NCBI GenBank assembly: GCA_947646735.1
Contig: CANTFK010000962.1
Span: 146,219-210,218 of the forward strand
Length of the DNA stretch: 64,000 bases
Source of the DNA: Peronospora farinosa
Lineage: Eukaryota > Oomycota > Peronosporomycetes > Peronosporales > Peronosporaceae
Direction of reading: 5' to 3'
The notes below the pieces were generated by a model. It was not told the DNA's origin and made no database searches. It saw nothing but the letters and a program-made list of their open reading frames with translations. The translations under genes were made by a program, and so were the position numbers. Below are positions 1 to 64,000 of the stretch, piece by piece; within the stretch, counting starts at the first letter, position 1; the number at the start of each line of letters is the position of its first letter.

Positions 1-2287
1 ATCGTGATCGACAAGTGCGATCGACGATCGTGACAAGTGTGATCGACGATCGTACCCTCTATCCAGAAAGCCGATCGCGAGATGTAACTGGTTACTAATC
101 GATCGTAACCTCGATCGACGATCGTGATCGACAAGTGTGATCGACGATCGTGACAAGTGTGATCGACGATCGTGATCAACAAGTGTGATCGACGATCGTA
201 ACCTCGATCCAGAAAGCCGATCGCAAGATGTAACTGGTTACAGATCGATCGTAACCTCGATCGACGATCGTGATCGACAAGTGTGATCGACGATCGTGAC
301 AAGTGTGATCGACGATCGTGATCAACAAGTGTGATCGACGATCGAAACCTCGATCCAGAAAGCCGATCGCGAGATGTAACTGGTTACAGATCGATCGTAA
401 CCTCGATCGACGATCGTGATCGACAAGTGTGATCGACGATCGTGACAAGTGTGATCGACGATCGTGATCAACAAGTGTGATCGACGATCGTAACCTCGAT
501 CCAGAAAGCCGATCGCAAGATGTAACTGGTTACAGATCGATCGTAACCTCGATCGACGATCGTGATCGACAAGTGTGATCGACGATCGTGACAAGTGTGA
601 TCGACGATCGTGATCAACAAGTGTGATCGACGATCGTAACCTCGATCCAGAAAGCCGATCGCGAGATGTAACTGGTTACAGATCGATCGTAACCTCGATC
701 GACGATCGTGATCGACAAGTGCGATCGACGATCGTGACAAGTGTGATCGACGATCGTACCCTCTATCCAGAAAGCCGATCGCGAGATGTAACTGGTTACT
801 AATCGATCGTAACCTCGATCGACGATCGTGATCGACAAGTGTGATCGACGATCGTGACAAGTGTGATCGACGATCGTGATCAACAAGTGTGATCGACGAT
901 CGTAACCTCGATCCAGAAAGCCGATCGCAAGATGTAACTGGTTACAGATCGATCGTAACCTCGATCGACGATCGTGATCGACAAGTGTGATCGACGATCG
1001 TGATCAACAAGTGTGATTGACGATCGTAACCTCGATCCAGAAAGCCGATCGCAAGATGTAACTGGTTACAGATCGATCGTAACCTCGATCGACGATCGTG
1101 ATCGACAAGTGCGATCGACGATCGTGACAAGTGTGATCGACGATCGTACCCTCTATCCAGAAAGCCGATCGCGAGATGTAACTGGTTACAGATCGATCGT
1201 AACCTCGATCGACGATCGTGATCGACAAGTGTGATCGACGATCGTGACAAGTGTGATCGACGATCGTGATCAACAAGTGTGATCGACGATCGTAACCTCG
1301 ATCCAGAAAGCCGATCGCAAGATGTAACTGGTTACAGATCGATCGTAACCTCGATCGACGATCGTGATCGACAAGTGTGATCGACGATCGTGATCAACAA
1401 GTGTGATTGACGATCGTAACCTCGATCCAGAAAGCCGATCGCAAGATGTAACTGGTTACAGATCGATCGTAACCTCGATCGACGATCGTGATCGACAAGT
1501 GCGATCGACGATCGTGACAAGTGTGATCGACGATCGTACCCTCTATCCAGAAAGCCGATCGCGAGATGTAACTGGTTACTAATCGATCGTAACCTCGATC
1601 GACGATCGTGATCGACAAGTGTGATCGACGATCGTGACAAGTGTGATCGACGATCGTACCCTCGATCCAGAAAGCCGATCGCGAGATGTAACTGGTTACT
1701 GATCGATCGTAACCTCGATCGACGATCGTGACAAGTGTGATCGACGATCGTACCCTCGATCCAGAAAGCCGATCGCGAGATGTAACTGGTTACTGATCGA
1801 TCGTAACCTCGATCGACGATCGTGATCGACAAGTGTGATCGACGATCGTGACAAGTGTGATCGACGATCGTACCCTCGATCCAGAAAGCCGATCGCGAGA
1901 TGTAACTGGTTACTAATCGATCGTAACCTCGATCGACGATCGTGATCGACAAGTGTGATCGACGATCGTGACAAGTGTGATCGACGATCGTGATCAACAA
2001 GTGTGATCGACGATCGTAACCTCGATCCAGAAAGCCGATCGCAAGATGTAACTGGTTACAGATCGATCGTAACCTCGATCGACGATCGTGATCGACAAGT
2101 GTGATCGACGATCGTGACAAGTGTGATCGACGATCGTGACAAGTGTGATCGACGATCGTGATCAACAAGTGTGATCGACGATCGTGACAAGTGTGATCGA
2201 CGATCGTACCCTCGATCCAGAAAGCCGATCGCGAGATGTAACTGGTTACAGATCGATCGTAACCTCGATCGACGATCGTGATCGAGA
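1..2287. repeat. 146-bp GATC-dense tandem array inside an LTR
   Basis: A 146-bp unit repeats exactly at 176, 322, 468 and 614. Shorter units lack one or two of the sub-repeats built on GTGATCGACGATC. I count about 14 GATC sites per 146-bp unit, many as CGATCG or TGATCA palindromes. Long open frames occur on the minus strand only because the unit contains few stop codons; they are not genes. The array lies in the U3 side of a family-A LTR. Confidence 0.95.
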
Positions 2288-2967
2288 TGGTATCCGAAGT
2301 GGACCACATAACGAGATCTGTTTTTCTGAAAGAGACGACACGCGGCAGTAGGTACTGTCATACAGATAGGCATAATCGTAGGATTTGGTATTTCATTGGT
2401 TAACATTAAACAGAGTTTCTTTTACTTCTAAGCACGCACGCAGACTTCTCTTTCGGGCGGATAACTTTGGCCCCCGACGATCAAGAGCTTCTGCTACGCT
2501 AAGACAAGTGATATCCTTGGATTGTTTGGCCAGGGATTACAAGAACTCTCAACCCAATCAAAACCCCCCTGCGATCGGACGCAGTATACAACGTAAAGGA
2601 CAAGGCACAAGATCGAGACGGCTCAAGTGGTCAGAAGATCAAGTGAAATCAAGTGGATCAAGTATCTACATTTGGATAAGGCGGTCTAAAGGAAGACCAG
2701 GGTGATTCATAGAGCACCCCCCCATACAACTTTCGATCGCGTGAGGATTTTCCACGTGATCGACCCCCCGACCAATCCCCAACCCTGGTCAAGTTCAGCA
2801 TCAACTCAAGTCCACCGAGAAGAGTGCAGCCCGCCCTACCGACGGGTACACAAGGTGAGGAAGGAAAGTTACACGGATACGGGGTACCCCCTCCGTTAGT
2901 CGGTCGTCTGGGCGCCAGTGGAGAGTCGGGATCACATCAGAAATTTTGTGATCGCCACTCCACCACA
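1..2967 (+). mobile_element. Family-A LTR, left end outside window
   Basis: The right part (about 2288-2967) aligns by eye with the 3' half of the other family-A LTRs (25620-26272, 47780-48443, 59815-60474): the block around GTGGACCACAT, the GATTGGTTAACA-type block, the GGGGTACCCC leader hairpin and the terminal ACTCCACCACA. The left part is the 146-bp array. The sequence after 2967 is a family-B LTR entered in its middle, not a Gag gene, so this is probably a solo LTR or a recombination product. The left end and its target duplication cannot be seen. The following ATGA (2968-2971) corresponds to ATGG at that point in other B LTRs, consistent with insertion there. Confidence 0.8.
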
Positions 2968-4134
2968 ATGACACCACGTGTCAACTTGTGGACGAACAAC
3001 TGGCACTTTTGGGACATGGGACTTGTACCGGCTCTGTACTTTAAGGAAGCCTTGTACCTTTTATAACTTGGTGTCCACCGGTCACCTGGGTCCACCGGTC
3101 ACCTGATGTCCACCAGTCGCACTGGGTCCACCTGTCGCCTGGGGTCCACCTGTTGTCTGGGGTCCACCTGTAGCCTGGAGTCCACCGGTCACCCGGGTCC
3201 ACCGGTCAGCTGGGTCCACCGGTCAGCTGATGTCCACCTGTCACCTGGGGTACACCTGTCGCCTGGGGTTCACCTGTCGCCTGGGGTCCAGGGGTCCACC
3301 TGTTGTCTGGGGTCCACCTGTAGCCTGGAGTCCACCAGTCACCCGGGTCCACCGGTCAGCAGAGTCCACCGTCCACATGGGTCCACCGGTCACCTGGGTC
3401 CACTGGTCACCTGGGTCCACCGGTTACCTGGGTCCACCTGTAGCCTGGGGTCCACCTGTCGCCTGGGGTCTACCTGTCGCCTGGGGTACACCTGTTGCCT
3501 GGGTCCACCGGTCACCTGGGTCCACCGGTTGCCTGGGGTCCACCGGTCACCTGGGTCCACCGGTCGCCTGGGGTCCACTGGTCGCCTGGGGTACACCTGT
3601 CGCCTGGGGTTCACCTGTCGCCTGGGGTCCAGGGGTCCACCTGTTGTCTGGGGTCCACCTGTAGCCTGGAGTCCACCAGTCACCCGGGTCCACCGGTCAG
3701 CAGAGTCCACCGTCCACATGGGTCCACCGGTCACCTGGGTCCACTGGTCACCTGGGTCCACCGGTTACCTGGGTCCACCTGTAGCCTGGGGTCCACCTGT
3801 CGCCTGGGGTCTACCTGTCGCCTGGGGTACACCTGTTGCCTGGGTCCACCGGTCACCTGGGTCCACCGGTTGCCTGGGTCCACCGGTCACCTGGGTCCAC
3901 CGGTCGCCTGGGGTCCACTGGTCAAGTACCTGGGGTCAACCTAAGCTGCCCTAGCGGCACTGGACCTTCGGGCTGTAGTGTAGGGAAACCTGGTACCTCT
4001 TACGAACTCGGGACCTTGGAATAGTTCGGGCCCTGGTCACTCCTTTTCACTCATTCATGAGAGTGACCGAGATCATTCACGCCAGTTATTATAATAACTA
4101 CGAAGGGTCTCCATTTCTCTGGCACTTCTACACA
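2968..4134 (-). repeat. Family-B LTR1, truncated by the family-A LTR
   Basis: In element sense it starts TGTGTAGAAGTGCCAG at 4134 and is cut at 2968, inside the GTACCACGTGTCAAC block. Most of it (about 3068-3940) is a 17/18-bp minisatellite of the type GGTCCACCGGTCACCTG. A higher-order duplication is visible: a block of roughly 370 bp near 3260-3500 recurs near 3600-3850. Confidence 0.85.
3068..3940. repeat. GGTCCACC minisatellite in LTR1
   Basis: Units of 17-18 bp with variants GGTCCACCGGTCACCTG, GGTCCACCTGTCGCCTG and GGTCCACCTGTTGTCTG. Equivalent arrays lie at about 7150-7775, 10571-11148, 13955-14607, 17764-18230 and 61994-62425, with different unit order and number in each LTR. Apparent ORFs through these arrays are repeat artefacts. 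Confidence 0.95.
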
Positions 4135-5785
4135 GCTGTCCCCTGCGCGCTGGTCTTCCGAACTGCGGCAAGACACCGTGCATCCTTGTCCTGTCTTCTC
4201 GACATATAAGTAGGTGCCCATGTGCTTGACGATCATCCGTATTCACCAACTCACCAACCCTTTTTTTCACCAGTGGACTCTTTCAATTCTTTCTCTCGCA
4301 CTTCTCCACATACGCATGTCCCTGTTGACTGGAAACCCTGTCCCGGTTACTGGAAACCCTGTCCCCGGTAGCTGGTATCCCTGTCCCCGGTAGCTGGTAT
4401 CCCTGTCCCTGGTAGCTGGTATCCCTGTCCCCAGTAATCGATATGCCTGTGGAAACCCTGTCCCCGGTTACTGGAAACTCTGTTCCCGATTACTGTAAAC
4501 CCTGTCCCTTGTTACTGGATATCCTGTCCCCGGTAGCTGGTATCCCTGTCCCTGGTAATGGAATTCCTGTCCCCGGTGCCCTGTCCCCCGTAACTGGTAT
4601 CCTGTCCCTGATGGCCCTCATTTGAATCTTGGAACCTTGCAAGGCCTGGATTATTTCCCCTTTTATTGTGATATCCTCAGGGACCCCGACTTTTTTCTGG
4701 CACTTCTCCACAGCTGTCCCCTGCGCTCTGGTCTTCCGAACTGCGTTAAGACCCCGTGCATCCTTGTCTTGCTCCCTTGGCAAAGTAGTAAGTGTCCATG
4801 TATTTGATGGCCAGACGTTTTTACCAACTCACAATCGTGTTCTTTGCCCGTGACATCCCTCAATTCTTTCTTCGACGGGCCCCTAGATTGGCGGATTCCG
4901 CCAGAAAACCTAAATCTGGTCTTCTTCCAAAATTGTTGGTGTCTACTGGTAATTAAAGTCCGATCCTCCTTCAAGTCGGTATTGTCTACTGGGAAACCAC
5001 CTATTTCTGATTTTCCTCGAGAGTCGGAGGGGTCTTCTGGACAGTTCAAGCCGGGTCTTTCTCTAAAATCAGCGGGGTCTACTAGAAAACCCAAGTCTGG
5101 TCCTCCTTCAAATTTCCGGGGTCCTTTAGGAAAGCTGTTCAAGTAATCGCGTTCGTGGGAACAGCGGCCGGTGTCTAGATATCCTGTCTCCTCTTCGGTA
5201 TAATGTCTGTTTTGTCAACCTGGTGGAGATCCATGATGCCTACATAGACGCATCATACCAGAGCCTGCGGGAGGACCGGCACCGTCTTCCCTTTTCCGTG
5301 GCTCTTCGCGCCAGCAGTACGTACATCTCTCGGCTTTATGACGCAGAAAAAAGCGGAGGACTAAGGCGACGAAGGCTTGGATGAGGGTGCTGAAGAAAGT
5401 CTTGCAAGGGATGGTGGCAAGTGGACATCCTGCTGGACCCCTTCTTCCAGTCGGTTACTCCCACACGTCAGCTGTCGTTCTGGTACTAACCGGGTCAACC
5501 AGAGGGAATTCTCAAGCGGGTCTGTTCGACGTGTTGCAGGTAGTGGATGACGTAGCTTCTATCGCATCTCGTATCACAAGAACATCCAAGAGCATCCCGC
5601 CTTCGGAGTTCCCCGCCTCCATGGTAAGTTCTCTGCCCGACAGCGCCTGAGGGTCATTACCAGCTTTGAGGGTATCCATCATAAGCTGATAATGCCATTT
5701 CATCTCGAAATCCCTAGCACATTCTCGATCTTCCTCCTTGATGCCATATCTTAGGTGGGCCCTCGGGGTCCTCTGCAGGTTATCA
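4135..5785 (+). pseudogene. Decayed antisense accessory gene, internal 1
   Basis: Opposite in sense to its element. The leader 4135-4209 is followed by a GTAGGT...CAG intron (4210-4273) whose removal joins A to TG, as in the other B copies. The reading then runs into a 21-bp repeat (4330-4620) and stops. A second leader copy lies at 4714-4787 with a 63-nt intron-like segment (4788-4850) that ends CG instead of AG. After it come traces of the repeat linker (4855-5145, motif GSTRKPKSGP) and of the C-terminal domain (about 5210-5640: EIHDAYIDASYQSL, AWMRVLKKVLQGM), with frameshifts and stops. Clearly homologous to the intact gene at 33188-35461. Non-functional as a protein. Confidence 0.75.
4330..4713 (-). 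repeat. Type-C LTR remnant with 21-22-bp minisatellite
   Basis: Repeats of the form CTGGAAACCCTGTCCCCGGTTA and GTAGCTGGTATCCCTGTCCC are followed by a segment ending GGCACTTCTCCACA, then GCTGTCCCCTGC. That is the same LTR-end/purine-tract boundary as true family-B LTRs. I read it as the end of a third LTR type captured inside the internal region. Equivalent segments are at about 8165-8492, 11540-11869 and 14998-15326, and a diverged one is at 19549-19744. Confidence 0.55.
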
Positions 5786-5789
5786 ATAC

Positions 5790-6316
5790 TTCACACTTAT
5801 TACTCTGCTGCACTTCTTGAATACATAACTTGACCAATTTTTGTGCATACAACAATTCCACCTCCATCTTGCATCATCTTGGCTTTCCCAAAATGAACTC
5901 TCCCCTGTACTCCTCGTGATTCTGCATTGCTTCAAATCGATTTCGTTTCTTCTTCTTGTTCTTGGACACTGTAGGATCTTGAGTGGTACGTTGGGAAACT
6001 CTACTGTTTTCTTAGCTTTCACTGTCAAACTTGGGACCCCTGGACCATAATGTTTAACATGGCCCACGTTGTCTTCTTCAGAGAAGACATAAGGGGGGAG
6101 GATTTTTGGCTTTTCTTCATATTCCACCTTGACCTTAATAGCAGAGCTCCTCCCCGGGCTCTGCAGGTCCTCCGATCCTTCTTCCTTCTTGATCACTGGC
6201 GATCCGGTTTCCAGTGTCTTGGTTGTCCCTTGGTCTATTTTGACCGATGTCTTTTCTTTTTCGTAGGGCTCACGGTGAAATCCCGCGTCTCCCGAAGATC
6301 CGGGCACGCGCACCAT
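5790..6316 (-). pseudogene. Gag N-terminus fused to pol tail, internal 1
   Basis: The ATG (6316-6314) directly abuts the LTR, and the first codons (MVRVPGSSGD) coincide with the primer-binding site. About 115 residues match the intact family-B Gag N-terminus (KTLETGSPVIKKEEGSEDLQ). After VPSLTVKAKK the frame is shifted. Near 5950 the sequence jumps to the end of pol (RFEAMQ-type codons and downstream non-coding DNA). Capsid, zinc knuckles, protease, RT and integrase are all missing. An open frame of about 177 codons from this ATG remains. Whether this truncated, PBS-overlapping ORF is translated is unknown; the non-autonomous unit would need proteins in trans. Confidence 0.8.
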
Positions 6317-7969
6317 TGTGGTGGAGTGGATTCTCAAACAACGTAGGAGATCCACAAACACACACAGCGCCGGACTGCCGACTTACGGAGGGGGTACCCC
6401 GATACCGTGTCGTGTTAGCCTTGGGTCTCACCTTGTGTACCCGTCGGCTTGGCTGGTCTTGCTCCTCGGTTGACGCAGAAGACCTATAGACTTGGTCTTA
6501 TATAGAGGGACTTGGTGGTCCCCGAGTGGATATGCTTCACTCGGGACCGGGTTTCTTGTGCTCAATCGACTGTGTCGAGAGCAATGCACCTGGTACTACG
6601 TACCCCTTTGGTGTCTGACTGTTCTTGGACCCCTTTGTGTTCTTCCCCGTAGGAAAACCGCTTCCTATAGCGGGTCTTGAATGGGTACGAACCCACAGGC
6701 CAAAATACTTCCTGGGGTTCGTTCGAGCTTGAATCTTACCAAACGACTGTCTTCAACGGGGGGGGGGGGGCAAACAAATCCCTTCCTCGGAACAGGTGGG
6801 TAGATCGAAACAAGTTCGCACTTGAGTCTTGACACCTCAGGCCAACTATCCTGAGGTTCAACTTGCGTAGCTTGAGCCGTCACCTCACCTGACGTCGGTG
6901 GGCCAAAGGGTATCCCGCCCGGAAGAGGTGAGGTAACGGAGAAGCTTGGAAGGGGCGCTTAAAGCTGCCACGTGTAATGCAAATTCGAGTGTGTTTATTT
7001 ATCTTATTCTCTGTATTCTTTCTTGCCTAACCCTAACCCTTTGCTCTGGATGGTACCACGTGTCAACTTGTGGACGAACAACAGGCTCTTTTGGGACATG
7101 GGTCTTGTACCGGCTCTGCACTTTAAAAAAGCCTTGTACCTTCTATTCCCTGGGGTCCACTGGTCACCTGGGTCCACCGGTCACCTGGGTCCACCGGTCA
7201 CCTGATGTCCACCTGTCACCTGGGGTCCACCTGTCGCCTGGGGTCCACCTGTTGTCTGGGGTCCACCTGTTGTCTGGGGGTCCACCTGTAGCCTGGGGTC
7301 CACTGGTCGCCTGGGGTCCACCTGTCGCCTGGGGTCCACCTGTCGCCTGGGGTCTACCTGTGGCCTGGAGTCCACCTCCACCGGTCAGCTGAGTCCACCG
7401 GTCACCTGGGTCCACTGGTCACCTGGGTCCACCTGTAGCCTGGGGTCCACTGGTCGCCTGGGGTCCACCTGTCGCCTGGGGTCCACCTGTCGCCTGGGGT
7501 CTACCTGTGGCCTGGAGTCCACCTCCACCGGTCAGCTGAGTCCACCGGTCACCTGGGTCCACTGGTCACCTGGGTCCACCTGTAGCCTGGGGTCCACTGG
7601 TCGCCTGGGGTCCACCTGTCGCCTGGGGTCCACCTGTCGCCTGGGGTCCACCGGTCACCTGGGTCCACCAGTCACCTGGGTTCACCAGTCACCTGGGGTC
7701 CACCTGTCACCTGGGGTCAACCGGTCACCTTGGGTCAATTGGTCACCTTGGGTCAATTGGTCACCTGGGGTCAACCTAAGCTGCCCTAGCGGCACTGGAC
7801 CTTCGGGCTGTAGTGTAGGGAAACCTGGTACCTTCTACGAACTCGGGACCTTGGAATAGTTCGGGCCCTGGTCACTCCTTTTCACTCATTCATGAGAGTG
7901 ACCGAGATCATTCACGCCAGTTATTATAATAACTACGAAGGGTCTCCATTTCTCTGGCACTTCTACACA
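6317..7969 (-). repeat. Family-B LTR2 (1653 bp)
   Basis: In plus-strand order it starts TGTGGTGGAGTGG and ends CTGGCACTTCTACACA (inverted TGT...ACA ends). It contains the GGGGTACCCC leader hairpin near its 6317 end, a run of 13 G (6758-6770), a GCCTAACCCTAACCC block (about 7023) and the GGTCCACC minisatellite (about 7150-7775). It serves simultaneously as 5' LTR of internal 1 and 3' LTR of internal 2. Confidence 0.9.
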
Positions 7970-9209
7970 GCTGTCCCCTGCGCGCTGGTCTTCCGAACTG
8001 CGGCAAGACACCGTGCATCCTTGTCCTGTCTCCTCGACATATAAGTAGGTGCCCATGTGCTTGACGATCATCCGTATTCACCAACTCACCAACCCTTTTT
8101 TTCACCAGTGGACTCTTTCAATTCTTTCTCTCGCACTTCTCCACATACGCCTGTCCCTGTTGACTGGAAACCCTGTCCCCGGTTACTCTAATCCCTGTCC
8201 CCGGGTACTGGAAACCCTGTCCCGGTTACTGGAAACCCTGTCCCCGGGTACTGGAAACCCTGTCCCGGTTACTGGAAACCCTGTCCCCGGTAGCTGGTAT
8301 CCCTGTCCCTGGTAGCTGGTATCCCTGTCCCTGGTAATGGAAATCCTGTCCCCGGTGCCTTGTCCCCCGTAACTGGTATCCTGTCCCTGATGACCCTCAT
8401 TTGAATCTTGGAACCTTGCAAGGCCTGGATTATTTCCCCTTTTATTGTGATATCCTCAGGGACCCCGACTTTTTTCTGGCACTTCTCCACAGCTGTCCCC
8501 TGCGCTCTGGTCTTCCGAACTGCGTTAAGATCCCGTGCATCCTTGTCTTGCTCCCTTGGAAAAGTAGTAAGTGTCCATGTATTTGATGGCCAGACGTTTT
8601 TACCAACTCACAATCGTGTTCTTTGCCCGTGACATCCCTCAATTCTTTCTTCGACGGGCCCCTAGATTGGCGGATTCCGCCAGAAAACCTAAATCTGGTC
8701 TTCTTCCAAAATTGTTGGTGTCTACTGGTAATTAAAGTCCGATCCTCCTTCAAGTCGGTATTGTCTACTGGGAAACCACCTATTTCTGATTTTCCTCGAG
8801 AGTCGGAGGGGTCTTCTGGACAGTTCAAGCCGGGTCTTTCTCTAAAATCAGCGGGGTCTACTAGAAAACCCAAGTCTGGTCCTCCTTCAAATTTCCGGGG
8901 TCCTTTAGGAAAGCTGTTCAAGTAATCGCGTTCGTGGGAACAGCGGCCGGTGTCTAGATATCCTGTCTCCTCTTCGGTATAATGTCTGTTTTGTCAACCT
9001 GGTGGAGATCCATGATGCCTACATAGACGCATCATACCAGAGCCTGCGGGAGGACCGGCACCGTCTTCCCTTTTCCGTGGCTCTTCGCGCCAGCAGTACG
9101 TACATCTCTCGGCTTTATGACGCAGAAAAAAAAGCGGAGGACTAAGGCGACGAAGGCTTGGATGAGGGTGCTGAAGAAAGTCTTGCAAGGGATGGTGGCA
9201 AGTGGACTA
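7970..9209 (+). pseudogene. Decayed antisense accessory gene, internal 2
   Basis: Same arrangement as internal 1: leader with the A|GTAGGT...CAG|TG intron, type-C repeat (about 8165-8492), second leader, linker repeat (about 8630-8925) and start of the C-terminal domain. A deletion of about 0.35 kb after GGTGGCAAGTGGAC removes the rest of the C-terminal domain and joins it to the pol tail. Non-coding remnant. Confidence 0.7.
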
Positions 9210-9210
9210 C

Positions 9211-9737
9211 TTCACACTTATTACTCTGCTGCACTTCTCGAATACATAACTTGACCAATTTTTGTGCATACAACAATTCCACCTCCATCTTGCATCATCT
9301 TGGCTTTCCCAAAATGAACTCTCCCCTGTACTCCTCGTGATTCTGCATTGCTTCAAATCGATTTCGTTTCTTCTTCTTGTTCTTGGACACTGTAGGATCT
9401 TGAGTGGTACGTTGGGAGACTCTACTGTTTTCTTAGCTTTCACTGTCAAACTTGGGACCCCTGGACCATAATGTTTAACATGGCCCACGTTGTCTTCTTC
9501 AGAGAAGACATAAGGGGGGAGGATTTTTGGCTTTTCTTCATATTCCACCTTGACCTCAATAGCAGAGCTCCTCCCCGGGCTCTGCAGGTCCTCCGATCCT
9601 TCTTCCTTCTTGATCACTGGCGATCCGGTTTCCAGTGTCTTGGTTGTCCCTTGGTCTATTTTGACCGATGTCTTTTCTTTTTCGTAGGGCTCACGGTGAA
9701 ATCCCGCGTCTCCCGAAGATCCGGGCACGCGCACCAT
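9211..9737 (-). pseudogene. Gag N-terminus fused to pol tail, internal 2
   Basis: ATG at 9737-9735, immediately inside LTR3. Same Gag fragment and same fusion point (near 9366) as internal 1, with small differences. The shared fusion shows common descent from one deleted element. Confidence 0.8.
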
Positions 9738-11346
9738 TGTGGTGGAGTGGATTCTCAAACAACGTAGGAGATCCACAAACACACACAGCGCCAGACTGCC
9801 GACTTACGGAGGGGGTACCCCGATACCGTGTCGTGTTAGCCTTGGGTCTCACCTTGTGTACCCGTCGGCTTGGCTGGTCTTGCTCCTCGGTTGACGCAGA
9901 AGACCTATAGACTTGGTCTTATATAGAGGGACTTGGTGGTCCCCGAGTGGATATGCTTCACTCGGGACCGGGTTTCTTGTGCTCAATCGACTGTGTCGAG
10001 AGCAATGCACCTGGTACTACGTACCCCTTTGGTGTCTGACTGTTCTTGGACCCCTTTGTGTTCTTCCCCGTAGGAAAACCGCTTCCTATAGCGGGTCTTG
10101 AATGGGTACGAACCCACAGGCCAAAATACTTCCTGGGGTTCGTTCGAGCTTGAATCTTACCAAACGACTGTCTTCAACGGGGGGGGGGGGCAAACAAATC
10201 CCTTCCTCGGAACAGGTGGGTAGATCGAAACAAGTTCGCACTTGAGTCTTGACACCTCAGGCCAACTATCCTGAGGTTCAACTTGCGTAGCTTGAGCCGT
10301 CACCTCACCTGACGTCGGTGGGCCAAAGGGTATCCCGCCCGGAAGAGGTGAGGTAACGGAGAAGCTTGGAAGGGGCGCTTAAAGCTGCCACGTGTAATGC
10401 AAATTCGAGTGTGTTTATTTATCTTATTATCTGTATGATTTTCTTGCCTAACCCTAACCCTTTGCTCTGGATGGTACCACGTGTCAACTTGTGGACGAAC
10501 AACAGGCTCTTTTGGGACATGGGTCTTGTACCGGCTCTGCACTTTAAAAAAGCCTTGTACCTTCTATTCCCTGGGGTCCACTGGTCACCTGGGTCCACCG
10601 GTCACCTGGGTCCACCGGTCACCTGATGTCCACCTGTCACCTGGGGTCCACCTGTCACCTGGGGTCCACCTGTCGCCTGGGGTCCACCTGTTGTCTGGGG
10701 TCCACCTGTTGTCTGGGGTCCACCTGTTGCCTGGAGTCCACCAGTCACCCGGGTCCACCTGTCAGCTGAGTCCACCGGTCACCTGGGGTCCACTGGTCCC
10801 TGGGTCCACCTGTAGCCTGGGGTCCACTGGTCGCCTGGGGTCCACCTGTCGCCTGGGGTCCACCTGTCGCCTGGGGTCTACCTGTGGCCTGGAGTCCACC
10901 TCCACCGGTCAGCTGAGTCCACCGGTCACCTGGGTCCACTGGTCACCTGGGTCCACCTGTAGCCTGGGGTCCACTGGTCGCCTGGGGTCCACCTGTCGCC
11001 TGGGGTCCACCTGTCGCCTGGGGTCCACCGGTCACCTGGGTCCACCAGTCACCTGGGTTCACCAGTCACCTGGGGTCCACCTGTCACCTGGGGTCAACCG
11101 GTCACCTTGGGTCAATTGGTCACCTTGGGTCAATTGGTCACCTGGGGTCAACCTAAGCTGCCCTAGCGGCACTGGACCTTCGGGCTGTAGTGTAGGGAAA
11201 CCTGGTACCTTCTACGAACTCGGGACCTTGGACTAGTTCGGGCCCTGGTCACTCCTTTTCACTCATTCATGAGAGTGACCGAGATCATTCACGCCAGTTA
11301 TTATAATAACTACGAAGGGTCTCCATTTCTCTGGCACTTCTACACA
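9738..11346 (-). repeat. Family-B LTR3 (1609 bp)
   Basis: Plus-strand order TGTGGTGGAGTGG...TTCTACACA. It contains a run of 12 G (10179-10190) and a minisatellite (about 10571-11148). Shared between internals 2 and 3. Confidence 0.9.
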
Positions 11347-12586
11347 GCTGTCCCCTGCGCGCTGGTCTTCCGAACTGCGGCAAGACACCGTGCATCCTTG
11401 TCCTGTCTCCTCGACATATAAGTAGGTGCCCATGTGCTTGACGATCATCCGTATTCACCAACTCACCAACCCTTTTTTTCACCAGTGGACTCTTTCAATT
11501 CTTTCTCTCGCACTTCTCCACATACGCCTGTCCCTGTTGACTGGAAACCCTGTCCCCGGTTACTCTAATCCCTGTCCCCGGGTACTGGAAACCCTGTCCC
11601 GGTTACTGGAAACCCTGTCCCCGGGTACTGGAAACCCTGTCCCGGTTACTGGAAACCCTGTCCCCGGTAGCTGGTATCCCTGTCCCTGGTAGCTGGTATC
11701 CCTGTCCCTGGTAATGGAAATCCTGTCCCCGGTGCCTTGTCCCCCGTAACTGGTATCCTGTCCCTGATGACCCTCATTTGAATCTTGGAACCTTGCAAGG
11801 CCTGGATTATTTCCCCTTTTATTGTGATATCCTCAGGGACCCCGACTTTTTTCTGGCACTTCTCCACAGCTGTCCCCTGCGCTCTGGTCTTCCGAACTGC
11901 GTTAAGATCCCGTGCATCCTTGTCTTGCTCCCTTGGAAAAGTAGTAAGTGTCCATGTATTTGATGGCCAGACGTTTTTACCAACTCACAATCGTGTTCTT
12001 TGCCCGTGACATCCCTCAATTCTTTCTTCGACGGGCCCCTAGATTGGCGGATTCCGCCAGAAAACCTAAATCTGGTCTTCTTCCAAAATTGTTGGTGTCT
12101 ACTGGTAATTAAAGTCCGATCCTCCTTCAAGTCGGTATTGTCTACTGGGAAACCACCTATTTCTGATTTTCCTCGAGAGTCGGAGGGGTCTTCTGGACAG
12201 TTCAAGCCGGGTCTTTCTCTAAAATCAGCGGGGTCTACTAGAAAACCCAAGTCTGGTCCTCCTTCAAATTTCCGGGGTCCTTTAGGAAAGCTGTTCAAGT
12301 AATCGCGTTCGTGGGAACAGCGGCCGGTGTCTAGATATCCTGTCTCCTCTTCGGTATAATGTCTGTTTTGTCAACCTGGTGGAGATCCATGATGCCTACA
12401 TAGACGCATCATACCAGAGCCTGCGGGAGGACCGGCACCGTCTTCCCTTTTCCGTGGCTCTTCGCGCCAGCAGTACGTACATCTCTCGGCTTTATGACGC
12501 AGAAAAAAAAGCGGAGGACTAAGGCGACGAAGGCTTGGATGAGGGTGCTGAAGAAAGTCTTGCAAGGGATGGTGGCAAGTGGACTA
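11347..12586 (+). pseudogene. Decayed antisense accessory gene, internal 3
   Basis: Nearly identical to internal 2, including the deletion after GGTGGCAAGTGGAC. It supports a recent duplication of one LTR-internal unit. Non-coding remnant. Confidence 0.7.
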
Positions 12587-12587
12587 C

Positions 12588-13114
12588 TTCACACTTATTA
12601 CTCTGCTGCACTTCTCGAATACATAACTTGACCAATTTTTGTGCATACAACAATTCCACCTCCATCTTGCATCATCTTGGCTTTCCCAAAATGAACTCTC
12701 CCCTGTACTCCTCGTGATTCTGCATTGCTTCAAATCGATTTCGTTTCTTCTTCTTGTTCTTGGACACTGTAGGATCTTGAGTGGTACGTTGGGAGACTCT
12801 ACTGTTTTCTTAGCTTTCACTGTCAAACTTGGGACCCCTGGACCATAATGTTTAACATGGCCCACGTTGTCTTCTTCAGAGAAGACATAAGGGGGGAGGA
12901 TTTTTGGCTTTTCTTCATATTCCACCTTGACCTCAATAGCAGAGCTCCTCCCCGGGCTCTGCAGGTCCTCCGATCCTTCTTCCTTCTTGATCACTGGCGA
13001 TCCGGTTTCCAGTGTCTTGGTTGTCCCTTGGTCTATTTTGACCGATGTCTTTTCTTTTTCGTAGGGCTCACGGTGAAATCCCGCGTCTCCCGAAGATTCG
13101 GGCACGCGCACCAT
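12588..13114 (-). pseudogene. Gag N-terminus fused to pol tail, internal 3
   Basis: ATG at 13114-13112 next to LTR4. Same fusion near 12743. It differs from internal 2 at a few positions, for example the codon after MVRVP. Confidence 0.8.
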
Positions 13115-14803
13115 TGTGGTGGAGTGGATTCTCAAACAACGTAGGAGATCCACAAACACACACAGCGCCGGACTGCCGACTTACGGAGGGGGTACCCCGA
13201 TACCGTGTCGTGTTAGCCTTGGGTCTCACCTTGTGTACCCGTCGGCTTGGCTGGTCTTGCTCCTCGGTTGACGCAGAAGACCTATAGACTTGGTCTTATA
13301 TAGAGGGACTTGGTGGTCCCCGAGTGGATATGCTTCACTCGGGACCGGGTTTCTTGTGCTCAATCGACTGTGTCGAGAGCAATGCACCTGGTACTACGTA
13401 CCCCTTTGGTGTCTGACTGTTCTTGGACCCCTTTGTGTTCTTCCCCGTAGGAAAACCGCTTCCTATAGCGGGTCTTGAATGGGTACGAACCCACAGGCCA
13501 AAATACTTCCTGGGGTTCGTTCGAGCTTGAATCTTACCAAACGACTGTCTTCAACGGGGGGGGGGGGGGGGGGCAAACAAATCCCTTCCTCGGAACAGGT
13601 GGGTAGATCGAAACAAGTTCGCACTTGAGTCTTGACACCTCAGGCCAACTATCCTGAGGTTCAACTTGCGTAGCTTGAGCCGTCACCTCACCTGACGTCG
13701 GTGGGCCAAAGGGTATCCCGCCCGGAAGAGGTGAGGTAACGGAGAAGCTTGGAAGGGGCGCTTAAAGCTGCCACGTGTAATGCAAATTCGAGTGTGTTTA
13801 TTTATCTTATTATCTGTATGATTTTCTTGCCTAACCCTAACCCTTTGCTCTGGATGGTACCACGTGTCAACTTGTGGACGAACAACAGGCTCTTTTGGGA
13901 CATGGGTCTTGTACCGGCTCTGCACTTTAAAAAAGCCTTGTACCTTCTATTCCCTGGGGTCCACTGGTCACCTGGGTCCACCGGTCACCTGGGTCCACCG
14001 GTCACCTGATGTCCACCTGTCACCTGGGGTACACCTGTCACCTGGGGTACACCTGTCACCTGATGTCCACCGGTCACCTGATGTCCACCTGTCACCTGGG
14101 GTCCACCGGTCACCTGATGTCCACCTGTCACCTGGGGTCCTTCTGTCGCCTGGGGTCCACCTGTCGCCTGGGGTCCACTGGTCGCCTGGGTCCACTGGTC
14201 GCCTGGGGTCCACCTGTCGCCTGGGGTCCACCTGTTGTCTGGGGTCCACCTGTTGTCTGGGTCCACCTGTAGCCTGGGGTCCACTGGTCGCCTGGGGTCC
14301 ACCTGCCGCCTGGGGTCCACCTGTCGCCTGGGGTCTACCTGTGGCCTGGAGTCCACCTCCACCGGTCAGCTGAGTCCACCGGTCACCTGGGTTCACTGGT
14401 CACCTGGGTCCACCTGTAGCCTGGGGTCCACTGGTCGCCTGGGGTCCACCTGTCGCCTGGGGTCCACCTGTCGCCTGGGGTCCACCGGTCACCTGGGTCC
14501 ACCAGTCACCTGGGTTCACCAGTCACCTGGGGTCCACCTGTCACCTGGGGTCAACCGGTCACCTTGGGTCAATTGGTCACCTTGGGTCAATTGGTCACCT
14601 GGGGTCAACCTAAGCTGCCCTAGCGGCACTGGACCTTCGGGCTGTAGTGTAGGGAAACCTGGTACCTTCTACGAACTCGGGACCTTGGACTAGTTCGGGC
14701 CCTGGTCACTCCTTTTCACTCATTCATGAGAGTGACCGAGATCATTCACGCCAGTTATTATAATAACTACGAAGGGTCTCCATTTCTCTGGCACTTCTAC
14801 ACA
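13115..14803 (-). repeat. Family-B LTR4 (1689 bp)
   Basis: Plus-strand order TGTGGTGGAGTGG...TTCTACACA. It has the longest G run of the array (18 G, 13556-13573) and a minisatellite with GTCACCTGATGTCCACC variants (about 13955-14607). Shared between internals 3 and 4. Confidence 0.9.
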
Positions 14804-16395
14804 GCTGTCCCCTGCGCGCTGGTCTTCCGAACTGCGGCAAGACACCGTGCATCCTTGTCCTGTCTCCTCGACATATAAGTAGGTGCCCATGTGCTTGACG
14901 ATCATCCGTATTCACCAACTCACCAACCCTTTTTTTCACCAGTGGACTCTTTCAATTCTTTCTCTCGCACTTCTCCACATACGCCTGTCCCTGTTGACTG
15001 GAAACCCTGTCCCCGGTTACTCTAATCCCTGTCCCCGGGTACTGGAAACCCTGTCCCGGTTACTGGAAACCCTGTCCCCGGGTACTGGAAACCCTGTCCC
15101 GGTTACTGGAAACCCTGTCCCCGGTAGCTGGTATCCCTGTCCCTGGTAGCTGGTATCCCTGTCCCTGGTAATGGAAATCCTGTCCCCGGTGCCCTGTCCC
15201 CCGTAACTGGTATCCTGTCCCTGATGACCCTCATTTGAATCTTGGAACCTTGCAAGGCCTGGATTATTTCCCCTTTTATTGTGATATCCTCAGGGACCCC
15301 GACTTTTTTCTGGCACTTCTCCACAGCTGTCCCCTGCGCTCTGGTCTTCCGAACTGCGTTAAGATCCCGTGCATCCTTGTCTTGCTCCCTTGGAAAAGTA
15401 GTAAGTGTCCATGTATTTGATGGCCAGACGTTTTTACCAACTCACAATCGTGTTCTTTGCCCGTGACATCCCTCAATTCTTTCTTCGACGGGCCCCTAGA
15501 TTGGCGGATTCCGCCAGAAAACCTAAATCTGGTCTTCTTCCAAAATTGTTGGTGTCTACTGGTAATTAAAGTCCGATCCTCCTTCAAGTCGGTATTGTCT
15601 ACTGGGAAACCACCTATTTCTGATTTTCCTCGAGAGTCGGAGGGGTCTTCTGGACAGTTCAAGCCGGGTCTTTCTCTAAAATCAGCGGGGTCTACTAGAA
15701 AACCCAAGTCTGGTCCTCCTTCAAATTTCCGGGGTCCTTTAGGAAAGCTGTTCAAGTAATCGCGTTCGTGGGAACAGCGGCCGGTGTCTAGATATCCTGT
15801 CTCCTCTTCGGTATAATGTCTGTTTTGTCAACCTGGTGGAGATCCATGATGCCTACATAGACGCATCATACCAGAGCCTGCGGGAGGACCGACACCGTCT
15901 TCCCTTTTCCGTGGCTCTTCGCGCCAGCAGTACGTACATCTCTCGGCTTTATGACGCAGAAAAAAAGCGGAGGACTAAGGCGACGAAGGCTTGGATGAGG
16001 GTGCTGAAGAAAGTCTTGCAAGGGATGGTGGCAAGTGGACATCCTGCTGGACCCCTTCTTCCAGTCGGTTACTCCCACACGTCAGCTGTCGTTCTGGTAC
16101 TAACCGGGTCAACCAGAGGGAATTCTCAAGCGGGTCTGTTCGACGTGTTGCAGGTAGTGGATGACGTAGCTTCTATCGCATCTCGTATCACAAGAACATC
16201 CAAGAGCATCCCGCCTTCGGAGTTCCCCGCCTCCATGGTAAGTTCTCTGCCCGACAGCGCCTGAGGGTCATTACCAGCTTTGAGGGTATCCATCATAAGC
16301 TGATAATGCCATTTCATCTCGAAATCCCTAGCACATTCTCGATCTTCCTCCTTGATGCCATATCTTAGGTGGACCCTCGGGGTCCTCTGCAGGTT
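14804..16395 (+). pseudogene. Decayed antisense accessory gene, internal 4
   Basis: Leader and intron as in the other units, type-C repeat (about 14998-15326), second leader, linker repeat (about 15464-15759) and the longest surviving C-terminal domain of the array. That domain (15836-16264) is open for 142 codons and starts EIHDAYIDASYQSL, RLYDAEKKRRTKATK, AWMRVLKKVLQGM. It diverges in frame after about 16040. Homologous to residues 574-736 of the intact protein. Non-functional. Confidence 0.75.
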
Positions 16396-16396
16396 A

Positions 16397-16930
16397 TCAA
16401 TACTTCACACTTATTACTCTGCTGCACTTCTCGAATACATAACTTGACCAATTTTTGTGCATACAACAATTCCACCTCCATCTTGCATCATCTTGGCTTT
16501 CCCAAAATGAACTCTCCCCTGTACTCCTCGTGATTCTGCATTGCTTCAAATCGATTTCGTTTCTTCTTCTTGTTCTTGGACACTGTAGGATCTTGAGTGG
16601 TACGTTGGGAGACTCTACTGTTTTCTTAGCTTTCACTGTCAAACTTGGGACCCCTGGACCATAATGTTTAACATGGCCCACGTTGTCTTCTTCAGAGAAG
16701 ACATAAGGGGGGAGGATTTTTGGCTTTTCTTCATATTCCACCTTGACCTCAATAGCAGAGCTCCTCCCCGGGCTCTGCAGGTCCTCCGATCCTTCTTCCT
16801 TCTTGATCACTGGCGATCCGGTTTCCAGTGTCTTGGTTGTCCCTTGGTCTATTTTGACCGATGTCTTTTCTTTTTCGTAGGGCTCACGGTGAAATCCCGC
16901 GTCTCCCGAAGATTCGGGCACGCGCACCAT
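16397..16930 (-). pseudogene. Gag N-terminus fused to pol tail, internal 4
   Basis: ATG at 16930-16928 next to LTR5. Same fusion (near 16559) as the three other units. Confidence 0.8.
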
Positions 16931-18426
16931 TGTGGTGGAGTGGATTCTCAAACAACGTAGGAGATCCACAAACACACACAGCGCCGGACTGCCGACTTAC
17001 GGAGGGGGTACCCCGATACCGTGTCGTGTTAGCCTTGGGTCTCACCTTGTGTACCCGTCGGCTTGGCTGGTCTTGCTCCTCGGTTGACGCAGAAGACCTA
17101 TAGACTTGGTCTTATATAGAGGGACTTGGTGGTCCCCGAGTGGATATGCTTCACTCGGGACCGGGTTTCTTGTGCTCAATCGACTGTGTCGAGAGCAATG
17201 CACCTGGTACTACGTACCCCTTTGGTGTCTGACTGTTCTTGGACCCCTTTGTGTTCTTCCCCGTAGGAAAACCGCTTCCTATAGCGGGTCTTGAATGGGT
17301 ACGAACCCACAGGCCAAAATACTTCCTGGGGTTCGTTCGAGCTTGAATCTTACCAAACGACTGTCTTCAACGGGGGGGGGGGGGGCAAACAAATACCTTC
17401 CTCGGAACAGGTGGGTAGATCGAAACAAGTTCGCACTTGAGTCTTGACACCTCAGGCCAACTATCCTGAGGTTCAACTTGCGTAGCTTGAGCCGTCACCT
17501 CACCTGACGTCGGTGGGCCAAAGGGTATCCCGCCCGGAAGAGGTGAGGTAACGGAGAAGCTTGGAAGGGGCGCTTAAAGCTGCCACGTGTAATGCAAATT
17601 CGAGTGTGTTTATTTATCTTATTCTCTGTATTCTTTCTTGCCTAACCCTAACCCTTTGCTCTGGATGGTACCACGTGTCAACTTGTGGACGAACAACAGG
17701 CTCTTTTGGGACATGGGTCTTGTACCGGCTCTGCACTTTAAAAAAGCCTTGTACCTTCTATTCCCTGGGGTCCACTGGTCACCTGGGTCCACCGGTCACC
17801 TGGGTCCACCGGTCACCTGGGTCCACCGGTCACCTGATGTCCACCTGTCACCTGGGGTACACCTGTCACCTGGGGTCCTTCTGTCGCCTGGGGTCCACCT
17901 GTAGCCTGGGGTCCACTGGTCGCCTGGGTCCACTGGTCGCCTGGGGTCCACCTGTCGCCTGGGGTCCACCTGTTGTCTGGGGTCCACCTGTTGTCTGGGG
18001 TCCACCTGTTGCCTGGAGTCCACCAGTCACCCGGGTCCACCGGTCACCTGGGTCCACCGGTCAGCTGAGTATACCGGTCATCTGGGTCCACTGGTCACCT
18101 GGGTCCACCTGTAGCCTGGGGTCCACCGGTCACCTGGGTCCACCAGTCACCTGGGTTCACCAGTCACCTGGGGTCCACCTGTCACCTGGGGTCAACCGGT
18201 CACCTTGGGTCAATTGGTCACCTGGGGTCAACCTAAGCTGCCCTAGCGGCACTGGACCTTCGGGCTGTAGTGTAGGGAAACCTGGTACCTTCTACGAACT
18301 CGGGACCGTGGACTAGTTCGGGCCCTGGTCACTCCTTTTCACTCATTCATGAGAGTGACCGAGATCATTCACGCCAGTTATTATAATAACTACGAAGGGC
18401 CCCCATTTCTATGGCACTTCTCCACA
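16931..18426 (-). repeat. Family-B LTR5 (1496 bp), outer end of array
   Basis: Plus-strand order TGTGGTGGAGTGG...GGCACTTCTCCACA. It has 14 G at 17372-17385 and a minisatellite at about 17764-18230. Unlike the other LTRs it is not followed by the GCTGTCCCCTGC purine-tract complement, so it is the outer 5' LTR of the array. The flank is unrelated Copia sequence (ATGA at 18427-18430 would be the target duplication). Confidence 0.9.
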
Positions 18427-19548
18427 ATGACAGATAAACTTGAACCGTATATCCATGTGCTTGGCGCTGGAGGTGCTCTTATCCGACTCGATCTAATTGA
18501 TGGCATCTTGGTTGTCGATCCACATCGGCATGGGTTCGCGCACACGTAGCTTCAATTCTTTCAGTACTTCCTTTGAGCCTACTAGTTTGCGGCCAGCTTG
18601 TGATGCAGAAAAGCTTCATATTGCTTAGCGAAACTTCTGATTGCTTCTTGCACAGCCATAGAATAACAGATCCATCCATAGTTATTACCCGACCCGACAA
18701 AGACTTACGGTCAGTTTTGTCGACAGCAAAATCTGCATCGCTCCAGCACTCGATCCGCACGCTCTCTGATGTCAAAACAACACCGTTTAAGCGCAAATTT
18801 AGACCCTTTGACATCTATAAGTATCTCAAGATACGCTTAGCGGTCTTCCAATTTTTGGTCGTCGGCTTGTGCGTCTGTCTCGTGGCCTTGTTACTGCGAA
18901 ACATATGTCTGGGCGCGTTCATCTTGTGATCCATAGTAGACTTTTCACCAGCAACTGGAGCGACTTTACACTTGGGTCACCTTTTCCGCCTCTTGCAGGC
19001 AGGTAATCCAGATAACCTTCGTCATCCATGCTGTACTCCTCACCGATCGGATTTCGTACTCTGTTTGCTGACTCTTCCCCAAACTCCTTTAGCAACAGGT
19101 CGATCGTGACCTCTTGATCGAAAACGTATTTAGTCGAGTCGTCCAGTTCAATCCGTAGTCTAAATTCTTCTTTACCACCCTCAAGTCCTTGATAAACAGC
19201 GAGCTCATCTCAGCAAAACAAATACCCACAGCGCTCTGTTCGGTGCCTGTAATCAACAGGTCAAAGACAAAGACATCGACCACTGTGAATGTCTTTTCTT
19301 TTTACTTGTAGTAAAGGCACATGTCCGTTGTGCATTGCTAAAACTCAACTCGTCGCAGCTTGGAGTCAAGCAATTTGCTTCACAATCGCCCAGCCTGGTT
19401 AAGTCCATATATTAACTTCTTCAACAGTAATGCTAAGCCGTTTAATAAGTCACTTAAACTCGTTCTCGTCCAAAGTCATCCCCTTTGCAACTATGTATAT
19501 GTCCAGGTGCTCCTCCTTTCAGCCTTGGCGTACACATTAATACGCCAC
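18427..19548 (-). pseudogene. Ty1/Copia RT and RNase H remnant
   Basis: Read on the minus strand from 19548 downwards. A decayed RT segment precedes DLLITGTEQ (about 19270-19240), the Copia YVDD-DLLITG region with the first part lost, followed by SLFIKDLRVVKKNLDYGL (the IKDLG-type motif). After frameshifts come NWKTAKRILRYL (about 18840) and the Copia RNase H run SDADFAVDKTDRKSLSGRV (18740-18680) and ILWLCKKQ. Several stops interrupt it. Gag, protease and integrase are not present. This is the only non-Gypsy element I recognise in the window. It is truncated on the left by LTR5. Confidence 0.8.
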
Positions 19549-19744
19549 CATGGGCTGGTACCCCTGTCCCCCTTAACTGGTATGCCTGTCCCTGGTGACT
19601 GGAAACCCTACCCTGGTGACCCTCGTCTGAACCTTGGGACCTTGCAAGGCCTAATCATTTTTTTTTCTTCGAGGGAGTGATTTAAATTTCTTTCCTCTTT
19701 ATAACGGAATCCTCAGGGGTCCCTATTCTCCTTGGCACTTCTCC
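19549..19744 (-). repeat. Diverged type-C LTR end
   Basis: Contains GTCCCCCTTAACTGGTATGCCTG-like units, then a segment parallel to 4620-4713 (CTTGGGACCTTGCAAGGCCT) and the end GGCACTTCTCCACG, followed by the purine-tract complement. Older than the array copies. Confidence 0.5.
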
Positions 19745-21090
19745 ACGACTGTCCCATGCGCGCTGGTCTTTCGAACTGCGGAAACACCCTGTGCATCCTT
19801 GCTATGCTCCCATGTCAGAGTAGTAGATGTCCATGTATATGATGGCCAGTCGTATTCGCCAACTCACAAACCATTTCTTTGCCATTGCCATCCCCCAATT
19901 CCTTCCCCGACGGGCCCCGAGATCGACGGGGACCACCAGAAAACCTAGATCTCTTCCTTCTCCAAGTTGTCGAGGTCTACTGAAAAACCACCCAATTCGG
20001 ATTTTTCTTGAGAGCCACAGGGAATCCCAAGTCTGGTCCTTCTCGAAATTGGCGGGTTATACTGAGAAAATCAAGTCTGGTCCTCCTCGAAATTGGCGGG
20101 GTCTACTAGGAAACTCAAGTGTGGTCCTCCTCCAACATCGGCGGGGCCTACTGAGAAACCTGAGTCCAGCCCGATCATTACAACCCAAAAATTTCCTGTT
20201 GCTACCCCCAAAAAGAAGAATTCGCATACGCTTCGCGTGGATCTCTGAATTCAGCTTTTTTGGCCACTTCGAGTCCGACACCGAAAGTCCAAACTCCAAT
20301 GATCCAAGGGTTCCAGAGTCTAAGGTCCTGCTGGTTCCAACGCGTGGGGCTCATCTATTCCTGGATATGCAAAGTCAAGTGTGTTTAGAGCTGAAGACAT
20401 TGCCTCATGGCCAGTTTCTATAATTAATCCCCTGCGATAACACGATTAAGCGTGCAGGACCTATGGTCCAACGTGACCCTTCCGGACTCGTGGTCGGTCT
20501 TTAGACCATCTACGGACAAAGCCATTAGATGAGAATGTGAATCTTTTAACGAAATTTCAACGTAAGCACTTGATGGACTCGTGTCCATGGGACCAGTTGA
20601 TTGTGTCCGTGGGTCCTCTCTCCTTCCCAATGTCCGGTTGGTTCGTCGACCTGGGGAAAATCCGCGGCGCATATGTCAACGCGTCATGACATAGCTTGTG
20701 GAAAGATCGGCACCATCTCCCTCTTTCCGTGGCCCTTCGCATGAAGAGCCAACCGGCTCTTCATTGCCAGAAAAAGCGGCGGATTAGGGCGAGAAAGGCT
20801 TGGATGGGGGTGCTGAAGAAGGTCTTATAAAGGGATAATGGCAGGTCACTGTGACCTTGACATCTTGCTGGACCCCTTCTTCCATCCGGTTAATCCCATA
20901 CGTCAGCTGTCCTTCTATCCCGCGTGTCAACGAGGGTAATTTTCAAGAGAGGCTGTTGGAGGCGTTGCGGGTGTGGATGATTCTGGCCCCTGGCGCATCT
21001 TTTATTACAAGAACATCAAGAGCACCCCACCTTCGGGTTTTCACGTCCTTCTGGTATGTTTTTTCTACCTGAAAGCATCTGAGGCTCGTA
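19745..21090 (+). pseudogene. Old decayed antisense accessory gene
   Basis: Diverged relative of the gene at 33188-35461. The leader has a 63-nt intron-like segment (19823-19885, GTAG...AT). The repeat linker (19960-20200, units like KSGPPRNWRGLLG) remains partly open. The C-terminal domain is recognisable from about 20600 to 21070: GHCDLDILLDPFF at 20849-20890, with frameshifts and stops around it. Followed at 21090-21340 by the pol-tail non-coding region. Confidence 0.65.
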
Positions 21091-21340
21091 AATAGCTTTC
21101 CACGTATTCATCGTAAGCTGTTAATTTCATTTCATCTCATAACTTCATAGTAAAATTCAGATCTTTCTCCTTCGAGTCATGTCGTGAATGGGGCCCGGGG
21201 TCTTCTGCAGGTCGAAAATACTTCTATTTGCGCTGCACTTTCGAATATATAACTTGACCAATTCTTGAATGTGTAACATATACCACCTCCTTCTTGCATC
21301 ATCTTGGCCTTTCCAAAATTAACTCTCCCCTCTCACTTAA

Positions 21341-21783
21341 AAAAAAATGAGGCAAATCAATGTGACCCACCCTCGTGAATGTGATATCCATGGATGGATT
21401 TACATTCAACGGGAATGACGCCCAGTTGGGACTAGGCGTCATGGTGACACTTCAGACGGACTTCATCAGCGAGATTTAATATTTATGAAACTCGCAAGTA
21501 AGGATGCGCTTCTATAGAGACGCGTATCAGATCTTTACATTTGACCAATCAATAGTTAGATCTATATTTAATTACTTTCTATTACAGATAATTCAGTCTT
21601 AAATTTACTACATCACGCTTACTGCGCGCAGGAAGACTGAAAACAGCTTCCGCGACACAGTTTGGTGCTTGTTTTATGAGTTCGTTGCGCGGTTCGATTA
21701 ATGCGATAGGCAACGGTGGGTACAGTGCTCACCGCCGATTAACACAACCACCGCACGCGGAGGTAAGACACTCTAATTGCTTC
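21341..21783. other. Unassigned segment
   Basis: About 440 bp between the decayed B 3' region and the family-A LTR end at 21784. I see no ORF of note, no tandem repeat and no similarity to the other elements in the window. It includes an A9 run at 21340-21348. It may be a host remnant or a fragment of another element. Confidence 0.4.
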
Positions 21784-22425
21784 TGTGGTGAAGTGGCGAT
21801 CACAAAATTTCTGATGTGATCCCGACTCTCCACTGGCGCCCGGACGACCGACTAACGGAGGGGGTACCCCGTATCCGTGTAACTTTTCTTCCTCACCTTG
21901 TGTAGGGCAGGCTGCACTCTTCTCGGTGGACTTGAATCGATGCTGAGCTTAACCGTGGCTGGGGATTGGTCGGGGGAGGGGAAGGTCGATCACGTGGAAA
22001 ATCCTCACGCGATCGAAAGTTGTATGTGGGGTGCTCTATGAGTCACCCTGGTCTGCCTTGAGACCGCCTTATCCAGATGTAGATACTTGATCCACTTGAT
22101 TTCACTTGATCTTCTGACCACTTGAGCCGTCTCGATCTTGCGCCTTGTCCTTTACGTTGTATACTGCGTCCGATCGCAGGGGGGTTTTGATTGGGTGGAG
22201 AGTTCTTGTAATCCCTGGCCAAACAATCCAGGGATATCACTTTTCTTAGCGTAGCAGAAGCTCTTGATCGTCGGGGGCCAAACTTATCCGCCCGGAAGAG
22301 AAGTCTGCGTGCGTGCTTAGAAGTAAAAGAAACTCTGTTTAATGTTAACCAACGAAATAATAAATCCTACGTATGTATGACAGTACCTACTGCCGCGTGT
22401 CGTCTTTTCAGGAAAATCGCATTCA
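21784..22425 (-). repeat. Family-A LTR 3' part
   Basis: Reverse complement of the region 2300-2967: TGTGGTGAAGTGGCGATCAC at 21784, the GGGGTACCCC hairpin at about 21866 and the CCAAT-like GTTAACCAACG block near 22345. It is truncated before the tandem array and joined directly to pol sequence. Confidence 0.85.
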
Positions 22426-22772
22426 TCATTGGATCGTGTCGTGAGTTTCACCGTTTCCGTATTCCTTTATTCTGCTTCCTCTTTTGAGCGTGTTAAGATC
22501 ATCTTTGGTGTAGGGTACGAAGGATGATCCACTAGCGGTCCGGTATATTCTTCCGGTGGTTCTTCTTCTCGATCCGTTGTCGCTTCGAACGCTAATGTCT
22601 GCCATTCGTTATACCGACGCGATCCTACCGAGACATATCCTGGGGACCGAGGTATCATATCAGCGACCATCCACCAACCTAATGGCGATCCATGACTTAA
22701 AATCACTTCTTGATCGCCGATATTAGTCAGCTGTAGATACTTGATCTGACCTGGTCCCGTAGTTGCTGTAGG
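22426..22772 (-). pseudogene. Family-A protease-RT linker fragment
   Basis: Minus-strand homologue of A1 about 51530-51860: NIGDQEVILSHGSPLGWWMV and VSVGSRRYNEWQTLAFEATT are readable. It ends at the solo LTR insertion; the same gene resumes at 26273. Confidence 0.85.
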
Positions 22773-22861
22773 TGTGGTAAAGTCGATTAGGAGTTTTGGC
22801 TAAGTCCATGTATTAATTTTATCGAAAAATCCGGAGCTGAATTATCAAGACTTTTCTAGCC

Positions 22862-23062
22862 AACGGTTGGATCCCTTTCCCATAATGGCTGGATCCCTTT
22901 CCTATAACAGTTGGACCCCTTTCCCAGAACGGTTGGATCCCTTTCTCATAACGGTTGGATCCCTGTCCCGCTTACAGTTGGACCCCTTTCCCATGACGGT
23001 TGGATCCTTTTCCCATAACGGTTGGACCCCTTTCCCGCTAACGGTCGGCTCCCTTTCCACCA
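22862..23062. repeat. 22-bp minisatellite GGTTGGATCCCTTTCCCATAAC
   Basis: About nine imperfect units with GGATCCCTTTCC and GGACCCCTTTCC variants, inside the U3 of the solo LTR. Not seen in the other family-A LTRs of the window. Confidence 0.9.
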
Positions 23063-23539
23063 CTAAGTCACTTACTAAAATGACTTATTGGGTGTGGTGG
23101 AGTCGATCGTAATTTATGGATGATCGAATGGAAAAGTACCGTTGATCGTGGCATGGATCATATTTCCATGTTATATTGGATTATCATGGAATAGATTACC
23201 GCTTGGATATACTTGGTTCCAGTATCGGTTGATCCAACTGGATGTATTAAAATTGCACGGATATTACTTGACTGTGGAATATTGGAATTTCTCAAAGTGT
23301 GGATCGCGGCCTCAATTAATTGTAATGGACAAATCATGATCCGAGATACATATCGTATCACTATCGAGTTTGGATAGCACCGCGATCCAAGTCTGGATCG
23401 CACTGCAATCTTAGTATTCAGGTGGATCCGCGATCCGTGATTCTGTTATTTCACTGTGGAGGAGCGAGTAAACAATTTTCATAAATTGTAGATCGCGATT
23501 CAAGTGTGGATCACACATCAAGGATCGATCCCGAAAAAT

Positions 23540-25590
23540 TGTGCAGAAAACGCGATCCAACTTGGAAAACGCGATCCGACTCAGAACCGCGATCCGACTC
23601 AGAACCGCGATCCAAAGCTGAGCGCGATCCGACTTAGAATCGCGATCCGACTCTAAACCGCGATCCAAGGCAGACCGCGATCCAAAGTAGACCGCGATCC
23701 GACTCAGAAGCGCGATCCGACTCAAAAACGCGATCCGACTCAGAACCGTGATCCAAGGCTGAGCGCGATCCGACTCAAAAACCGCGATCGGATTCAGGAC
23801 CGCGATCCAAGGCTGAACGCGATCCAAGGCAGACCGCGATCCAAGGTAGACCGCGATCCGACTCAGAAGCGCGATCCAAAGCTGAGCGCGATCCGACTCA
23901 GAATCGCGATCCGACTCAGAACCGCGATCCAAGGCTGAGCGCGATCCGACTCAAAAACCGCGATCGGATTCAGGACCGCGATCCAAGGCTGAACGCGATC
24001 CAAGGCAGACCGCGATCCAAGGTAGACCGCGATCCGACTCAGAAGCGCGATCCAAATCTGAGCGCGATCCGACTCAGAATCGCGATCCGACTCAGGACCG
24101 CGATCCAAGGCTGAGCGCGATCCGAATCAGGACCGCGATACAAGGCTGAACGCGATTCAAGGTAAACCGCGATCCAAGGTAGAGCGCGATCCGACTCAGA
24201 ATCGCGATCCGACTCAGAACCGCGATCCAAGGCTGAGCGCGATCCGACTCAGAACCGCGATCCGAATCAGAACCGCGATCCAACGCTGAACGCGATCCAA
24301 GGCAGACCGCGATCCAAGGTAGACCGCGATCCGACTCAGAAGCGCGATCCGACTCAGAATCGCGATCCAAGGTATAGCGCGATCCGACTCAGAAGCGCGA
24401 TCCGAATCAGAACCGCGATCCAAGGCTGAACGCGATCCAAGGTAGACCGCGATCCAAGGCTAACGCGATCCAAGGTAGACCGCGATCCGAATCAGGACCG
24501 CGATCCAAGCCTGAACGCGATCCAAGGTAAACCGCGATCCAAGGTAGACCACGATCCGACTCAGAATCGCGATCCGAATCAGGACCGCGATCCAAGGCTG
24601 AACGCGATCCAAGGCAGACCGCGATCCAAGGTAGACCGCGATCCGACTCAGAAGCGCGATCCAAATCTGAGCGCGATCCGACTCAGAATCGCGATCCGAC
24701 TCAGGACCGCGATCCAAGGCTGAGCGCGATCCGAATCAGGACCGCGATACAAGGCTGAACGCGATTCAAGGTAAACCGCGATCCAAGGTAGAGCGCGATC
24801 CGACTCAGAATCGCGATCCGACTCAGAACCGCGATCCAAGGCTGAGCGCGATCCAAGGCAGACCGCGATCCAAGGTAGACCGCGATCCGACTCAGAAGCG
24901 CGATCCAAAGCTGAGCGCGATCCGACTCAGAATCGCGATCCGACTCAGGACCGCGATCCAAGGCTGAGCGCGATCCGAATCAGGACCGCGATACAAGGCT
25001 GAACGCGATTCAAGGTAAACCGCGATCCAAGGTAGAGCGCGATCCGACTCAGAATCGCGATCCGACTCAGAACCGCGATCCAAGGCTGAGCGCGATCCGA
25101 CTCAGAACCGCGATCCGAATCAGAACCGCGATCCAACGCTGAACGCGATCCAAGGCAGACCGCGATCCAAGGTAGACCGCGATCCGACTCAGAAGCGCGA
25201 TCCGACTCAGAATCGCGATCCAAGGTATAGCGCGATCCAACTCAGAAGCGCGATCCGAATCAGAACCGCGATCCAAGGCTGAACGCGATCCAAGGTAGAC
25301 CGCGATCCAAGGCTAACGCGATCCAAGGTAGACCGCGATCCGAATCAGGACCGCGATCCAAGCCTGAACGCGATCCAAGGTAGACCGCGATCCGACTCAG
25401 AAGCGCGATCCGACTCAGTACCGCGATCCAAGGTATAGCGCGATCCGACTCAGAATCGCGATACAACGTAGGTCCGCGATCCGACCTAGATCGCGATCCA
25501 ACTCACAAGGATTACGCATTATGGATCGACCGCGATCCTGAGCTGATACGCGATCTGATTCGGATCGCGATCCAAGGATAAGGCAAGATC
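23540..25590. repeat. GCGATCC tandem array in the solo LTR
   Basis: About 2 kb of 17-22-bp units such as CCGCGATCCAAGGTAGA and GCGCGATCCGACTCAGAA. Higher-order repeats are visible: the blocks near 24040-24240 and 24650-24840, and those near 24240-24480 and 25080-25330, are almost the same. Minus-strand frames (DRGSESDRDSESDRA) are open because of the unit sequence and are not genes. Confidence 0.95.
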
Positions 25591-26272
25591 GCCGATGGAT
25601 CGGGATGGCAAAGGCATTTGGGGTGGACCACATATCGAGATCTGATTTTTCCTGAAAGGGTGACACGTGGTGATAGATCCTGGACTACAAATAGGCAGAA
25701 TTGTAGGTTTCGAGTTTTGATTGGTTAACACTAAACAGAGTTCAATTTTACTTCTAATACACGTGTCGACTTCTCTTCCGGGCTGGATTCTTTGGCCACC
25801 CGACGTCTCGAGAAGCCTACACACTACGCAAGTCATATCCCTGGATTGTTTGGCCAGGGATTGCAAGAGCTCTCAACACAACTCAACTGCGATTGGACGC
25901 AGATAAAACACGTAGGACAAGGCGAAGCAAGTGCAGGACGGATCAAGTGGTCAGAAGGTTCTGCTCAAGTGGTCAGAAGATTCAAGCTTCGTTTTATTGG
26001 ATAACCGTGATCGATTGGGAAGATCACACCAAGTACTCGGTTTATCTTGTGAAGATTTCCACAAGATAACCAAACCTCCTATCCCTAACCCAATTAGGAT
26101 CAACATCGACTCAATTCCACCGAGAAGAGAGCAACCCGCCCTACCGACGGGTACACAAGGTGAGGAAGGCTTTATACACGGAATCGGGGTACCCCCTCCG
26201 TTAGTCGGTCGTCCGGGCGCCAGTGGAGAGTTGGAATCGCATCAGCAATTTTGCGAATCCCACTCCACCACA

Positions 26273-27106
26273 TAGGTACCCACTTCGGATCGCGCCTCAC
26301 CCAGATCTTGGATTTAGGAGGACTAACCCCGATCTTCACTTCGGTCGATTTGCCCACTGGGATCACCACATATTGATCTGGAATTGTGATCGCTTGTATG
26401 GTCGCCCGGTAAGGGGGTCTTCGTCCATTCAGAAGGATCCTGACCTCGTCAGGTAAACAAAGCGTTCCATCTGCTAAATCCAGGCGTATCCCAGCCGGTA
26501 CCATGAAATCCATACCCAAGATCGCGTCTTGACCTACTTGATCTCCAACCCAAGCATCAAAATAGTAGACTAGCGATCCATTCAGCGTGATCTTGATTCT
26601 TGTACGACCGTCCGTCATGTATGTGTTCTCACCAATCCCAACACATTCTTGCTTCTAACTTTCGTCAATGACACATCCTACCTTACGAGCAAAGGTGGTG
26701 TCGACGATTGAGACTTTGGCTCCAGAATCAAATAACATAATCGCTTTTCATTGTTGATCTTGCCCGTTGCCTTGGCTTGCTTGAACCATTTTCCTGGTGT
26801 ATGATATTTCCAATATCCCCGTGATTCACCTGGTGCTAAGTCGAGCTCCATTTTCGCAGGCGATCGGGCATATTCATCAACTCTTACGACGCTTGATATT
26901 GAACTCAGAAATTTTGAATCTTCACATGTATTAATCGGGTCGATCCAAGCGTTAGCACCTTGATCAGTCGATCTTCTTTTCACAAATGCATAAATGCAGA
27001 ACCAAGAACGCTCGGCTCGTACCAGATTCCAACCTGGCGAGCGTCCTAGTTTGACATTTCTTCTGCCTTCGGCGGAAGCATTCCAGCATGCTTGGTTGGG
27101 ACATAC
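26273..27106 (-). pseudogene. Family-A protease and Gag C-terminus remnant
   Basis: Minus-strand homologue of A1 50680-51500. The protease motif region (DSGAKVSIVD-type, about 26715) and the second half (AILGMDFMVPAGIRL, about 26520) are present. A stop lies in the segment corresponding to ESQRQ, and there is an indel near 26735. At 27010-27060 it retains the frameshift-region sequence CCAGATTCCAACCTGG. Inactive. Confidence 0.85.
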
Positions 27107-28204
27107 TGTGGAGAAGTGCCAGAGAAATGGGGGGCCCTTCGTAGTTATTATAATAAATGGCGTGAAAGATCTCGGTCACTCTCTTGAATGAGTGACAAGG
27201 AGTGACCAGGGCCTCGAACTGGTTCAAGGTCCCGAGTTCGGAGAAGGTACTAGGATATCCTACACTACAGACCAAAGGACCAGTGCGGCTAGGGCAGCTT
27301 AGGTTGACCCCAGGTAACAGGTGGACCCCAGACAACAGGTGGACCCAGGTGACCGGTGGACCCCAGGTGAGAGGTGGACCCAGGTGACCGGTGGACCCAG
27401 GTGGCCAGTGGACCCCAGGTGACAGGGGTATAGAGGCCCAGGGGGACTAGGGTATAGGGGTACCGGGGTACCGAGGCCCAGGGGTACCAGGGCTCAATGT
27501 CCGGGCGTGCAGAACCGGTACAAAGAATATCGGAGATTACAGAAAGTACAGGTACCAAGAAGCCAGTTCTTCCTCCAAGAGTCGACACGTGGCACTATCC
27601 AGATCAAAGGGTTAGGGTTAGGCAAGAAGAAGCATACAAAGTATAAGGTAAATAAACATACTCGAATTTGCATTACACGTGGCAGCTTTAAGCGCCCCCC
27701 CTAAGCTTCTCCGTCGCTTCACCTCTTCCGGGCGGGATACCCTTTGGTCCCCCGACGTCCAGCAGGTGTTAGACGGCTCAAGCAACGCAAGTTGAGCCTC
27801 AGGATAGTTGGCCTGAGGTGTCAAGACTCTACGACCCGCTACAGGAAGCGGTTTCCCTACGGGGAAGAACACAAAGGGGTCCAAGGACCAAGAACAGTCA
27901 GCCACCAAAGGGGTACATAGTACCAGGTGCATCGCTCTCGACTAAGTCGATTGAGGCCAAGAAACCCGGTCCCAAGTGAAGTATATCCGCTCGGGGACCA
28001 CCAAGTCCAAATCTTCTACATAAGACCAAGTCTATAGGTCTTCTGCGTCAACCGAGGAGCAAGACCAGCCAAGCCGACGGGTACACAAGGTGAGACCCAA
28101 GGCCAACACGACACGGTATCGGGGTACCCCCTCCGTAAGTCGGCAGTCCGGCGCTGTGTGTGTTTGTGGATCTCCTACGTTGTTTGAGAATCCACTCCAC
28201 CACA
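27107..28204 (+). repeat. B1 5' LTR (1098 bp), chimeric U3
   Basis: Starts TGTGGAGAAGTGCC, ends CCACTCCACCACA. U3 starts like the array LTRs and carries a short GGTGGACCCCAGGT minisatellite (27300-27430), then a GGGGTACCGAGGCCC-type stretch (27425-27490) like the B2 LTRs. The 3' half is the common family-B sequence. It is inserted in the Gag C-terminus of the broken A copy; ATAC (27103-27106) is the putative left target duplication. Confidence 0.85.
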
Positions 28205-30682
28205 ATGGTGCGCGTGCCCGGATCTTCGGGAGACGCGGGATTTCACCGTGAGCCCTACGAAAAAGAAAAGACATCGGTCAAAATAGACCAAGGGACAACC
28301 AAGACACTGGAAACCGGATCGCCAGTGATCAAGAAGGAAGAAGGATCGGAGGACCTGCAGAGCCCGGGGAGGATCTCTGCTATTGAGGTCAAGGTGGAAT
28401 ATGAAGAAAAGCCAAAAATCCTCCCCCCTTATGTCTTCTCTGAAGAAGACAACATGGGCCATAATAAACATTATGGTCCAGGGGTCCCAAGTTTGACAGC
28501 GAAAGCTAAAAAACAAGGGACCCCGAAGCAAGTCTCCCAACCTACCACTCAAGAGCCAAAGGTGCTCAAGAATAAGCAAAAGAAGCATACCAAGATGAAA
28601 GCACCAACAGGCATAGACACGACGGACGAGTCGGGAGAGAGCCAAGGCGTGGCAAGTAAGGACTGGACAGAAGAAGATTTTAAAGAAGTCTACCATCGGA
28701 ATAAATTGAAGAAGTTTCTTCGAAAGGACCCGGTGATGAAGGCGCTCAAGGTCAAGCTTATGGACCAGGTCCACGGTCCGATAACGGCTCTTCCCACCAC
28801 GACCACAGACCTGGAGGTCCTCAAGGCCGTAATGAATCTGCTACATGAAGCTGGGATGTATGCTGGGAACTTTACCGCTGAGAATCTCTTTGATTTCGGG
28901 TTCGAGACCTTGAAGAAGACCTTAGTGACCCTGCATGGTCACCTCAAGACGTTAGTGGGGGAGTTCCCCCCGAAGGAAGTACCCCGTCAAGATGGAGGAG
29001 TAGTGGATCCTGGTGTGGGCTCTCCTGCTGCGTCACTCGGTGAATCGTCACCAAGGTCTCAATACGAATCAGCCACCTCATCTATGATGTCGGCCCTGAT
29101 GGATACGGTGGACCGAATGCAACTGGGTCCAGCTGGTGCAGCGTTGTTAGAAGCACGAATTCGCGAAGCATGCCATATGGAAACAGCAACCCCATGGGGC
29201 CAGCGCCAAGCACGGGAGAAGACGGAAGCCCGGTGCAAAGTGGAGCCAAGGTTGATGGGGACAAAGACGGATCAGGAAGCAAAGACCGAGTCAGTTTCCC
29301 CTAGCGCACTCCATTCGTACTTTGATAAGGCGATGACCAAGTTCCTTGAAGATCAAGGCTCCACAAAAGTTGCAGTGGACAGGGGACGCACCATGAAGGG
29401 TCAAGGACCAGTTCATCCCAGGTCCTCCCAGCGAATTGAGCGCCTAGGACCACTAGGCGATATCCCTGATGTAGACATGGAATTTGTGGGGTCAACCCAT
29501 GATGAATACGACCCAGATGACTTGACGTTCCCGATGACCTCAGCGCGAGCGACTGTGGCCGCGGCTACGGCAGGAGGACCCCTACTGTTGTTCCACACAT
29601 TAGGGTATCGGCCTCGTCGGATCTGAAGGAATTTAGCGGAAGGGACCACGATGAAGATCGTGCCAGAAGCTGGAGCACTAAGGTAAAGACGGCTTTCCTC
29701 CGAGACCAGGCACCAGACAGCGAGAAGTGTCTCATTTTTGGGTCCCTGCTCACAGATACAGCTCAGAATTGGTATCGACAGCTAGGTCGAACAGTGCGCG
29801 TTGAATGGAAACTGCTTCTGCGAGAGTTCCAAGCACAATTTTGCGGCTTGGGGGTGTCGGTGGCCCGACAATATTATCACGCCAGAAAGAGGACCGATGA
29901 GTCACCCTTAGAATATTTGTACCGTTTGAACGTGGCAGGGCTCAGGGCCAAGCTAGATATTAAGGGTGGGCCCCCCCAGTGTAAAGCGTGAACACGTGGA
30001 TCATTACGTGGAGACCTTGGATGATCGAGAATTAGCGGACCAGCTTACATTGCTCAGACTTTCTGATGCAGATGACCTGGAGGAAGTCCTGCTGGCTCGT
30101 CATAGAGCGAAGACGCGTCAAGGAAGGGTCTTGTTCGGGTCCAGCAAGTTTCGCCAGAAGGCCCCAACCACTCCAGACCACACCAAGAGTCAGCTGAGGA
30201 GACCCGTCCAAGTCATCCGAGCCACTTCTGAAAGTGAAAATGACCAAGGGTCCAGCTCCAGTGGGTCTGAGGGAGAAGGTGACCTCAGAAGAATTTATGC
30301 GGCGGCGAGTAAACCTTACACTGGTAGGGCGAGGAACGCAGATGACCTCTGGGACCATCAGGACCCAGACCCAGACCGAGGTCGACGCATGGCAGAGGGA
30401 CCTGGACAAAAGGTGGTTCCAGGGGCACCCGTGGCAAAGTGTACCCATTGTGGATCTAGGAAGCATGTGGATCTGGACTGTTGGAAGCGGATCGTTTGCG
30501 AGTGCTGTGGAAGGAAGGGTCACCCAGCCGACCACTGCCTGTTTGTGTATCGCGGTTGTGGCAAGGTTCATGACGTCGGCAAGTGCTCGATGGAAGAGTT
30601 CTACAATCTGATTCGCCAGTGGTACAACCCGACCAAGCACGCAGGGCAGCTGCCCGAGGCGGCGGAGAAGATGTTAAATTAG
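28205..30682 (+). pseudogene. gag: B1 gag, frameshifted
   Basis: The ATG is the first trinucleotide after the LTR, and TGGTGCGCGTGCCCGGAT of the primer-binding site lies inside codons 1-7. It is homologous along its length to the intact Gag of B2. The first frame is open to 29626. A missing base in a C run (near 29580) and an extra base in another C run (29969-29977) shift it twice, and the frame then continues to the stop at 30680-30682. Capsid-type domain around 29600-29960 (WKLLLREFQAQFCGLG, QYYHARKRTDESPLEYLY). Zinc knuckles CTHCGSRKHVDLDC and CECCGRKGHPADHC lie at 30440-30540. Both lesions are in homopolymers, so assembly error is possible. Confidence 0.85.
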
Positions 30683-30732
30683 AGCGCTCGCCAGGTTGGA
30701 ATCTGGTACGAGCCGAGCGTTCTAATTGTTGC
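30673..30732 (+). promoter_or_regulatory. -1 ribosomal frameshift signal, B1
   Basis: Heptamer G TTA AAT (30673-30679) in the gag frame, then TAG, a 6-nt spacer (TAGAGC) and the stem GCTCG-CCAG / CTGG-TA-CGAGC. After slipping back one base the protease frame opens (VKLERSPGWNLVRAERS). The same architecture occurs in B2 and A1. Confidence 0.75.
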
Positions 30733-32033
30733 ATTTATGCATTTGTGGAGAAACACCCCGTGGAGAAGGTCAACAAGTTGGATGAATTGATGGGAAATAC
30801 ATCGGGCTTTTGCATTAATTCTGTTGCTGCTGTGGCCAATGCGTGTATACCTCATGTTTATTCCCGAGAAGAGACTATGATGACATTGGATTTATTGCCG
30901 GGAGAGTCAAGAGGATACTGGAAACACCATGCCCCAGGAAAGTGGTTTAAGCAAGCCAAGGCCTCGGGGAAAGTTAACAATATTCGTGCGGAGCTACTGT
31001 TTGATTCTGGTGCCGAGATATCTATTTTGGATATCGCTTTTGCTCGTAAGGCAGGCTGCCAGATCAACACAAGCGAAAAACAAGAGTGCGTGGGCATTGG
31101 AGAAGCAGTTTACACCACGGAAGGGCAAACGAAGATCAAGATAACGCTGAACGGTGTGTTAGTATACTTCTTCAATGTGTGGGTCGGGTCCATGGCCGGC
31201 CAGGATGTACTACTAGGAATGGAATTTATGGTGCCAGCTGGAATTCGTTTGGATATGGCGGATGGAACTATTTGCTTTCCAGACGAAGTTCGAATCCAGC
31301 TGACAGGTCGCAAGACCTTGTATAGTGGCCATATGTCTGAGGTCAAATTGGGCCAGTACGTGAATTTACCTGCGACAAAATATGTAGAGGTTCCGCTGAA
31401 GAGGGTTACGTCGGACCAGTGGAAATTATGGATGACCCGTGGAGACAGATGGGTAACTACGATGATCCAAGGACATGGACATCGTCAATTCTTGAGGGTC
31501 ACCAATGTGAGTGACAAGGACCTGATCCTACACGAGGATACCAAGCTGGGCATTTGTCTGGCTAAGGACCGGGTTCCCCGGGCCCAAGGATTCGTGTCAG
31601 TTGGTTCTAGGAGGTACGCTGAATGAAAAAATCTAGCCTACCAAGCAACCACCGACGAGGAGGATGCAGAAACTACTCAAGAATAAGTATACCAAGGTCC
31701 GATGGTCGAGAAACCTCAGTACGCGACTCCACAGAAAATGTTGCTACGGACGGGGACCCAAGTGCCAGTGGTTAACGCGGTGCACGAGTCTGTTATGAGG
31801 GACCCTGAGTCATTACCATCAGATCAGGAGTCTGGAGGGGAGGCCCTCGGTAGAGGTCAACCATCTAGAGCTAGCGTGGGCAACGAAGTATCATCGAAGG
31901 ATAGGACCGATATGGAGAGGGTTCACCCAGAGGAGGGTCCACAGGTCCACCCAGAGGGGGGTACACCGGTCCACCCAGAGGAGGGTCCACCGGTCATCAA
32001 GGCTGAAGTAGAAACTTCCGATGATCAAGTCTG
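30674..32033 (+). pseudogene. pol: B1 protease and start of pol, split by B2
   Basis: The protease frame is open to 31626 with DSGAEISILD (about 31000) and LLGMEFMVPAGI (about 31215); this copy has MEF where B2 has MDF. In-frame stops follow at 31624-31626 (TGA, at a Trp codon in A1) and 31684-31686 (TAA), both shared with B2. The following linker has three VHPEEGPPVHPE-like repeats. The frame is cut at 32033 by B2 and resumes exactly at 44603. Confidence 0.85.
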
Positions 32034-33113
32034 TGTGGTGGAGTGGATTCTCAAACAACGTAGGTGGTCCACAAACACACACAGCGCCGGACTGCCGACT
32101 TACGGAGGCGGTACCCCGATACCGTGTCGTATTGGCCTTGGGTCTCACCTTGTGTACCCGTCGTCTTGGCTGGTCTTGCTCCTCGGTTGACGCAGAAGAC
32201 TTAAAGCCTTGGTCTTTGTATAGGACTTGGACTTGGTGGTCCCCGAGTGGATATGCTTCACTTGGGACCGGGTTTCTTGTGCTCAATCGACTTAGTCGAG
32301 AGCGATGAATTTAAAATTTTTATAAAATGTATAAATTATTAATTATATTTAATATAAGTTTATTTTATCTATGCACCTGGTACTATGTACCCCTTTGGTG
32401 GCTGACTGTTCTTGGTCCTTGGACCCCTTTGTGTTCTTCCCCGTAGGGAAACCGCTTCCTGTAGCGGGTCGTAGAGTGTTGACACTTACTTGACACCTCA
32501 GGCCAACTATCCTGAGGTTCAACTTGCGTTGCTTGAGCCGTCTAACACCTGCTGGACGTCGGGGGGCCAAAGAGTATCCCGCCCGGAAGAGGTGAAGCGA
32601 CGGAGAAGCTTAGGGGGGGCGCTTAAAGCTGCCACGTGTAATGCAAATTCGAGTGTGTTTATTTACCTTATACTTTGTATGCTTCTTCTTGCCTAACCCT
32701 AACCCTTTGATCTGGATGGTGCCACGTGTCGACTCTTGGAGGAAGAACTGGCTTCTTGGTACCTGTACTTTCTGTAATCTTCGATATTCTGTGTACCGAT
32801 TCTGCACCCTCGGACATTAGGCCCCTGGGCCCCTGTACCCCTGGGCTCTTGTACCCCTGGGCCCCTGTACCCCTGGGTCCCTGGGCCCCTGGGCCTCTGG
32901 GTTCCTGGGTCCCCGGAACCTGTTTCCGGGACCTGGGGCCTGTGCTGACTCCGCACGTATGGGTCCTTATATTCTTAATACTGCGGAGCCTGGTGTGTGG
33001 TTGTAAATCCGCGAGACCGGGTCGTGGTCACTCCCTCGGGGAAGTGACCAGAAGTTCTTTTGCTCTTCGTTCCATCTCCCTTAAACTCCAACTTTCCTTG
33101 GCACTTCACCACA
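32034..33113 (-). repeat. B2 3' LTR (1080 bp)
   Basis: Element sense TGTGGTGAAGTGCC (33113) to CCACTCCACCACA (32034). Minisatellite of CCCCTGGGCCCCTGTACC units at about 32820-32930. Contains an AT-rich insertion of about 60 bp near 32308-32370 that the other B LTRs lack. Compared with the 5' LTR it is close to identical outside the minisatellite and that insertion. Confidence 0.9.
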
Positions 33114-33125
33114 GCTGTCCCCTGC
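33114..33125 (-). other. Purine tract for plus-strand priming, B2
   Basis: Element sense GCAGGGGACAGC immediately before the 3' LTR TGTGG. The same core GCAGGGGAC precedes the A1 3' LTR (59267-59278) and each 3' LTR of the 3-18 kb array. Confidence 0.75.
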
Positions 33126-33187
33126 GCGCTGGTCTTTCGAACTGCGGTAAGACCACGTGCACCCTTGTCCAAACTCCTCGAATTAAC

Positions 33188-35461
33188 AGTAAGTGATCCT
33201 ACGTCGCTTGGGTGGTTGCGTTCACCAACTCACACGTCTTGTATCTGTTAGTGACTTCTCGTTATCTTTCCACCGGGTCTCAAGCACCTGACCGTTGGTC
33301 TTTTTCAGCACCTCCTGGACCTGACCCTGACGAGGTCGCCCCGACCGTGGACCTTATTGGGGAGCCCCCCATTTATCTGGAGGTCTCTCAAGCTTGGGAA
33401 GTTTTACGTGGAGCGGTGGAGCGGGCCCAGGCCATGGAGACCCTCGCTGAGGAACACAGAGTCCTCCAACGGGCCTACCAGATGAAACATCGCCGGACCG
33501 CGGAATTACAGCGTCGCGTAGATGACCTCACGGAATTCGAGGTGACCCATGCGCCCCGGATACAGTCTTGGGTCCGGAATCTGGTCCACGAGCATGAAGC
33601 GGACCAGCTGGCCATCGCCGAGTACCGGGATGCACTCGCCCAACGGGTGGACAATTCTCGGGAAGTGGAAGAATCCCGATCCCAGATCAAGTACTGGAAG
33701 GACCAGTACAACGAGGCTGTCGCAACTTCTTCGGCTGAGATTCGGTCGCTGGAGTCCAAGTTGGACGCACTTCGCAGTCCTCAAGAACTGTCCAAGCAAG
33801 TGTTGGTACTCCAGAAGGAGGTGGCCAACTACAAGAGCCGCGTGAAGACCCTCCTCCGGGAACGTGACCAGCTGCAGAAGCAGCTAACGGTTGCTCGAGG
33901 CATGGCGGCAAAATCGAACCCAGCCACGACCAAAGCCCGAAGTTCCAGAACGACGAAAAGGTCACGTTCGCCTTCATCCAAGGCTCGGTCGCCCCTTAAG
34001 CCGAAGAAGCGAAAAATCAATAGTGCCCCGGGGTCATCTGAGGCCGAGGATAGCAGTAGCGACGACTCGATGTTCGCCGCCATGGCCAGGTCGCGGGCTT
34101 CCAGTCGTCGCTCCGGCCCTGTACCCTCTACGTCAGAGGTCGGCCCCGAGGTCATAGACCTATCGACTAAGGCCAAGTCCAAAGTTCCCACTCCACCTTC
34201 AAGGCCCCCATCCCCTCGCACTTCCCACGCAGCGCCTCGGGCGTCAAAGAACAAGAAAGCTCGAACGACGTACTCCGACGAGTTCTTGGAGATGTTTGGA
34301 CCAGACTCTGAAACTGAGAGTGACGAGTCTAGCCATGCTAAGCGTAAGCCACCAGCCAAAAGTTCCCGCCGCAAGGGCCCCGCCGGCAAGGGTCCAGTAC
34401 CGCCCAAGGGTTCCAGCGGCAAGGGTCCAGTACCACCCAAGGGTTCCAACGGCAAGAGTTCTGCACCACCATCCAAGGGTTCCAGCGGCAAAGGTCCAGC
34501 ACCATCCTCCAAGGGTTCCAGCGGCAAGGGTCCAGTACCACCCAAGGGTTCCAACGGCAAGAGTTCTGCACCACCATCCAAGGGTTCCAGCGGCAAGGGT
34601 CCAGCACCATCCTCCAAGGATTTCAGCCGCAAGGGTCTGGTACCAACACCTGAGGGTCCTGCCAGCCAGGGTCCCACTCATGATGCTTTCCCCGACCGTA
34701 ACATCCACGGCTCTTACCTTCCTGGTTATGCGACACCCAGCACGTTCGCCGCGGAAGATGTTGCCCCCTGGTCGATTTCCCAGGTAAGGGCCCTCGTTAT
34801 CACCCAGCTGACGCCAGAGGATCTTTGGTCCAAGGTATCGCTTCCACTATCTTGGGTGGGTGCTTCTGAAAACCAGAAGCCCCAAAGTCCTCCAATCTGG
34901 AGCGAAGCCCTCATGAAGGACTCTCTACTTCAACTTCTGATGGACTCCTGTCCTTGGGCCCAGGGGGTCGTGACCGTAACCCCTATTTCTTTTCCAGTGT
35001 CCGGCTGGTTCAGTGACCTCGTGAAGCTCCATGATACGTACGTCGATGCGTCACGCCAGAGTCTATGGGAAGACCGAAACCGACTTCCTCTTTTCTCCGA
35101 GCTCCGTACAAAGAGCCAATACGCCTCTCGGCTGTCCAATGCGAGGAAGAAACGGCGGGCCAAGGCGGTGAGGGCTTGGATGGACATACTTGAGAAGGTC
35201 CTGGAAGGGATGAAGGCCGGTCACTGTGACCTCGACATTTTTCTTGACCCCTATTTCCAGCCCATGATCCCGAACCGTCAGCTGACCGTCTGGTACCCAA
35301 TCGTCACCACGGAGGATCCTCAGTTGGACTTGTTGAGGGCTTTGCATACCGCAGACGACACTGACCCCTGGCGCGTGTTCTATCGCAAGAACATTAAGGA
35401 ACACCCCGCCTTCCAGGTCCCTCGTCTCTCCGGCAAATTTCGCCCGGCCACCGATGCATAA
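33188..35461 (+). CDS. Antisense accessory protein, intact (family B)
   Basis: Transcribed opposite to B2, tail-to-tail with pol (gap 35462-35776). Removal of a 63-nt GTAAGT...TTAG intron (33189-33251) joins A (33188) to TG (33252-33253), giving the start codon and a protein of 736 aa. Without splicing the first in-frame ATG is 33434, which would lose 61 residues that are conserved in the copy at 62760. Residues about 40-225 are heptad-like, coiled-coil sequence. About 235-260 is basic with KPKKRK (likely nuclear signal), followed by an acidic Ser cluster (SSSDDS), AAMARSRASSRR and EVIDLS at about 299-304 (SUMO-interaction-like). About 377-463 is a GKGPVPPKGSS repeat. 574-736 is a conserved domain (PISFPVSGWF, GHCDLDIFLDPYF, WYP). 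Family unknown to me. Role inferred only: nuclear or chromatin-related helper or regulator. Confidence 0.8.
33189..33251 (+). other. 63-nt intron splitting the accessory start codon, B2
   Basis: GTAAGT donor, CTGTTAG acceptor, and a TTCACCAACTCAC segment near the 3' end shared with all other copies. The leader from 33114 to 33188 has no ATG. The same position and length recur at 62697-62759. Confidence 0.75.
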
Positions 35462-35776
35462 AATGTTTAGTCAGCTAGCTTTCTGCCCCAACGCTTTTCC
35501 CTAACTTCACGTTCCTTCTCTTTGGCCTGTATCCCTGGGCCCCTGGGCTCCTGGGCCCCTGGGCCCCTGGGCTCCTGGGCTCCTGGGCTCCTGTACCTCC
35601 GGGCCCCTGGGCCCCGGTACCCCGGTGCCCTAATACGCTGGGCCTTTTACAATACTTCGCAATCTCTTTTGTGCTGTCGCACTCTCGAATATAATAACTT
35701 GACCCCCTTGTAAATGTATGACAAATACCGCCTCCTTCTTGCATCATCTTGGCCTTCCCAAGATGAACTCTCCCCA
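35462..35776. repeat. Spacer between accessory gene and pol with CCTGGGCCC minisatellite
   Basis: About 35529-35640 is CCTGGGCCCCTGGGCTCCTGGG repeat closely resembling the minisatellite in the B2 LTRs. The rest is the pol 3' non-coding segment that is also found in the deleted array units. Confidence 0.85.
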
Positions 35777-38700
35777 CTACTCTTCATGACTCTGCATTGC
35801 CTCGAATCGGTTTCGAGTAGCCTGCCTGCGCTCATAGTCCCTAAGCAATCCCCCGCAGTTGAGGTCCACCTCATTCACCCATGACGGGTCAGGATATCCT
35901 TTCCATTGTACCAGGTATTCACACTGGATCCGTCTGTACCGAGTTTTCCTTCCCATACGTCTGTCTGTCTATAATCTTCTCCACTTCGTATTCATCCTCT
36001 TCCAGTTCCGCGACCCAATTGTCTTCTGGCAATAGAGCTTCATCAAAATCCACCCGGTTCGCTTCGCCTACCACCAACACCGTATCTGGTCTATCCGGGT
36101 ATTGCCGGACCAGCTTCAATTTTGACACGTGTACCAACGGGTATATACGGTAGTCTGTTCCATCTAAACGAGCGGCATAGTCACCTACCAATTCTCTCAC
36201 TCGGAACGGCCCGTGCCATAGATGTGCCAGCTTTCGAGCATACCCCTATTTGACCCGGTCCAAGTATAACCAGACATGGGAACCCACCTCAATATGACCA
36301 TCAACCACCTCCTCATTGTGAGCCTAGGCCCGACCTTCCATCGCAGATCGTAATAATTTGTTGGCTTGTTCCCTCGCTCTGCGATACTGACGTTGTACGC
36401 TATATCGCCATCGACGGGGCTCACATTCACGCCGCTTCGTGCTGCCTAACGGTATGGTGGCTTCTAGAGTACTTCGGGAATCCCAGCCATGTACCAAGAA
36501 AAATGGAATTTCCTTTCGGATCCGGTCCTGGGCCGTATTCAACGCGAAAGTGAGCCTTTCTGCATAGGCATCCCAGTCCTTCTGATCTACCTCGGACACA
36601 TACATTTTGATGGACCGTGTAATGGTCTGTACCATTCTCTCTGCTGTGCCATTGGCCTGTGGTCGATACGCCATAGTCGCCCGCTGTTTCTGCCCAATTA
36701 TGCGGTTGAAAGCACGAAAGAAATCTGACATGAAACTGGGTTCTCTGTCGTGACGGATCGCCTCACTGGCCCCAAACCGACGGAATACGCACTCTTCGTA
36801 ACCTTCTGCCACGGTTTGGGCCGACCTCGACGAACTAGCCTTGGCAATCACATATCCCGTAAACAGGTCCACCCAAATCAACAGCTCGGTATTACCCTTG
36901 AGCGATTTGGGCAAAGATGGGATGTGGTCTATCGCGATAACTTGGAACGGGCGGGTAGCTTGAATGTTCCCTGGACTTCTCCCCCGTAAGGTGGGACCAC
37001 CTTTGAAAGTCTCGCAGTCTACGCAAGTGCCAACATAGCGCTGAACACTCCGGAATAAGCCTTTCCAATAGAAATGTTTCCGGATACGTTGGTATGTACG
37101 GCCAATTCCCTGGTGTCCCCCTTCTAGACTTGTATGGTAGTGGTGTAGAAAGTCTTGTTGTAGATTTTCGGGTATAACTAGCCGAATCAACCCATCACGG
37201 TCCTCGTCTACTGTTCCCTGGTAAGGGCAGTACAGAAGAAGATCGTCATCATCCAAAGCGTAGTTCATCTCAATCTTTCCACACGTAAATGCCACCTCGG
37301 CCGATAGACTACCCCAGTTTTTCCGTAGGTAAATCTTCAAATCACGTATCCACATCTCTTCATCTTGGGCTGCTGCAATTCGTTCGATCCTTATCCGTTG
37401 CACCACTTCCTCTTGCACGACTTCCGTCGGTATTCTGGATAGAGCCCGGGATCTCGTAACCGCTGTAACTCGCAATGCATGGCTTTGGTCCTTGGGTATT
37501 AACAGCTCAGGTAGACGGTTGATTGCTTCAAGGTCCTTGAACTCTTCTTCCGGCACTATATCGACACCCTGTTGCTGGTGCAAAGCCACGTTAGCAAGTC
37601 GGTCTGCACTTTGGTTCCATTCGCGCTTCATGCGTAGAAACTCGTGAACGGGCCAGGACCTGAGTTTTTCCAGGGCCTTCGCCCGTCGTACTGTCAGGCC
37701 CTGCGCCTTACACTCGATTTCTCCTCGCATCTGTCGCACGACCAGGTTAGAATCTCCACACACTACTAGACGTCTACGCTCCAGGTTCTCCAGTAGAAGG
37801 AAGCCCAACAATAGGCCTTCATACTCTGCCTCATTTACTGTCGCTTCAGTCAAATACCGGGAAGCAGCGGCGACTACCGTCCATTCCGGGAGTTGCCACG
37901 CAATAGCACTGCAGGCTCCTCCCCCACGCTTAACTCGTGCAGACCCATCGAAACTGACCACGTACAAGACTTCCTCAGGTTCGACTGTAGGAGGAACCAC
38001 CGTGATAGCTTGGCGCGGGTGTTTCTTGGGGGCGATTGAAGATAGAATAGAGTCCACATTTTCGCGAGGCGTAATGCTTGCCGCTAATGTCCCCAGTATT
38101 TCATCTTCGCCCTTCTTGCACTTAACCACTTCTAACGTCCATTGAGACAGGAGTGCAGCCCAGTTTCCCAGGCGACCTTGTAGACCCGGTGACCGGACTA
38201 TCCACGCCAGCGTTGAGTGTCGGGTCAAGACCTTGATAGGTCGGGTGACCAGTGACGTGTAGCAAAGGTCTAGTATTCGCAATAACGCCAGCACTTCCTT
38301 GTCCACCAGCCCATAGTTGATCTCGTTTGGCTTCAAAGTCCGACTCGTGAAAGCTACCGGCATATACACCCCTTCATATTCCTGCACCAAGGATGCCGAG
38401 ATGGCCCACTCGCTAGCATAGACAATAATGACGGGTTCCCGGTCTGGATCAAAATGGCGGAGGATTGGGGCAGTGGCGATCTTATTCTTTAACATAGCAA
38501 ATGCTACCTGCACCCGGGCCCATCGGTCCTCCTCCTGGTCATCTCCCTGTATGTCCCCAGTCCTGCTTATCCGGTTTCGTAATACGTGGTAATCCACTTC
38601 CCTTAGTTCGTACAGGATGGATGCATAAATCGCGTAGTCCTCCAGGAACCGACTGTAATAGTTAAGACTCCCGAGAAACGACTGCATAGCTTTCAGGGTA

Positions 38701-40076
38701 GTGGGCAACGGTAAGTCCACCAAGGACTGAAGGTCCTTGGGGTGGGCCTCCATCCCTTCCGCTGATACTTGGTGGCCAAGGTAATCTACCTTTTGACAGC
38801 CCCATGAGCTCTTAACCGCGCTGATCGATAAGTTCCACTTGTCACACACCTCCAAAAGTCGTTCCACTTTCACGCATAAGTCATCCCATGACTCCGAGGT
38901 CACCAAAATGTCGTCGATATAGGACCTACGTCCTAATATAGACTTCTTGAGGTCTCCCTCTGGATGGCCCACCTCGAACAGGTCCTCTGGTTTGTCAGAG
39001 CCCGGCTCTGAGGAAATCGTAAGAAACCCATATAACGCATTATCCAACAGCCGCTGATAGATCTGCGGCGCATTCTTCAGTCCAAACGGCATTCGTCTCC
39101 ACTCAAAAAGTCCGAGCGGGGTTACAAACGCCGAGATTAAACGGGCTCGTTCGGTCATACTGACCACCCAAAAACCGCTAGCCATATCCAGTGAGCAGTA
39201 TCACAGGGCCTTATCTAGGTCTTCCAACAACTCATTCACGAGAGGCATGGGATACACCATAAGCCGCGTTAAATCATTCACCATCCGGTAGTCAATGCAC
39301 AGCCTTATATCCACCCCATTCTTCTTGACAATAATTACAATTGGACTGGCCCATGGGGAGGTGGAATGCTGGATTATCTTGGATGACAAGAGGCCTTTTA
39401 TCAGGTCTGCCAGCTTCTCCCTAAATTGAGGGGCCACCTTCCGTACCCGTTGGGCGATTGGCCGTGCGTTCCCAACATCAATATCGCACACTGCTCCTCG
39501 AGCCGCCGGGGGTAATGCGTTACCTTTTCCCATCAGCAAATGTCGTTTTCTCCATATAATCTGACGGAGGCGGTCTACCTCCTCCTTTGGGGTATCCCCG
39601 GGGTCTGAGATCTGGATGTCTTCCAACATAACTTCGTTCGTGGATGGGGTGACCTCAGGAATAACAGACCAATTTTTGTCGATATCCTCGGCACATAAAT
39701 CTCCACTCTCGTGAACACAGACCTGGTCATCAGGAGTATCTACTTCAGCCTTGATCTTTGGTGGACCCCCCTCTAGGTGGACCCTCTCCATATCGATCCT
39801 ATCCATAGATGAGACTTCCGTGCCCACACTAGCTCCAGTTGGTTGACCTCCATCGAGGGCCTCCCCTCCAGACTCCTGATCTGATGGTAATGACTCAGGG
39901 TCCCTCATAACAGACTCGTGCACCACGTTAACCACCGGCACTTGGGTCCCCGTCCGTAGCAACATCTTCTTTGGAGTTGTGTACTGAGGTTTCTCGACCA
40001 TCGGACCTTGGTATACTTATTCTTGAGTAGTTTATGCATCCTCCTCGTCAGTGGTTGCTTGGTAGGCTAGATTTTT
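35777..40076 (-). pseudogene. pol: B2 pol: RT, RNase H, integrase, chromodomain, with stops
   Basis: Same frame throughout as the protease at 41030-40077 until about 35935. RT has LDMASGFWVV and YIDD (SYIDDILVTS); RNase H has SFDGSAR, NEAEYEG, CGDSNLVVRQ and NQSADRLA; integrase has the HHCC finger (about 37145-37015), IAIDHIPSLP, RHDREPSF and NGTAERMVQ (DD35E); then HGPFRVREL and a chromodomain (EVEKIID...VQWKGYPDPSWV). In-frame stops: TGA 40079-40077, TAA 40034-40032, TAA 40019-40017, TGA 39203-39201 (Trp in A1), TAG 36326-36324 and TAG 36248-36246. A one-base frameshift lies in the chromodomain (about 35935); pol ends TAG at 35779-35777. The first and third stops also occur in B1. Otherwise very well preserved. 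Confidence 0.9.
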
Positions 40077-41030
40077 TCATTCAGCGTACCTCCTAGAACC
40101 AACTGACACGAATCCTTGGGCCCGGGGAACCCGGTCCTTAGCCAGACAAATGCCCAGCTTGGTATCCTCGTGTAGGATCAGGTCCTTGTCACTCACATTG
40201 GTGACCCTCAAGAATTGACGATGTCCATGTCCTTGGATCATCGTAGTTACCCATCTGTCTCCACGGGTCATCCATAATTTCCACTGGTCCGACGTAACCC
40301 TCTTCAGCGGAACCTCTACATATTTTGTCGCAGGTAAATTCACGTACTGGCCCAATTTGACCTCAGACATATGGCCACTATACAAGGTCTTGCGACCTGT
40401 CAGCTGGATTCGAACTTCGTCTGGCAAGCAAATAGTTCCATCCGCCATGTCCAAACGAATTCCAGCTGGCACCATAAAGTCCATTCCTAGTAGCACATCC
40501 TGGCCGGCCATGGACCCGACCCACACATTGAAGAAGTATACTAATACACCATTCAGCGTTATCTTGATCTTCGTTCGCCCTTCCGTGGTGTAAACTGCTT
40601 CTCCAATGCCCACGCACTCTTGTTTTTCGCTTGTGTTGATCTGGCAGCCTGCCTTACGAGCAAAGGCGATATCCAAAATAGATATCTCGGCACCAGAATC
40701 AAACAGTAGCTCCGCACGACTATTGTTAACTTTCCCCGAGGCCTTGGCTTGCTTAAACCACTTTCCTGGGGCATGGTGTTTCCAGTATCCTCTTGACTCT
40801 CCCGGCAATAAATCCAATGTCATCATAGTTTCTCCTCGGGGATAAACGTGAGGTATACATGCATTGGCCACAGCAGCAACAGAATTAATGCAAAAGCCCG
40901 ATGTATTTCCAATCAATTCATCCAACTTATTGACCTTCTCCACGGGGTGTTTCTCCACAAATGCATAAATGCAACAATTAGAACGCTCGGCTCGTACCAG
41001 ATTCCAACCTGGCGAGCGCTCTAATTTAAC
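40077..41030 (-). CDS. pol: B2 aspartic protease region (expressed by -1 frameshift)
   Basis: Open frame of 317 codons entered by slippage at 41024-41030. It starts VKLERSPGWNLVRAERS. The protease core ELLFDSGAEISILD (about 40715-40675) carries the DSG triad, and VLLGMDFMVPAGIRLDMADG (about 40505-40445) is the second half. The frame ends at TGA (40079-40077), where A1 reads Trp, so RT is separated from protease by stops. It would cleave Gag and Pol in the particle. Confidence 0.85.
   Translation of the reverse strand, partial: VKLERSPGWNLVRAERSNCCIYAFVEKHPVEKVNKLDELIGNTSGFCINSVAAVANACIPHVYPRGETMMTLDLLPGESRGYWKHHAPGKWFKQAKASGKVNNSRAELLFDSGAEISILDIAFARKAGCQINTSEKQECVGIGEAVYTTEGRTKIKITLNGVLVYFFNVWVGSMAGQDVLLGMDFMVPAGIRLDMADGTICLPDEVRIQLTGRKTLYSGHMSEVKLGQYVNLPATKYVEVPLKRVTSDQWKLWMTRGDRWVTTMIQGHGHRQFLRVTNVSDKDLILHEDTKLGICLAKDRVPRAQGFVSVGSRRYAE
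40987..41030 (-). promoter_or_regulatory. -1 ribosomal frameshift signal, B2
   Basis: Element sense G TTA AAT (41030-41024), TAG stop, 6-nt spacer, hairpin GCTCG-CCAG-GTTGGAAT-CTGG-TA-CGAGC. The heptamer is in phase with gag, and the -1 frame is the protease frame. Confidence 0.75.
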
Positions 41031-43504
41031 ATCTTCTCCGCCGCCTCGGGCAGCTGCCCTGCGTGCTTGGTCGGGTTGTACCACTGGCGAATCAGATTGT
41101 AGAACTCTTCCATCGGGCACTTGCCGACGTCATGAACCTTGCCACAACCGCGATACACAAACAGGCAGTGGTCGGCTGGGTGACCCTTCCTTCCACAGCA
41201 CTCGCAAACGATCCGCTTCCAACAGTCCAGATCCACATGCTTCCTAGATCCACAATGGGTACACTTTGCCACGGGTGCCCCTGGAACCACCTTTTGTCCA
41301 GGTCCCTCTGCCATGCGTCGACCTCGGTCTGGGTCTGGGTCCTGATGGTCCCAGGGGTCATCTGCGTTCCTCGCCCTACCAGTGTAAGGTTTACTCGCCG
41401 CCGCATAAATTCTTCTGAGGTCACCTTCTCCCTCAGACCCACTGGAGCTGGACCCTTGGTCATTTTCACTTTCAGAAGTGGCTCGGATGACTTGGACGGG
41501 TCTCCTCAGCTGACTCTTGGTGTGGTCTGGAGTGGTTGGGGCCTTCTGGCGAAACTTGCTGGACCCGAACAAGACCCTTCCTTGACGCGTCTTCGCTCTC
41601 TGACGAGCCAGCAGGACTTCCTCCAGGTCATCTGCATCAGAAAGTCTGAGCAATGTAAGCTGGTCCGCTAATTCTCGATCATCCAAGGTCTCCACGTAAT
41701 GATCCACGTGTTCACGCTTTACACTGGGGGGCCCACCCTTAATATCTAGCTTGGCCCTGAGCCCTGCCACGTTCAAACGGTACAAATATTCTAAGGGTGA
41801 CTCATCGGTCCTCTTTCTGGCGTGATAATATTGTCGGGCCACCGACACCCCCAAGCCGCAAAATTGTGCTTGGAACTCTCGCAGAAGCAGCTTCCAATCG
41901 ACGCGTACCGTTCGACCTAGCTGTCGATACCAATTCTGAGCTGGACCCGTGAGCAGGGACCCAAAAATGAGACACTTCTCGCTGTCTGGTGCCTGGTCTC
42001 GGAGGAAAGCCGTCTTTACCTTAGTGCTCCAGCTTCTGGCACGATCTTCATCGTGGTCCCTTCCGCTAAATTCCTTCAGATCCGACGAGGCCGATACCCT
42101 AATGTGTGGAACAACAGTAGGGGGTCCTCCTGCCGTAGCCGCGGCCACAGTCGCTCGCGCTGAGGTCATCGGGAACGCCAAGTCATCTGGGTCGTATTCA
42201 TCATGGGTTGACCCCACAGATTCCATGTCTACATCAGGGATATCGCCTAGTGGTCCTAGGCGCTCAATTCGCTGGGAGGACCTGGGATGAACTGGTCCTT
42301 GACCCTTCATGGTGTGTCCCCTGTCCACTGCAACTTTTGTGGAGCCTTGCTCTTCAAGGAACTTGGTCATCGCCTTATCAAAGTACGACTGGAGTGCGCT
42401 AGGGGAAACTGACTCGGTCTTTGCTTCCTGATCCGTCTTTGTCCCCATCAACCTTGGCTCCACTTTGCACCGGGCTTCCGTCTCCTCCTGTGCTTGGCGC
42501 TGGACCCATGGGGTTGCTGTGTCCATATGGCCAGCTTCGCGAATTCGTGCTTCTAACAACGCTGCACCAGCTGGACCCAGTTGCATTCGGTCCACCGTAT
42601 CCATCAGGGCCGACATCATAGATGAGGTGGCCGATTCGTATTGAGACCTTGGTGACGATTCACCGAGTGACGCAGCAGGAGAGCCCACACCAGGATCCAC
42701 TACTCCTCCATCTTGACGGGGTACTTCCTTCGGGGGGAACTCCCCCACTAACGTCTTGAGGTGACCATGCAGGGTCACTAAGGTCTTCTTCAAGGTCTCG
42801 AACCCGAAATCAAAGAGAGTCTCAGCGGTAAAGTTCCCAGCATCCATCCCAGCTTCATGTAGCAGATTCATTACGGCCTTGAGGACCTCCAGGTCTGTGG
42901 TCGTGGTGGGAAGAGCCGTTATCGGACCGTGGACCTGGTCCATAAGCTTGACCTTGAGCGCCTTCATCACCGGGTCCTTTCGAAGAAACTTCTTCAATTT
43001 ATTCCGATGGTAGGCTTCTTCCAAATCTTCTTCTGTCCAGTCCTTACTAGCCACGCCTTGGCTCTCTCCCGACTCGTCCGTCGTGTCTCCGCCTCTCGGT
43101 GCCTTCAACTTGGTATGCTTCTGCTTCTTTTGCTTGTTCTTGGGCACCTTTGGCTCTTGAGTGGTAGGTTGGGAGACTTGCTTCGGGGTCCCTTGTTTTT
43201 TAGCTTTCGCTGTCAAACTTGGGACCCCTGGACCATAATATTTATTATGGCCCATATTGTCTTCTTCCACGAAGACATAAGGGGGAGGATTTTGTGGTTT
43301 TTCTTCATATTCCACCTTGACCTCAATAGAAGAGCTCCTTCCCGGGCTCTGCAGGTCCTCCGATCCTTCTTCCTTCTTGATCACTGGCGATCCGGTTTCC
43401 AGTGTCTTGGTCGTCCCTTGGTCTGTCTTGACCGTTATCTTTTCTTCTTCGTGGGACTCACGGTGAAATCCCGCGTCTCCCGAAGATCCGGGCACGCGCA
43501 CCAT
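41021..43504 (-). CDS. gag: B2 Gag, intact, 827 aa
   Basis: The ATG (43504-43502) is directly adjacent to the LTR; the N-terminal codons MVRVPGSSGD overlap the primer-binding site. Domains: acidic/basic N-terminal region (1-150) with KKEEGSEDLQ and KNKQKKQKHTK; a helical region (about 165-275); linker; a retrotransposon capsid-like domain at about 500-630 (DLKEFSGRDHDEDRARSW, QYYHARKRTDESPLEYLY); Ser/acidic linker; and three Cys/His knuckles at about 747-796 (CTHCGSRKHVDLDC, CECCGRKGHPADHC, CGKVHDVGKC). Ends ...EKMLN with the stop at 41023-41021, which is part of the frameshift signal. Forms the particle and binds RNA. Confidence 0.93.
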   Translation of the reverse strand: MVRVPGSSGDAGFHRESHEEEKITVKTDQGTTKTLETGSPVIKKEEGSEDLQSPGRSSSIEVKVEYEEKPQNPPPYVFVEEDNMGHNKYYGPGVPSLTAKAKKQGTPKQVSQPTTQEPKVPKNKQKKQKHTKLKAPRGGDTTDESGESQGVASKDWTEEDLEEAYHRNKLKKFLRKDPVMKALKVKLMDQVHGPITALPTTTTDLEVLKAVMNLLHEAGMDAGNFTAETLFDFGFETLKKTLVTLHGHLKTLVGEFPPKEVPRQDGGVVDPGVGSPAASLGESSPRSQYESATSSMMSALMDTVDRMQLGPAGAALLEARIREAGHMDTATPWVQRQAQEETEARCKVEPRLMGTKTDQEAKTESVSPSALQSYFDKAMTKFLEEQGSTKVAVDRGHTMKGQGPVHPRSSQRIERLGPLGDIPDVDMESVGSTHDEYDPDDLAFPMTSARATVAAATAGGPPTVVPHIRVSASSDLKEFSGRDHDEDRARSWSTKVKTAFLRDQAPDSEKCLIFGSLLTGPAQNWYRQLGRTVRVDWKLLLREFQAQFCGLGVSVARQYYHARKRTDESPLEYLYRLNVAGLRAKLDIKGGPPSVKREHVDHYVETLDDRELADQLTLLRLSDADDLEEVLLARQRAKTRQGRVLFGSSKFRQKAPTTPDHTKSQLRRPVQVIRATSESENDQGSSSSGSEGEGDLRRIYAAASKPYTGRARNADDPWDHQDPDPDRGRRMAEGPGQKVVPGAPVAKCTHCGSRKHVDLDCWKRIVCECCGRKGHPADHCLFVYRGCGKVHDVGKCPMEEFYNLIRQWYNPTKHAGQLPEAAEKMLN
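43486..43503 (-). other. Primer-binding site, B2
   Basis: TGGTGCGCGTGCCCGGAT starts one base inside the LTR end and would pair with a tRNA 3' end ATCCGGGCACGCGCACCA. It overlaps gag codons 1-7. I cannot name the tRNA. Confidence 0.6.
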
Positions 43505-44598
43505 TGTGGTGGAGTGGATTCTCAAACAACGTGAGAGAACCACAAACACACACAGCGCCGGACTGCCGACTTACGGAGGGGGTACCCCGATACCGTGTCG
43601 CGTCAACCTTGGGTCTCACCTTGTGTACCCGTCGGCTTGGCTGGTTTTGCTCCTCGGTTGACGCAGAAGACTTAAAGACTTGGTCTTTGTATAGGACTTG
43701 GACTTGGTGGTCCCCGAGTGGATATACTTCACTTGGGACCGGATTTCTTGGCCTCAATCGACTTAGTCGAGAGCGATGCACCTGGTACTATGTACCCCTT
43801 TGGTGGCTGACTGTTCTTGGTCCTTGGACCCCTTTGTGTTCTTCCCCGTAGGGAAACCGCTTCCTGTAGCGGGTCGTAGAGTGTTGACACTTACTTGACA
43901 CCTCAGGCCAACTATCCTGAGGTTCAACTTGCGTTGCTTGAGCCGTCTAACACCTGCTGGACGTCGGGGGGCCAAAGGGTATCCCTCCCGGAAGAGGTGA
44001 AGCGACGGAGAAGCTTAGGGGGGGCGCTTAAAGCTGCCACGTGTAATGCAAATTCGAGTGTGTTTATTTACCTTATACTTTGTATGCTTCTTCTTGCCTA
44101 ACCCTAACCCTTTGATCTGGATGGTGCCACGTGTCGACTCTTGGAGGAAGAACTGGCTTCTTGGTACCTGTACTTTCTGTAATCTTCGATATTCTGTGTA
44201 CCGATTCTGCACCCTCGGACATTAGGCCCCTGGGCCCCTGTACCCCTGGGCCCCTGTACCCCTGTACCCCTGGGCCTCTAAGCCCCTGGGCCTCTGGGCC
44301 TCTGGGCCTCTGGGCCCTTGTACCCCTGGGCCCCTGTACCCCTGGGCCCCTGTACCCCTGGGCTCTTGTACCCCTGGGCCCCTGGGCTCCTGGGTCCCCG
44401 GAACCTGTTTCCGGGACCTGGGGCCTGCGCTGACTCCGCACGTATGGGTCCTTATATTCTTAATACTGCGGAGCCTTGTGTGTGGTTGTAAATCCGCGAG
44501 GCCGGGTCGTGGTCACTCCCCCGGGGAAGTGACCAGAAGTTCTCTTGCTCTTCGTTCCATCTCCCTTAAACTCCAACTTTCCCTGGCACTTCACCATA
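43505..44598 (-). repeat. B2 5' LTR (1094 bp)
   Basis: Element sense starts TATGGTGAAGTGCC (one change from TGTGG) and ends CCACTCCACCACA at 43505. The CCTGGGCCCCTGTACC minisatellite (about 44225-44400) differs in unit order from the 3' LTR. Confidence 0.9.
43565..43636 (-). promoter_or_regulatory. Leader stem with palindromic loop, B2
   Basis: Outer stem GCCGAC/GTCGGC encloses an inner hairpin whose loop contains the perfect palindrome GGGGTACCCC (43579-43588). See also 28073-28144 and 48314-48380. A dimerisation or packaging role is inferred. Confidence 0.6.
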
Positions 44599-44602
44599 TC
44601 TG

Positions 44603-45007
44603 TGTTCACGAGAGTGGAGATTTATGTGCCGAGGATATCGACAAAAATTGGTCTGTTATTCCTGAGGTCACCCCATCCACGAACGAAGTTATGTATGAAG
44701 ACATCCAGATCCCAGACCCCGGTTATACCCCAAAGGAGGAGGTAGACCGCCTCCGCCAGATTATATGGAGAAAACGACATTTGCTGATGGGAAAAGGTAA
44801 CGCATTACCCCCGGCGGCTCGAGGAGCAGTGTGCGACATTGATGTTGGGAACGCACGGCCAATCGCCCAACGGGTACGGAAGGTGGCCCCTCAAAATAGG
44901 GAGAAGCTGGCAGACCTGATAAAAGGCCTCTTGTCATCCAAGATAATCCAGCATTCCACCTCCCCATGGGCCAGCCCAATTGTATTTATTGTTAAGAAAA
45001 ATGGGGT
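44603..45007 (+). pseudogene. pol: B1 pol, continued: start of RT domain
   Basis: Directly continues the frame cut at 32033: VHESGDLCAEDIDKNWSV, then the RT N-terminus (ARGAVCDIDVGNARPIAQRV, SPWASPIVFIVKKNG). It is cut at 45007 in the motif before DIRLCIDYR by the B3 LTR. The remainder of B1 is not in the window. Confidence 0.88.
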
Positions 45008-46092
45008 TGTGGTGAAGTGCCAGGGAAAGTTGGAGTTTAAGGGAGATGGAACGAAGAGCAAGAGAACTTCTGGTCACTTCCCCGAGGGAGTGACCACGAC
45101 CCGGCCTCGCGGATTTACAACCACACACCAGGCTCCGCAGTATTAAGAATATAAGGACCCATACGTGCGGAGTCAGCGCAGGCCCCAGGTCCCGGAAACA
45201 GGTTCCGGGGACCCAGGAGCCCAGGGGCCCAGGGGTACAAGAGCCCAGGGGTACAGGGGCCCAGGGGTACAGGGGCCCAGGGGTACAAGGGCCCAGAGGC
45301 CCAGAGGCCCAGAGGCCCAGGGGCTTAGAGGCCCAGGGGTACAGGGGCCCAGGGGTACAGGGGCCCAGGGGCCTAATGTCCGAGGGTGCAGAATCGGTAC
45401 ACAGAATATCGAAGATTACAGAAAGTACAGGTACCAAGAAGCCAGTTCTTCCTCCAAGAGTCGACACGTGGCACCATCCAGATCAAAGGGTTAGGGTTAG
45501 GCAAGAAGAAGCATACAAAGTATAAGGTAAATAAACACACTCGAATTTGCATTACACGTGGCAGCTTTAAGCGCCCCCCTAAGCTTCTCCGTCGCTTCAC
45601 CTCTTCCGGGCGGGATACTCTTTGGCCCCCCGACGTCCAGCAGGTGTTAGACGGCTCAAGCAACGCAAGTTGAACCTCAGGATAGTTGGCCTGAGGTGTC
45701 AAGTAAGTGTCAACACTCTACGACCCGCTACAGGAAGCGGTTTCCCTACGGGGAAGAACACAAAGGGGTCCAAGGACCAAGAACAGTCAGCCACCAAAGG
45801 GGTACATAGTACCAGGTGCATCGCTCTCGACTAAGTCGATTGAGGCCAAGAAATCCGGTCCCAAGTGAAGTATATCCACTCGGGGACCACCAAGTCCAAG
45901 TCCTATACAAAGACCAAGTCTTTAAGTCTTCTGCGTCAACCGAGGAGCAAGACCAGCCAAGCCGACGGGTACACATGGTGAGACCCAAGGTTGACGCGAC
46001 ACGGTATCGGGGTACCCCCTCCGTAAGTCGGCAGTCCGGAGCTGTGTGTGTTTGTGGTTCTCTCACGTTGTTTGAGAATCCACTCCACCACA
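45008..46092 (+). repeat. B3 5' LTR (1085 bp)
   Basis: TGTGGTGAAGTGCC...CCACTCCACCACA, very similar to the B2 5' LTR, with the CCCAGGGGTACAGGGGCC minisatellite (about 45205-45375). Inserted in B1 pol after AATGGGGT. Confidence 0.9.
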
Positions 46093-47190
46093 ATGGTGCG
46101 CGTGCCCGGATCTTCGGGAGACGCGGGATTTCACCGTGAGTCCCACGAAGAAGAAAAGATAACGGTCAAGACAGACCAAGGGACGACCAAGACACTGGAA
46201 ACCGGATCGCCAGTGATCAAGAAGGAAGAAGGATCGGAGGACCTGCAGAGCCCGGGAAGGAGCTCTTCTATTGAGGTCAAGGTGGAATATGAAGAAAAAC
46301 CACAAAATCCTCCCCCTTATGTCTTCGTGGAAGAAGACAATATGGGCCATAATAAATATTATGGTCCAGGGGTCCCAAGTTTGACAGCGAAAGCTAAAAA
46401 ACAAGGGACCCCGAAGCAAGTCTCCCAACCTACCACTCAAGAGCCAAAGGTGCCCAAGAACAAGCAAAAGAAGCAGAAGCATACCAAGTTGAAGGCACCG
46501 AGAGGCGGAGACACGACGGACGAGTCGGGAGAGAGCCAAGGCGTGGCTAGTAAGGACTGGACAGAAGAAGATTATAAAGAAGTCTACCATCGGAATAAAT
46601 TGAAGAAGCTTCTCCGAAAGGACCCGGTGATGAAGGCGCTCAAGGTCAAGCTTATGGACCAGGTCCACGGTCCGATAACGGCTCTTCCCACCACGACCAC
46701 AGACCTGGAGGTCCTCAAGGCCGTAATGAATCTGCTACATGAAGCTGGGATGGATGCTGGGAACTTTACCTCTAAGACCCTCTTCGATATCGGGTTCGAG
46801 ACCTTGAAGAAGACCTTAGTGACCCTGCATGGTCACCTCAAGACGTTAGTGGGGGAGTTCCCCCCGAAGGAAGTACCCCGTCAAGATGGAGGAGTAGTGG
46901 ATCCTGGTGTGGGCTCTCCTGCTGCGTCACTCGGTGAATTGTCACCAAGGTCTCAATATGAATCGGCCACCTCATCTATGATGTCGGCCTGATAGATACG
47001 GTGGACCGAATGCAACTGGGTCCAGCTGGTGCAGCGTTGTTAGAAGCACGAATTTGCGAAGCTGGCCATGTGGACACGGCAACCCCATGGGTCCAGCGCC
47101 AAACACAGGAGGAGACGGAAGCCCGGTGCAAAGTGGAGCCAAAGTTGATGGGGACAAAGACGGATCAGGAAGCAAAGACCGAGTCAGTTT
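46093..47190 (+). pseudogene. gag: B3 gag, 5' part, cut by A1
   Basis: Closely matches B2 Gag residues 1-about 395. A one-base deletion near 46988 gives MSA-stop and the frame continues from 47001. It ends at 47190 where the A1 LTR begins. The rest of B3 is not seen on the other side of A1. Confidence 0.88.
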
Positions 47191-47617
47191 TGTGGCGAAG
47201 TGAAAGAGTGAATTTCGCCAAGTGTGATCGCATATTTTCGGTTAAGTCCGAAATGGCCAATATTAATGAGTCGCGATCTCGTGGCCAATATTGATGAGTC
47301 GCGATCTCGCAGAAAGGTTTCAAGACGATGTCAAATAGAATGGAAAACAGTGAATGGAGTAGTTTGAACTTCTATGTGGGGTCAAATATGGCCTAGAAAC
47401 TACGCTATTGCGATCTCCAGTATTTCCGATGGCGATCCGCGTGAACGCGGTCGCTAAGGAGGAAGATGGGTACATCCAAGCATGTGGAGGACGGTCTGGT
47501 GTGGATCACGTCGCTATGGAGGACTGGAATGGTGGATATGAAATGTCACATTGATGAACTATCTCACATGACCTGAGAAACGGTGAAGAAGACAAGTCGG
47601 GATCCGGCGGATCGCGA

Positions 47618-47742
47618 TCCGATATTAATTATTTAGTACCGCGATCTGGTACTAATTATTTAGTACCGCGATCTGGTACTAATTATTTAGTACCGCGATC
47701 TGGTACTAATTATTTAGTACCGCGATCTGGTACTAAAATGGT
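47618..47742. repeat. 27-bp repeat in A1 LTR U3
   Basis: Units ATTAATTATTTAGTACCGCG followed by ATCTGGT. The copy number differs between the two LTRs (five against two), so it changed after insertion or the LTRs are of different origin. Confidence 0.85.
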
Positions 47743-48313
47743 ATTATATCCGAGCGAGGTAGCGATCCAGATCGCGGCGATATTGGAGTGGACCACATTA
47801 CAAGATCTGATTTTTTCCGAAAGGGCGATACGTGGCAACAGATCCTGAGCTACAGATAGTCAAGATCATAGGTTTTGGTATTTGATTGGTTAACATTAAC
47901 AGAGTTCAATTTGCTTCTAAGTACACGTGTCGACTTCTCTTCCGGGCTGGATTCTTTGGCCTCCCGACGTCTCAAGGAAGTCTACCTACTACGCAAGTCA
48001 TATCCCTGGATTGTTTGGCCAGGGATTGCAAGAATTCTCAACAAAACAAATCAAGCTGCGATTGGACGCAGAGGACTAAGAAGTTCAGATACAAGATCGC
48101 GAGACGGCTCAAGTGGTCAGAAGGCAAGCGGATCAAGTATCTACATTTTTGGACAAGGCGATCTCAAGGGAGATCAGGGCGACTCAAACAGAGCACCCCA
48201 AGAACAACTGCGATCGTGTGAGGAATTCCACGCGATCGCCCCCCCCCACCTATCCCTAACACAATCAAGTTCAACATCGACTCAAGTCTACCGAGAAGAG
48301 AGCAACCCGCCCT

Positions 48314-48380
48314 ACCGACGGGTACACAAGGTGAGGAAGGCTATACACACGGAATCGGGGTACCCCCTCCGTTAGTCGGT
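48314..48380 (+). promoter_or_regulatory. Leader stem with palindromic loop, A1
   Basis: Outer stem ACCGAC (48314-48319) with GTCGGT (48375-48380); inner stem ACGGA (48349-48353) with TCCGT (48368-48372); the loop holds GGGGTACCCC (48357-48366). In family B the first outer pair is G-C instead of A-U, a compensatory change. A donor-like AAG/GTGAG lies between the stems. Confidence 0.6.
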
Positions 48381-48443
48381 CGTCCGGGCGCCAGTGGAGA
48401 GTTGGGGTCGCATCAGCAGTTTTGCGAATCTCACTCCACCACA

Positions 48444-50734
48444 ATGGTGGGCGTGCCCGGATCTTCTGGTGACTCGGGATTTCACCGTGAGTCCCTTAGA
48501 GAAGGTGTAAAGGTCAAAATTGAACCTGGGATTGAAGCGTCAGCGGCAAAGGGATCACCGCAGACGTGTGAAGAAAAAAGATCCCCGGAGCATCAGCGTT
48601 TTGGGAGGGGCGCAGATGAAAAGAAAACCAAGGAGGAAGATCAAGAGATTGATCTGGAAGAAAAACCTCTACCCCCTGCCCAGGTCCTTTCGAGGACCCC
48701 TGCGGATCGCGTTGCAAAACGCGATCCGCTGGATAAAAATTCTACGGTTAAAACCGAAGGAAATTTATCCAAAACCACTCCGAATTCGAGAAGAAGAAGA
48801 AGAATTCGAAGCCATCTCGAGTGAAGATGAAGGCGCCTGAGTCGGATCATGATGATACCGACGTGAAGCCAGCGCATGAGGAAGACAAGGCGAAAGGATG
48901 GCAACTGGATCAGCTGGAATGGTGTTTTCATTGGAAGGCGCTTAAAGATCTGTTGTCAAGCGATCCCGTTCTAAAGATTTTGAAACCGAAGTTGATTGGA
49001 TCGCTACGAGGACCAATTTCAGCTCCCATTCCGACACCGAACCAGTTGGAAGCGATCCGTCGGCTTATGGAGTTGCTCCAGAACGCTGGATTCACCGCTG
49101 GAGCTTTTGACGCGCAGGTGCTGTTGGAATGCGATCATGATCGGGTGATCCAAGCAGGGCGATCTCTGTTTTCGAAGCTAGTTCCTCTAACTGGAGAGCG
49201 CGATCCGGTGGATCAGACGATCCAGCCGATTGCAGATATACCAAAAGGATATCATACGGGATCTTCGCAATATATGTCAGCGGAATCCGAAGGGGAGTCG
49301 GACGACTCGATTAATATGCAGCGAATGTCACTTGGACCGGCTGGTGCAGCGCATATTCGCGAGCGACTGGCACCGATTAAGGCCAGAGAACAATCGACGA
49401 CGGCACTCACAGCTGAAGACATGAACGTGAATGGATCAGGTCAAATGCAATCTTATTTTGAAGCTGCCATGAGAAAGTACGAGCAGGATCAAGCTCGCAT
49501 GACCGCCAGTCGATCCGCGATCCCTACAAACACCCCAAAAGTTTGCATTTCGGATGTGGATATGGAATCGGCCGGATCGCGTCAATCGCGATCCAATAAT
49601 TACGATCCAGACGATTTGGGTCTGGAGGATCTAAGACGGCCACAAGTCGCAAGTGCAGGCGCTGTACCTGATGGTGGACTTGTCACGCAGCGGATTCGAA
49701 TGTCTGCGATCGCAGATCTGAAAGAATTTACAGGACGGGACAAGGATGAAGATCGAGCGAGAAGTTGGGTCAACAAGGCCAAGTCGGCGTTCTTACGCGA
49801 CCAAGCCCCGGATGATGAAAAATGTCTAGTATTTGGTGATTTACTTACGGGGCCGGCACGAAATTGGTATAGCCAGTTAAGTCGATCCACCCGGAATTCA
49901 TGGAAGTCGTTGTTGGAGACCTTCATGATCCAGTATTGTGGATATGGTATGTCGGTCGGGAGACAATACTACCATGCGAAGAAGCGATCCGATGAAACTC
50001 CATTGGAATATTTGTATCGACTGAATGTGGCCGCGATCCGAGCAAAAATCCCCATTCGGGAAGGATCGCCCTCAATTCGCCGAGAACATGTGGAACATTT
50101 TATTGGTACACTTGACGATCGCGATCTGGCTAAGCAGTTGACGTTGTTACGCCTTGGAGACACCGATGATATGGAAGAAACTCTGCGAACATATCAACGC
50201 ATGGAGGGAAGACAGTATCCGAGTGCAATGGGATCGAGCAAATTTCGTCAGCGATCTGCGTCGGCATCCACTCCGGCACCCTCGAAACCAACTCGTGCTG
50301 TGAGAGCGATTCGTCTGGAAGGCAGTAGCAGTGAGTCAGACTCGGATATTAGTGGATCAGACGCCGAAATAGATCGACGCAACTTATGTGTGGAAGTACC
50401 AGATCGCGTGAAGAAATATAGTGATCAACGCGCGGGATCAGACCATTTGGATCAAGATCGCGGTCCAGATCGCGTGGTGAATCAGAAGGCTTGTACCCAT
50501 TGTGGGTCGAAGAAACACGATGATCGTGGATGCTGGAAGAGACTAACGTGTCAGAAGTGTGGTCGTAAGGGACATCCGTCGGACAAGTGTTTTTACACCT
50601 GTGCTGCCTGCGGAGATATCCATGAGCATGGAAAATGTCGAATGGAAGAATTCTACAACATGATACGCAAGTGGTATGTCCCAACCAAGCATGCTGGAAT
50701 GCTTCCGCCGAAGGCTGAAGAAATGTTAAACTAG
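48444..50734 (+). pseudogene. gag: A1 gag with one frame break
   Basis: The ATG abuts the LTR. The first frame runs 126 codons to 48824. The remaining 637 codons (48821-50734) are in another frame. The switch falls at or before the AGAAGAAGAAGAAG run near 48790, so a slippage indel (real or assembly) is likely. The second frame contains a helical region (WCFHWKALKDLL...), the capsid-like domain at about 49690-50060 (DLKEFTGRDKDEDRARSW, QYYHAKKRSDETPLEYLY) and Cys/His knuckles at about 50490-50640 (CTHCGSKKHDDRGC, CQKCGRKGHPSDKC, CAACGDIHEHGKC). It ends EEMLN-stop inside the frameshift signal. Homologous to B2 Gag throughout but clearly diverged. Confidence 0.88.
48445..48462 (+). other. Primer-binding site, A1
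   Basis: TGGTGGGCGTGCCCGGAT begins one base after the LTR and overlaps gag codons 1-7 (MVGVPGS). It would pair with a tRNA ending ATCCGGGCACGCCCACCA. The tRNA is not identified. Confidence 0.6.
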
Positions 50735-50765
50735 GACGCTCGCCAGGTTGGAATCTGGTACGAGC
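50725..50765 (+). promoter_or_regulatory. -1 ribosomal frameshift signal, A1
   Basis: Heptamer G TTA AAC (50725-50731) in the gag frame, TAG stop (50732-50734), 6-nt spacer counted from the heptamer, hairpin GCTCG-CCAG (50738-50746), 8-nt loop, CTGG, TA, CGAGC (50761-50765). The -1 frame continues VKLGRSPGWNLVRAERS into protease. G UUA AAC is a known slippery heptamer type. Confidence 0.8.
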
Positions 50766-52558
50766 CGAGCGTTCTAGGCTCTGCATTTATGCATTTGTGG
50801 AAAGAAGATCGACTGATCAAGGTGTTAACGCTTGGATCGACCCGAATAATACATGTGAAGATTCAAAATTTCTGCGTTCAATATCAAGCGTCGTAAGAGT
50901 TGATGAATATGCCCGATCGCCTGCGAAAATGGAGCTCGACTTAGCACCAGGTGAATCACGGGGATATTGGAAATATCATACCCCAGGAAAATGGTTCAAG
51001 CAAGCCAAGGCAACGGGCAAGATCAACAATGAAAAGGCGACTATGTTGTTTGATTCTGGAGCCGAAGTCTCAATCGTCGACACCACCTTTGCTCGTAAGG
51101 TAGGATGTGTTTCATTGACGAGAGTCAGAGGCAAGAATGTGTTGGAATTGGTGAGAACATATACCTGACGGACGGTCGTACAAGAATCAAGATCACGCTG
51201 AATGGATCGCTAGTCTATTATTTTGATGCTTGGGTAGGAGATCAAGTAGGTCAAGACGCGATCCTAGGAATGGATTTTATGGTCCCAGCTGGAATACGCC
51301 TGGATTTAGCAGATGGAACACTTTGTTTGCCTGATGAGGTCAGGATACTTCTGAATGGACGAAGACCCCCTTACCGGGCGACCATACAAGCGATCACAAT
51401 TCCAGATCAATATGTGGTGATTCCCGTGGGCAAATCGACCGAAGTGAAGATCGGAGTTAGTCCTCCTAAAGCCAAGATCTGGGTGAGGCGCGATCCGAAG
51501 TGGGTACCTACAGTAACTACGGGACCAGGTCAGATCAAGTATCTACAGCTGACTAATATCGGCGATCAAGAAGTGATTTTAAGTCATGGATCGCCATTAG
51601 GTTGGTGGATGGTTGCTGATATGATACCTCGGTCCCCAGGATATGTCTCGGTGGGATCGCGTCGGTATAACGAATGGCAGACATTAGCGTTCGAAGCGAC
51701 AACGGATCGAGAAGAAGAACTACTGGAGGAATATACCGGACCGCTAGTGGACCATCCTTCGTACCCTACGCCGAAGAGGATCTTAACACGCTCAAAAAAG
51801 GAAGCAGAAGAAAGGACTACGGAAACAGTGAAACCCACGACACGATCCAATGATGAATGCGATGCGATAAGAGGAATCGGTGGCAACAATGTAGAAGATC
51901 GGGTGATCGAAGATGAAAGCGAGCAAGTAGCGCAATCTCCATGGGTAATCAATGCGATCAGAGGGATGTCAAATGTCGATCACGTGAAAGGGCCGTGGGG
52001 TGAAGATAATTACACTCACAATAACTATACACCGAAATGTATGGAGCGCGATCCGACATTTGAGGACTGCGATCTGGCTGATCTGGCAATCAATGACCGC
52101 GATCTGGCCGATCTGGTAATTAATAACCGCGATCTGGCCGATCTGGATCGCGATAACCCCGATCCGACAATTGAGGACTGCGATCTGGCCGATCTGGATC
52201 GCGATGACCGCGATCTGGCCGATATGGTAATTAATAACCGCGATCTGGCCGATCTGGATCGCGATAACTTCGATCCGACAATTGAGGACTGCGATCTGGC
52301 CGATCTGGATCGCGATGACCGCGATCTGGCCGATATGGTAATTAATAACCGCGATCTGGCCGATCTGGATCGCGATAACCCCGATCCGACAATTGAGGAC
52401 TGCGATCTGGCTGATCTGGATCGCGATGACCGCGATCTGGCCGATATGGTAATTAATAACCGCGATCTGGCGATCTGGATCGCGATCTGCGAGAACAAGA
52501 GCAAGCTAGTGATACGACGATTATCAACGACGAATTTATTCTAGCCGGAGGAAGTGTA
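50726..52558 (+). pseudogene. pol: A1 protease and linker, two frame breaks
   Basis: The frame entered by the -1 shift gives the protease N-half with MLFDSGAEVSIVD (about 51040-51080). An extra TT in GTGTTTCATT (near 51110) relative to the copy at 26273-27106 shifts the frame; the continuation (51105-52544) holds AILGMDFMVPAGIRLDLADG. The linker ends in 111-bp coding repeats. One missing C in the last repeat (near 52470) shifts the frame again, just before the 1357-codon RT frame at 52562. With these two indels aside, protease to chromodomain is one frame. Confidence 0.85.
52068..52490. repeat. In-frame 111-bp (37-residue) repeat in pol linker
   Basis: About three and a half copies of units containing DLADLDRDNPDPTIEDC and DLADMVINNRDLADL. 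The DNA is built of GCGATCTGGCCGATCTGGATC, the same GCGATC vocabulary as the LTR arrays of family A. Family B has a different linker. Confidence 0.9.
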
Positions 52559-52561
52559 AAG

Positions 52562-55500
52562 ATGAAGCCTGAAGACTCGATGTATTATCACGAGAGTGGT
52601 GAATTGTATGCCGAATATGTGGATCAGCATATGGCTGTCTTGCCTGAGATTGTGTCATCCACCGAAGAAGTTACGATTGATGATATCCAAGTGGGCGATC
52701 CGGGAGTTCCTTTAACCAAGGACCAAGAAGGTTTACGGCAATTGATTTGGGCGAACCGACACTTACTCATCGGCAAAGGAAACGCGCTTCCTCCTGCAGC
52801 TCGAGGAGCAGTATGTGATATCGATGTTGGCGGAGCACACCCGATCGCACAGCGAGTACGACCGGTCGCTCCCAAATTTCGCGAGAAGTTAGCTGACTTG
52901 ATCAAAGGATTACTATCAGCCAGGATTATCCAGCCGTCGACATCACCATGGGCTTCGCCGATTGTGGTAATCATAAAAAAGAATGGTGTTGACATTCGGT
53001 TATGCATTGACTATCGGCGGGTGAATCAGCTCACGAGATTGATGGTGTATCCTATGCCGCTGATTAGCGAGTTATTGCAAGATATGGATAAGGCTATGTG
53101 GTATTGTTCGTTGGATATGGCCAGTGGATTTTGGGTCGTGGAAATGACCGAGCGAGCAAGGATGATTTCTGCTTTTATCACGCCGTCAGGCCTGTTCGAG
53201 TGGTTACGAATGCCGTTTGGGCTAAAAAACGCTCCGCAGATTTACCAACGTCTAATTGATAATGCACTATATGGATACCTCAAGATCGGTACGGATCCAA
53301 ACGCAATTGCCACAGGATCACTCGACTCCGCTGATACGGTAACGGGATCGCCAAAGCTGGTTGATGTATTCACAGAAGGCAAACCGGATACTAGCCAGAA
53401 GCCATCTGTGCTTGGCCGAAGGTCATATATTGATGACATACTAATTCCAGCAACATCGTGGGCCTCCTTATATGATAAGGTAAAGCGATTGTTAGAAGTA
53501 TGCAACGAATGGAATTTGTCGATCAGTCTCGCTAAAAGTTTTTGGGGACGACGTAAGGTGGACTACCTGGGTCATCAAGTCTCACTGGCAGGAATCGAAG
53601 CTAATCCAAAGGATTTGGGATCGCTGGTGAATATTCCGTTCCCAAAAACGTTGCGATCGATGCAATCGTTTCTGGGAAGCTTGAATTACTATAGTCGATT
53701 TGTCGAAGACTTTGCGATTTATGCGTCAGTGCTATATGAATTAAGGGAAGCAGATTTCCATGAAATCCGCTGTTCTGACAAGATGAATGCATTGGATTCG
53801 ACTGTCGCAACCAGGAATGATTCAGATCAAAAGTTCGATATTGGGGACGATCCAGATCCAGAAGGACGGACTCGATGGGAAAAAGCGATGATCGCATTTA
53901 CCATGTTGAAAGCCAAGATCGCTAATACCCCGATCCTCAGACACTTCGATCCAGATCGGCCTCCGGTAATTGTCGTATATGCGAGTAAATGGGCCGTTTC
54001 AGCAGCTTTATTGCAGGAGTATGATGGTATATATTGGCCAGTTACTTTTACAAGCCGAACGCTGAAGCCTAATGAAATCAATTACGGAATGGTCGAGAAG
54101 GAGATACTAGCATTACTTCGGATTTTGGATATATGTTATTGCATGCTAGTCTCGCGAGAGATTAAAGTTCTTACGCGTTTCTCGACGATGGCCTGGTTGG
54201 TGCAATCCTCCGGTCTCAATGGCAGGCTAGGTAGGTGGGCCGCATTATTATCGACTTGGACTTTGGAGATCAAGAAATGTGAAAAGGGCGAAGATGAAAT
54301 GCTTGGTGCCCTGGCTGCAAGTGTGACTCCCCGTGAAGAAGTCGACGAAGTGTTGATTGCGATCGCTCCCCGGAAACAGCCAAGGCAAACTCTAAGTATG
54401 CCACCGCCTACGGTGGAAGAAGATGAAAGTCTCTTAGTCGTCAGTTTCGATGGATCGGCACGAACCAAGCGAAAGGGTGGATCATACAGTGCGATAATAT
54501 GGAAACTTCCTGAGTGGACTATTGTGGCTGCTGCATCGGAATATGCAACGGACTTAACAGTGAACGAAGCCGAATATCGGGGTTTACTATTAGGCTTTGA
54601 TCTGTTGGAGAATCAAACTAGGGGACGCGTTATTATTTGTGGCGACTCCAACCTAGTGATTCGACAGATGCGGGGTGAAATCGATTGCAAGGCTCCTGGA
54701 CTGCAGTTGTTGCGACAGAAAGCAATGGAGAAGCTTCGATCATGGCCGATCCATGAGTTCTTACACATGAAACGCGACTGGAACCAAAGTGCAGATCGAC
54801 TGGCGAGTACTGCTTTACAGAAGGAACAAGGTGTGGTCATCACTTCGGAAGGAGATCGCCAAGATCTCATTACTCTTAATAGACTGGATGAGTTGTTGAA
54901 GTCGAAGCAGACCGAATCGGTGGTTAAAGTGGCTGCGATTACCAGAGCAACCCGGAGAAGACGTCAACCACCCGAGATCTTGCAAGAAGAATTTGTGCAG
55001 CAAATGCGAAGTGAACGTATACGACAAGCTCAAGATGAGGAATGTTGGATCGCTAACCTAAAGATTTTTCTGATTGGTGATATAGCGAATCTCAGTATGG
55101 AAGAAGCGAAGTCATGCGCCAAGATTGCAAGTGATTATGAGGTGGATGAAAGCGATATTCTATATTTTTGCCCGGGAGCTGTGAAAAATTCGGACGATCT
55201 CGATGGAATTGCTCGTTTGGTGGTGCCAGAAACTCTTCAGCAAGATTTTCTACACCACTACCATGCCAGTTTGGAAGGAGGGCACCAGGGAATCGGTAGG
55301 ACGTATCAACGGATCCGATCTCGTTTTCATTGGAGAGGCCTGTATCGCAGTGTACAACGATATGTGAGCGAATGCACTGACTGCGAGACTGGAAAAGGAC
55401 GTCCGGTTATTAATGGAGAGTCTCCGGGAAATTTACAAGCTACTTATCCGTTCCAGATTATTGCCATGGATCATATTCCGTCGCTGCCTAGATCTTTCAA

Positions 55501-56635
55501 AGGCAACACTGAATTATTGATCTGGGTCGATCTCTTTTCGGGCTATGTGGTTGCCAAGGCGAGCAAATCTAGAACAGCTCAGACGATCGCCGAGAATTAC
55601 GAGGAGTGTATCTTTCGACGATTCGGTGCGAGTGAAGCGATACGGCACGATCGAGAGCCCGGGTTTATGTCGGATTTTTTTCGTGCGTTCAATCGACTTA
55701 TTGGGCAAAAGCAAAGGGCAACGATGGCATATCGCCCTCAAGCGAATGGAACTGCGGAACGTATGGTGCAAACTCTGACTCGTGCATTAAAGATGTATGT
55801 CTCTGACGTTAATCAACAAGACTGGGATGAGTATGCCGAACGTCTAACTTTCGCAATCAATACCGCTCAAGATCGGGTGCGCGGCGAAACGCCATTTTTC
55901 TTGATTCATGGTTGGGACCCGAGATCTACGTTGGAAGCTACGTTACCATTAGGAAGTACTAGGCGTCGAGATCGCGATCCACGTAGGTGGCGATATCATA
56001 TGCAGCGGCATTATCAGCGGGCGAGAGAAGCAGTAAATGAGAGACTCAGGACTGCGATCCAAACACGTGCTGATCGCCACAATGAAGATCTCAAGCCTCA
56101 CGAAATTGAGCCGGGGGCGCAAGTCTGGTTATATTTGGATCGTGTGAAAGAAGGGTACGCTCGAAAGCTAGCACATATGTGGCATGGACCTTTTCGAGTA
56201 AAAGAAATGTGTGGAGATCACGCTGTCCGACTGGAGATTGCTGGTACGCCATATCGATTATTTCCCGTCGTACATATATCCAAGTTGAAGAAAGTAAAGA
56301 CGTTCTCCGATCGTCCAAAAAATTTGCTGACGATCGAAGAAGAATATCGATTCGATTTTGATGAAGCGCTTTTGCCAGAAGACAGTTTTGAAGGTAATCT
56401 GGGAGACGATGAATTCGAAGTGGAAAAGATTGTGGATGTACGATCTGATAGAAAGACACGTTTTGGACGAGTACATAGACAGTTTAAAGTCTACTGGAAA
56501 GGTTATGCTAAACCATCCTGGGTGGATGAAGCTGACTTAAGTTGTGGTGCCTTATTGCGAGATTTTGAACGTGGTGAGATTAGCCGTAATCGTTTTGAAG
56601 TGATGCAATCACATGAAGAGGGATCTGGTGGCTAA
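52562..56635 (+). CDS. pol: A1 Pol: RT, RNase H, integrase, chromodomain (1357 aa)
   Basis: RT: first Asp in LDMASGFW (D185), second motif YIDD (289-292). RNase H: D630 (SFDGSAR), E671 (NEAEYRG), D695 (CGDSNLV), D745 (SADRLAS). Integrase: HHCC finger, H near 898-908 and C938/C941 (CTDC), then D970 (AMDHIPSLP), D1030 (RHDREPGF) and E1066 (NGTAERMVQ), with exactly 35 residues between the last two. A WHGPFRVKEM/SKLKK module follows, then a chromodomain at about 1284-1340 (EVEKIVDV, YWKGYAKPSW). The chromodomain would direct integration to marked chromatin. All expected catalytic residues are present, so the domain set appears functional. In the element it would be made as a Gag-Pol fusion; the ATG is only the frame's first Met. 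Confidence 0.95.
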   Translation: MKPEDSMYYHESGELYAEYVDQHMAVLPEIVSSTEEVTIDDIQVGDPGVPLTKDQEGLRQLIWANRHLLIGKGNALPPAARGAVCDIDVGGAHPIAQRVRPVAPKFREKLADLIKGLLSARIIQPSTSPWASPIVVIIKKNGVDIRLCIDYRRVNQLTRLMVYPMPLISELLQDMDKAMWYCSLDMASGFWVVEMTERARMISAFITPSGLFEWLRMPFGLKNAPQIYQRLIDNALYGYLKIGTDPNAIATGSLDSADTVTGSPKLVDVFTEGKPDTSQKPSVLGRRSYIDDILIPATSWASLYDKVKRLLEVCNEWNLSISLAKSFWGRRKVDYLGHQVSLAGIEANPKDLGSLVNIPFPKTLRSMQSFLGSLNYYSRFVEDFAIYASVLYELREADFHEIRCSDKMNALDSTVATRNDSDQKFDIGDDPDPEGRTRWEKAMIAFTMLKAKIANTPILRHFDPDRPPVIVVYASKWAVSAALLQEYDGIYWPVTFTSRTLKPNEINYGMVEKEILALLRILDICYCMLVSREIKVLTRFSTMAWLVQSSGLNGRLGRWAALLSTWTLEIKKCEKGEDEMLGALAASVTPREEVDEVLIAIAPRKQPRQTLSMPPPTVEEDESLLVVSFDGSARTKRKGGSYSAIIWKLPEWTIVAAASEYATDLTVNEAEYRGLLLGFDLLENQTRGRVIICGDSNLVIRQMRGEIDCKAPGLQLLRQKAMEKLRSWPIHEFLHMKRDWNQSADRLASTALQKEQGVVITSEGDRQDLITLNRLDELLKSKQTESVVKVAAITRATRRRRQPPEILQEEFVQQMRSERIRQAQDEECWIANLKIFLIGDIANLSMEEAKSCAKIASDYEVDESDILYFCPGAVKNSDDLDGIARLVVPETLQQDFLHHYHASLEGGHQGIGRTYQRIRSRFHWRGLYRSVQRYVSECTDCETGKGRPVINGESPGNLQATYPFQIIAMDHIPSLPRSFKGNTELLIWVDLFSGYVVAKASKSRTAQTIAENYEECIFRRFGASEAIRHDREPGFMSDFFRAFNRLIGQKQRATMAYRPQANGTAERMVQTLTRALKMYVSDVNQQDWDEYAERLTFAINTAQDRVRGETPFFLIHGWDPRSTLEATLPLGSTRRRDRDPRRWRYHMQRHYQRAREAVNERLRTAIQTRADRHNEDLKPHEIEPGAQVWLYLDRVKEGYARKLAHMWHGPFRVKEMCGDHAVRLEIAGTPYRLFPVVHISKLKKVKTFSDRPKNLLTIEEEYRFDFDEALLPEDSFEGNLGDDEFEVEKIVDVRSDRKTRFGRVHRQFKVYWKGYAKPSWVDEADLSCGALLRDFERGEISRNRFEVMQSHEEGSGG

Positions 56636-56836
56636 CGAAGATCGAGTGTTGGGGATGGTATAATATGCAAGAAGGTTGCATAGGATGGTGGAAAGGAAAT
56701 TTGTGTGTAATGCGTATGGCGATCGAAGGTCTGGAAGACTGGATCGCGGCTAAAGAAGCCCAACAAAAGAAGACAATTTTAATGAAAAGGAGGAATAAAA
56801 CGGAATTGTATTGAACGATCAAGAAGTGTTATCGGA
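56636..56836. other. Convergent spacer between A1 pol and accessory gene
   Basis: About 200 bp between the stops of two converging genes. No ORF or repeat of note. No clear termination signals that I can identify. Confidence 0.6.
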
Positions 56837-59196
56837 TCACGATTGCTGTTTGGGAAAGAATTTACTGGATAAACGGGCGAGAGATGAACCGGTGTGATCC
56901 GCGATAGAGGATCGATTTTGGTTCCGCCAAGGCTCCGCAGAATCCAATAACGACAGTGCAGTAATCAGGTTGGGAATGTTTTTCTGCTTGCAATTCAAAC
57001 CAGGATACCATGGTCGCACTTCTGCGTACACTGGAAAGTGGAGGAAGTATGGATCCAACAAAATGTCCAGATCACAGTGTCCTTCAATCATCCCTTGGAG
57101 AATAACGCGAAGAATAGTCTTCCAGCGGGGCCCAGATCTCGACCGACGCTGCTTGCGTTGCTGACAAAATTGCGCCAGCTCTGGATACTCCTTCCGATGT
57201 TCGCGGGAGATATACAGGAAGTGGGTTGCCTCCCACAAGGCTTGCCTATGGCGATCTTCATATTCCAGGTAAATGTCCGCCAGATCTTTGAACCAACCGG
57301 TCAGAGGGAAAGAGATGGGAGAAATCGGCCGACGAGTGACGTTCCATGGTTTCTGATCGTAAAGCGCAGTAACTTGTGCCGGGGTGATCAGTCGGGGAAT
57401 CCACTCAGAATCAAGAAGAGATTTGGGATTGGCTTGAGGGGTGAAGATATACCCTCTCTGTCGGGACAAGTGTCGATAGAAGAACTCCACTCCCAATTCG
57501 GCAACACTGGTCAGACTGACCCGTCGGGCGGACCATGGAGCGACCTGAGTTGACGATCGGGGCTTTCGCTCACGATATCCTGGGATCCACGCATCACGTG
57601 ATTTTTGGAGATCAGGCAGGTCGGCGTATTGAGCAACTGGTTTATATCTTCACGAATGTCACTGGAAACGCTAATCTTCCCGTCCAAGTCGCTAGAAGGT
57701 TCGCCAAAAAGGTCGACCTTGAAAATCTTGGTCGTAAGGCTAGGGGGCGTATCAGGACTCGAGACTGGTGATTTTTTGGAGGGTGGGCTACCATTGTGAA
57801 TTATGATAAGGGACTGAGACGATCCGATGTTGCCAGAGAGTTTCGTCGTGGTGTTGCGACGCCTCGCGGTTGAACGCGATCCGGATAGAGCAGCAAGTGT
57901 AGCGTCCTCGGGATCGGAAGACCAGCCGTCATACTCAGAGTCAGGCGAAGGCGAGGGACACGTTTTGCGTTTCTTTTTAGCTTTCGACGAAACATTGGGT
58001 CGCGTTGTAATAACGGATCGCACCGACTTGGCAGACCGTTCTGAGGTACCAGATCGCGTCGAAGTCCCAGATCGCGCCGAAGTACCAGATCGCGCCAAAG
58101 TATTAGACTGTGCCGAAGTACCGGATTGTGCCGGAATTTCAGATCGCGTCGAAGTCCCAGATCGCGCTGGAATGCCAGATCCCTCCGAGGTCGCAGATTG
58201 AGCAGAAGTACCGAAAGCGCTGCGGGGACGTTTACAGGGGACGTCCAGAGTCGGTGAAGATGACGCACGTTTGCGATTGGGTGACGAGGGATTGGAAAGC
58301 GCGAGAAGGCTAGTCGGAGAAGGAAGTAAGCCCGTAGCCAATTCTGCCAGATGCGAACGAAGTAAATCTCGATCCTGGATGGCCAGATCGCGCTCTGCCT
58401 CTCGATCTGCAACTTCGGTACGAAGTCGATCCAAAGCTGCGTCGTTCCGAATACTCGTACTCAGGAGGCGATCATGATCAAGCTCGAGCGCGCTCAGTGT
58501 CTCTTGCAGTTGTTTCGCGGCTTGCTGGGCTTGAGAACGAGCTTTCTTGTACTTGGATGCCTTGCTTTTCATGCGTCGAAAGTCAGCGGCCAAAGCACTG
58601 TCTGCTGTATTATGCTGTGCGAGGATGGAGTCTAGTTGCTGTTGGAGGGAAGCGATCTGCTGCCGGAATTTTCCTTCCAGAGTTCGCTGAAGATTGGCCG
58701 CCTCACGGCGGAATTTATCCTGCAGGCGATGTTTCTCTGCATTGGCTCGAAACAAGGCATTCTTCAGATCGGCGATCTCCTGAGACTGATCCGTTAGCTG
58801 GTTCAGTTCTTCGTCGAGACCTTCGGCCATGTGGAGAGCGGCATCAAGTTGTTGACGCAACTCTTCATCTCGACGCAAGACGAATGTGCACAGTCGAGGC
58901 ACCAACTCGTGATACGAGTTGAGTTCCGTCTCCAGCTGATTTCCACGAAATTCCTGCTCCTGCAAGGCATTTTCCATGGAGTGATAGCTTTCCACGATGG
59001 TATCCTGGGCTTCCAGGCGGTCATACAATGAAGAAACCAACGAGATCGCGTTTTGACGATCCGCAACGGGAGGAAGGATTATCCGGGTAGACGGGAGCAA
59101 GATACGCGATCCGGTAGAGGAATTCATCGTTTGATCGCGCGTAACGAGCACACCAGTTTGGGGGTGGCGATCGTTTTCGGGTGTAGATCTGGCCAT
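56837..59196 (-). CDS. Antisense accessory protein of A1, one frame switch
   Basis: Opposite to pol, between pol and the 3' LTR, as in B2. Start chosen at ATG 59196-59194 (MARSTPEND), close to the LTR; an ATG further on (MNSSTGS) is possible. Residues about 45-290 are a long coiled coil. A basic Ser-rich linker follows with GTSARS/GTSTRS repeats (about 57990-58200), KKKRK and DATLAALSGSRSTARRR, which matches AAMARSRASSRR of B2. The first frame is open to 57511. The homologous C-terminal domain (PISFPLTGWF, GHCDLDILLDPYF, WYP) is in another frame ending at 56837. The frames can be joined near 57620-57660, so there is either one indel or a small intron. Function unknown; coiled-coil, nuclear-type composition. 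Confidence 0.75.
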
Positions 59197-59266
59197 AAGG
59201 GACGAAGTGACGAGAGTGAAGCGAGACAGTGCACAGTTAGGCCAACACTGTATGTGGGCTATCGGT

Positions 59267-59278
59267 GCAGGGGACGAT
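59267..59278 (+). other. Purine tract, A1
   Basis: GCAGGGGACGAT immediately before the 3' LTR; the core GCAGGGGAC is identical to that of family B. Confidence 0.75.
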
Positions 59279-60474
59279 TGTGGCGAAGTGAAAGAGTGAA
59301 TTTCGCAAAGTGTGATCGCATATTTTCGGTTAAGTCCGAAATGGCCAATATTAATGAGTCGCGATCTCGTGGCCAATATTGATGAGTCGCGATCTCGCAG
59401 AAAGGTTTCAAGACGATGTCAAATAGAATGGAAAACAGTGAATGGTGTAGTTTGCACTTCTATGTGGGGTCAAATATGGCCTAGAAACTACGCTATTGCG
59501 ATCTCCAGTATTTCCGATGGCGATCCGCGTGAACGCGGTCGCTAAGGAGGAAGATGGGTACATCCAAGCATGTGGAGGACGGTCTGGTGTGGATCACGTC
59601 GCTATGGAGGACTGGAATGGTGGATATGAAATGTCACATTGATGAACTATCTCACATGACCTGAGAAACGGTGAAGAAGACAAGTTGTGATCCGGCGGAT
59701 CGCGATCCGATATTAATTATTTAGTATCGCGATCCGATACTAATTATTTAGTACCGCGATCTGGTACTAAAATGGTATTAGATCCAAGCGAGGTAGCGAT
59801 CCAGATCGCGGCTATATTGGAGTGGACCACATTACAAGATCTGATTTTTTCCGAAAGGGCGATACGTGGCAACAGATCCTGAGCTACAGATAGTCAAGAT
59901 CATAGGTTTTGGTATTTGATTGGTTAACATTAACAGAGTTCAATTTGCTTCTAAGTACACGTGTCGACTTCTCTTCCGGGCTGGATTCTTTGGCCTCCCG
60001 ACGTCTCAAGGAAGTCTACCTACTACGCAAGTCATATCCCTGGATTGTTTGGCCAGGGATTGCAAGAATTCTCAACAAAACAAATCAAGCTGCGATTGGA
60101 CGCAGAGGACTAAGAAGTCCAGATACAAGATCGCGAGACGGCTCAAGTGGTCAGAAGGCAAGCGGATCAAGTATCTACATTTTTGGACAAGGCGATCTCA
60201 AGGGAGATCAGGGCGACTCAAATAGAGCACCCCAAGGACAACTGCGATCGTGTGAGGAATTCCACGCGATCGCCCCTCCACCTATCCCTAACACAATCAA
60301 GTCCAACATCGACTCAAGTCTACCGAGAAGAGAGCAACCCGCCCTACCGACGGGTACACAAGGTGAGGAAGGCTATACACACGGAATCGGGGTACCCCCT
60401 CCGTTAGTGGTCGTCCGGGCGCCAGTGGAGAGTTGGGATCGCATCAGCAGATTTTCGAATCTCACTCCACCACA
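59279..60474 (+). repeat. A1 3' LTR (1196 bp)
   Basis: Nearly identical to the 5' LTR apart from fewer 27-bp repeats and a few changes, including loss of two bases in the GTCGG outer stem (TTAGTGGTCG) and ATTTTCG for TTTTGCG near its end. It ends ACTCCACCACA at 60474. Confidence 0.93.
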
Positions 60475-61289
60475 TCAGGATCCACTACTCCTCCATCTTG
60501 ACGGGGTACTTCCTTCGGGGGGAACTCCCCCACTAACGTCTTGAGGTGACCATGCAGGGTCACTAAGGTCTTCTTCAAGGTCTCGAACCCGAAATCAAAG
60601 AGGGTCTCAGCGGTAAAGTTCCCAGCATCCATCCCAGCTTCATGTAGCAGATTCATTACGGCCTTGAGGACCTCCAGGTCTATGGTCGTGGTGGGAAGAG
60701 CCGTTATCGGACCGTGGACCTGGTCCATAAGCTTGACCTTGAGCGCCTTCATCACCGGGTCCTTTCGAAGAAGCTTCTTCAATTTTTTCCGATGGTAGAC
60801 TTCTTTAAAATCTTCTTCTGTCCAGTCCTTACTAGCCACGCCTTGGCTCTCTCCCGACTCGTCCGTCGTGTCTCCGCCTCTCGGTGCCTTCAACTTGGTA
60901 TGCTTCTGCTTCTTTTGCTTGTTCTTGGGCACCTTTGGCTCTTGAGTGGTAGGTTGGGAGACTTGCTTCGGGGTCCCTTGTTTTTTAGCTTTCGCTGTCA
61001 AACTTGGGACCCCTGGACCATAATATTTATTATGGCCCATGTTGTCTTCTTCAACGAAGACATAAGGGGGGAGGATTTTTGGCTTTTCTTCATATTCCAC
61101 CTTGACCTCAATAGAAGAGCTTTTTCCCGGGCTCTGCAGGTCCTCCGATCCTTCTTCCTTCTTGATCACTGGCGATCCGGTTTCCAGTGTCTTGGTCGTC
61201 CCTTGGTCTGTCTTGACCGTTATCTTTTCTTCTTCGTGGGACTCACGGTGAAATCCCGCGTCTCCCGAAAATCCGGGCACGCGCACCAT
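60475..61289 (-). pseudogene. gag: Family-B gag 5' part, right flank of A1
   Basis: ATG at 61289-61287 beside the LTR. The frame is open for about 270 codons and matches B2 Gag closely, then is cut by the A1 3' LTR within VVDPG. It is not the continuation of B3 gag, which points the other way. Confidence 0.88.
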
Positions 61290-62621
61290 TGTGGTGGAGT
61301 GGATTCACAAACAACGTGAGAGAACCACAAACACACACAGCTCCGGACTGCCGACTTACGGAGGGGGTACCCCGATACCGTGTCGCGTCAACCTTGGGTC
61401 TCACCATGTGTACCCGTCGGCTTGGCTGGTTTTGCTCCTCGGTTGACGCAGAAGACTTAAAGACTTGGTCTTTGTATAGGACTTGGACTTGGTGGTCCCC
61501 GAGTGGATATACTTCACTTGGGACCGGGTTTCTTGGGCTCAATCGACTTAGTCGAGAGCGATTCACCTGGTACTATGTACCCCTTTGGTGGCTGACTGTT
61601 CTTGGTCCTCGGAACCCTTTGTGTTCTTCCCCGTAGGGAAACCGCTTCCTGTAGCGGGTCGTAGAGTCTTGACACCTCAGGCCAACTATCCTGAGGCTCA
61701 ACTTGCGTTGCTTGAGCCGTCTAACACCTGCTGGATGTCGGGGGGCCAAAGGGTATCCCGACCGGAAGAGGTGAGGTAACGGAGAAGCTTGGAAGGGGCG
61801 CTTAAAGCTGCCACGTGTAATGCAAATTCGAGTGTGTTTATTTATCTTATTCTCTGTATGCTTTTCTTGCCTAACCCTAACCCTTCGCTCTGGATGGTAC
61901 CACGTGTCAACTTGTGAACGAACAACTGGCTTGTTTGGGACATGGGTCTTGTACTGGCTCTGCACTTTAAAGAAGCCTTGTACCTTCTATTCCCTGGGGT
62001 CCGCCGGTCGCCTGGGTCTACCGGTCACCTGGGTCCACCGGTCACCTGGGTCCACCTGTTGTATGGGGTCCACTTGTCACCTGGGGTCCACCAGTCGCCT
62101 GGGGTCCACTGGTCAGCTGGGTCCACCGGTCACCTGGGTCTACCTGTCGTCTGGAGTTCACCTGTTGTCTGGGGTCTACCTGTCACCTGGGGTCCACCAG
62201 TCGCCTGGGGTCCACTGGTCAGCTGGGTCCACCGGTCACCTGGGTCTACCTGTCGCCTGGAGTTCACCTGTCGCCTGGGGTCCACCTGTCGCCTGGGGTC
62301 CACCTGTTGCCTGAGTCCACCTGTTGCCTGGGTCCACCGGTCACCTGGGTCCACCGGTCACCTGGGTCCACCTGTCACCTAGGGTCCACCTGTTGTCTGG
62401 GACCCACCTGTTACCTGGGGTCAACCTAAGCTGCCCTAGCAGCACTGGTTCTTTGGTATGTAGTGTAGGACATCCTAGTACCTTCTCCGAACTCGGGACC
62501 TTGGACCAGTTCGGGGCCCTGGTCACTCCTTGTCACTCATTCAAGAGAGTGACCGAGATCTTTCACGCCAGTTATTATAATAACTACGAAGGGCCCCCCA
62601 TTTCTCTGGCACTTCTCCACA
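61290..62621 (-). repeat. Family-B LTR shared by two units (1332 bp)
   Basis: Plus-strand order TGTGGTGGAGTGG...GGCACTTCTCCACA. GGTCCACC minisatellite at about 61994-62425. It is the 5' LTR of the gag at 60475-61289 and at the same time abuts the purine tract and antisense gene of a further unit, as in the 3-18 kb array. Confidence 0.88.
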
Positions 62622-62696
62622 GCTGTCCCCTGCGCGCTGGTGTTCCGAACTGCGGCAAGACCCCGTGCATCCTTGTCCTGTCTCTTCAACATATAA

Positions 62697-62759
62697 GTAG
62701 GTGTTCATGTGCTTGACGATCCTCCGTATTCACCAACTTACCCACCCTTTATTCACCAG
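62697..62759 (+). other. 63-nt intron splitting the accessory start codon, right copy
   Basis: GTAGGT donor, TTCACCAG acceptor, and ATTCACCAACTTACCC near the 3' end. Same length and position as 33189-33251. Confidence 0.7.
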
Positions 62760-63699
62760 TGACCTCTTCCAGTTATTTCTCTGACGAACCCCCAGCACCT
62801 GGCCGTTGGTCTACCCCTCCACTGCCTGGACCTGACCCTGCCTTGGTTATTCCGACTGTAGACCTTGTCGGGGAGCCCCCCGATTATGCGAGTGTTACCC
62901 GGGCGTGGGAAGCGATCCAGCTGGCGATAGAACGAGCCCAAGTTATGGAGACCCTTGCTGACAATCATAGGGCCCTCCAGCAGGCCTATCAGGCTGAGCA
63001 TCGCCGGGCCCAAGACTTGCAGAGCCGCGTGGACGAGGTCATTCGAGATGAAAAGTTGATCTTCCCCGGATCGAGGCTCGAATTCGGAATCTCGTCCGCG
63101 ATCACGAAACCGACCAGCTAACTATTGCGGAATACCGAGATGCGCTCGCCACCCGGAAGGATTATCGCCTTGAGGTTGAAGCGTCTCGGTCCAAGATTCG
63201 GTACTGGAGGGGCTAGTATGAGGCCACGGTGACGAGCTTCACACTCCAGATAGAAGAGCTGGAGGCCAAGTTGGATACCATCACGGCCGATCTTCGGTCC
63301 ACAGTATCTCAAGTATCACTACTTCGAGATGAGCTGGCCCGCTCTAAAGCCCTCGTGAAGCAAGTCGCCTGCCAACGGGACCAACTCCAGAAACAGCTGG
63401 CCGTGGCTCGGAGCGCCACGGATAGATCTGCCTCGCCTAAGACTAAGGTCCCCGGACCGTCAAAGGCTAAAAGATCTCGGTCTCCTACTGCCGAAGTTCC
63501 AGCCCCTTCCACATCGAAGAAGCGTCGGACCACCCGTGCCCCAAGTTCCCCTGAAGACGAGTCCAGTAGCAGCGATGAGTCTCTGCTAGCGGCGATGGCT
63601 CGGTCACGTGCTTCTCGTCGTCGTGGTAGCCCGGTGACTTCCGTGGGGAAACCCGCTCCAGAGGTGGTGGACTTATCTCTTAAAACGACATCCGGCCTT

Positions 63700-64000
63700 C
63701 TTCGACGTCCGTGGGATCTACTGGGACACCCAAGTCCGGTCCTCTCAAATCATCAACGAAGTCCAAACCGGTAGGGTCCACTGGGAAACCAAAAGTCAAG
63801 CCTCTTCCCAAACCGGCGGGGTCCACTGGGAAACCAACGTCCAAGCCTATTCCAAAACCGGCGGGGTCTACTGGGAAACCAACGAAACCAGCGGGGTCCA
63901 CTGGGAAACAAACGTCAAAGCCTCTTCCTAAACTGGCGGGGTCTACTGAGAAACCAACGAAACCGGCGGGGTCTACTGGGAAACCAACGAAACCGGCGGG
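63700..64000. repeat. GSTGKP-coding repeat in accessory linker
   Basis: Units such as GGGGTCCACTGGGAAACCAA with AACGAAACCGGC or longer inserts, in the accessory frame; continues beyond the window. Confidence 0.85.

What the first reader, a model, noticed from the sequence alone, without database searches (positions are those of the whole stretch)
33188..35461. Antisense accessory gene conserved between pol and 3' LTR in two diverged Gypsy families
Seen: B2 (33188-35461) and A1 (59196-56837) both carry, in the same place and always antisense to pol, a gene for a long coiled coil, a basic Ser-rich linker with an AAMARSRASxRR-like motif, and a C-terminal domain with PISFP..GWF, GHCDLDI.LDPYF and WYP. 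Six further decayed copies (four in 4-17 kb, one at 19.7-21.1 kb, one at 62.6 kb) keep the position. Known: extra or antisense ORFs occur in some plant Ty3/Gypsy lineages. I do not recognise this protein family. Inference: a nuclear helper or regulator of the element, possibly of host origin.
Basis: partly seen in the sequence, partly recalled or inferred. Interest (0 to 1): 0.92.

Follow-up and report, generated by a model that had tools for sequence, protein, structure and literature searches.

The report
Backward accessory gene in oomycete retrotransposons
Many copies of a jumping element in one oomycete genome carry an extra protein gene written backwards behind their main genes; selection has kept the protein, which matched no family that could be searched and looks like a nuclear helper of the element.

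Summary
The antisense gene is real and protein-coding. In B2 it is one open frame (33197-35461 +, first ATG 33434; the stated start 33188 lies before an in-frame stop). In A1 one frame break splits it, but open relatives of 912-973 codons exist. The host is an oomycete (22 elicitin matches). Rows from capped searches merge to 186 loci; 123 of them have a listed pol within 3 kb, and in all 123 pol lies downstream on the other strand. Six sequence types share a ~245-aa C-terminal domain (44 invariant columns in 9 sequences), two linker motifs and a heptad-periodic stretch. dN/dS of the best unsaturated pair is 0.36 (domain 0.22; intervals below 1); the newest copies sit near 1. Pfam, PDB and viral contigs gave no relative; other eukaryotes could not be searched. 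The carriers resemble Chronos Ty3/Gypsy (two RNase H domains, chromodomain). Antisense accessory genes are known in plant Retand/Grande and fungal Boty elements: a new variant of a known kind. Most likely an oligomeric nuclear accessory protein translated from an antisense mRNA; transcription and localisation are inferred. Some copies lost the domain and still spread; others exchanged the gene by recombination.

The parts
33197..35461 (+). B2 antisense accessory gene, open frame including stop; first in-frame ATG 33434
33407..33952 (+). B2 heptad-periodic stretch, approximate (residues 71-252 of the open frame)
   Evidence: best windows p 0.005-0.01 against 200 shuffles
33998..34015 (+). B2 basic cluster KPKKRK, nuclear-signal-like
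   Evidence: that it is a signal is inference
34058..34111 (+). B2 linker motif SDDSMFAAMARSRASSRR
   Evidence: counterparts in all six proteins checked
34664..35458 (+). B2 C-terminal domain (piece used for alignments)
32034..33113 (-). B2 3' LTR; its U3 edge CACCACA faces the gene
43505..44598 (-). B2 5' LTR
   Evidence: edge by comparison with the 3' LTR and A1
35780..39734 (-). B2 pol region, broken (two stops and a frame change); chromodomain piece 35780-35968
57511..59196 (-). A1 antisense accessory gene, N-terminal part from ATG 59196
56837..57625 (-). A1 antisense accessory gene, C-terminal part in another frame
52562..56635 (+). A1 pol: RT, RT_RNaseH, RVT_3, integrase, chromodomain
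59278..60474 (+). A1 3' LTR (5' LTR 47190-48443)
5184..16248 (+). Four decayed copies of the C-terminal domain (5184-5634, 8911-9200, 12288-12577, 15745-16248) in tandem units without pol
20087..21076 (+). Decayed copy with stops and frame changes
62717..63989 (+). N-terminal part of a B'-like copy, running to the window end

Best explanation
It is an accessory protein gene of Chronos-like Ty3/Gypsy retrotransposons, placed antisense between pol and the 3' LTR. Shown: position, conservation across sequence types, and long-term selection on the protein. Inferred: a separate mRNA starts in or just inside the 3' LTR and runs tail-to-tail towards pol; the protein oligomerises through its heptad stretch, enters the nucleus through its basic clusters, and its C-terminal domain acts there in trans on the element's own DNA or protein complexes, either tuning LTR transcription (as HTLV-1 HBZ is reported to do) or assisting the pre-integration complex and its chromodomain integrase. 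I put transcription control slightly ahead.
For: Position: 123 of 123 loci with a listed pol within 3 kb are tail-to-tail. Conservation: 44 invariant columns in nine sequences of six types; two linker motifs and heptad periodicity in six of six proteins checked. Selection: dN/dS 0.355 (CI 0.28-0.46) for L049-L050, 0.334 (0.19-0.61) for L052-L053, 0.284 (0.21-0.36) for L003-L047. Many open copies: ten A-type loci L023-L032 with frames of 912-954 codons. Basic clusters in six of six proteins. No membrane-like segment. Analogues: Grande gene23 is nuclear with its own promoter (PMC7264820); HBZ (PMC3185765).
Against: No transcript or promoter evidence. In B the first ATG lies 320-323 bases inside the LTR edge although similarity to B' begins earlier, so its start is unexplained. 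Copies without the C-terminal domain have spread. Of 247 listed pol loci only 121 have a listed copy within 1.5 kb, though both lists are capped. Within the B type the domain alone is not below dN/dS 1 (0.59-2.57, few changes), and near-identical A copies give about 1. The structure model failed (mean pLDDT 36.6).
Confidence: 0.6

Rival explanations
1. The antisense transcript itself is the agent: it pairs with genomic RNA, feeds small-RNA silencing and limits copy number; the protein is secondary.
For: Tail-to-tail layout makes overlapping transcripts likely. In Phytophthora infestans small RNAs map to both strands along Gypsy Pi-1a (PMC3522703, passages). The plant review allows both roles at once (PMC7264820).
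Against: Selection acts on the protein: dN/dS well below 1 with changes concentrated at third codon positions. The same passages report no obvious antisense bias of small RNAs.
Confidence: 0.15
2. It is a captured host gene still doing a host-like job for the element.
For: The protein matched nothing known, and capture is a recognised route to extra ORFs (PMC7264820).
Against: No stand-alone intact host gene was seen in this genome; it stands antisense in at least six element types. Other genomes could not be searched, and the 63 loci without a listed pol were not examined singly.
Confidence: 0.15
3. It is a structural or particle-associated helper, for example of gag assembly or RNA packaging, acting in the cytoplasm.
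For: Coiled-coil and basic Ser-rich regions would also suit RNA binding.
Against: Nuclear-signal-like clusters follow the heptad stretch; separate antisense expression does not suit a stoichiometric structural role (inference).
Confidence: 0.09
4. It is an env-like gene in reverse.
For: It has the place of env, between pol and the 3' LTR.
Against: Antisense orientation; the highest 19-residue hydropathy mean in eight proteins is 1.57, in the open leader before the likely ATG.
Confidence: 0.01

Closest known systems
Retand (Tat) elements of plants with antisense TRP28 ORF (PMC11963269)
   Same: Antisense ORF between pol and 3' LTR, kept in nearly all recent clusters (97%), often with tandem repeats in that region; nuclear or DNA-binding role proposed there
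   Different: Other protein: TRP28 (PF04195) was not among the matches here at E <= 1 or E <= 10 (C-terminal domain); plant, non-chromovirus lineage
Maize Grande gene23 (via PMC7264820)
   Same: Antisense, same place, nuclear, own promoter
   Different: Here promoter and location are not shown; sequences were not compared
Botrytis Boty-like elements with antisense gene brtn (via PMC8365987 passages and PMC7264820)
   Same: Antisense extra gene in a Gypsy element
   Different: Fungal; sequences were not compared
HTLV-1 HBZ (PMC3185765)
   Same: Antisense gene starting in the 3' LTR; coiled coil (bZIP); nuclear; represses sense transcription
   Different: No bZIP match here; no transcript known; retrovirus
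Chronos Ty3/Gypsy elements of oomycetes (PMC5348765)
   Same: Carrier elements: RNase H next to a second RNase-H-like domain, integrase, chromodomain, oomycete host
   Different: The paper's main text has no hit for 'antisense' or 'additional ORF'; its supplements were not seen

Membership tests
Chronos Ty3/Gypsy (carrier element) | Two RNase H domains between RT and integrase | tested here: met
   RT_RNaseH and RVT_3 in A1 and B2 pol; that RVT_3 is the archaeal-type one is recalled; other types not tested
Chronos Ty3/Gypsy (carrier element) | Chromodomain at the C-terminal end of pol | tested here: met
   Chromo above cut-off in A1, B2 piece, L003 (B), L047 (B'), L051 (A''), L052 (A'); below cut-off in L050 (C), E 0.028
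Chronos Ty3/Gypsy (carrier element) | Placement in the Chronos clade of the RT tree | not tested
   no reference RT sequences were compared
Retand TRP28 antisense ORF | TRP28 domain PF04195 | tested here: not met
   not among matches at E <= 1 or for nine C-terminal domains at E <= 10
Antisense additional ORF of LTR retrotransposons (descriptive class) | ORF between pol and 3' LTR, antisense, in most copies of a family | tested here: met
   position in 123 of 123 paired loci; 'most copies' only as lower bounds from capped lists
Antisense additional ORF of LTR retrotransposons (descriptive class) | Antisense transcription | not testable with these tools
   no RNA data
HBZ-like antisense bZIP | bZIP domain | tested here: not met
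   no Pfam bZIP match at E <= 1, though heptad periodicity is present

The most novel reading that the evidence does not exclude
LTR elements with a second RNase H have repeatedly and independently added an antisense nuclear regulator between pol and the 3' LTR: Tat/Retand in plants, Chronos-like elements in oomycetes, and deltaretroviruses with HBZ. The oomycete protein is a family of its own, exchanged between elements by recombination, with domain-less versions that persist as cheaters or competitors of the full-length protein.
Probability: 0.25. Interest if true: 0.82.

Novelty: new variant of a known kind. Interest (0 to 1): 0.62.

Why it matters
Antisense accessory genes are described in plant and fungal Gypsy elements without a known function. 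A protein under selection in another eukaryotic lineage, in elements already cited as convergent with plant Tat elements, gives a further case and a built-in comparison (copies with and without the C-terminal domain) for asking what such genes do. It would also change annotation: these frames can be mistaken for host genes of unknown function.

Tried and rejected
Stop-codon read-through in B-type pol: B hits showed a recurrent TAG; in L004, L047 and L048 it is the ordinary pol end, so rejected. Spliced first exon in B2: a GTAAGT lies near 33190 and a CAG near 33306, but L047 and L048 showed no such donor; not supported. Oomycete initiator motif: the pattern is recalled from memory and gave one hit each in L047 and L048 and none in the six other stretches; not used. 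Structure: an alignment of two window sequences gave mean pLDDT 36.6, so no fold search was made. Viral contigs: 21 pattern matches, none confirmed. PDB: none for the B2 protein at E 1; profile best E 0.52, ATP synthase delta, chance level. Pfam on nine domains: best E 0.038, DUF2810, one member, below cut-off or chance. Correlation of pol and gene identities (Spearman 0.76, 36 non-independent pairs) was not used as proof, because one search shows recombination. Adding decayed window copies to the structure alignment was dropped: they hold stops and frame changes.

Full report
What is there. B2 (sense on the minus strand, LTRs 32034-33113 and 43505-44598) and A1 (sense on the plus strand, LTRs 47190-48443 and 59278-60474) are LTR retrotransposons. 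Each carries, between pol and the 3' LTR and on the other strand, a frame for a long protein. In B2 it is open from 33197 to 35461, 754 codons before the stop, first ATG 33434. In A1 it starts with ATG 59196 and is cut by one frame break into two open frames. B2's pol is itself broken while its antisense frame is open.

The host. Elicitin PF00964 matches 22 places of the genome and none of the 14 control genomes, so the host is an oomycete (the family's restriction to oomycetes is recalled). The species was not determined.

Copy number and position. Searches with the B2 protein, the A1 pieces and a C-type domain found many copies; all lists are capped, so counts are lower bounds. The 150 rows and 40 of 87 rows merge to 186 loci. 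Rows of four pol searches merge to 247 pol loci. Of the 186, 123 have pol within 3 kb, and in all 123 it is downstream on the opposite strand; 63 have no listed pol within 3 kb and were not examined singly (a first count with two pol searches was 77 of 77). From the other side, 121 of 247 pol loci have the gene within 1.5 kb. A direct check of 55 fetched loci, some of which overlap each other, gave 43 tail-to-tail, 11 without pol in the short flank, and one (L026) whose only pol hit lies beyond the far side of the gene; that copy has its own pol, tail-to-tail.

The protein. The alignments show a C-terminal domain of about 245 residues with 44 invariant columns among nine sequences; three pairs among the nine are close relatives. 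Identity to B2 is 57% for B' and 30-34% for the A and C types. Upstream lie two short motifs found in all six proteins checked: an AAL..SRS..RR-like one and an [LM]FG one followed by acidic and Ser residues. Further upstream is a heptad-periodic stretch in all six (best of many windows, p 0-0.005 against 200 shuffles), with basic clusters nearby. The linker carries type-specific repeats (GKGP-like in B, ARSGT in A). No membrane-like segment was seen in eight proteins. No significant match was found in Pfam, PDB or viral contigs. The large protein database was switched off, so relatives in other eukaryotes were not sought.

Selection. For L049-L050 (C type, dS 0.23) dN/dS is 0.355 (CI 0.28-0.46), domain 0.215 (0.12-0.36). 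For L052-L053 it is 0.334 (0.19-0.61). L003 against L047 (B against B') gives 0.284 (0.21-0.36) and 0.192 in the domain, with dS of 1.6-1.8, near saturation. Among four B copies whole-gene values are 0.39-0.84; four of the six pairs were bootstrapped and have intervals below 1, but the domain alone does not differ from 1 (0.59-2.57, few changes). The B' pair gives 0.475 (0.19-1.01). Four pairs of near-identical A copies give 0.95-1.42 from 4-22 changes. So the protein is constrained over long times, while the newest copies look neutral, as expected after insertion (inference).

Loss and exchange. Four A-type loci without the C-terminal domain were fetched (L054-L057). They keep the N-terminal part; three share one new C-terminal peptide, the fourth has its own. 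Their pol genes are 98, 98, 89 and 90% identical to A1, so versions without the domain have spread: either it is dispensable in cis, or full-length copies supply it in trans. A and A' loci are 95-100% identical in DNA over pol, the gap and the last part of the accessory gene, but 56-72% over the rest of the domain: a recombination joint inside the gene. B and B' share LTR segments 91-95% identical (L047, L048) although the gene is 47-49% identical in protein. The gene therefore behaves as an exchangeable module.

Expression layout. The LTR edge is followed by a shared polypurine-tract complement (G[TC]CCCCTGC) in 13 of 17 loci scanned with one strict pattern. In A, A'' and C an in-frame ATG lies 46-85 bases inside; in B and B' the first is 305-323 bases in, and L012 and L052 gave none. 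A start in U3 or just inside the LTR is inferred from this; no promoter evidence was obtained.

Mechanism. The best reading is an oligomeric nuclear accessory protein made from an antisense mRNA. Analogues: Grande gene23 is nuclear and transcribed from a promoter upstream of it (PMC7264820, parts 1-2 of 3 read); HBZ starts in the HTLV-1 3' LTR, is nuclear and represses sense transcription (PMC3185765, abstract and section 2.1). The choice between transcription control and integration help is open.

Comparison with print. 97% of Retand clusters carry antisense TRP28 ORFs (PMC11963269: abstract, first part of the structure section, Discussion). Chronos elements have dual RNase H and a chromodomain (PMC5348765: abstract, sections 5 and 7, passages); the main text has no hit for 'antisense'. 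PMC10508981 (passages) has none either. Searches for an oomycete report of such a gene showed none among the listings I saw; the library lacks most subscription papers and Repbase. PMC8365987, PMC3522703 and PMC12477816 were seen as passages.

Verdict. A real, conserved antisense protein gene: a new variant of a known kind, whose protein matched no family in the libraries searched.

Noticed in passing
window 3262-18426: Four tandem ~3.4-3.8-kb units with LTR pieces, gag residues 1-118 and decayed accessory-gene remains but no pol: they look like an internally deleted, non-autonomous derivative in tandem.
   Followed up: partly
window 32791-32952, 35485-35654, 44196-44437: An array of 8-base G+C-rich repeats occurs in both B2 LTRs and again in the gap between the accessory-gene stop and pol.
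   Followed up: no
window 51105-52544: A1 has a 479-aa sense ORF between gag and pol with 30-base repeats and no Pfam match at E 0.1.
   Followed up: no
L034 against L052 and L053: A sharp identity change inside the accessory gene marks recombination between element types.
   Followed up: yes
window 27432-31752 and 44598-47225: Pieces of further B-type elements (LTR, gag, a pol fragment) surround B2 and A1, suggesting nested insertions.
   Followed up: no
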